This document shows, piece after piece, positions 1 to 26,211 of a DNA stretch of 26,211 bases; within the stretch, counting starts at the first letter, position 1, and the number at the start of each line of letters is the position of its first letter. This DNA comes from a virus, in IMG/VR virus record IMGVR_UViG_3300031980_000004, positions 1 through 26,211 of that record, one strand, 5' to 3'. Both the position numbers and the translations under genes were made by a program. The notes beneath the pieces are model-generated. The model made no database searches. It was not told the origin of the DNA and saw only the letters and a program-made list of their open reading frames with translations.

Positions 1-457
1 GCGCCAGCGTCGCATCCGTCGCGCCGCCCATTACGTCTTTGACGTTGACGCCGCCTTTCACAAGTTCCGTCATTGCGTCCAACGCCTGCTGTGCGCTGAA
101 CTGCGTTGACGACCCCAACTCAAGCGCCTTCGCCTTCACGTCGTCAAACGACAACCCGGCTTTCGTCAGCGAGTCGCCCGCGACTGCTTGGAAGCGGAAG
201 AGCGCGCTCTCGAACGTCGCGGCAACGTCAATGCTGGAGCGCAGTTGATCTCCAAGCGCAGCAATCCCCGCCGCCGCCAGATTGACCGCAGCCGCACCGA
301 TCTGCCGCAGCGCGCCGACCGCCACCTGCTCCAGCGCCCCGAATGCGCCGCGCTGGGCGTCCGCGGCTTGCCCGACGCCGCGGACATTCTGGGCGACGCG
401 CTCCAGCACGCCGCTGGCGGCGTCAACTGCGCTCAGTTTGATGACGACATCGCTCAT
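1..457 (-). CDS. Tail tape measure protein, N-terminal part (runs off window)
   Basis: Minus-strand reading frame open from the ATG at 457 to the window edge, 152 codons visible. It begins MSDVVIKLSAVDAASG and continues with long helical, Ala-rich sequence and the segment QFSAQQALDAMTELVKGG. This is typical of the N-terminal region of TP901-type tape measure proteins, which set tail length and are ejected during infection. The ATG overlaps the TGA that ends the frameshifted chaperone extension (ATGA overlap), exactly where a tape measure gene is expected after a G/GT pair. Family is inferred from sequence style and position; the C-terminal part lies outside the window. Confidence 0.85.
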   Translation of the reverse strand, partial: MSDVVIKLSAVDAASGVLERVAQNVRGVGQAADAQRGAFGALEQVAVGALRQIGAAAVNLAAAGIAALGDQLRSSIDVAATFESALFRFQAVAGDSLTKAGLSFDDVKAKALELGSSTQFSAQQALDAMTELVKGGVNVKDVMGGATDATLA

Positions 458-1109
458 CGCCGTTTCCGTTGATGCGCTGCGACCAGCGCCTGGTGCCGCC
501 GCTCCGCGCGCAGCGCCGCAAGATGCTGCGCGACGCGCCGGAGCGACTGACGATCAAGCGCGTCGGGCGTGCAGTGGTAGATGTCTCTACACAACACCAA
601 TTCTGTGTACGCTGCGGGCAGCGGCGCGAGGTCGAGCAGACCTAACGCCGTCGCCCGCGCTACTCGTTTCCCTCTTCGGCGACGCTGTCAAAAATCTTTT
701 TGAGCAGCAGCGCCGCCGCCGCATACGGTTCGTTGAGAATGTCTTCACCGTAGGCTTTGATCAACAACGTCGCCGCCACCGGCGGGAACGCAATTTTGCG
801 CTCACTCGCGTCGAGAAACTCGTGATACTCGCCGAGGGTGATCTCGCCGACTGCGGGAACCAGCCCCGCCACCCGCGACCGTACCGCCTCGTCCGGCTCG
901 AAAATCTGCGGCAGCACCCGTTCGTACACCGCCTTCAGCGCCCGCAGCGGGAACCGGTCTGCTTGCGTGCCGATTGCTTTGCGCACCAACCGCGCCGCAA
1001 CCGGCGCGTTCAACTCGTTGTTGAGCACGCTCGCGGCGTCGCGGATCGTCAGCGCGTTGCGGTCAACGCGGATCGCTTCAATGTCGTAAATCTCTGCTGG
1101 CTTGTCCAT
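454..1109 (-). CDS. Tail assembly chaperone, -1 frameshift product (gpGT-like)
   Basis: In the zero frame the gene stops at 660-662. Just before this the codons GAG GGA AAC contain G GGA AAC, a canonical X XXY YYZ -1 slippery site. Slipping back one base gives CGA GTA GCG and so on, which stays open for 70 codons to a TGA at 454-456 that overlaps the ATG of the tape measure gene. The predicted fusion is about 218 aa. The extension is helical and strongly Arg/Ala/Leu-rich, ending in QRKRR. In lambda the equivalent gpGT carries the T domain that contacts tail tube protein. I translated the extension by hand and found no stop. Confidence 0.75.
660..1109 (-). CDS. Tail assembly chaperone, short form (gpG-like)
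   Basis: 149 aa; ATG at 1109 preceded by GGAGG with 5-nt spacing. It lies between the tail tube gene and the tape measure gene, the standard position of the lambda gpG-type chaperone that coats the tape measure during tail assembly. The protein is acidic and helical, starts MDKPAEIYDIEAIRVD and ends SVAEEGNE. Its last codons contain a perfect slippery heptamer (666-672 on this strand), so it is also the front part of a longer frameshift product. Function comes from position and the frameshift signal, not from recognised sequence motifs. Confidence 0.75.
   Translation of the reverse strand: MDKPAEIYDIEAIRVDRNALTIRDAASVLNNELNAPVAARLVRKAIGTQADRFPLRALKAVYERVLPQIFEPDEAVRSRVAGLVPAVGEITLGEYHEFLDASERKIAFPPVAATLLIKAYGEDILNEPYAAAALLLKKIFDSVAEEGNE
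666..672 (-). promoter_or_regulatory. -1 programmed ribosomal frameshift slippery site GGGAAAC
   Basis: Minus-strand heptamer GGGAAAC read as G GGA AAC in the chaperone frame, two codons (GAG TAG) before the zero-frame stop. Lambda uses GGGAAAG in the same place. No downstream pseudoknot was modelled. Confidence 0.75.
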
Positions 1110-1121
1110 ATCGTCCTCCGT

Positions 1122-1628
1122 TTATGAGAGATTGGTCGGGTCATTTCCAAGCGTGTACTGTCGCAACGACGGCGTTCGCACCGTCACCATCGCAACATAC
1201 GGTTCCGCGTCGCCCGGATCGAGTGCACTGAGCGTAACGTTGGTGATCACTCCTAACCCCGTCGTTGTCCCGCCGTCGTTGCTGGTTGCGTAGGCGCGCG
1301 CCTGACTGACCAACCCGCGCGGCGACCAGCGGACGGCGAGCGTCGGCGTGGCGCTTTGGAATCGGTCAAATACGGTGTTCGCGGCAGAGTTGGAGGCTTC
1401 GTTGTACAAAAACGTCAGCGTCAGTTCAACCGGTTCGCGTTTACCGACCGTCACCGTCGCGTGGTCGCTTGAACCGCCGACATACGCCTCACCGCTTGGG
1501 CGCGAAAGTTCAACGTCGTCTATTTTGACGGTTGCGTTTGAAACCGCAGTCCACGTCGTTCCGTCGGTCGAAATCTCGACCGCGTAGTTCCCGGCGTACA
1601 GACCAGCAATAACGCCTGAGTGCGACAT
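1122..1628 (-). CDS. Major tail (tube) protein
   Basis: 168 aa; ATG at 1628 after AGGAGG. The sequence is beta-rich with many Thr/Val/Ser residues (GNYAVEISTDGTTWTAVSN; ATVTVGKREPVELTLTFLYN) and little Lys, as in siphoviral tail tube proteins. It lies between the tail-terminator-like gene and the tail chaperone. The phrase AVEISTDGTTW is a common start of phage tube subunits that stack into hexameric rings. Identification rests on composition and gene order; I could not align it. Twelve bases separate it from the chaperone gene, in the same operon. Confidence 0.65.
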   Translation of the reverse strand: MSHSGVIAGLYAGNYAVEISTDGTTWTAVSNATVKIDDVELSRPSGEAYVGGSSDHATVTVGKREPVELTLTFLYNEASNSAANTVFDRFQSATPTLAVRWSPRGLVSQARAYATSNDGGTTTGLGVITNVTLSALDPGDAEPYVAMVTVRTPSLRQYTLGNDPTNLS

Positions 1629-1639
1629 CTCCTGCCCTC

Positions 1640-2101
1640 CTAACTCGACGGCGCGCGGATGAGGTGCGCAAAGCGCGTCGTCATCGCAACGCCCTCATAC
1701 GCCCGCTCGCCGTATCGTACTACGTCCACTATTCCGCTCACATTGAGCAACTGCACGTCGCCGCGCGTCAACCACGCGAAACGCAGTCTCGCAACGTAGT
1801 CTTCGATGTACTCCGCCAGCGCCGTCGCCGTATCCGCCACCCCGCGTCCCATCCCGACATCACGCACCAGCAGCAGATCGTCGATCTCCCACACCGCCCG
1901 CGTTGCGCGCGTGGGGGTGTACACCCCGCCTTCAACCAACCGCAGCCCGCCAAGTGCGGGGATGATCCGCACCGGCAACTGCGCTGCGTCCGACCAGTTC
2001 GGTTGCGTCGATAGTCGCCGGACGGGAACGACGGCGCTGTTGTACTGCACCGCCAGCCCCGCCAGCAACTCGATAACGTCTACAACCGTACTATACGACA
2101 T
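1640..2101 (-). CDS. Tail terminator / neck protein candidate
   Basis: 153 aa starting MSYSTVVDVIELLAGL. I chose the ATG at 2101 over longer upstream starts because the longer N-terminus is an Arg/Cys-rich shadow of the preceding gene. The ATG overlaps the end of the connector gene by 11 bases. The pattern of an N-terminal helix, then a mixed alpha/beta body (LPVRIIPALGGLRLVEGGVY; TRAVWEIDDLLLVRDVG) and a late YEGVAMTTRFAHLI strand, together with its place between connector and tail tube, fits a tail terminator or tail completion protein joining head and tail. Exact family unknown. Confidence 0.5.
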   Translation of the reverse strand: MSYSTVVDVIELLAGLAVQYNSAVVPVRRLSTQPNWSDAAQLPVRIIPALGGLRLVEGGVYTPTRATRAVWEIDDLLLVRDVGMGRGVADTATALAEYIEDYVARLRFAWLTRGDVQLLNVSGIVDVVRYGERAYEGVAMTTRFAHLIRAPSS

Positions 2102-2663
2102 CGCGGTAGCGCTCCAGTATTGCGCGAACGTCATCCGGCAACGCCGACGGCAGCAGCACCAAACCGCCGTCCGCCACCGTCGGGCGATCCGGGTCGTTCG
2201 CCGTCCCCCGCTGTCGGTACATCCACGCCGCCAGACGTATCGTCGCGTGAACAATATCGGCGGGCGGGTTGATGCTGTACCCCCACCGCGCGGTGATCGT
2301 CGCTTGCTGCGACGCGCCGCACCAGCGCCGGTCGCGCCGCGCGAGGACGGTGTACGGCGCGTCGGGCGGGTGCGTGTCGATCTCCGTCGACGGGATCGCC
2401 GCGCCGTCGCCGTCGGTCGCGCTGACCAGTTGCGCGATGTAGACGCCGGACGGCAACAGCAGATAATCCCGCTTCAGCAGCCCGTCCCACAGCATCAATT
2501 CCCGCCCGAACGTCCGAGACGACGCCGCTGGCGCAGCAAACGTTTTGCGCGTCATCTGTTCGATAGCCGCAGTTGCGCGTGTGAGCAGATCGGTCAGAAG
2601 CGCATCGTCTGCGGTTGATGTGACGGCGAGATACGTCTTGAGTTGCGCCAGCGTTGCGTACAC
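2091..2663 (-). CDS. Head-tail connector (gp6/gp15-like adaptor)
   Basis: 190 aa. Start is GTG at 2663 with GAGG 6 nt upstream. The N-terminus MYATLAQLKTYLAVTSTADD followed by LLTDLLTRATAAIEQMTRKTF matches the helical N-terminal signature of HK97 gp6 / SPP1 gp15-type adaptors, which sit under the portal ring. The middle is beta-rich (RELMLWDGLLKRDYLLLPSG) and a late helix follows (IVHATIRLAAWMYRQRG). It starts 8 bases after the stop of the upstream decoration candidate and overlaps the next gene by 11 bases, indicating translational coupling. Confidence 0.75.
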   Translation of the reverse strand: MYATLAQLKTYLAVTSTADDALLTDLLTRATAAIEQMTRKTFAAPAASSRTFGRELMLWDGLLKRDYLLLPSGVYIAQLVSATDGDGAAIPSTEIDTHPPDAPYTVLARRDRRWCGASQQATITARWGYSINPPADIVHATIRLAAWMYRQRGTANDPDRPTVADGGLVLLPSALPDDVRAILERYRDVV

Positions 2664-2671
2664 CGTTTACC

Positions 2672-3085
2672 TCACAGCACGCGCGTCCAGCCGGATGGCA
2701 GCGACGCGGGAACGTCGCGCGCCGGGAACGCGGAAATCTCAATCGCAATCGGAACGGTCGCCGAATCCGTTACATCAACACGCGCAAACAGATGCGACGC
2801 GCGCGCCATCGCTGCATACGCCTCCTCGCCCGATACGAAAATCTCATAGGACGAGTTTGACGCCAGCGTTGCAATTGCCTTATCCGTCAACTCAGTTGCT
2901 CCCGAAGCGGAGTTCGTGGTGTTGACGAACACACGCAGCGCCGCAGTGCCTACCACCGTCCCGGTGTGCGCAACGATCCGCACCGCCTGCGCGTTTGCAA
3001 TACTGATAACCGACGTGTCCGTATCCGCCGTAACGTTCGCGTTGAAGAACCGCAACAGCGGCTGAATGGTCTCCTGAACAAGCAT
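2672..3085 (-). CDS. Capsid-associated structural protein, possible decoration protein
   Basis: 137 aa; ATG at 3085 with AGGAGGAG upstream. Beta-rich, low-Lys sequence with repeated Thr/Ser/Ala/Val segments (NVTADTDTSVISIANAQAV; TGTVVGTAALRVFVNTTN) and no catalytic motif. It follows the major capsid gene and precedes the connector, a common place for decoration or head-fibre proteins. I do not recognise the family; decoration is inferred from position and composition. A palindromic element ends 24 bases before the start codon, so its mRNA leader can carry a stable hairpin. Confidence 0.45.
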   Translation of the reverse strand: MLVQETIQPLLRFFNANVTADTDTSVISIANAQAVRIVAHTGTVVGTAALRVFVNTTNSASGATELTDKAIATLASNSSYEIFVSGEEAYAAMARASHLFARVDVTDSATVPIAIEISAFPARDVPASLPSGWTRVL

Positions 3086-3109
3086 CGTATGCTCCTCCTC
3101 TAGTGCGCC

Positions 3110-3153
3110 GTCACAACACCTGCATCTCTTTTATTTATACAGCGTGTTGTGAC
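3110..3153 (-). repeat. 44-bp palindromic element, copy 1
   Basis: Perfect 10-bp arms GTCACAACAC/GTGTTGTGAC with a 24-nt centre. The core ATAAATAAAAGAGA reads on the minus strand. It ends 24 bases upstream of the ATG at 3085, just before the ribosome binding site. Confidence 0.95.
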
Positions 3154-3191
3154 AGCGCCCGTTTTCTGATCAGCCGTTGTCCTCAACCGCC

Positions 3192-3235
3192 GTCACAACA
3201 CCGCATCTTCTTTTATCTATATGCAGTGTTGTGAC
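3192..3235 (-). repeat. 44-bp palindromic element, copy 2
   Basis: Perfect 10-bp arms; minus-strand core ATAGATAAAAGAAGA. Middle copy of the cluster after the capsid gene. Confidence 0.95.
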
Positions 3236-3286
3236 AGTCCGCCTCACCCAAACGTAGTACTCCTCGCCGCCGGCGTCATCAGCAGC

Positions 3287-3330
3287 GTCACAACACGCGA
3301 TCTTCTTTTATTTCTATAGCGTGTTGTGAC
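3287..3330 (-). repeat. 44-bp palindromic element, copy 3
   Basis: Perfect 10-bp arms; minus-strand core ATAGAAATAAAAGAAGA. It begins 12 bases beyond the stop codon of the capsid gene. As RNA the 10-bp stem has a 24-nt loop and is not followed by a U-tract, so it is not a standard terminator. Confidence 0.95.
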
Positions 3331-3341
3331 GCCCTTGCTTA

Positions 3342-4499
3342 CTACTGCCCGGCTGCGATCTCGACGAACGGGCTGACGGTGTTCGTACCCGCGCCGTCCG
3401 CCAAAATCAGCGGTGCGTTGATGAGCGGCGCGCCGTCGATCCGCACGCCGAACAGCCAGACCGACTGGCGCTTGAGGAACCGCACGTGTTCACTAAACGC
3501 GACACTGAACGACGCGCGCTCCACCATCGCGTAGTACGACAAATCCGCCAGCACCAGCGATCCGGCTTCGGCGACGGCGGGCAAGTGCTCGCTGTACGCG
3601 ATTGGGATACCGGCAAGCGTATCGCCGTACACCAACGACTGCCCGTTGACGGTATAGAGCAGCGTATCGCCCAGCCGCGTCGCCATCAAGCGCGAGCGCC
3701 AGAACGGATGGGCGATCCACACCGCAGTGGCGCTGCCGGGCAGCAGGCGCTGGATCATCGCCAGAACGGTGTCGGTGTCGTTTTCGACCTGCGTGCCGCC
3801 CGTCGCCCGCGTCACGCTGATCGCCGCCGGATGCCCGACGATCCCGCGCGGCTGCCCGACGCCGGTTCCGCGCAGCATCACGCGCGCTCTCAGCACCGCG
3901 TAGGCGCGTCCGAACAGTGTAACAAGCGTGTCTTCCAACGCCTGCGGCGCGTCGGTGATGAGTTCGGTTGACGCTGCAACGTAGGCGTCTGCCGCGTGCG
4001 GGCGGAAGATGCGCTGCTCGAACTTCGGTTCGCTTTCCGCAACGTCTGCGCTCTGCTCACGCCAGACCAGCCGCACGCCGCCTACCAGCGCGCTGCTCTC
4101 GACGTTCGGCGCTTGGTCTTGCTCCAGCGCCGGCAGCGCCAGTTCCGCAGCGTTCGTGCGCAGCATCAACGGACCGCGACCGGCGGCGACGAGTTGATCA
4201 AACAGCATCGGCGCGCCGACCGCGCGGATGCGCTCTTCAAACTGCGTCGGCACCAGAAAGCCGCCGCCCGCGCCGGTGGTCTCGTCCAGCGCCTTCGCGC
4301 TCTTGTAGACCGCGCGCAGTCGCTGAACGTCGTTGGTTGCAACGCACTTCAAGAAGTCGCCGAACGAACCCTCGCCTTCGGCGACGGGTGTTGTCGCCAC
4401 GCCGACGCTCTGCGCCTTCACCGCCGCCGCCACCTCGTCACGCAGCCGCGCGGCGATTTCGGCGGCGAGTTCCGATTGGTTCATCACAATCTCCGTCAT
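3342..4499 (-). CDS. Major capsid protein, HK97 fold
   Basis: 385 aa. After a charged helical N-terminal stretch (residues 1-60, a possible scaffolding delta domain) come the HK97-family hallmarks: GGFLVPTQFEERI, a Pro/Ala-rich segment (AAELALPALEQDQAP), SELITD-like ASTELITDAPQALEDTL, LRGTGVGQPRGIVG and the late GIPIAYSEHLP plus MVERASFSVAFSEH. Length is normal for the family, and the prohead protease lies immediately upstream. The ATG at 4499 follows a GGAGG...GGAG stretch. A second in-frame ATG at 4484 has GGAG 6 nt upstream and could be the true start. The protease probably removes the N-terminal segment. Confidence 0.92.
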   Translation of the reverse strand: MTEIVMNQSELAAEIAARLRDEVAAAVKAQSVGVATTPVAEGEGSFGDFLKCVATNDVQRLRAVYKSAKALDETTGAGGGFLVPTQFEERIRAVGAPMLFDQLVAAGRGPLMLRTNAAELALPALEQDQAPNVESSALVGGVRLVWREQSADVAESEPKFEQRIFRPHAADAYVAASTELITDAPQALEDTLVTLFGRAYAVLRARVMLRGTGVGQPRGIVGHPAAISVTRATGGTQVENDTDTVLAMIQRLLPGSATAVWIAHPFWRSRLMATRLGDTLLYTVNGQSLVYGDTLAGIPIAYSEHLPAVAEAGSLVLADLSYYAMVERASFSVAFSEHVRFLKRQSVWLFGVRIDGAPLINAPLILADGAGTNTVSPFVEIAAGQ

Positions 4500-4514
4500 C
4501 TCCTTACTTCCCTC

Positions 4515-4994
4515 CTACTTGATGACTAACCGATAGACGTTTCGTAGCATTGTGCGCGGCTCTGCGGGCGTCGGCGTAATACTGGCGTCCAAGCCCAAGA
4601 GCCAGCGTTTGATGTGGAGCGCTTTCCCGACCGGCTGGCGCACCACCAAGTGCGCAGCCGTCCCGCTCGACCAGCCCATCTCCGGCGCGATCTGCGCCAA
4701 GTAGCGATACTTCGCATCGAGCAGCCCGCGGATAATTACGCCCTCATCTGTCAGTTCCAGCGCGCCGTAGCCAATCTGGTCTTCGATCAGAATAAGCCCG
4801 CTTTCTGTTTTGACCGGCTGCGCGTGGTTGAGCCAGATCGGGGTTTCGCGCAAGCGCCCGAAATCGGTTTCCCGCGTGAAGAACTCATTTTCGAGGTCGG
4901 TTGCGTCGGGACTGCCGAACACCACCAGCAGCCCTTCAACGTCCCCGCTCTCGACCATCTTCAGCGCCGCGCCGGGCGCGGTCCGCCACTCCAT
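4515..4994 (-). CDS. Prohead maturation protease (U35-like)
   Basis: 159 aa; ATG at 4994 preceded by GGAGG. It carries the pattern of HK97-type prohead serine proteases: an early strand with GLLVVFGSPDATDLENE, the likely catalytic His in WLNHAQP, GYGALELTDEGVIIRGLLD, the likely catalytic Ser in GWSSGTAAH, and the characteristic late segment LLGLDASITPTPAEP (family pattern S-x-x-P-T-P-A). It lies directly upstream of the capsid gene, as usual for this protease, which trims capsid and scaffold during head maturation. The call combines motif pattern and position. Confidence 0.75.
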   Translation of the reverse strand: MEWRTAPGAALKMVESGDVEGLLVVFGSPDATDLENEFFTRETDFGRLRETPIWLNHAQPVKTESGLILIEDQIGYGALELTDEGVIIRGLLDAKYRYLAQIAPEMGWSSGTAAHLVVRQPVGKALHIKRWLLGLDASITPTPAEPRTMLRNVYRLVIK

Positions 4995-4998
4995 CTCC

Positions 4999-5355
4999 TC
5001 ACCTCCCCCTCTCCTTCAGCACCGCAAGCGCTTCCTTCAGCGCCGCTTCCGCCGCGTCGCGCACCGACGCCCAGCGCCCGCGATGGACGCGCGCTTGCGG
5101 CATTCCGTACACGTACCGCGCATAGGACGCGGTGTTCTCGACGATCCGCGACGTTCGCGACAGTTTCTTGATCCTCAACTTCTGCCGCAAGTTCCCCGTT
5201 CGCCGGTAGCGCGATCCGGCAGGCGGGGGCGGATAGATTTGCATCATACCGTGCGCAGCGGTCGCGCCCGCGTCGAGCGCGGCTTCGATCCGCGCCGCAC
5301 GCGGCAGCAGTTTGCGCAATGCGTTATCCAGATCGACAGCAACGCTAACCCGCAT
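4999..5355 (-). CDS. HK97 gp10-like minor structural protein
   Basis: 118 aa from the ATG at 5355 (GGAG 7 nt upstream), which overlaps the portal stop by 11 bases; the longer upstream frame is a shadow of the portal gene. The order YRRTGNLRQKLRIKK, then SYARYVYGMPQARVHRGRW, then an Ala/Leu/Glu-rich C-terminal helix resembles HK97 gp10-type head-tail joining proteins (RTGxL ... YAxxVE...H). In most phages this gene follows the head-tail connectors; here it lies between portal and protease, which is unusual. Confidence 0.55.
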   Translation of the reverse strand: MRVSVAVDLDNALRKLLPRAARIEAALDAGATAAHGMMQIYPPPPAGSRYRRTGNLRQKLRIKKLSRTSRIVENTASYARYVYGMPQARVHRGRWASVRDAAEAALKEALAVLKERGR

Positions 5356-7255
5356 CGATCCGCTCCAGTCTGACGCCGCAGCGACAGCGCGGGTGCGCGG
5401 GCGGTCCGGAACGCCCGCCCCACTCGTCCTCACGCTTGCCGTGCAATGCGCCGCATATCGGGCAGACGCGCTCATCATTCGCGGTCTCCCAAATCATCAC
5501 GTACTCCAGATTATGCTCGGCGCGCATCCCGTCGCGGTACGCCCGCACGCCCGCCGTAGCCGCTTCAGTCGCCGCGGTGATGGCGACGGTCTCGGCGCGC
5601 TTCGCCCCGACGACCGGTTCGATCATCGCAACGAGTTCGGCGCGATCCGCGCCCGGCATCCGTCGCCACGCCGCGACCGCGCGGGCGATGTAGTCGCGCG
5701 TGTACGGATAGAGCAACTCTTCCACCTGGCGGCGCGTCGCTTCCTCAGCCCAATCCGCCAGCAGCGCATCGACGTTGACGGTTACGCCGATCGCTGCGCG
5801 CATCTCGTCTGCGAACAGACGCGCAATCGTCTCGATGTTGCGGCGCATTGCGGGATAGAGCGTCTCGCTGAACATCTGCGCCGTAATCTCGTCTGCGCCG
5901 TCGAGCATAACTTGGCGTAATTGCAGAAACGCGCGCTTGAGGTCGCGGTAGAGTTGCACCTCGTGCGGCAGCAGTTCCGGTTCCGCCTCTTTCTTCAGCG
6001 CCTTCGCTTCAATCTCTTCCGGTTCCGCACTTGCCGCGCCGTTGACGCCCGCCAGCCGCAGCGCCGTTCTTACGTCGAGACCGGCAGCGACCGCCTCGCG
6101 CGCTATCGCCAGCCGGTTGCGCAGACGCAGCAGTTCTTGGTCTGCCGCGTCCTCAACGAACTGCGGCAGATCGAGACGTGCGCGGGCTTCGTTCAGTGTG
6201 AGCACCGGCTGTCCGGTGAGGCGCTGGATCGCTTCCGCCTTCTCCAACTCCTCATTCTGCACGGCGTCGATCCGCGCCTCGTTGCAGCGTAACATCTGAT
6301 TGTACGCCGCGAAGTGCGGTTGCAGCGTCGCCGCGACCTCGCGCGCGCGGGCGAGGATTGTCAGAAGAATGAACGTCTGGTAATCGCGCCGCGCGGTCGC
6401 GTAGTTGCTCGCGCTGCTGAAGACAACCGACATCGGCACTTGAAACGCGGTGAGCATCAGTTCCGCCGCGCGCTGGAGCAGTTCCGGCTGCACTGCGTCG
6501 GAGAGCGTATCCCCCAGCGTGACGGTTTTGATCTCGCTCGACAGCGCGAGGTGCCGGAATGCGTTGCGGATGCCGCTGACGAGTTGGCGCAGCCACTGCT
6601 CAAAGCGCGAACGTTCCGCATCGGTCGGGCGCTGGGCGAACATCCACACCGTCGGGCGCACAGCGCCGCGCTCGAAGTACGCCGTCTGGTACCGTTCGGC
6701 AGCCAGCAGCGCGCGGGCTTGGGTCAGCGCCGTCGTCACCAGCCCGACGCCGGGTTCGACTTCGCTTCTTACAGACGGTTCCCAGAGGTGCAGCAGTTCC
6801 GTCTCCGGCTCTAACCGGATTTCGGTGTTGTTCGCGCGTCGAACAAACCCGACCAGCCCGCGCTTTGCGTCGGTGATCGGGGTGATGGTGCGGGGGTGCA
6901 GACGACGCAACCCAAGCGGCGCGGCGGGATCGCGCAGCAGATACGCCGCGCCGTACAGACACAGATCGATCTCAATTCCGCGAATGAGCGCCGCCAGTCG
7001 CTCTGCGTCGAATGCGACCAGCGTACCGCGCCGGGTGGTAATTTCCCACGGCAGCGACGCGAGAGCGTTCGCCCGCAACGTCACCGCCGTGCGCACCACC
7101 GCGACGCGCTCATACGCCGTCTCGACATCGACCGCGTCGCCGTCGCCGAATACGCCCGTCCACGCAGAGGGCAGAAAATCCTCCAAGTTGAGCGCTTTGA
7201 TGTCGTAGCGCTCAAACGGCGACAACACGAGTTGTGCAGTCGTTCTAGATATCAA
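5345..7255 (-). CDS. Portal protein fused to a MuF-type head morphogenesis domain
   Basis: 636 aa. Residues 1-400 follow the HK97-type portal pattern: VAVVRTAVTLRANALASLPW, a DLCLYGAAYLLRD strand, LEPETELLHLW, and the clip/stem region ELMLTAFQVPMSVVFSSASN. Residues about 430-636 are a helical minor head domain ending in WETANDERVCPICGALHG (589-606) and PPAHPRCRCGVRLERID, the Cys/His signature of MuF-like proteins. Portal forms the DNA entry pore; MuF proteins are minor head components. Start is probably TTG at 7255 with GAGG 6 nt upstream, overlapping the terminase end by 11 bases. Separate portal and MuF genes are more common. Confidence 0.88.
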   Translation of the reverse strand: MISRTTAQLVLSPFERYDIKALNLEDFLPSAWTGVFGDGDAVDVETAYERVAVVRTAVTLRANALASLPWEITTRRGTLVAFDAERLAALIRGIEIDLCLYGAAYLLRDPAAPLGLRRLHPRTITPITDAKRGLVGFVRRANNTEIRLEPETELLHLWEPSVRSEVEPGVGLVTTALTQARALLAAERYQTAYFERGAVRPTVWMFAQRPTDAERSRFEQWLRQLVSGIRNAFRHLALSSEIKTVTLGDTLSDAVQPELLQRAAELMLTAFQVPMSVVFSSASNYATARRDYQTFILLTILARAREVAATLQPHFAAYNQMLRCNEARIDAVQNEELEKAEAIQRLTGQPVLTLNEARARLDLPQFVEDAADQELLRLRNRLAIAREAVAAGLDVRTALRLAGVNGAASAEPEEIEAKALKKEAEPELLPHEVQLYRDLKRAFLQLRQVMLDGADEITAQMFSETLYPAMRRNIETIARLFADEMRAAIGVTVNVDALLADWAEEATRRQVEELLYPYTRDYIARAVAAWRRMPGADRAELVAMIEPVVGAKRAETVAITAATEAATAGVRAYRDGMRAEHNLEYVMIWETANDERVCPICGALHGKREDEWGGRSGPPAHPRCRCGVRLERIDAG

Positions 7256-8456
7256 ACAGCACCTCTGCGCTTCGCGACGCGCCCCAGACCGCGAGCGCGA
7301 GCGCGATCACGCCGTCGTCGTGACACCCCTCCGGCGCGCTGTAGCGTGCGCGACCGGACGCGGAAATATCGACGCTGAACATCTCTAACTCGTTGAGCAG
7401 CCACTCCAGCGCGGGCAGCGTAATCGTTCGCTGCTCCAGCGTCAGCGCGAGCGTGTCGATGAGCAGCGCTTTTGATGCAACCGTCGTCGTAAACGCCTGC
7501 ACCGGCAGCCCGGCGCGCTGCAACTCTTCGATGTTCGGCGCGCCGATACTGTTCGCTTCCGCAATCACCGCGCCGGAACCGTTGCGCTGCCAGAACGTAA
7601 CCAGCGCGCGGCGTTGGGTTGCAAAATCTACATCAACTAATCGTTCTACGTCCACCACACACCGCGTCTGCGGATCGAGCGCGGCAAATACCGTTGCGTC
7701 CTCGTACCGTCCCCAGTCAACGCCGATCACCGCCGCCTCGCCGCTGCGCGCAATCTCACCGACGCAAGCGCGCACCCCGCGGAACACCGCGCCGCCGTCG
7801 TCGAGAAACTCGGCGTCCAACTCTTGGCGCGCGGCGCGCTCGGTCATCGCGGACCGCAGCAGCGCAATATCCGCCGGATCGAGACGCGGGTTGTCACTTG
7901 TTGAACGCCGGATCGTCGCCCAGCGCGGGTCGTCAAGCGCGCTCTGGTGGATACGCCAGAAGTCGCCGCGTCCCTTCGGCGTCCCGGCGAGAACCGCTCT
8001 GCCGCGCCGGTCGAGCAGCGCGGGGATCAGATTTTCGCGCCAGATTGTTTCGAGATTGCGCACCAGCCCCGCCTCGTCCACCACAATCAAATCGTACCCG
8101 CGCGACCGTCCGGCGTCCTCGTTGTCCAACGACCAGAACTCAACGCGCCCGCCGGTTGTCGTGTCAACGCGCCGCTCCGCTTTGTATTCCACCGCTGCCG
8201 GTGCGCGCAGCACGCGCCGTACTTGTTCCCAGACCGGCAACATCAGTTTGTAGGTCGGCGCGAAATACCCGACCGTCTGCCGGTGCACCAGCGCGGCTTC
8301 GGTGAGCATTCGCGCCAATAAGTGCGATTTCCCCCAGCGCCGCCCCGCGCGCAGGTGCACAAACCGCGCGCTTCTGGTCTGTTCCGCAACGGCGCGCTGG
8401 TCGGCGTGGAGGTGTGGAAGTCGAACCTCATACCGTTTTGACGAACGCCGCCTCAT
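7245..8456 (-). CDS. Terminase large subunit
   Basis: 403 aa. ATPase domain: Walker A-like GRRWGKSH (38-45), Walker B LIVVDEAG (123-130) and coupling motif LAGTPKG (156-162). RNase H-like nuclease domain: first acidic residue in IGVDWGRYEDATVF (Asp247), second in IAEANSIGAPNIEEL (Glu300) and third in CHDDGVIALALAV (380-381). The protein pumps DNA into proheads and cuts the concatemer. The ATG at 8456 lies inside the preceding gene and has no clear ribosome binding site, so translation is probably coupled. It is followed directly by the portal gene. Confidence 0.93.
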   Translation of the reverse strand: MRRRSSKRYEVRLPHLHADQRAVAEQTRSARFVHLRAGRRWGKSHLLARMLTEAALVHRQTVGYFAPTYKLMLPVWEQVRRVLRAPAAVEYKAERRVDTTTGGRVEFWSLDNEDAGRSRGYDLIVVDEAGLVRNLETIWRENLIPALLDRRGRAVLAGTPKGRGDFWRIHQSALDDPRWATIRRSTSDNPRLDPADIALLRSAMTERAARQELDAEFLDDGGAVFRGVRACVGEIARSGEAAVIGVDWGRYEDATVFAALDPQTRCVVDVERLVDVDFATQRRALVTFWQRNGSGAVIAEANSIGAPNIEELQRAGLPVQAFTTTVASKALLIDTLALTLEQRTITLPALEWLLNELEMFSVDISASGRARYSAPEGCHDDGVIALALAVWGASRSAEVLFDI

Positions 8457-8631
8457 CGACGATCACCAGTACGCTCTGATCGGCGTTCGGTTGCTCATCG
8501 AACTGCGACAGAAACAGCCGCGCCGCAGCGACGCGCGCGCTTGCCGGCTCGTTGTCGTTGACAACGATCATAAACAACGCGCGCAACACCGCAGCGCGGG
8601 CTTCGTCTGTCAGCAGTTCGTCTACGGTCAT
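8428..8631 (-). CDS. Small terminase-subunit-like protein
   Basis: 67 aa, starting MTVDELLTDEARAAVLRALF and containing NEPASARVAAARLFLSQFDE, a helix common to small terminase subunits. It lies directly upstream of the large terminase gene and overlaps it by 29 bases. It is short for the family and lacks an obvious helix-turn-helix DNA-binding domain, so it may be a reduced form or an unrelated helper. Its ATG overlaps the stop of the upstream holin-like gene as ATGA. Confidence 0.5.
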   Translation of the reverse strand: MTVDELLTDEARAAVLRALFMIVVNDNEPASARVAAARLFLSQFDEQPNADQSVLVIVDEAAFVKTV

Positions 8632-8855
8632 TTGTACTTGTAGTACTTCCGAGCGATAGCCTCAGCCTCCGCTTCGGTCAGCGGGATGTGATACGAGACG
8701 ACGTAGCCGAAGATGACCGCCAGCGCCGACTGCACCTCGGCGGGCAACTCGATCCCCGCGAACTCGCGCAGCGCCCAGGTGAGAATGATGACGGTCGCGG
8801 CGGCGAGTGCGCCAAAGGTCACCTTGTCCAACGGTTGCGAAAAGGGAAGGTTCAC
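8628..8855 (-). CDS. Small membrane protein, holin-like
   Basis: 75 aa from a GTG at 8855 with GGAGG 7 nt upstream. The frame is open further upstream through two palindromic elements, but the ribosome binding site marks this start. Two hydrophobic segments can be seen: FGALAAATVIILTWAL (about 14-29) and VQSALAVIFGYVVSYHIP (about 41-58), followed by a charged Glu/Ala/Lys tail ending KYYKYK. Size, two membrane segments and a charged tail fit a holin, the inner-membrane pore that triggers lysis, but no endolysin is visible nearby. Another membrane role is possible. Confidence 0.5.
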   Translation of the reverse strand: MNLPFSQPLDKVTFGALAAATVIILTWALREFAGIELPAEVQSALAVIFGYVVSYHIPLTEAEAEAIARKYYKYK

Positions 8856-8967
8856 GTGATGCCCTCCTACTCTTCTCTCTTCAGCGGGGCGCTGTGTTCC
8901 CCTCACTTTAATTGTACAGCAAAAGCCCCGCATTTTCGTACACCAGATCGCGGCGCGGGCGCGGGGC

Positions 8968-9011
8968 GTCACAACACCTGCTTCTCTTTTATTTCTATAG
9001 AGTGTTGTGAC
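8968..9011 (-). repeat. 44-bp palindromic element, copy 4
   Basis: Perfect 10-bp arms; minus-strand core ATAGAAATAAAAGAGAAG. It lies 113 bases upstream of the holin-like start. The V-T-T-type frame is open through it but is not thought to be translated here. Confidence 0.95.
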
Positions 9012-9074
9012 AGCGCTGATAAACCAGCAGCGGGCGGGGGAGTACTCCATTCGGGTGAGGCGACGATCGGGACT

Positions 9075-9118
9075 GTCACAACACCGCGTATAAATAAAAG
9101 AAGATCGAGTGTTGTGAC
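9075..9118 (+). repeat. 44-bp palindromic element, copy 5 (reversed)
   Basis: Perfect 10-bp arms; here the core ATAAATAAAAGAAGA reads on the plus strand. It is followed at 9120-9139 by CTGCTGAACAAACAGAAACC, which also follows copy 6, and then by the hairpin of a minus-strand terminator. Confidence 0.95.
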
Positions 9119-9137
9119 GCTGCTGAACAAACAGAAA

Positions 9138-9157
9138 CCCCGCCGGCATCGGCGGGG
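9138..9157 (-). terminator. Rho-independent terminator after the 9180-9518 gene
   Basis: Perfect 8-bp stem CCCCGCCG/CGGCGGGG with a 4-nt loop; on the minus strand it is followed by TTTCTGTTTG. It lies 23 bases past the stop codon at 9180. Confidence 0.75.
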
Positions 9158-9179
9158 TGTGGGGACAGCGGGGCGGGGG

Positions 9180-9518
9180 TTATTCGATTCCCAGCGCGTA
9201 CTCTATCAACCACCCGCGCCCGCCCGCACGCGCTTCGTCGAGCGAGTTGTAGCGTTCATAATAGTAGTACGTCCGCGGGGACGGGTCAGCAGCGGGGTGG
9301 GGGTCAACTTCCCACTCGATCTCCTGGACGTAGACGGCTCCGTCCTCACACTCGAAGACGAGGATGAAGCCGCCGTTCGTTGTGTGGGGGTTCCACGCCC
9401 GCCCGTTGTCCCAAGCGTAGGGACGACCAAGAGGACGCGCCTTGACGCGCACCCGCTCGTAGTCCGCAACCCCGTCCTTCGGAACGGGCCCGTTGATGAT
9501 CGTAACGTCTCGAAACAT
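9180..9518 (-). CDS. Small unknown protein, distant member of the W-x-G / D-G-R paralogous family
   Basis: 112 aa from the ATG at 9518 with GGAGG 6 nt upstream; a GTG three bases earlier is too close to the ribosome binding site. It contains FILVFECEDGAVYVQEIEWEVD and a late NSLDEARAGGRGWLIEYALG, which resemble the FYRxxDGRxxxHxxRW and Leu-Glu-Asp-Ala segments of five other small proteins in this window. The family and its function are unknown to me. It is the last gene of a short operon with the 9531-9740 gene and is followed by a terminator. Confidence 0.7.
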   Translation of the reverse strand: MFRDVTIINGPVPKDGVADYERVRVKARPLGRPYAWDNGRAWNPHTTNGGFILVFECEDGAVYVQEIEWEVDPHPAADPSPRTYYYYERYNSLDEARAGGRGWLIEYALGIE

Positions 9519-9530
9519 CACTTTCCTCCT

Positions 9531-9740
9531 CTACTCGCCGCGCCGCGCGTCCTCGTACCGCAACTGTTCCACCAGCCGCCGCGCGTCCTCAACATACGCG
9601 CGCCAGCCGACGGGCTGTCCGCGGTACTCGACCGCGTAGTCGCGCGTCTCGCGGTCGAAGACGATCTTATAATCCGCGCCTTCAGCAATAACGATCTCGC
9701 GCTCGGGGCGCGGCTTTGGTGCAGAGCGTCGCTTGGGCAT
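9531..9740 (-). CDS. Small basic protein of unknown function
   Basis: 69 aa; ATG at 9740 after AGGAG with 8-nt spacing. Basic N-terminus MPKRRSAPKPRPEREI, then a short strand-turn-strand unit YKIVFDRETRDYAVEYRGQ and a helix ending ARRLVEQLRYEDARRGE. I do not recognise it. It has its own consensus promoter at 9776-9804, back to back with the promoter of the plus-strand gene at 9915, and is followed closely by the 9180-9518 gene in the same operon. Confidence 0.7.
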   Translation of the reverse strand: MPKRRSAPKPRPEREIVIAEGADYKIVFDRETRDYAVEYRGQPVGWRAYVEDARRLVEQLRYEDARRGE

Positions 9741-9775
9741 TAGTGGTCTCCTTTCGCGTAATCGACTACGCTGCT

Positions 9776-9804
9776 AGTATACCACGCGCGCGCCGGTCTG
9801 TCAA
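9776..9804 (-). promoter_or_regulatory. Sigma70-type promoter for the 9740-9180 operon
   Basis: On the minus strand TTGACA (9804-9799), 17-bp spacer, TATACT (9781-9776). Six bases further comes GTAGTCGATTAC, related to the start-site motif of the plus-strand cassettes. Confidence 0.85.
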
Positions 9805-9841
9805 GTCCGAAAATTCGCGGTGAAATCTCGAAAATTGGGTA

Positions 9842-9870
9842 TTGACAACCGGCGCGGGGTGTGGTATAGT
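9842..9870 (+). promoter_or_regulatory. Sigma70-type promoter for the 9915 gene
   Basis: TTGACA (9842-9847), 17-bp spacer, TATAGT (9865-9870), then ATAACC and GTAATCGATAATCAC (9877-9891). Back to back with the minus-strand promoter; the -35 boxes are 37 bases apart. Confidence 0.88.
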
Positions 9871-9914
9871 ATAACCGTAATCGATAATCACTGTATCAAG
9901 AGGAGGAACACAAA

Positions 9915-10208
9915 ATGGAGAAGTACACAGTCTGGAGCGGAACTCGAACTTGGCTGCCCGGCGACAGCGGGTACGAGAAGTACGAAATCATCGGTGAAGA
10001 ACTGGCTGTTTGGGAAGACGCAGGTTACGACTCCGGGAGCACATACTATGTGTACCGGACAGAAAACGGGATCGTCATTCACCGCGTTCGCTGGACGAGC
10101 ACTCTTGGGGACCCGCACTACGGAGAGGTCTTCCGGTTCAGCAACCTTGAGGAAGCGGCGCAGAATGACGAGTTGCGACAAGCACTGAAAGATATGCGCC
10201 TCATCTAA
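9915..10208 (+). CDS. Small acidic protein, W-x-G / D-G-R paralogous family
   Basis: 97 aa; ATG at 9915 after GAGGAGG. Layout: YTVWSGTRTW near the N-terminus, YYVYRTENGIVIHRVRW in the middle, and GEVFRFSNLEEAAQND near the C-terminus. The same three blocks occur in proteins at 11427, 11842, 12333 and 14195. Acidic and aromatic, no membrane segment. It is a free-standing plus-strand cassette with its own promoter and terminator between two minus-strand operons, as morons are. Function unknown; such small early proteins often act on host factors, but nothing in the sequence shows this. Confidence 0.85.
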   Translation: MEKYTVWSGTRTWLPGDSGYEKYEIIGEELAVWEDAGYDSGSTYYVYRTENGIVIHRVRWTSTLGDPHYGEVFRFSNLEEAAQNDELRQALKDMRLI

Positions 10209-10227
10209 TCAACGAACCCGACCGAAC

Positions 10228-10259
10228 CCCCGCGCCTCACAAGCGCGGGGTTTTCTTTT
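10228..10259 (+). terminator. Rho-independent terminator of the 9915 gene
   Basis: 8-bp GC stem CCCCGCGC/GCGCGGGG (10228-10235 and 10243-10250) with a 7-nt loop and the T-rich tail TTTTCTTTT. Confidence 0.88.
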
Positions 10260-10288
10260 CCCCGCCGTCGCCAAGCCCGCGAACTGTT

Positions 10289-10332
10289 GTCACAACACGC
10301 TGTATAAATAAAAGAGAATGATGTGTTGTGAC
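10289..10332 (+). repeat. 44-bp palindromic element, copy 6 (reversed)
   Basis: Perfect 10-bp arms; core ATAAATAAAAGAGAA on the plus strand. It lies in the convergent gap between the 9915 gene and the minus-strand gene ending at 10394. Bases 10334-10353 repeat the 20-base flank seen after copy 5. Confidence 0.95.
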
Positions 10333-10349
10333 ACTGCTGAACAAACAGA

Positions 10350-10375
10350 AACCGCCAGGCGCGCGTCCGGCGGTT
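10350..10375 (-). terminator. Probable terminator of the 11783-10394 gene group
   Basis: Stem AACCGCC/GGCGGTT (10350-10356 and 10369-10375) with a GC-rich loop; on the minus strand it is followed by TCTGTTTG. It lies 19 bases past the stop codon at 10394. Same arrangement as the terminator next to copy 5. Confidence 0.6.
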
Positions 10376-10393
10376 CTGGAGTTCGCGTTGGCG

Positions 10394-11065
10394 CTAGTTG
10401 TGCTTGATGAATGGGGTGACGGCAAAGGTGTAACCCCATTGGTCGCCGAACGCCAGCCACCCGCTGCTGCTTCGCCGCACGCTCAGACGCGAGTTCTTTC
10501 CGAACAGCCGCAACCCTTTCCGCAACTGGGCGACGCTGTACCAATGTTCATCGTCGATTTCCTTAGGGCGGAAGAGTTCACCGCCGTTGCGCGGGTCATC
10601 TACCAGCGCAACGTAGTCCTTCGCGCTGGCTTCTTTGACCGTCTTCAGTCGGGGATTCTCAACGATCTGCACCCACCCGCGGCTCTCGTCGTGCAAAAAC
10701 CCAAGCATCCGCGCGACCGGCGCTCGCGGGCAGTAGAATTCCGGCAGCGACACATCACAGTACTCGCCCGCGACTTCCCCAACGTTCTCCTCATACCGCG
10801 TGGTCTGCGCGGTCGCGGTCACGCGGTTTCCGTCAACCTCGATGCTCCCGATCCACGTCGCCTCCGCCAGCGCCTCAAGCACCTTCGCGGCTTTCGGCGA
10901 GATCGCGCCTTCGCCGCGAAGGAACTCACCGCTGAACGTCTTGGCGACCAACATCACCCCGTCTGTCGCCGCCGCTACGCCGTCATCGACGTGAACGCCG
11001 GAGAATGGCGTCGCCTGAATGTCGAGGGCGACGCGGAGAAAGTTGGAAAGTTCTGTGCTGGACAT
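10394..11065 (-). CDS. Unknown protein, possibly sliding-clamp-like
   Basis: 223 aa. I chose the ATG at 11065 (MSSTELSNFLRVAL) because GGAA lies 7-8 nt upstream and the longer frame starts inside the preceding gene. The segment FSGVHVDDGVAAATDGVMLV (about residues 20-39) matches the recurrent strand-turn A-T-D-G pattern of DnaN-type beta clamp domains and their phage relatives, and the rest alternates strands and helices. A full bacterial clamp is about 370 aa, so this would be a reduced or two-domain version. The fit is suggestive only. It ends the minus-strand group 11783-10394 and is followed by a terminator. Confidence 0.55.
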   Translation of the reverse strand: MSSTELSNFLRVALDIQATPFSGVHVDDGVAAATDGVMLVAKTFSGEFLRGEGAISPKAAKVLEALAEATWIGSIEVDGNRVTATAQTTRYEENVGEVAGEYCDVSLPEFYCPRAPVARMLGFLHDESRGWVQIVENPRLKTVKEASAKDYVALVDDPRNGGELFRPKEIDDEHWYSVAQLRKGLRLFGKNSRLSVRRSSSGWLAFGDQWGYTFAVTPFIKHN

Positions 11066-11103
11066 AGTGTTCTTCCTTTCTATGTAAACGTCACCGTCGC
11101 CGT

Positions 11104-11430
11104 CTACCTCGCCAGCGCCCACACGCATCTGGCGAGCGCTTCAGAAAGCGTCGCCGCGTCTGTCTCGTACTGCGCAAGCGTGCCCAGACCTTTGTTCCAG
11201 TACGCGACCTCAATGCGCCAACCGCCTTCGCGTCGCTCGATCTCGACGCAGACGACGCGCGACAACGCGAACAGCGCGTCGAGCGGCTTGTACGCAGCGG
11301 GAGAAACATCAAGCGCGAATACGTCGATGGCGTCGCTTGGGCGGGCGACGGTGATGATCCGGTCGCACTCGCCCGGCTCGTACAGCACTGCGCAGATCGC
11401 GGTTGGGGTGCGTTCAAAAGCGATCTTCAT
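11104..11430 (-). CDS. Small protein of unknown function
   Basis: 108 aa from the ATG at 11430, which overlaps the upstream stop as ATGA and lies just behind GAGGAGGAGG. The sequence is mixed alpha/beta with AICAVLYEPGECDRIITVA, VVCVEIERREGGWRIEVAYW and a C-terminal helix TLSEALARCVWALAR. I do not recognise it. Its tight coupling to the 11427-11783 paralogue and to the clamp-like gene downstream suggests a shared transcript. It lacks the D-G-R block of the paralogous family. Confidence 0.7.
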   Translation of the reverse strand: MKIAFERTPTAICAVLYEPGECDRIITVARPSDAIDVFALDVSPAAYKPLDALFALSRVVCVEIERREGGWRIEVAYWNKGLGTLAQYETDAATLSEALARCVWALAR

Positions 11431-11783
11431 TCCTCCTCCTCGTACCGGCTTAGCCACTCATCAAGTTCCAGCGTCGGCGCATCATACGCGCCGATCCGCA
11501 CAAGATCGTCGCGCCAGCCGCGCCGCGCGGCGTCGTCGAGGTCGGCGTACACCGACACTACCCCGTAATCGACGCCGCCCTTCTCCCAGTCGCCGTAGCG
11601 ATGCTCGGCGACGACAAGACGCCCGTCATACAGCCGGTAGAACTCCCGTTCGTCCGTTCGGTCTTCGTCGACCTCAACGACGAGCGAACCGAGAGGCTCG
11701 CCGTCGAACTCGATCCAGACGAACTGTGAAACGTCTCTGTTGCCGTGGACGCCTCGCCAACCGTGCCAAACCCGTACCCGCAT
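11427..11783 (-). CDS. Small acidic protein, W-x-G / D-G-R paralogous family
   Basis: 118 aa; ATG at 11783 after AAAGGAGG. It begins MRVRVWHGWRGVHG, continues FVWIEFDGEPLGSLVVEVDE, then EFYRLYDGRLVVAEHRYGDWE and VSVYADLDDAARRGW, the same block order as the genes at 9915, 11842, 12333 and 14195. Compared with them it has a C-terminal extension rich in Glu ending RYEEEE. Function unknown. It is separated from the 11842 paralogue by a hairpin (11806-11833), yet lies on the same strand, so the two look like a tandem duplication. Confidence 0.75.
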   Translation of the reverse strand: MRVRVWHGWRGVHGNRDVSQFVWIEFDGEPLGSLVVEVDEDRTDEREFYRLYDGRLVVAEHRYGDWEKGGVDYGVVSVYADLDDAARRGWRDDLVRIGAYDAPTLELDEWLSRYEEEE

Positions 11784-11805
11784 TTTGAACCTCCTTTACA
11801 ACGAA

Positions 11806-11833
11806 GGGACGCCCCGACGAACCGGAGCGTCCC
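11806..11833 (-). terminator. Hairpin between two paralogous genes, possible terminator
   Basis: Inverted repeat GGGACGC (11806-11812) / GCGTCCC (11827-11833) with further pairing inside (CCG/CGG). On the minus strand it is followed by TTCGTTGT, a poor U-tract, so it may be an attenuator or processing site rather than a full terminator. Confidence 0.5.
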
Positions 11834-11841
11834 CGAACTGA

Positions 11842-12162
11842 TCAACCCAGCGTCACTGTGTGCGGCGGGATGAGACCCGCCTGTTCCAACTCCCACCGGA
11901 ATGCGTCCGTCGCATCTTCAATAGATGGAAAAACGAAAACATCTGCACGAGTTTCTTCGCCCTCCCACCGACTCCACCTCTCCTGATGGGCGATTATACG
12001 CCCATCTGAAGAACGAAAAAACGTTGTCTCTACGCCGCGGGAGTCGTACTCTTCCCAACAGACTCCCAAGCACTCACCGTCAAACTCAACGTAAGCGACG
12101 GTCTTATATGTATTGCCGCGCACGACACGCTTGGCTCCTTTCCAGATGTTGATCGTAGCCAT
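11842..12162 (-). CDS. Small acidic protein, W-x-G / D-G-R paralogous family
   Basis: 106 aa; ATG at 12162 after GGGAGG. It begins MATINIWKGAKRVVRGN and has AYVEFDGECLGVCWEEYD, FFRSSDGRIIAHQERWSRW and ADVFVFPSIEDATDAFRWE. The N-terminus is nearly that of the divergently transcribed neighbour at 12333 (MATISIWRGYRHW), so the pair around the shared promoter region probably arose by duplication and inversion. No catalytic motif, signal peptide or membrane segment. It has its own promoter at 12199-12227. Confidence 0.8.
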   Translation of the reverse strand: MATINIWKGAKRVVRGNTYKTVAYVEFDGECLGVCWEEYDSRGVETTFFRSSDGRIIAHQERWSRWEGEETRADVFVFPSIEDATDAFRWELEQAGLIPPHTVTLG

Positions 12163-12198
12163 TTTTGACCTCCCTTAGTAATTATCTATCACGCCCCT

Positions 12199-12227
12199 AC
12201 TTTACCACACCTCGCGCTGGTTGTCAA
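12199..12227 (-). promoter_or_regulatory. Sigma70-type promoter for the 12162 gene
   Basis: Minus strand TTGACA (12227-12222), 17-bp spacer, TAAAGT (12204-12199), then AGGGGC and GTGATAGATAATTAC (12192-12178), a version of the shared start-site motif. Confidence 0.75.
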
Positions 12228-12263
12228 GCGGGAAATCCGCCGGAATTTCCGCGAAATTGGGAC

Positions 12264-12292
12264 TTGACAAATCGCGGCGTGTGCGGTATAGT
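12264..12292 (+). promoter_or_regulatory. Sigma70-type promoter for the 12333 gene
   Basis: TTGACA (12264-12269), 17-bp spacer, TATAGT (12287-12292), then AGAGAC and GTAATCAATAACCAC (12299-12313). Back to back with the promoter of the 12162 gene. Confidence 0.88.
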
Positions 12293-12332
12293 AGAGACGT
12301 AATCAATAACCACACACAAGGAGGCAACCAAA

Positions 12333-12617
12333 ATGGCAACAATCTCTATCTGGCGAGGCTACCGGCACTGGAACTGGGACGAAGAGAACGATTACGAGAC
12401 CGTCACCTACGAGGACGCGGAGGAAATCGGCGCGGTTCGGTTTGAAGATGAAAACGGCGATATTCAGTATCGCATAATCCGGTGGTGCGAAGGTATCGTC
12501 GTCTTCTTCGTGAAACGCGAAGGGCACTACTGCGAAGCAGAAATCTTTGAGTACCCCGATCTCGAAGCCGCCGCCAAAGACTACGCTTTTGTCCTTCGCA
12601 AAGCGGGCGTCATCTAG
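12333..12617 (+). CDS. Small acidic protein, W-x-G / D-G-R paralogous family
   Basis: 94 aa; ATG at 12333 after AAGGAGG. Layout: MATISIWRGYRHWNW, GAVRFEDENGDIQYRIIRW, then AEIFEYPDLEAAAKDYAFVLRKAGVI. The C-terminal block is the clearest of the family and recalls SNLEEAAQND in the 9915 protein and PSIEDATDAF in the 11842 protein. Strongly acidic. It is a complete promoter-gene-terminator cassette on the plus strand. Function unknown. Confidence 0.85.
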   Translation: MATISIWRGYRHWNWDEENDYETVTYEDAEEIGAVRFEDENGDIQYRIIRWCEGIVVFFVKREGHYCEAEIFEYPDLEAAAKDYAFVLRKAGVI

Positions 12618-12640
12618 ACGACCCGCCGCACCCATCAAGC

Positions 12641-12671
12641 CCCCGTCCGGCAACGGATGGGGTTTCTTATT
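12641..12671 (+). terminator. Rho-independent terminator of the 12333 gene
   Basis: 9-bp stem CCCCGTCCG/CGGATGGGG (12641-12649 and 12654-12662, one G-T pair) with the 4-nt loop GCAA and the tail TTTCTTATT. It ends within the stop region of the minus-strand gene ending at 12667. Confidence 0.85.
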
Positions 12672-13323
12672 TCCCCTTGCACTTCCCGCAATACCCGTAC
12701 CGCAGCGCAGCCGCGTACTGCTGCTGCTTCGCCAGCGCCGCACCGCAGTGCGGACACCGGTACGACGCAGTGCGCTGCGTATGCGCCGTATGCGAAGCCG
12801 TATGCGAAGCCGTATGCGCCGTATGCGAAGCCGTATGCGCCGTATGATGCGCCGTATTCGTATCCGTATACGACGTATGCTGCGTCGTATGCGAAGCCGT
12901 ATGCGACGCATCCGGCTGCGGATGCGAACCGCTGTGCGTATGCAGCAACGTCGCAAGCGTATACGCCAGCGTCGCCAGTGGTGCGCTCTCCAGCACCGAC
13001 AGCGCCAGCAGCAACCAGTCGAACGTTGCGAGAAACTGCGCCGCGCTGCTCAGCCCCGTCGGTACGCGCGCAGCGTAGTCCGCCAAAACGTTGAGCGTAA
13101 TCGCAGTCAGCACCGCCGCCCGCGCCACGCGCGACGCCAACCGTTGGCGCTGTTGGTCTGCGAACACAGCGAACGCCAGCGACAGATACGCCAACTCTAT
13201 TCCGACCGCCGCCAGCCAGCCCGCAGCGTCCCCGCGCGTCGGCGCAAGCGCGCGCTGGACGCCCAGCGCGGACGGGGCGCTCAGCAACAGAACCGCCAGC
13301 GTTGCGAGAATGCGGAACTTCAC
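12667..13323 (-). CDS. Membrane protein with His/Thr repeat tail and C-terminal zinc ribbon
   Basis: 218 aa from a GTG at 13323, with GGAG 8 nt upstream. Residues 1-25 are hydrophobic with AxG-type ends and look like a signal peptide or first membrane segment. More hydrophobic segments follow (AVGIELAYLSLAFAVFA; AVLTAITLNVLADYAA; FDWLLLALSVL; LATLAYTLATLL), the layout of DUF2637-like phage and plasmid membrane proteins. Residues about 130-185 are a low-complexity repeat of Ser-His-Thr-Ala units, which may bind metal. The end, YRCPHCGAAL...YGYCGKCKGK, is a C-x2-C...C-x2-C zinc ribbon. A palindromic element lies directly before its ribosome binding site. Role unknown. Confidence 0.75.
   Translation of the reverse strand: MKFRILATLAVLLLSAPSALGVQRALAPTRGDAAGWLAAVGIELAYLSLAFAVFADQQRQRLASRVARAAVLTAITLNVLADYAARVPTGLSSAAQFLATFDWLLLALSVLESAPLATLAYTLATLLHTHSGSHPQPDASHTASHTTQHTSYTDTNTAHHTAHTASHTAHTASHTASHTAHTQRTASYRCPHCGAALAKQQQYAAALRYGYCGKCKGK
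12775..12945 (-). repeat. Degenerate tandem repeat encoding Ser-His-Thr-Ala units
   Basis: The plus strand repeats CCGTATGCGAAG and the shorter CCGTATGCG many times with variants; on the coding strand these give Ala-Ser-His-Thr and Ala-His-Thr. Nearly every third codon is a CAT or CAC. The region is likely prone to slippage and copy-number change. Confidence 0.9.
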
Positions 13324-13341
13324 GAGTACATCTCCTTTACC

Positions 13342-13385
13342 GTCACAACATCTCTTCTTCTTTTAATTAAGAGAAGTGTTGTGAC
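13342..13385 (-). repeat. 44-bp palindromic element, copy 7
   Basis: GTCACAACAT...AAGTGTTGTGAC arrangement: one arm has T for C at its inner end (9 of 10 pairs). The minus-strand core is AATTAAAAGAAGA, the most divergent of the family. It is followed on the minus strand by GGTAAAGGAG, the ribosome binding site of the 13323 gene. Confidence 0.9.
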
Positions 13386-13405
13386 AGACGCCACTCCCGA
13401 ACCCG

Positions 13406-14128
13406 CTAAATGTCGCAGAACCCCTCCTCACAGAAATCCGCTTGCTCTTCCGCCGCGTCCGCACGCAACACAACTATCGCGTCTTTCCCCCGCTTCCGCC
13501 GCTCCTCGTTGATGCGCCGCTCCAGTTCCTCACCCTTCTCGCGCAGCGCCGGGTATTGTCTGAGCAACTCAGATTGACTGCGGGCGCTGCGGTACGGACA
13601 GAACCAACACGAAGATTTTGGCGGCGTTGCAAGCCCGGCGCGTTCGAGGATCGCGCGGCAGTCGTTGCGGGTAAGGCGCTCGTCTACCAGCGGGTAGAGA
13701 TGCTCAATACGTTTTGCATCTGATTCTCGCATCCGGTGGAACTCGTCTACGCTGATCCCCAGCATCAATCCGATCCGCTCGCGTCGGTACTTGTCGTACA
13801 GATAGCGTCGGATCGGTTCCACCTTGTACTGCCGCGTGCACTGGCGCTTCAACATAAACGATCCGTCGCGAGAGCGCCACGGCGCGGGCGTGAACGCCGG
13901 GCGCGCAAGCATATCTCCGTACAGATCGCGCTGTATAACCGTAATGTCGCGCCGGTGCGTTTCCCGCAGCCAGCGCGCGAAATGCTTGACGTACTCGCGC
14001 GTTGCGGGCGACTCTGCGTCCAGCAGATCGACGTGGACGATCTCATCTATCCGCCACCCGCGCTGCATCGCCAGTACGACGAGCGCCGTACTCTGCACCC
14101 CGCCGCCGTATGAGATCACCGTTCGCAC
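13406..14128 (-). CDS. PP-loop ATP pyrophosphatase-family enzyme (PAPS-reductase-like)
   Basis: 240 aa from a GTG at 14128, with AAGGAGG 5 nt upstream; the open frame extends back into palindromic copy 8, but the ribosome binding site excludes that start. The P-loop SYGGGVQSTAL (6-16) is the adenylation site of the adenine nucleotide alpha-hydrolase superfamily. Later motifs CTRQYKVEPIRRYL (97-110), GISVDEFHRM and PPKSSCWFCPYRS (169-181) match a phage and actinobacterial group annotated as phosphoadenosine phosphosulfate reductase family. Cys97, Cys157, Cys174 and Cys177 could bind zinc or an iron-sulfur cluster. The substrate is unknown; sulfur chemistry on nucleic acid or sulfate assimilation are possible. 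Confidence 0.85.
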   Translation of the reverse strand: MRTVISYGGGVQSTALVVLAMQRGWRIDEIVHVDLLDAESPATREYVKHFARWLRETHRRDITVIQRDLYGDMLARPAFTPAPWRSRDGSFMLKRQCTRQYKVEPIRRYLYDKYRRERIGLMLGISVDEFHRMRESDAKRIEHLYPLVDERLTRNDCRAILERAGLATPPKSSCWFCPYRSARSQSELLRQYPALREKGEELERRINEERRKRGKDAIVVLRADAAEEQADFCEEGFCDI

Positions 14129-14144
14129 AACATCCTCCTTCCCC

Positions 14145-14188
14145 GTCACAACACGCATTCTTCTTTTATTTCTATAGCGTGTTGTGAC
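14145..14188 (-). repeat. 44-bp palindromic element, copy 8
   Basis: Perfect 10-bp arms; minus-strand core ATAGAAATAAAAGAAGAA. It starts 6 bases beyond the stop of the 14195 gene and is followed immediately by GGGGAAGGAGG, the ribosome binding site of the PP-loop gene. Confidence 0.95.
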
Positions 14189-14194
14189 AGACGT

Positions 14195-14461
14195 TTACCG
14201 CTGTTCCCTAACGCCCTCGCCCGCGTCCAGCGCGGGGAGGATGTACGCCTCTGCGATATCAATTCCGTCATCAAGGAGGGATAGTCGCATCTGATGCACC
14301 GCCACGCGCCCGTCCTCGGTGCGGTAGAGCACACAGCGCTCTACCCACTCGTCCGCGCGCGCCACATCAACGACGGCGAGGAACTCGCCGACAAACCGGA
14401 CACACTGCGTACTCTGAAACGTATTCCCCCGCACCCCGCACCAGAGTTCGGTTTCCTCCAC
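14195..14461 (-). CDS. Small acidic protein, W-x-G / D-G-R paralogous family
   Basis: 88 aa from a GTG at 14461, with AAGGAGG 6 nt upstream. It has ELWCGVRGNTFQSTQ, VRFVGEFLAVVDVARADEW, CVLYRTEDGRVAVHQMRLS and AEAYILPALDAGEG, the block order of the genes at 9915, 11427, 11842 and 12333. It is the only member inside the operon of the FtsK-like ATPase, whose stop lies 15 bases upstream. Function unknown. Confidence 0.75.
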   Translation of the reverse strand: MEETELWCGVRGNTFQSTQCVRFVGEFLAVVDVARADEWVERCVLYRTEDGRVAVHQMRLSLLDDGIDIAEAYILPALDAGEGVREQR

Positions 14462-14476
14462 TTCGCGCCTCCTTTC

Positions 14477-16327
14477 TCATTCCTCGCTCTTCAACCGCGC
14501 AGCCCGCGCCCAGTCGTCGTTGCGGAACCGCAGCCCCAGCGCCCGCGCCTGCTCTCGACTGACGCCCGCGCGTTGGAGCGCCGCCAGCGCCGCCAGCAGC
14601 GCATCGTCCCCATCCGTCGGGGACGGATCGATGCCCGTCCCAAGGCGTTCTGAAGCCCTATCCGCCTCTTCAGCCCGTCCCAAGGCTTGCTGATGCTCTG
14701 GGACGGGACTAGGGGCGTTTTGCGGCAACACAGCGCCTTGGGACGGCGCGATGTCGTCTCCGTCCCCGCGCCCAGAAAACCCCCCAAAATCCCCGATTTC
14801 GGCGCTTTTTGCGGGTTCGGGACGGTTGGGGACGGGGACGGAAGAAACCCGTCCCGGCGCATTCTGAAGCCTTGGGACGGCTCCGCCCCCGTCCCCGGGC
14901 ATCAGAAAGCCTTGGGACGGTACAATTTCGTCCCGCGGCTTGCTGACGCCTTGGGACGGGTCAACCCCCGTCCCCGCTCTTGCTGATGCCAAATCCTCCC
15001 CCTCGTTCCGTCCCCGCGCATCAGAAAGCGTCGGGACGGGGGTCTGCTCATCAGCCGTCACAACACCCGCTTCTTCTTTATTTCTATACGGTGTTGTGAC
15101 AGCGCTTGAGAGCAACATCTCCAACAGCGCCGCATCGTTGCGCGCGTTGATCAGCCCGTCGAAGTCTCCGACCAACGCCGGCGTGCGGACGAGAAACTGC
15201 TCGTTGTTGTGACGCACAACGAACAACCCGCGCTCGCCGGGCGGCGGCGGCAGTTGCGACGGTCGGTACAGCAGCGCCTTCGGATCGCGCACCCCCAGCG
15301 CCGGCGCGTCCTGGCTTCCGTCCACCAGCGCGCCGGAGATCAGCGTCGAGAGGTTCATTCGCCACTCCAGCCGCTTGCCGGTGGGCGTCTGCATCGAGAC
15401 GATCACCCTAATCCCCAACGCCCGCGCTTTGCTGACCAGCGCGATCAGTAAACGTTCCGTCTCATCAACGGCATCAATAATATCCGTCGCCAACACCACC
15501 AGCAGCGGTAGCGGATCGGGCGCGGTCCGGTTGTACTCCTCGACGCTGCGCACCCCGGCGCTCAGCAACAGACCGAACCGGCGCTTTGCTTCTTCGTTGA
15601 TTGCCGCGATTGCGCTCAGTATTCGCTGCTGCCCTTCGTCGCCGTAACCGCCCGCCGGCGGGAAAAGCATCTGCGGCAGCCGCGCGAGGTTCGGCGTCAG
15701 CCAGTCGCCCTTGCCGTCGAGGATCGCCCAGCGCACCGCCGTCTCGTTGAGCAGCGCCGCGAACCACAGCCGCAGCAGGTGATCCTTCCCGCAGCCGCTC
15801 GTGCCGTACAGCCCGATGTGCAGCGCGTCGCTGCCGAAATCCAGCCAGCGGAAGCGTCCGGTCTGGTCGCGCCCCAGCGGAACCGCGAACCGCGCCGGAC
15901 GCGGGTCGGCGGGGTTGAACAGTGATGGGGAAGGAAGCGTCACAACACTTGCTTCTCTTTTATTTATATGAGGTGTTGTGACGGCGGACGCTGATGTTGT
16001 GACAGAAGCGGGGGCTGTGGTGGTAGTCGCAGCCCCGGCGGTCGCGGGCGTTTGCTCATCAACCGTCACAGCATCCTCTTCTTCTTTATTTATACGCGGT
16101 GTTGTGACACCCCCGACAAGCGCCGTCGGCAGCAAGCCGCGCTGTTCGAGTTGCCGCTCAACCCGATACGCGGCGTCGTTCAGTGCGTGGTACGCGCGCA
16201 CCACAGCGTCGCGGTTGGTCGCCGCCGCCAGCGCGAGGAACGCGAACACTCCGGCGACCGGATCAACGCTGAACGCCAGCGCGACGCCGAACAACATCAA
16301 AAACACCGTTTTGCCGCTGACGTTCAC
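14477..16327 (-). CDS. FtsK/HerA-like membrane-anchored DNA-pumping ATPase with three in-frame palindromic elements
   Basis: 616 aa from a GTG at 16327, which overlaps the upstream stop as GTGA behind GGAGGAGG. Residues 7-37 hold one or two membrane segments. The ATPase domain has Walker A GLYGTSGCGKDHLL (172-185), an ILDGKGDWL strand, a Walker B-like LLVVLATDIIDAVDE (275-289) and the sensor-like SMQTPTGKR (311-319). A Pro/Gly-rich linker (about 430-560) with repeated PSQG units follows, then a C-terminal winged-helix-like FtsK gamma domain (LLAALAALQRAGVSREQARA). Residues 74-88, 116-130 and 410-424 are encoded by palindromic elements and lie between the recognisable domains. Likely roles are DNA translocation or conjugation-like coupling. 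Confidence 0.8.
   Translation of the reverse strand: MNVSGKTVFLMLFGVALAFSVDPVAGVFAFLALAAATNRDAVVRAYHALNDAAYRVERQLEQRGLLPTALVGGVTTPRINKEEEDAVTVDEQTPATAGAATTTTAPASVTTSASAVTTPHINKREASVVTLPSPSLFNPADPRPARFAVPLGRDQTGRFRWLDFGSDALHIGLYGTSGCGKDHLLRLWFAALLNETAVRWAILDGKGDWLTPNLARLPQMLFPPAGGYGDEGQQRILSAIAAINEEAKRRFGLLLSAGVRSVEEYNRTAPDPLPLLVVLATDIIDAVDETERLLIALVSKARALGIRVIVSMQTPTGKRLEWRMNLSTLISGALVDGSQDAPALGVRDPKALLYRPSQLPPPPGERGLFVVRHNNEQFLVRTPALVGDFDGLINARNDAALLEMLLSSAVTTPYRNKEEAGVVTADEQTPVPTLSDARGRNEGEDLASARAGTGVDPSQGVSKPRDEIVPSQGFLMPGDGGGAVPRLQNAPGRVSSVPVPNRPEPAKSAEIGDFGGFSGRGDGDDIAPSQGAVLPQNAPSPVPEHQQALGRAEEADRASERLGTGIDPSPTDGDDALLAALAALQRAGVSREQARALGLRFRNDDWARAARLKSEE
14634..15040 (-). repeat. Cluster of a 22-bp GC-rich repeat in the linker of the FtsK-like gene
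   Basis: About eight copies of a sequence like GCATCAGAAAGCCTTGGGAC, continued by GG, in both orientations: plus strand at 14731-14748 (partial), 14859-14880, 14899-14920, 14938-14959, 14976-14990 (partial) and 15018-15040; inverted at 14634-14655 and 14674-14695. On the coding strand the plus-oriented copies give P-S-Q-G-F-L-M-P-like peptides. Confidence 0.85.
15057..15100 (-). repeat. 44-bp palindromic element, copy 9 (in frame inside the FtsK-like gene)
   Basis: Perfect 10-bp arms; minus-strand core ATAGAAATAAAGAAGAAG. Translated as VTTPYRNKEEAGVVT, residues 410-424, just after the ATPase domain and before the linker; the flank adds ADEQTP. Confidence 0.95.
15939..15982 (-). repeat. 44-bp palindromic element, copy 10 (in frame inside the FtsK-like gene)
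   Basis: Perfect 10-bp arms; minus-strand core ATATAAATAAAAGAGAAG. Translated as VTTPHINKREASVVT, residues 116-130. An extra half arm (ATGTTGTGAC, 15994-16003) lies 11 bases away and encodes another Val-Thr-Thr. Confidence 0.95.
16065..16108 (-). repeat. 44-bp palindromic element, copy 11 (in frame inside the FtsK-like gene)
   Basis: One arm is GTGTTGTGAC and the other GTCACAGCAT (two mismatches), so the pairing is imperfect. Minus-strand core ATAAATAAAGAAGAAG. Translated as VTTPRINKEEEDAVT, residues 74-88, followed by VDEQTP as after copy 9. Confidence 0.92.
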
Positions 16328-16962
16328 CGCCCGCCTCCTCCGCCGCCGGGCGCTCTGACATTCGCCGCGAGCAGCAGCGCCGTTACTGCGCACAGAATGG
16401 TGAGGAACTCAAACGCGAACGATGCGGCAAACGTCCAGCCGACTTTTGCCAGCACCGCCGCTGCTCCTTCAAGCGCGTCCGGCAACGGTGCGAACAGTCC
16501 GCCGCGCTGCCACACGTCAACCAGAGCGACGGCTTCGCGATAATCGGTCACAATATCGAAGAAAATGAAGAAATACACCATCCACTGGAGCGCTTTGATG
16601 TCGCGCTGCACCAGCCCTACCGTCGCCAACTCGATCAGCGTCGGCAGCAGTGTGAGGAACAGCGCAAACAGCGTCAGCCATTCCGCACCCGTCGCCAATA
16701 CGTCTGCAGCAATCGGCTGAATAAATCTCCACGTCGGTACGAGGTCGTAGCGGTACGCCAAAGCGCCGAAGACATACGCTAGGATGAAGAAGCACGCCGA
16801 CGCCACGCCCGCCGGAACGCCCCGCACCCCGCGCGCCCAGTCGACCGCGCGGCGCAGGTTGTCGCTCAGATCGAGCGCGCTCAGCAGTCCGTCGGCAACG
16901 TTGCTGTTGACGAGGGCGAGGATGACGCCCCCGGCGATGATCCAGGCGATGAGGTCATTCAT
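16324..16962 (-). CDS. Multi-pass membrane protein, partner of the FtsK-like ATPase
   Basis: 212 aa from the ATG at 16962, overlapping the upstream stop by 8 bases. About five hydrophobic segments: LIAWIIAGGVILALVN, VASACFFILAYVFGALAY, WLTLFALFLTLLPTLIELAT, WMVYFFIFFDIV and a long C-terminal AFEFLTILCAVTALLLAANV. It ends in a Gly-rich stretch. Family unknown. Its stop overlaps the GTG of the FtsK-like gene (GTGA), so the two are translationally coupled, and a shared membrane complex is plausible. It has no signal for a holin or transporter that I recognise. Confidence 0.75.
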   Translation of the reverse strand: MNDLIAWIIAGGVILALVNSNVADGLLSALDLSDNLRRAVDWARGVRGVPAGVASACFFILAYVFGALAYRYDLVPTWRFIQPIAADVLATGAEWLTLFALFLTLLPTLIELATVGLVQRDIKALQWMVYFFIFFDIVTDYREAVALVDVWQRGGLFAPLPDALEGAAAVLAKVGWTFAASFAFEFLTILCAVTALLLAANVRAPGGGGGGR

Positions 16963-17188
16963 AGAGCGTCCACCCCCTCTTGCCGCGTACCCAGCGCTCA
17001 ACGAGGCAGGCTCCGTCTGGAGCCTCGCGCCCCGCCACGTAGCCCAACACCCCGTTCAGGTCGTAGATGACGAACGCGCCCGCCGCGCGCACGTCCAGAT
17101 CGCGCTTCGCGGCGCGCTCGAAACGCCCGACCGCGTGCGCCCACTCTTCCAACTCTTGATGTGGAATAGGCTCAATCTTCCACCACAT
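16955..17188 (-). CDS. Small protein of unknown function
   Basis: 77 aa; ATG at 17188 after AGGAAGG. Starts MWWKIEPIPHQELEEWAHAV, contains AAGAFVIYDLNGVLGYVAGRE and ends VERWVRGKRGWTLYE. Possibly a small alpha/beta domain; not recognised. It overlaps the gene before it by 17 bases and the membrane protein gene after it by 8 bases, so it belongs to a tightly packed operon. Confidence 0.7.
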   Translation of the reverse strand: MWWKIEPIPHQELEEWAHAVGRFERAAKRDLDVRAAGAFVIYDLNGVLGYVAGREAPDGACLVERWVRGKRGWTLYE

Positions 17189-17372
17189 TTTCGCCTTCCT
17201 TTCTCATCTTTCGCAGCGTCTTCCTCAAGCGCTCCGCTTCCAGCGCCGGCATCACCCAACGCGGGCGTTTCCGTCTCGCGCCTGCGCGCGCCAGCAGCAC
17301 TGCAACCCTCACCGCCTGCAGGCGACGGAAGGCGGTGAAGCGGCGGTACAGACGATACATACTCTTGTTCAT
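17172..17372 (-). CDS. Small, highly basic protein of unknown function
   Basis: 66 aa from the ATG at 17372, which overlaps the upstream stop as ATGA with GGAG 5 nt before it. The longer open frame upstream is a shadow. Rich in Arg and Lys (MYRLYRRFTAFRRLQAVRV; ERLRKTLRKMRKEG), with a helical central part and an acidic end (ENVVED). It may bind nucleic acid, but this is only inferred from charge. Confidence 0.65.
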   Translation of the reverse strand: MNKSMYRLYRRFTAFRRLQAVRVAVLLARAGARRKRPRWVMPALEAERLRKTLRKMRKEGENVVED

Positions 17373-17803
17373 TTCCGCTCCAGTACTCGCGCCAGCATCA
17401 GCACCACCGTTTCGTGAACGTATCCCCACCGCAGACACACCGCCGCCAGATCGCGGTACGGTTGCCGCAGACGCTTCGCGGCGGAGTGGAGATCGGAATA
17501 GACGGTCTGTACGTCCTCGTCCAGACGCCAGCACAGCCCGAGACGCGCTTCCGGCGCTGCGCCGGGATCGATATACATCTCCCCGACTGCTGCGTTCTTG
17601 TTGATCTCCGGAATGTGGTAACGCAGAAAATATCGGATGAACGTCGGTCGATACCCAACTTTTAGCATCAACGCCGCGACCGCCCGCGCGTCGTTGCGCA
17701 GTTTGTGCCGCGTCCAGCGCAGCAGTCGCGTCTCGTCTATCTCTGCGTCGCGTAGACGTTCGGCGAAGAACGACATCGCGGCGCGCAGATCGTCGTCACG
17801 CAT
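17369..17803 (-). CDS. Helical protein of unknown function
   Basis: 144 aa from the ATG at 17803 (MRDDDLRAAMSFFAERL), overlapping the preceding stop by 8 bases. Mostly helical; the middle has YRPTFIRYFLRYHIPEINKN and the end RDLAAVCLRWGYVHETVVLMLARVLERK. The repeated Arg/Trp/Tyr helices are reminiscent of DNA-associated proteins, but no family is recognised. It lies between the second nuclease gene and the small basic protein, in one overlapping gene chain. Confidence 0.7.
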   Translation of the reverse strand: MRDDDLRAAMSFFAERLRDAEIDETRLLRWTRHKLRNDARAVAALMLKVGYRPTFIRYFLRYHIPEINKNAAVGEMYIDPGAAPEARLGLCWRLDEDVQTVYSDLHSAAKRLRQPYRDLAAVCLRWGYVHETVVLMLARVLERK

Positions 17804-18218
17804 CGCCGTCCCCTTTGTTCTTCCCGACGAGTTCATCAAGAACCCGCCTGGGCATCATTACCCACTCCCGATCCACCCGCGCGCCGTTTTCGGTTCGGGT
17901 TGGCACATCATCCCCGAACACCAAAACGAACAGCGGGATGCGCTCAAAGCGCGCCGCGCGGTCTATCGTCTGAAGCAGCGCGTCAAGCGTCGGTTTGGTC
18001 AACATCTTTCGCCTCGCTTTCACTTCTACCGCAAATCCGGGGTTATCCCCAACGAATCCGTCAACACCAAAGCGCGTGAGGTGTCCCACGCGCCCCGTCG
18101 GCGTCAAAAGGCGGGCAAGCGACGGATCGCTCACCCGCCCGAACGTGGCTTGCAAAGCCCGCAGTGCGTCTCGCTCCTTTCTCTTCCAGCGCGGCTCGCT
18201 TTTAGAACGGAACTTCAT
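17796..18218 (-). CDS. Small PD-(D/E)XK-type nuclease, resolvase-like
   Basis: 140 aa. The segment FGVDGFVGDNPGFAVEVKARR contains Asp53 and E-V-K at 65-67, the metal-binding core of PD-(D/E)XK nucleases; a Lys/Arg-rich N-terminus and a late helix TLDALLQTIDRAARFERI are also present. The size fits RecU- or VRR-NUC-like Holliday junction or branched-DNA nucleases of phages. Its ATG lies inside the end of the SSB-like gene (17-base overlap). In a phage replication operon it would resolve recombination intermediates before packaging. Confidence 0.7.
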   Translation of the reverse strand: MKFRSKSEPRWKRKERDALRALQATFGRVSDPSLARLLTPTGRVGHLTRFGVDGFVGDNPGFAVEVKARRKMLTKPTLDALLQTIDRAARFERIPLFVLVFGDDVPTRTENGARVDREWVMMPRRVLDELVGKNKGDGDA

Positions 18219-18675
18219 CTTCTTTCACCTTCCGCAGCCGCGCGCGGACGGGCGCAATGTGCACGATCTCAACCCACCCGGAGGGTTTCGTCTCCAGCGT
18301 GAGTTGATACTCGCGCCCAATCGCCTCGTTCTCAACGAATTCCTCTGCGCGCTCTAGTTGCGCGTCGGTCATCTGTGCGACGCCGTAGAGCGCAGCGAGA
18401 ACCCGATACAGATTGGTGACTTTTCCGTTCTTGCTCGGATGTGTCAACCGCGCGGGCTTGCGCACCCACTTCGAGACGCGCACCGGCGCGTCAAACTCGG
18501 CGTCTACAACCTCAAACTCGAAGACGAAAACGTCTTCGAGCGTCGGCTCGGGGTCGTTGCGGGTCTCGAACGTTGGGCGTTGGCGCTCTTTGACGCCCAG
18601 AAACCGCCCGATATACGCGCCGTTGAGTTCCGGTCGTTCGCTTTGGCTTCCGTTTTGGATGAGTTCCTTGAACAT
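18202..18675 (-). CDS. Single-stranded DNA-binding-like protein
   Basis: 157 aa; ATG at 18675 behind AAGGAAGGAGAGG. Body of alternating strands (GAYIGRFLGVKERQRPTF; VFVFEFEVVDAEFDAPVRVS; IGREYQLTLETKPSGW) consistent with an OB-fold. The protein ends KEDEVPF, very close to the DDDIPF tip with which bacterial SSB recruits partner proteins. I therefore call it SSB-like; the N-terminal part could not be aligned. It lies among polymerase, nuclease and resolvase genes, where an SSB is expected, and has its own promoter at 18731-18759. Confidence 0.65.
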   Translation of the reverse strand: MFKELIQNGSQSERPELNGAYIGRFLGVKERQRPTFETRNDPEPTLEDVFVFEFEVVDAEFDAPVRVSKWVRKPARLTHPSKNGKVTNLYRVLAALYGVAQMTDAQLERAEEFVENEAIGREYQLTLETKPSGWVEIVHIAPVRARLRKVKEDEVPF

Positions 18676-18721
18676 ATTCGGGTTCCTCTCCTTCCTTTCT
18701 TACTGCTTCGGCACAATCGCC

Positions 18722-19414
18722 TTAGTCCGCAGTATACTCCAGAACGCCCGTTTTGTCAAGCGACTCGCAGCGTTTGCGGAACGGGCACCACCGGCATTCC
18801 TCTGTGCCCCAAGCGACCGCCGCGGCAATATACCCCTCCAGCGCCAGCGACTGCAACCGCAGCGCTTTGTAGAACAGCGCCTCCGCGCGGGCGCGGTCAA
18901 CCGCGAACCGGAGTTCTTCCATCTCGCCGGTGTCGCGATTGATCAGCAGCACAACGCCGGTCTGCGCCTCGACCAGCGCGGCGTAGACGCTGATCTGATC
19001 AACATACTCCTCGATCTTTGACCGCGTCGCCCACTCTTTCGCGCTGACGGTTTTGATGTCGATCACCGTCAGCGTGTTGTCGTCTTCGACCAGCAGCGCG
19101 TCGATCCGCCCGGAGATCGCGCCGCCGACGACCCGCACCTCTGTTTCAACGCGCCCCGGAAACGCCTCAACCAGCAGCGCTTCGAGATGCGCGTGAATCG
19201 CGTCGCCGATCAGTGCGGAAGGGCTGTCTGCGCGCGGCGCGTCCGGTTCGCAGCCCAGCAGCCCGAAGGTGATGCGCCGGTCGCACGCGGAAATCTCGCT
19301 CGCGTACACCCGATCCCGCGCCGCGACCGGGCGACGCTTCGCGGCGACGGCGGCGCGGATCGCGTCAACGAGCGGTTGCGGTTTTTGGATTTGGACGCCA
19401 AAGAACGAAGTCAT
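18722..19414 (-). CDS. Cas4/RecB-like PD-(D/E)XK nuclease with a predicted iron-sulfur cluster
   Basis: 230 aa from the ATG at 19414 with GGAGG 9 nt upstream. Motifs: conserved His in GDAIHAHLE (70-78), Asp in SGRIDALL (Asp105), DIK (119-121), and QISVYA (140-145). Cys44 plus the C-terminal EECRWCPFRKRC (Cys207, 210, 216) form the four-cysteine iron-sulfur pattern of Cas4 and AddB nucleases. It probably trims DNA ends during replication or recombination. No cas genes or CRISPR array are visible, so a CRISPR role is not supported. It follows the polymerase gene by one base. Confidence 0.85.
   Translation of the reverse strand: MTSFFGVQIQKPQPLVDAIRAAVAAKRRPVAARDRVYASEISACDRRITFGLLGCEPDAPRADSPSALIGDAIHAHLEALLVEAFPGRVETEVRVVGGAISGRIDALLVEDDNTLTVIDIKTVSAKEWATRSKIEEYVDQISVYAALVEAQTGVVLLINRDTGEMEELRFAVDRARAEALFYKALRLQSLALEGYIAAAVAWGTEECRWCPFRKRCESLDKTGVLEYTAD
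18731..18759 (-). promoter_or_regulatory. Sigma70-type promoter for the SSB-like gene
   Basis: Minus strand TTGACA (18759-18754), 17-bp spacer, TATACT (18736-18731), inside the last codons of the upstream nuclease gene and about 55 bases before the SSB-like start. Confidence 0.78.
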
Positions 19415-19415
19415 C

Positions 19416-21719
19416 TTAGTATTTCCTCCAGTTCTTAGAAATCGGGTTCGCCTCAACCGCAGGCGGGCACTGCGTCATATACCGCTGCGCAGCGTTCAGC
19501 ATCGTCTGCTCCAGCCAGCGCTGCGCTTCGTCTTCCGGCAGCGACGCGGGCACAATCGCCAGCGCCTCGTCGTAAATCGGCGCGACGATCATCCGCTCGA
19601 TCCCCAACGTCGCCTCAACCTCGCCCTCGCGCGGCGCGCAGAGACGGAAGGCGTCTGACATCGCTTGCGCCATAACGACCGCGTTGCCCCCTTGACAAGG
19701 GAAATTCATCGCCTGGCGCTGGATCGCGCCGCGCTCGCGCCAGACGCGCCCCTCATCCGCGCGGCTCGTTGCGGGCTTCGGCAACGTAAACCAGCGGCGC
19801 AGACCGGCGTAGGTCGAAACGTACCCGGCGGTCGAACCGTCAGCGCGCCTGGCGCTCTGCTCAAACGGCGCGCGGGCGGCGTCCGCAAACCAGTTCGACA
19901 ACACCGGATACACCGATCTGAAGTCTCTGAAGAATTGTCCCGCCTCTTCGACCGACAGATGTAACTTCTTCGCCAGCCCGACCGGGGTGCCGCCGTAGAA
20001 GTAGAGGAAGGCGACGACCTTCGCGGTCTGGCGCGTTGACTTCTTATACTTCTTACCGATAAGGTCGGCCAGCCCGCTCTCCAACACAAACCGCACCGTG
20101 CGCTGCGCGTCCCACGCCGCCGGAATAACGTACCCTTCGACCGACTGATGCTGAAACGTCAGCGTTGTCGGTGTCGGTTCGTCAACGTCCCCGCGCCGGA
20201 GGTGGAACATCAGCGCCGCGGTAACGCTGTGATTGTCGCCGCCCGCGCGGAACAACGCCAGCAACGCCGGGTCTTCTGACAGATCGGCGGCGATGCGCTG
20301 CTCCATCGCAGCGTAGTCGGCGTTCACAAAAACGTACCCCTCCGGCGCGAGAAAGGCGCTGCGGTAGTCGAGATCGTCGCCCTCGCCGCGCGGGATGTTC
20401 AGCAGATTAGGTTCCCCGCACGCGAACCGCCCGGTGTCCGCACCCGCAATCTTGAGGTTCGGGTGCACCCGACCGGTGAGCGGGTGGATATGCGCCAGAA
20501 ACCCGCGCCCGTAGGTCGTCACGCGCTTCTGCCAATGTGACCAGGTGCGGTAGAGGTCGAAAAACCGACGCCGCTCCGGGTCGTCTTCGTATTCGCGTTC
20601 CGCCTCGCCCAACTCTTGCTTGTCAAGCGAGGCGATGTCAATCCCGCGCATCTTCGCCGTCGTCTTTACGAGTTCGCGCTTCGTCAAATCCTCCGGTTCG
20701 ACGCCGAGGTATTCGGCGAACTGCTCAGAAGCGGCGCGCAGCCGCCGCTCCGCCTCGTCCGCCAGTTCGCTCCAGCGGGCGGCGTCGATGCGCAGTCCGC
20801 AATACTCGACGGCGGCGGTCGGAACGGTGAGGCTGACGAACAGCCGCACCGCGTCCAGAACGCCCAGCGCCTCAGCGCGCATCTGCTGCTGGCGTTGAAT
20901 CGGGAAGAGAACCTCGACATCTTTCAGCGCGTACTCGACTTGCGCCGGGTTCGGCTCCAGCGCGTGCGGGTTGGCAAACGTCTCGCGCACGCTCTTATCG
21001 AGCGTCTCGCCGATCCAGCGTTCGGTCACTGCTGCGAGCGAGTGCGGAACGTCGAGACCAAGCGTGATCACGCGATCTGCGACAACCACATCCCACTCAA
21101 CCTTCGGAAAAATCCCGACGTTGTGCAGCACAAACTGCACATCAAAGGCGAGGTTCGCGCCGACGAGCGGTATGCGCTCGAATAGCGGAATGAAAACATC
21201 CAGACCGACGCGCCGCACGTTGAAACAAAACGCTTTGCCGTCGGGCGTTGCAAACTGCACCAGAAAGACGCGCGAGGCGCGCGGGTCAAGCCCCGGACGC
21301 ACCGGGTCGTTGCCGTAGTCGCCGGATCGTAGGAGACCGGCGATATGCCGCATCACCCACGCCGGAACAACCTCGTCGTCGAGCGCCTCAAGCGCACGCT
21401 CCAGATCGCCGATGCGCCGCGCTGAGGTCTTCCCGCCGCGCGGGGCGTCGGCGAGGAGACGCTGAAGGCGCTGCTTTTCGGCGAGGCGGTCAACCGGCGG
21501 CGGCAGCGGGTCGGGAAGGTCGTCTGGGTCGGGGTCGTAGGTCAGACCCCACCGGTTGCGCTTGAGATACGCGAAGTACGCCTTGTACGCCGTCTTTGTT
21601 CGTTCCTTCGGGTACGGAAACAGCGGTTGCGTCTCGATATCGAACGCAAGCGCTTCGCATTCGAGCAGCGCTTGCACCGCGTCAAGCGCTTCGTCTCTGT
21701 CGTTGATGTACTTCCTCAA
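19416..21719 (-). CDS. Family A DNA polymerase with 3'-5' exonuclease
   Basis: 767 aa from a TTG at 21719. Exonuclease motifs: LAFDIETQ (24-31), NLAFDVQF (189-196) and YALKD (263-267). Polymerase: TGRFACGEPNLLNIPR (429-444), motif A NADYAAMEQR (466-475), motif B RQTAKVVAFLYFYGG (563-577) and motif C IYDE (715-718). Motif A has AAME where most enzymes have SQIE, and motif C has Tyr where His is usual. There are insertions between exo I and exo II (about 35-130) and between motifs A and B (about 505-555). It is the likely replicative polymerase of the phage. The start overlaps the upstream nuclease gene by 38 bases. Confidence 0.93.
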   Translation of the reverse strand: MRKYINDRDEALDAVQALLECEALAFDIETQPLFPYPKERTKTAYKAYFAYLKRNRWGLTYDPDPDDLPDPLPPPVDRLAEKQRLQRLLADAPRGGKTSARRIGDLERALEALDDEVVPAWVMRHIAGLLRSGDYGNDPVRPGLDPRASRVFLVQFATPDGKAFCFNVRRVGLDVFIPLFERIPLVGANLAFDVQFVLHNVGIFPKVEWDVVVADRVITLGLDVPHSLAAVTERWIGETLDKSVRETFANPHALEPNPAQVEYALKDVEVLFPIQRQQQMRAEALGVLDAVRLFVSLTVPTAAVEYCGLRIDAARWSELADEAERRLRAASEQFAEYLGVEPEDLTKRELVKTTAKMRGIDIASLDKQELGEAEREYEDDPERRRFFDLYRTWSHWQKRVTTYGRGFLAHIHPLTGRVHPNLKIAGADTGRFACGEPNLLNIPRGEGDDLDYRSAFLAPEGYVFVNADYAAMEQRIAADLSEDPALLALFRAGGDNHSVTAALMFHLRRGDVDEPTPTTLTFQHQSVEGYVIPAAWDAQRTVRFVLESGLADLIGKKYKKSTRQTAKVVAFLYFYGGTPVGLAKKLHLSVEEAGQFFRDFRSVYPVLSNWFADAARAPFEQSARRADGSTAGYVSTYAGLRRWFTLPKPATSRADEGRVWRERGAIQRQAMNFPCQGGNAVVMAQAMSDAFRLCAPREGEVEATLGIERMIVAPIYDEALAIVPASLPEDEAQRWLEQTMLNAAQRYMTQCPPAVEANPISKNWRKY

Positions 21720-22128
21720 CTTTCACCAACCTTTCTGAGATGTCGTATTCGCGGTGCTTCCGCAACACCCCGCGCCGCGTGCGCAGCCAGCGAACGCTTG
21801 AGGGCGTGCGCAGCACATCGAATACTGCCAGTCCGTCGAGGAAGAGGATAGCAGCAAAGACGGGAATTGTCAAGCGCTTCGCTGCGTCAACGACGGATTG
21901 CGGGATAATCGTCGTCGGGTACGTATCAGAGCGCACCGACCGGCGCTTGACCTCCAGCGCCGCGACCGGCTGCTCGCCGTCCAGCAGCAGATAATCCAGC
22001 GGCGCGTAGGCGTCCAGCCGCACCAGCGTCAGATCGAGACGATGCGGGTAGAGCAGCAGCGCCGCCGTCTGCGCGATCAGGCGTTCGTAGGGCAGCCCGA
22101 ATGCGGCTTGTTCGTCAAACGAGCGCAC
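21682..22128 (-). CDS. Small PD-(D/E)XK nuclease-like protein
   Basis: 148 aa from a GTG at 22128 with a GGGGGCGG stretch upstream. Asp45 in APLDYLLLDG and E-V-K in ALEVKRRS (59-61) form the metal-binding pattern of PD-(D/E)XK nucleases; the N-terminus (FGLPYERLIAQTAALLLYPH) is helical, and DAAKRLTIPVFAAILFLDGL follows the core. It lies directly after the primase-helicase gene. Related small phage domains are type I restriction R-subunit N-terminus-like nucleases, so a DNA-processing or host-DNA-cutting role is possible. Confidence 0.65.
   Translation of the reverse strand: MRSFDEQAAFGLPYERLIAQTAALLLYPHRLDLTLVRLDAYAPLDYLLLDGEQPVAALEVKRRSVRSDTYPTTIIPQSVVDAAKRLTIPVFAAILFLDGLAVFDVLRTPSSVRWLRTRRGVLRKHREYDISERLVKVEEVHQRQRRSA
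21845..21873 (-). promoter_or_regulatory. Possible internal promoter for the DNA polymerase gene
   Basis: Minus strand TTGACA (21873-21868), 17-bp spacer, TATCCT (21850-21845), inside the nuclease gene and about 125 bases before the polymerase start. Confidence 0.5.
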
Positions 22129-22137
22129 CGCCGCCCC

Positions 22138-25044
22138 CTAGTGTACAGCAGTAGCAGCCGTCACAACACGCGCTTTTCTTTTATTTCTATACGGTGTTGT
22201 GACAGGCGTTCCGAGAAACTCATACACCGGCGCGGTTCGCTCTTGATGTCGCTTGCGGATGCCCGTTGCCCGCAGTCGCGCCCGGTCAACGTTGACCAGT
22301 CGGTAGACGCGCACCCGCTTCCCTCCTTCCGTTCGTTGCTGCTTCCCCTCGATCCCGACGCCGATCCGCTGGAAGAGCGCGCCCACAAACGACATCGGCT
22401 TCCGGCGGAAGTCTTCACGCACCTTGACCCCTAGCGCGGCGTAGATCAGCAGCCGGTTGCGCTCTACGAGGTCGAGGAACTCTTCAGTGATTGCAATTTC
22501 TGCACCTTCCTCAATCCGCAGTCGCAACGCGGCGAGGAGCGCGTTGAACCAGATTGCGAACAACGCGAACCGGTTGCGGTCGGCGCTGAAGCGCCGCGTC
22601 GCCTCCACCTCGTCCAGCGCCTTCGCAACCTCTGCGTCCTCGACCGATGCGAACCGCTGCGCCTGCCCGTATGCGCCGCGCTCGTCGTCGAGCACTAATT
22701 CAGCGTCAACGTCGATGCCGTAGCGTTCCTCCAACTCGACCTTCCGCTCTGCGTCGCGCTTTTGCTCTTCCGTTTTCGCATCATCCGGCGCGGGCGCGTT
22801 GGCGATCCGTTCGGCGCGGGCGCGCTCTTGCGCTTCGCGCTGTTCGCGCAGCGCTTTCGCCAGTTCGCGGCGGCGGTCGGTCGGCAGGTTCGGCTTGTCG
22901 CGGTCGTCCCAGACCTCAACGCCTTCCGCCGCATACGCGCCGACGAAATTGTTGAAGAAGTCGTTCTTCTGCGCAGCGGTCTTCGCTTTGACAACGCAGT
23001 ACAGATCGAGGTACACGCGATCCCACTCCGTCGCCGGTTCCGGCGCGCCGTTCGCGCGCGAAATGCGGAAGTCATCTTCCAGTTCGCGCAGTTTCGCCAG
23101 ATCGCGGTACGCCTCCGGCGATGTCGGTTCGTTCATTCGTTTCGTTTCGACGTAGACGTTGATTTCACGCTCAAGCGGATTGCGAATACGACCCAACTGC
23201 TGGCGGAAATCATCCACATCGCCGACGCCGACGCCGTTTCTGGCTATGCCGAACAGTGCGAACCCCCCAACGTCAATCGAGACGCCGGTGCCGACCGACG
23301 GCGAGTAGATGAACACATCAACGTCTCTCAGAATATCGTTGATGCGCTCAAGCGTCTCGTTGTTGTTCTCGCTCGTTTCCGACGTAATCTTCAATATCCG
23401 CGCGTCTGGTAAAAATTGGCGGTAGAATAATTCCGCGCGGTCGGCGTCGGCGCGCGTGTTGCACGCGAGCGCGATTTTCCACGCATTGGTTTCGTACCAC
23501 TCCAGCGACTTCTGGAGTACGTCTTCCGGCGTTGGCAGCAGTACGAGATGATCAATCATACGGTGGACATACTCATTTTCGACGTAGGCTATCTTCGGGT
23601 TAGGAAACGCAGACTGAATGAACGTCAGCGTCGCTTCGCCAACATCGGCGTCGGCGAGAATGATCAGCCGCGCCTTGCGGAGATGCTCCATCAACGCGCC
23701 GACAGCCGAGACTTTGCGGCTTTTCAGATTGCGGTCGTTGACGATTGCTTTCAACACTTGTTCGATCTCGTCAACGATCACAAGATCATACGGCGCGTCT
23801 GTTTCGATTTTGTCGAGACTGTGGATGGTGGTAGCAACGCGCGGCGCGTTCGTAATCCAGCGCCCGTCCTCGTAATACGGCGTGAGGTTCAGCCGTGCCG
23901 CGCTCTGGCGCACCAGCGAGACGCGGTGTCCCACCGACAACACCCGATTGTAGCACTTCGCGGCTTCCGCCAGCCACCGGGTTTTTCCGGTGCCCTTCGG
24001 CGATTTGATGACGACGATGTTCGGATAGTCGTCATCCGGGTCGATCTCAATATCGAGAAATCGTTGATTGACCTTCATCGCGTCGGGCAGTTCCGGCGAC
24101 GTAACGTACCCGCCGCGCAGACCGGGGATCGTTCCCTCGAACCCGTACTTCCGCGCGAGATTGACGAGCACCCCGATCCCGCTTTCAACATCTTCGGGTT
24201 TTCGGTGCTTTTCCCAATCATACGTCCAACCGTCGAGCACCTCGGTCGCGTCCTCTTCCGGCAGCGCGGACTGGATCGCCCATACCGCTGCGAGCCACAT
24301 ATTGTACTCAAGTCCGTCTCCCGGTATATACCGCAGCAACGTCTCGATTGTCTCGCGCGTCGCCGCGCCGCCGACGCGCCGGGGTGTGAGGAGCGGACGG
24401 CGGGCGAACGCGGCGAAATCGGCGAGGTCGTAGTAGCGGTCGCTGTTGCGAAGGACAACGACGGGCTTCTTCTGCGGTCGCTGCTTCCAGTTGTAACTCC
24501 CGATCACCCGGATCGACCGCGCGGCGTCGCTCGTGTTGTCGAGCGTCCAGCCGCAGCGCGCGGCGGTGATGCGTAGTTGCGCCTCGACGCCGGACTGCAC
24601 CGGCGCAACGTCGTCCGCTTTCTGCGGTTCGCGCAGAACCCACATCGGCATCAGACCGTTGCCGGTGTGGACGACGAGCGTCGGTTCCGGCAAGCCGCTC
24701 TCGGTGAGGAGTTTCAGCGCGTCGTCTTTTGACGCGGGGAGTTCGTCTTTCGCGTGCGCGGCGGACTTGATGTCGATGTCGGCGGTGATGACGCGCTGGA
24801 GGTGTGCAAGTTTGGCGCTGCCGGACGATCCGGGGTCTGGGATTCTTTTTTGCGACGCGCGCTTGATGTAGATGTCGTATACGAGGTGTTTCTCGATATA
24901 CTTGCCGATCTCGGCGCGCTGTGAGAGGCTGAATGTCTGACATTTGAAGCGACCGTCGGTCAACTTGACGCTGACGGTCGTATATGCGGCGGTATCGTCG
25001 CCGTAGAGCAAGTCGATGTAATCTGCAAATGATGAGATGGACAT
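22138..25044 (-). CDS. Primase-helicase fusion (AEP primase plus SF2-like helicase)
   Basis: 968 aa; ATG at 25044 with AAAGGAG upstream. N-terminal archaeo-eukaryotic primase features: ADIDIK (88-93, catalytic DxD), VVHTGNG (124-130) and ARSIRVIGSYNWK (175-187). A PriCT-like helical linker (about 230-305) follows. The helicase part has SPKGTGKT (348-355), VDEIE (424-428), LADADVGEAT (463-472), SPSVGTGVSID (581-591) and QQLGRIRNP (615-623), the layout of origin-binding/SF2 helicases of plasmids and herpesvirus UL9. The C-terminal 350 residues are helical and charged. Residues 948-962 are encoded by a palindromic element. It probably starts replication and unwinds the fork. Confidence 0.88.
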   Translation of the reverse strand: MSISSFADYIDLLYGDDTAAYTTVSVKLTDGRFKCQTFSLSQRAEIGKYIEKHLVYDIYIKRASQKRIPDPGSSGSAKLAHLQRVITADIDIKSAAHAKDELPASKDDALKLLTESGLPEPTLVVHTGNGLMPMWVLREPQKADDVAPVQSGVEAQLRITAARCGWTLDNTSDAARSIRVIGSYNWKQRPQKKPVVVLRNSDRYYDLADFAAFARRPLLTPRRVGGAATRETIETLLRYIPGDGLEYNMWLAAVWAIQSALPEEDATEVLDGWTYDWEKHRKPEDVESGIGVLVNLARKYGFEGTIPGLRGGYVTSPELPDAMKVNQRFLDIEIDPDDDYPNIVVIKSPKGTGKTRWLAEAAKCYNRVLSVGHRVSLVRQSAARLNLTPYYEDGRWITNAPRVATTIHSLDKIETDAPYDLVIVDEIEQVLKAIVNDRNLKSRKVSAVGALMEHLRKARLIILADADVGEATLTFIQSAFPNPKIAYVENEYVHRMIDHLVLLPTPEDVLQKSLEWYETNAWKIALACNTRADADRAELFYRQFLPDARILKITSETSENNNETLERINDILRDVDVFIYSPSVGTGVSIDVGGFALFGIARNGVGVGDVDDFRQQLGRIRNPLEREINVYVETKRMNEPTSPEAYRDLAKLRELEDDFRISRANGAPEPATEWDRVYLDLYCVVKAKTAAQKNDFFNNFVGAYAAEGVEVWDDRDKPNLPTDRRRELAKALREQREAQERARAERIANAPAPDDAKTEEQKRDAERKVELEERYGIDVDAELVLDDERGAYGQAQRFASVEDAEVAKALDEVEATRRFSADRNRFALFAIWFNALLAALRLRIEEGAEIAITEEFLDLVERNRLLIYAALGVKVREDFRRKPMSFVGALFQRIGVGIEGKQQRTEGGKRVRVYRLVNVDRARLRATGIRKRHQERTAPVYEFLGTPVTTPYRNKRKARVVTAATAVH
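22160..22203 (-). repeat. 44-bp palindromic element, copy 12 (in frame at the end of the primase-helicase gene)
   Basis: Perfect 10-bp arms; minus-strand core ATAGAAATAAAAGAAAAG. Translated as VTTPYRNKRKARVVT, six codons before the stop, so the element forms most of the C-terminal tail. Confidence 0.95.
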
Positions 25045-25091
25045 AGGCTCCTTTCTCCTCGTCTAAGTCGGCGTCTACTACGCCGGTCGTT

Positions 25092-25120
25092 AGCCTAGCA
25101 CACAAGTTCCTATCTGTCAA
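25092..25120 (-). promoter_or_regulatory. Promoter of the replication operon
   Basis: Minus strand TTGACA (25120-25115), 17-bp spacer, TAGGCT (25097-25092). Divergent from the plus-strand promoter at 25156; the -35 boxes are 35 bases apart. Confidence 0.72.
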
Positions 25121-25155
25121 GGGCTTTCGGCGGGATTTTGGTTGAGATTCGGCTC

Positions 25156-25184
25156 TTGACAAACCGGCGGGCGTGTGGTATAGT
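25156..25184 (+). promoter_or_regulatory. Sigma70-type promoter for the 25220 gene
   Basis: TTGACA (25156-25161), 17-bp spacer, TATAGT (25179-25184), then ATAGGC and GTGATAACTAGTAC (25191-25204). Confidence 0.88.
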
Positions 25185-25219
25185 ATAGGCGTGATAACTA
25201 GTACATAAGGAGGACGACA

Positions 25220-25528
25220 ATGCTCAAGGTTGATTGGATTGGACACGGGATCGTTATCGTTGACGACGGGAACGGGAACGTAGACATCCGATACCTGGTT
25301 AGCGATTTCCTTCGCGGAGCCGGGTATTCCGAAGAGGTGGAGCGGCTGGTTCGCGTTCTTTTCGATCTGCGCGCGGTTGGTTTGGAGGTTCGCCAGATTG
25401 ATGGTCGCTGGGAAGCGAACGCTACTATCGAAATCGATGCGTGGAATGTTGTACCCCACGCAGGCGAAGGTGACACTATAATGAACGCGCTGCGCAATCT
25501 TATTTGCAACATCATCAAAAAGGACTGA
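25220..25528 (+). CDS. Small protein, cassette family B
   Basis: 102 aa; ATG at 25220 after AAGGAGG. Contains ERLVRVLFDLRAVGLEVRQI, DGRWEANATIEIDAW and GEGDTIMNALRNLICNIIKK. The next plus-strand gene has the same blocks (VVLFRSFAVVDVEIWQTD, AGVWVADALVDFG, GEGDAPLQAVIELITDI), so the two are paralogues. Mixed strand-helix layout, no membrane segment, unknown function. It forms a complete promoter-gene-terminator cassette, divergent from the replication operon; such early cassette genes are often host-takeover or regulatory proteins, but nothing here proves this. Confidence 0.82.
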   Translation: MLKVDWIGHGIVIVDDGNGNVDIRYLVSDFLRGAGYSEEVERLVRVLFDLRAVGLEVRQIDGRWEANATIEIDAWNVVPHAGEGDTIMNALRNLICNIIKKD

Positions 25529-25542
25529 AATTCCCCGCCTTC

Positions 25543-25578
25543 GCGCCCCGGCGATGTGCCGGGGCGCTTTTCTTTTCC
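25543..25578 (+). terminator. Rho-independent terminator of the 25220 gene
   Basis: Perfect 10-bp stem GCGCCCCGGC/GCCGGGGCGC (25543-25552 and 25558-25567) with a 5-nt loop and TTTTCTTTT. The next promoter's -35 box starts 14 bases after the stem. Confidence 0.92.
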
Positions 25579-25581
25579 CTC

Positions 25582-25610
25582 TTGACAAACGGCGCGATGT
25601 GTGGTAGAGT
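25582..25610 (+). promoter_or_regulatory. Sigma70-type promoter for the 25653 gene
   Basis: TTGACA (25582-25587), 17-bp spacer, TAGAGT (25605-25610), then ATGCTT and GTGACAATCATC (25617-25628). Confidence 0.85.
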
Positions 25611-25652
25611 ATGCTTGTGACAATCATCTATATCGAAAAGGAGGTAAGAGAA

Positions 25653-26006
25653 ATGGTCACTTCGGTAAAAGTTGAACGGTTCAAGGAGTATTCCGAACTG
25701 GTGCGCGTCCTCTCGCGCTCCGAGGCTTGCCCGGCGACGAACAAAGACATCATCCGTCCGCTGAATTATGAACTTCTGGTCGGGACGCACGTTCCCGAAC
25801 CAGATTGTCATCGCTTGGGCGCTCTGGTTGTTGTCCTCTTCCGCAGTTTCGCCGTTGTCGATGTCGAAATCTGGCAGACCGACGCCGGCGTCTGGGTTGC
25901 CGATGCGCTCGTCGATTTCGGCGACCGTCGGCGGCTGCGGAGGGGAGAGGGCGACGCCCCGCTGCAGGCGGTGATCGAACTCATCACCGATATTCAACGC
26001 TACTAA
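25653..26006 (+). CDS. Small protein, cassette family B
   Basis: 117 aa. I chose the ATG at 25653 because AAGGAGG lies 8 nt upstream; the frame is open to an earlier ATG at 25611, which overlaps the promoter. It is a paralogue of the 25220 protein over its second half (see that entry), with a different, Lys/Glu-containing N-terminus (MVTSVKVERFKEYSELVRVL). Unknown function. Its promoter starts almost immediately after the terminator of the first cassette, and its terminator is followed in the same way by the next cassette. Confidence 0.82.
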   Translation: MVTSVKVERFKEYSELVRVLSRSEACPATNKDIIRPLNYELLVGTHVPEPDCHRLGALVVVLFRSFAVVDVEIWQTDAGVWVADALVDFGDRRRLRRGEGDAPLQAVIELITDIQRY

Positions 26007-26026
26007 CCCTCGCTTCCTCGCTTTCG

Positions 26027-26061
26027 GCGCTCCGCACCAAATGCGGGGCGCTTTTCTTTTT
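26027..26061 (+). terminator. Rho-independent terminator of the 25653 gene
   Basis: Stem GCGCTCCGCA/TGCGGGGCGC (26027-26036 and 26042-26051; one G-T pair) with a 5-nt loop and the tail TTTTCTTTTT. Confidence 0.9.
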
Positions 26062-26065
26062 CCTC

Positions 26066-26094
26066 TTGACAACCGCGCCGAGGCGCGGTATACT
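26066..26094 (+). promoter_or_regulatory. Sigma70-type promoter for the 26133 gene
   Basis: TTGACA (26066-26071), 17-bp spacer, TATACT (26089-26094), then ACAAGC and GTAATCGCAATCAC (26101-26114). Confidence 0.88.
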
Positions 26095-26132
26095 ACAAGC
26101 GTAATCGCAATCACACTATAAGGAGGTCAACG

Positions 26133-26211
26133 ATGAAGACGGTTTATCACACAAAAGACGTTTGGTTTCCCCCCTTCTCGATCAAGATCGAACCAAAGCG
26201 GGGAACTTGGT
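26133..26211 (+). CDS. Start of a third tandem cassette gene (partial, runs off window)
   Basis: ATG at 26133 with AAGGAGG 7 nt upstream and a consensus promoter in front. 26 codons are visible, starting MKTVYHTKDVWFPPFSIKIE. Too short to assign. The start differs from family A and family B proteins, but the control region is of the same design. Confidence 0.72.
   Translation, partial: MKTVYHTKDVWFPPFSIKIEPKRGTW

Follow-up and report, generated by a model that had tools for sequence, protein, structure and literature searches.

Results

Genes of the phage fragment

The DNA analysed here comprises positions 1–26,211 of IMG/VR virus record IMGVR_UViG_3300031980_000004 (26,211 nucleotides, hereafter the window), and the stretch under study lies at positions 9,180–14,461. 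Judged by its large genes, the window is a tailed-phage fragment: it encodes a major head protein (3342–4499), a portal (5345–7255), the terminase large subunit (TerL; 7245–8456), an FtsK-like ATPase (14477–16393), an exonuclease (18722–19456), a DNA polymerase (19416–21719) and a primase/helicase-like protein (22138–25044). A terminase-based scan yielded 59 loci, about 55 of which are close relatives with 83–96% protein identity. The order of the backbone genes is constant in these relatives, namely the FtsK-like gene, a PAPS-reductase-like gene, a membrane protein gene, gene X (window position 11104), a clamp-like gene (10394), a gene for a 69-aa protein (9531), a holin-like gene and the terminase gene.

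Several backbone genes have features of their own. The PAPS-reductase-like protein (13406–14158, minus strand) matches the PADLOC model SspD for DNA phosphorothioation (E 2.5e-14), and its gene is possibly one for sulfur-based DNA modification or anti-restriction. The membrane-type protein (12667–13323, minus strand) contains a long HTASHTAHT repeat, for which a short DNA repeat codes; a pair of CxxC motifs at its C-terminus resembles a zinc ribbon. The clamp-like gene is present as a side-by-side duplicate in two relatives (L022:1924–3339 and L024:6612–8043), and the 69-aa protein (9531–9740, minus strand) occurs in 33 contigs of the phage group. The 3′ portion of the FtsK-like gene (14633–15039) carries CCGTCCC...GGGACGG repeats in a tandem-like array that recurs about every 40 nt.

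Dispersed over the window are 12 copies of a 44-nt element, GTCACAACAC-N24-GTGTTGTGAC, which is constant in length and has an asymmetric T-rich centre (3110–3153, 3192–3235, 3287–3330, 8968–9011, 9075–9118, 10289–10332, 13342–13385, 14145–14188, 15057–15100, 15939–15982, 16065–16108 and 22160–22203). The relatives contain 232 copies, 219 of them exactly 44 nt long, and several copies lie in frame within the FtsK-like gene (VTTPRINKEEDxVVT). An exact-pattern search of the host genome described below found no copy. By its sequence the element looks like a protein-binding site or a mobile palindromic element.

A family of small proteins encoded on both strands

Five small genes of the studied stretch, termed B to F, encode paralogous proteins, as the original prediction had proposed: the open reading frames are present, their products align from end to end, and D is the hub of the family. 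Member B (9915–10208, plus strand, 97 aa; subgroup of 20 sequences) runs against the main gene strand of the phage. Member D (11842–12162, minus strand, 106 aa) is the protein that was modelled; C (11427–11783, minus strand, 118 aa) lies downstream of it and is probably co-transcribed, and E (12333–12617, plus strand, 94 aa; subgroup of 17 sequences) is divergent from D. Member F (14195–14461, minus strand, 88 aa), the most diverged of the five, has a short C-terminus and is located 15 bp behind the FtsK-like gene. When profiles were built with the respective subgroup left out and compared with 232 window ORFs, all five members were recovered (B, E=2.4e-22; C, 6.7e-20; D, 3.7e-27; E, 1e-12; F, 5e-10), and the best of 1000 shuffles per target scored at most 11.1 bits.

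Three sequence blocks had been described as common to these proteins. They are right in outline, with positions W7 (98%), G9 (100%), G33 (95%), G54 (89%), H59 (71%) and A84 (90%) conserved when averaged over subgroups, but the F-x-F-P of the C-terminal block is loose. Likewise, the description of the family as acidic fits most subgroups but not all: on one fold, the median net charge of subgroups spans from −15.5 (M) to +8 (M2), a range more readily explained by different partners than by a single common substrate.

A sixth gene (9180–9521, minus strand, 113 aa, with a possible methionine start at 9518) had been proposed as a more distant relative, and we now regard it as a probable remote member. 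Its match to the family with a plain HMM is weak (E 0.11; 9–12 bits for the single sequence), which had spoken for a non-member; this was overturned by the structural model presented below and by a profile-profile comparison of its own family of 14 sequences with the main family (probability 91%, E 9.5e-7, 85 collinear columns). A second paralogous family comprising genes 11104, 25220 and 25653 had been suspected but was not supported: an HMM of gene 11104 matched neither of the other two, nor gene 26133, although all three look similar to it by eye.

Remote homology to EXLDI proteins

Scans of the family against Pfam, PHROGs and PADLOC gave nothing above noise. Matches to DUF1330 and DUF7448 (best E 0.002–0.009, 3–4 of 73 members) were below the curated cut-offs and were treated as chance. 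Neither a tblastn search of 50,697 phage records with D nor one of phage and plasmid records with a Chloroflexota relative returned a meaningful match, and two further scans of viral contigs with Chloroflexota relatives found none. Genome assemblies contain two stand-alone relatives, both in Chloroflexota MAGs. One of them (L102) lies between a tyrosine-recombinase-like integrase gene and an RHH gene with an AAA ATPase gene (integrase and ATPase assigned by eye), and the other (L103) sits behind an FtsK-like gene; apparently both reside in mobile elements.

When 400 Chloroflexota genomes were searched blind with the family profile, the hits included proteins that align with the family by their C-terminal half, over the central strands. 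Two of these hits were checked and, scoring 87 and 92 bits on TIGR04342, proved to be EXLDI proteins. Conversely, TIGR04342 is matched by 24 of 73 family members (best E 2.3e-5; the next model by two members), and a profile-profile comparison of the family with TIGR04342 gave a probability of 92 and an E value of 6.7e-7 over 42 columns. L102 matches this model with E 1.8e-6 and 28.2 bits, just under the curated cut-off of 32 bits, the window members stay below that cut-off with no match at E ≤ 1, and the 9180 family has no detectable homology to EXLDI when compared directly. On the strength of these profiles the phage proteins appear to be remotely homologous to the C-terminal domain of EXLDI proteins, with the match spanning the central strands (about 42–51 columns). 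The earlier statement that no named family applies thus holds for Pfam and PHROGs, but not for NCBIfam, in view of the remote relationship to TIGR04342.

A literature search for the function of EXLDI found no description. The N-terminal head of these proteins reads as a ribbon-helix-helix by eye, and Pfam gave no hit on it. Among the EXLDI genes of 301 Chloroflexota genomes, an ABC-type ATPase motif is located within about 1.5 kb at at least 14 of 17 loci, and ABC transporter domains were confirmed at four loci. Based on this architecture and these neighbours, the C-terminal domain most likely represents the effector-sensing or partner-binding half of an exporter-adjacent regulator.

Predicted structure

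The AlphaFold2 model of D (pLDDT 95.0, pTM 0.85) consists of five strands followed by a C-terminal helix (strands 2–14, 17–39, 42–51, 56–64 and 71–78; helix 81–94). The model of the 9180 protein (pLDDT 83.9) has strands at 4–15, 18–38, 47–58, 63–72 and 84–91 and helices at 94–99 and 103–109. The order of strands and helix matches in the two proteins, and both models retrieve identical structural neighbours, all of them weak, in alignments that involve the same residues of PARP1. The analysis links an unnamed, multi-copy set of phage proteins to the bacterial EXLDI domain and provides that domain with a confident predicted fold by proxy.

The best matches among solved structures are the WGR domain of PARP (Z up to 5.4 for D and 5.1 for 9180, 83–90 residues aligned) and PUR-alpha (Z of 5.7 and 4.5, respectively), which share a similar sheet-plus-helix outline with the phage proteins. 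The lead of these domains for both models and the presence of a clamp-like gene nearby would suit accessory proteins of phage replication or transcription whose WGR-like or PUR/Whirly-like fold binds nucleic acid, be it DNA or RNA, single- or double-stranded. We nevertheless consider this unlikely. The comparison with WGR and PUR gives Z values of 4.5–5.7, which are within noise, at rmsd 2.8–4.8 over 57–90 aligned residues; Foldseek comparison of the model with the PDB and with viral models gave nothing with an E value below 1e-3, and a sequence search of the PDB found no match for the family. Furthermore, most family members are strongly acidic, and the DNA-binding part of EXLDI proteins appears to be the other half. 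In the PARP WGR domain the WxG motif is positioned on a central strand, whereas that of the phage family is on strand 1. Because the matches in structural libraries are within noise, no fold name is claimed.

Subgroups, slots and selection in related phages

The family was collected from 60 contigs with an iterated profile and overlap filtering at a threshold of E<1e-5. This resulted in 105 hits. A clear start could be assigned to 99 of them, and the trimmed sequences form 15 subgroups at 48% identity; the full alignment contains no stretch conserved enough for degenerate-pattern scans, and subgroup alignments served instead. The roughly 100 homologues occupy the corresponding place in the related phage contigs, in slots between backbone genes, with one to six per contig in varying combinations, and F follows the FtsK-like gene in eight contigs. 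Any given subgroup is missing from some contigs in which the backbone is retained; since IMG/VR contigs are fragments, a subgroup missing from a contig may still be present in the phage. The family tree has two old branches with full local support, one of which holds most of the genes opposite to the backbone strand. Profiles and gene order in relatives thus support the initial view of an expanded paralogous family occupying both strands. As the subgroups are common to many phages, the duplications are older than the phage group.

Within subgroups the median pairwise dN/dS is 0.17–0.42 and no pair exceeds 1, as compared with 0.26–0.27 for the neighbouring genes X, clamp-like and 69-aa and 0.09 for TerL. 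Values this far below 1 mark the family members as coding, constrained genes. Selection within subgroups is purifying, divergence sits between the old paralogues, and the pairwise comparison gives no indication of positive selection within subgroups. The diversifying duplication proposed earlier therefore holds in part: the family is expanded, but its subgroups are old and positive selection is not supported.

Promoters

In the window, promoters of the type TTGACA-N17-TATA(G/A)T with a common GTGTGGTATAGT end precede the genes at 9915, 12333, 11842 and 9531. The near-consensus σ70 promoter of B (TTGACA-N17-TATAGT) is located at 9842–9870 and that of E at 12264–12292 (both plus strand); that of D (12199–12227, minus strand) probably serves C as well, and that of the 69-aa gene (9776–9804, minus strand) probably also the 9180 gene behind it. 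Separate promoters, as originally predicted, are thus found for B, D and E, i.e. three of the six window genes, but not for C, F and 9180.

About three quarters of the family members in the relatives have a near-consensus σ70 promoter of their own, when at least 10 of 12 consensus bases are required (random positions, 1.3%). It is present in B (20/20), D (15/15), E (16/17) and G (8/8) and in all members of subgroups D2, M, M2, N, K and I, and is absent from F (0/8), J (0/4), most of H and most of C (one of five C orthologues has it). The 69-aa gene has such a promoter in 27 of 28 orthologues tested, TerL in none of 47 and the major capsid gene in none of 44. An early promoter class is indicated because the consensus is host-like and absent from packaging and capsid genes, and this promoter type suggests that the family may be expressed early. 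At the right end of the window (25156–26211, plus strand) the small orphan genes 25220, 25653 and 26133 each lie directly behind a promoter of this kind and are candidates for further early genes.

Host and CRISPR record

When window positions 6300–26211 were compared at the nucleotide level with 400 Chloroflexota genomes, 26 short matches were returned, all in genome G171 (5,801,598-bp contig). They cluster at two places (L170 and L171), both of which are CRISPR arrays with 37-nt repeats. At E ≤ 1e-3, matches to the window were obtained for 76 of the 195 spacers in these arrays and matches to the phage group for 95 (about 0.2 expected by chance). That about half of the spacers in the two arrays aim at one phage group is a very strong record of host–phage conflict. 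Spacers inside family genes include those at 11623–11657 (C), 11856–11886 (D), 12457–12475 (E) and 14349–14380 (F). One of the arrays adjoins type I-B cas genes, whose neighbours include CARF (Csx1-like) and Csx3.

Based on the spacer matches, which indicate the lineage, we infer that the phage host is a Roseiflexus-type bacterium; the name comes partly from context, as G171 is presumably Roseiflexus sp. RS-1. In Octopus Spring, Yellowstone, 1175 viral contigs cluster with the Roseiflexus RS-1 genome, and 116 contigs of this cluster have Roseiflexus spacer hits (PMC5017753).

Discussion

The tentative explanation that we favour is that one early-expressed, EXLDI-like binding scaffold has been partitioned among several host or phage targets in the service of host takeover or anti-defence. 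The six phage proteins would represent stand-alone copies of the EXLDI C-terminal domain with its five β strands and helix. The phage would thus keep the sensing or partner-binding half without the head, in multiple copies and mostly under the control of its strongest early-type promoters. Early in infection each paralogue, with a different surface on the common scaffold, would engage a partner of its own, a protein or ligand of the host (or the phage), and binding might then blunt host control or defence. A role in anti-defence or host takeover may reasonably be inferred given the early-type promoters, the accessory slots and the heavy targeting of the phage group by CRISPR spacers; a PADLOC scan, whose models cover defence and not anti-defence, gave no match to the family.

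Should EXLDI domains respond to the substrate that the nearby exporter transports, as they may, one would expect the phage proteins to bind small molecules or second messengers, acting as sponges or sensors that sequester a defence signal. Such a function would be in line with the drug-type ABC exporters adjoining EXLDI genes and with the CARF (Csx1-like) and Csx3 proteins beside the array-bearing cas locus, which make cyclic-oligonucleotide signals plausible in this host. Yet conservation falls mainly on W, G, F and A rather than on the polar set typical of a shared pocket, and charges vary widely between subgroups, so that we regard ligand binding as improbable.

A phage-internal role could equally be read from the location of the family among FtsK-like, clamp-like and packaging genes. 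The proteins would then be regulators or assembly and packaging helpers without a host target, dosed by several promoters, and the position of F behind the FtsK-like gene in the eight contigs, as likewise of L103 in a Chloroflexota element, would be explained. This possibility is a slim one, in our opinion, because individual members are dispensable, as seen from contigs that miss any one subgroup yet keep the backbone, and because promoters of the family's type are absent from packaging and capsid genes. We do not favour a dominant-negative effect on an EXLDI regulator of the host, as simple competition does not fit a host genome (G171) in which no EXLDI gene is detectable by profile.

The scaffold partitioned among several targets might in a narrower form have been multiplied into inhibitors, one host defence component being assigned to each paralogue, with paralogues swapped as defences change. 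We give this form a small chance only; conceivable targets would be, for example, the type I-B or the CARF/Csx3-associated CRISPR machinery of Roseiflexus. If true, such an inhibitor set would be the first known function of an EXLDI domain, and we know of no earlier anti-defence repertoire in phages of filamentous anoxygenic phototrophs. With about 15 natural variants of the scaffold, the host lineage and the host defence genes in hand, the function is directly testable.

In its layout of small, strong-promoter genes in variable slots, the family resembles anti-defence loci and multi-copy sets of small early proteins in other phages; PHROGs, Pfam and PADLOC offer no match to it. The EXLDI proteins differ from the phage family in several respects: they possess an N-terminal KTIYV... 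segment, whereas the phage ORFs begin at the WxG strand; they end in E-x-L-D-I, in place of which phage members have AGVI, MRLI or other tails; and their genes adjoin ABC exporters, whereas those of the family are multi-copy phage genes. Common to both, and collinear, are a strand with RF/EF-x-G-x-x-LG, the sequence VYxTxxGxxAVH, a further strand and an SLE/SLD helix, and EXLDI proteins occur in the same phylum as the inferred host of the phage.
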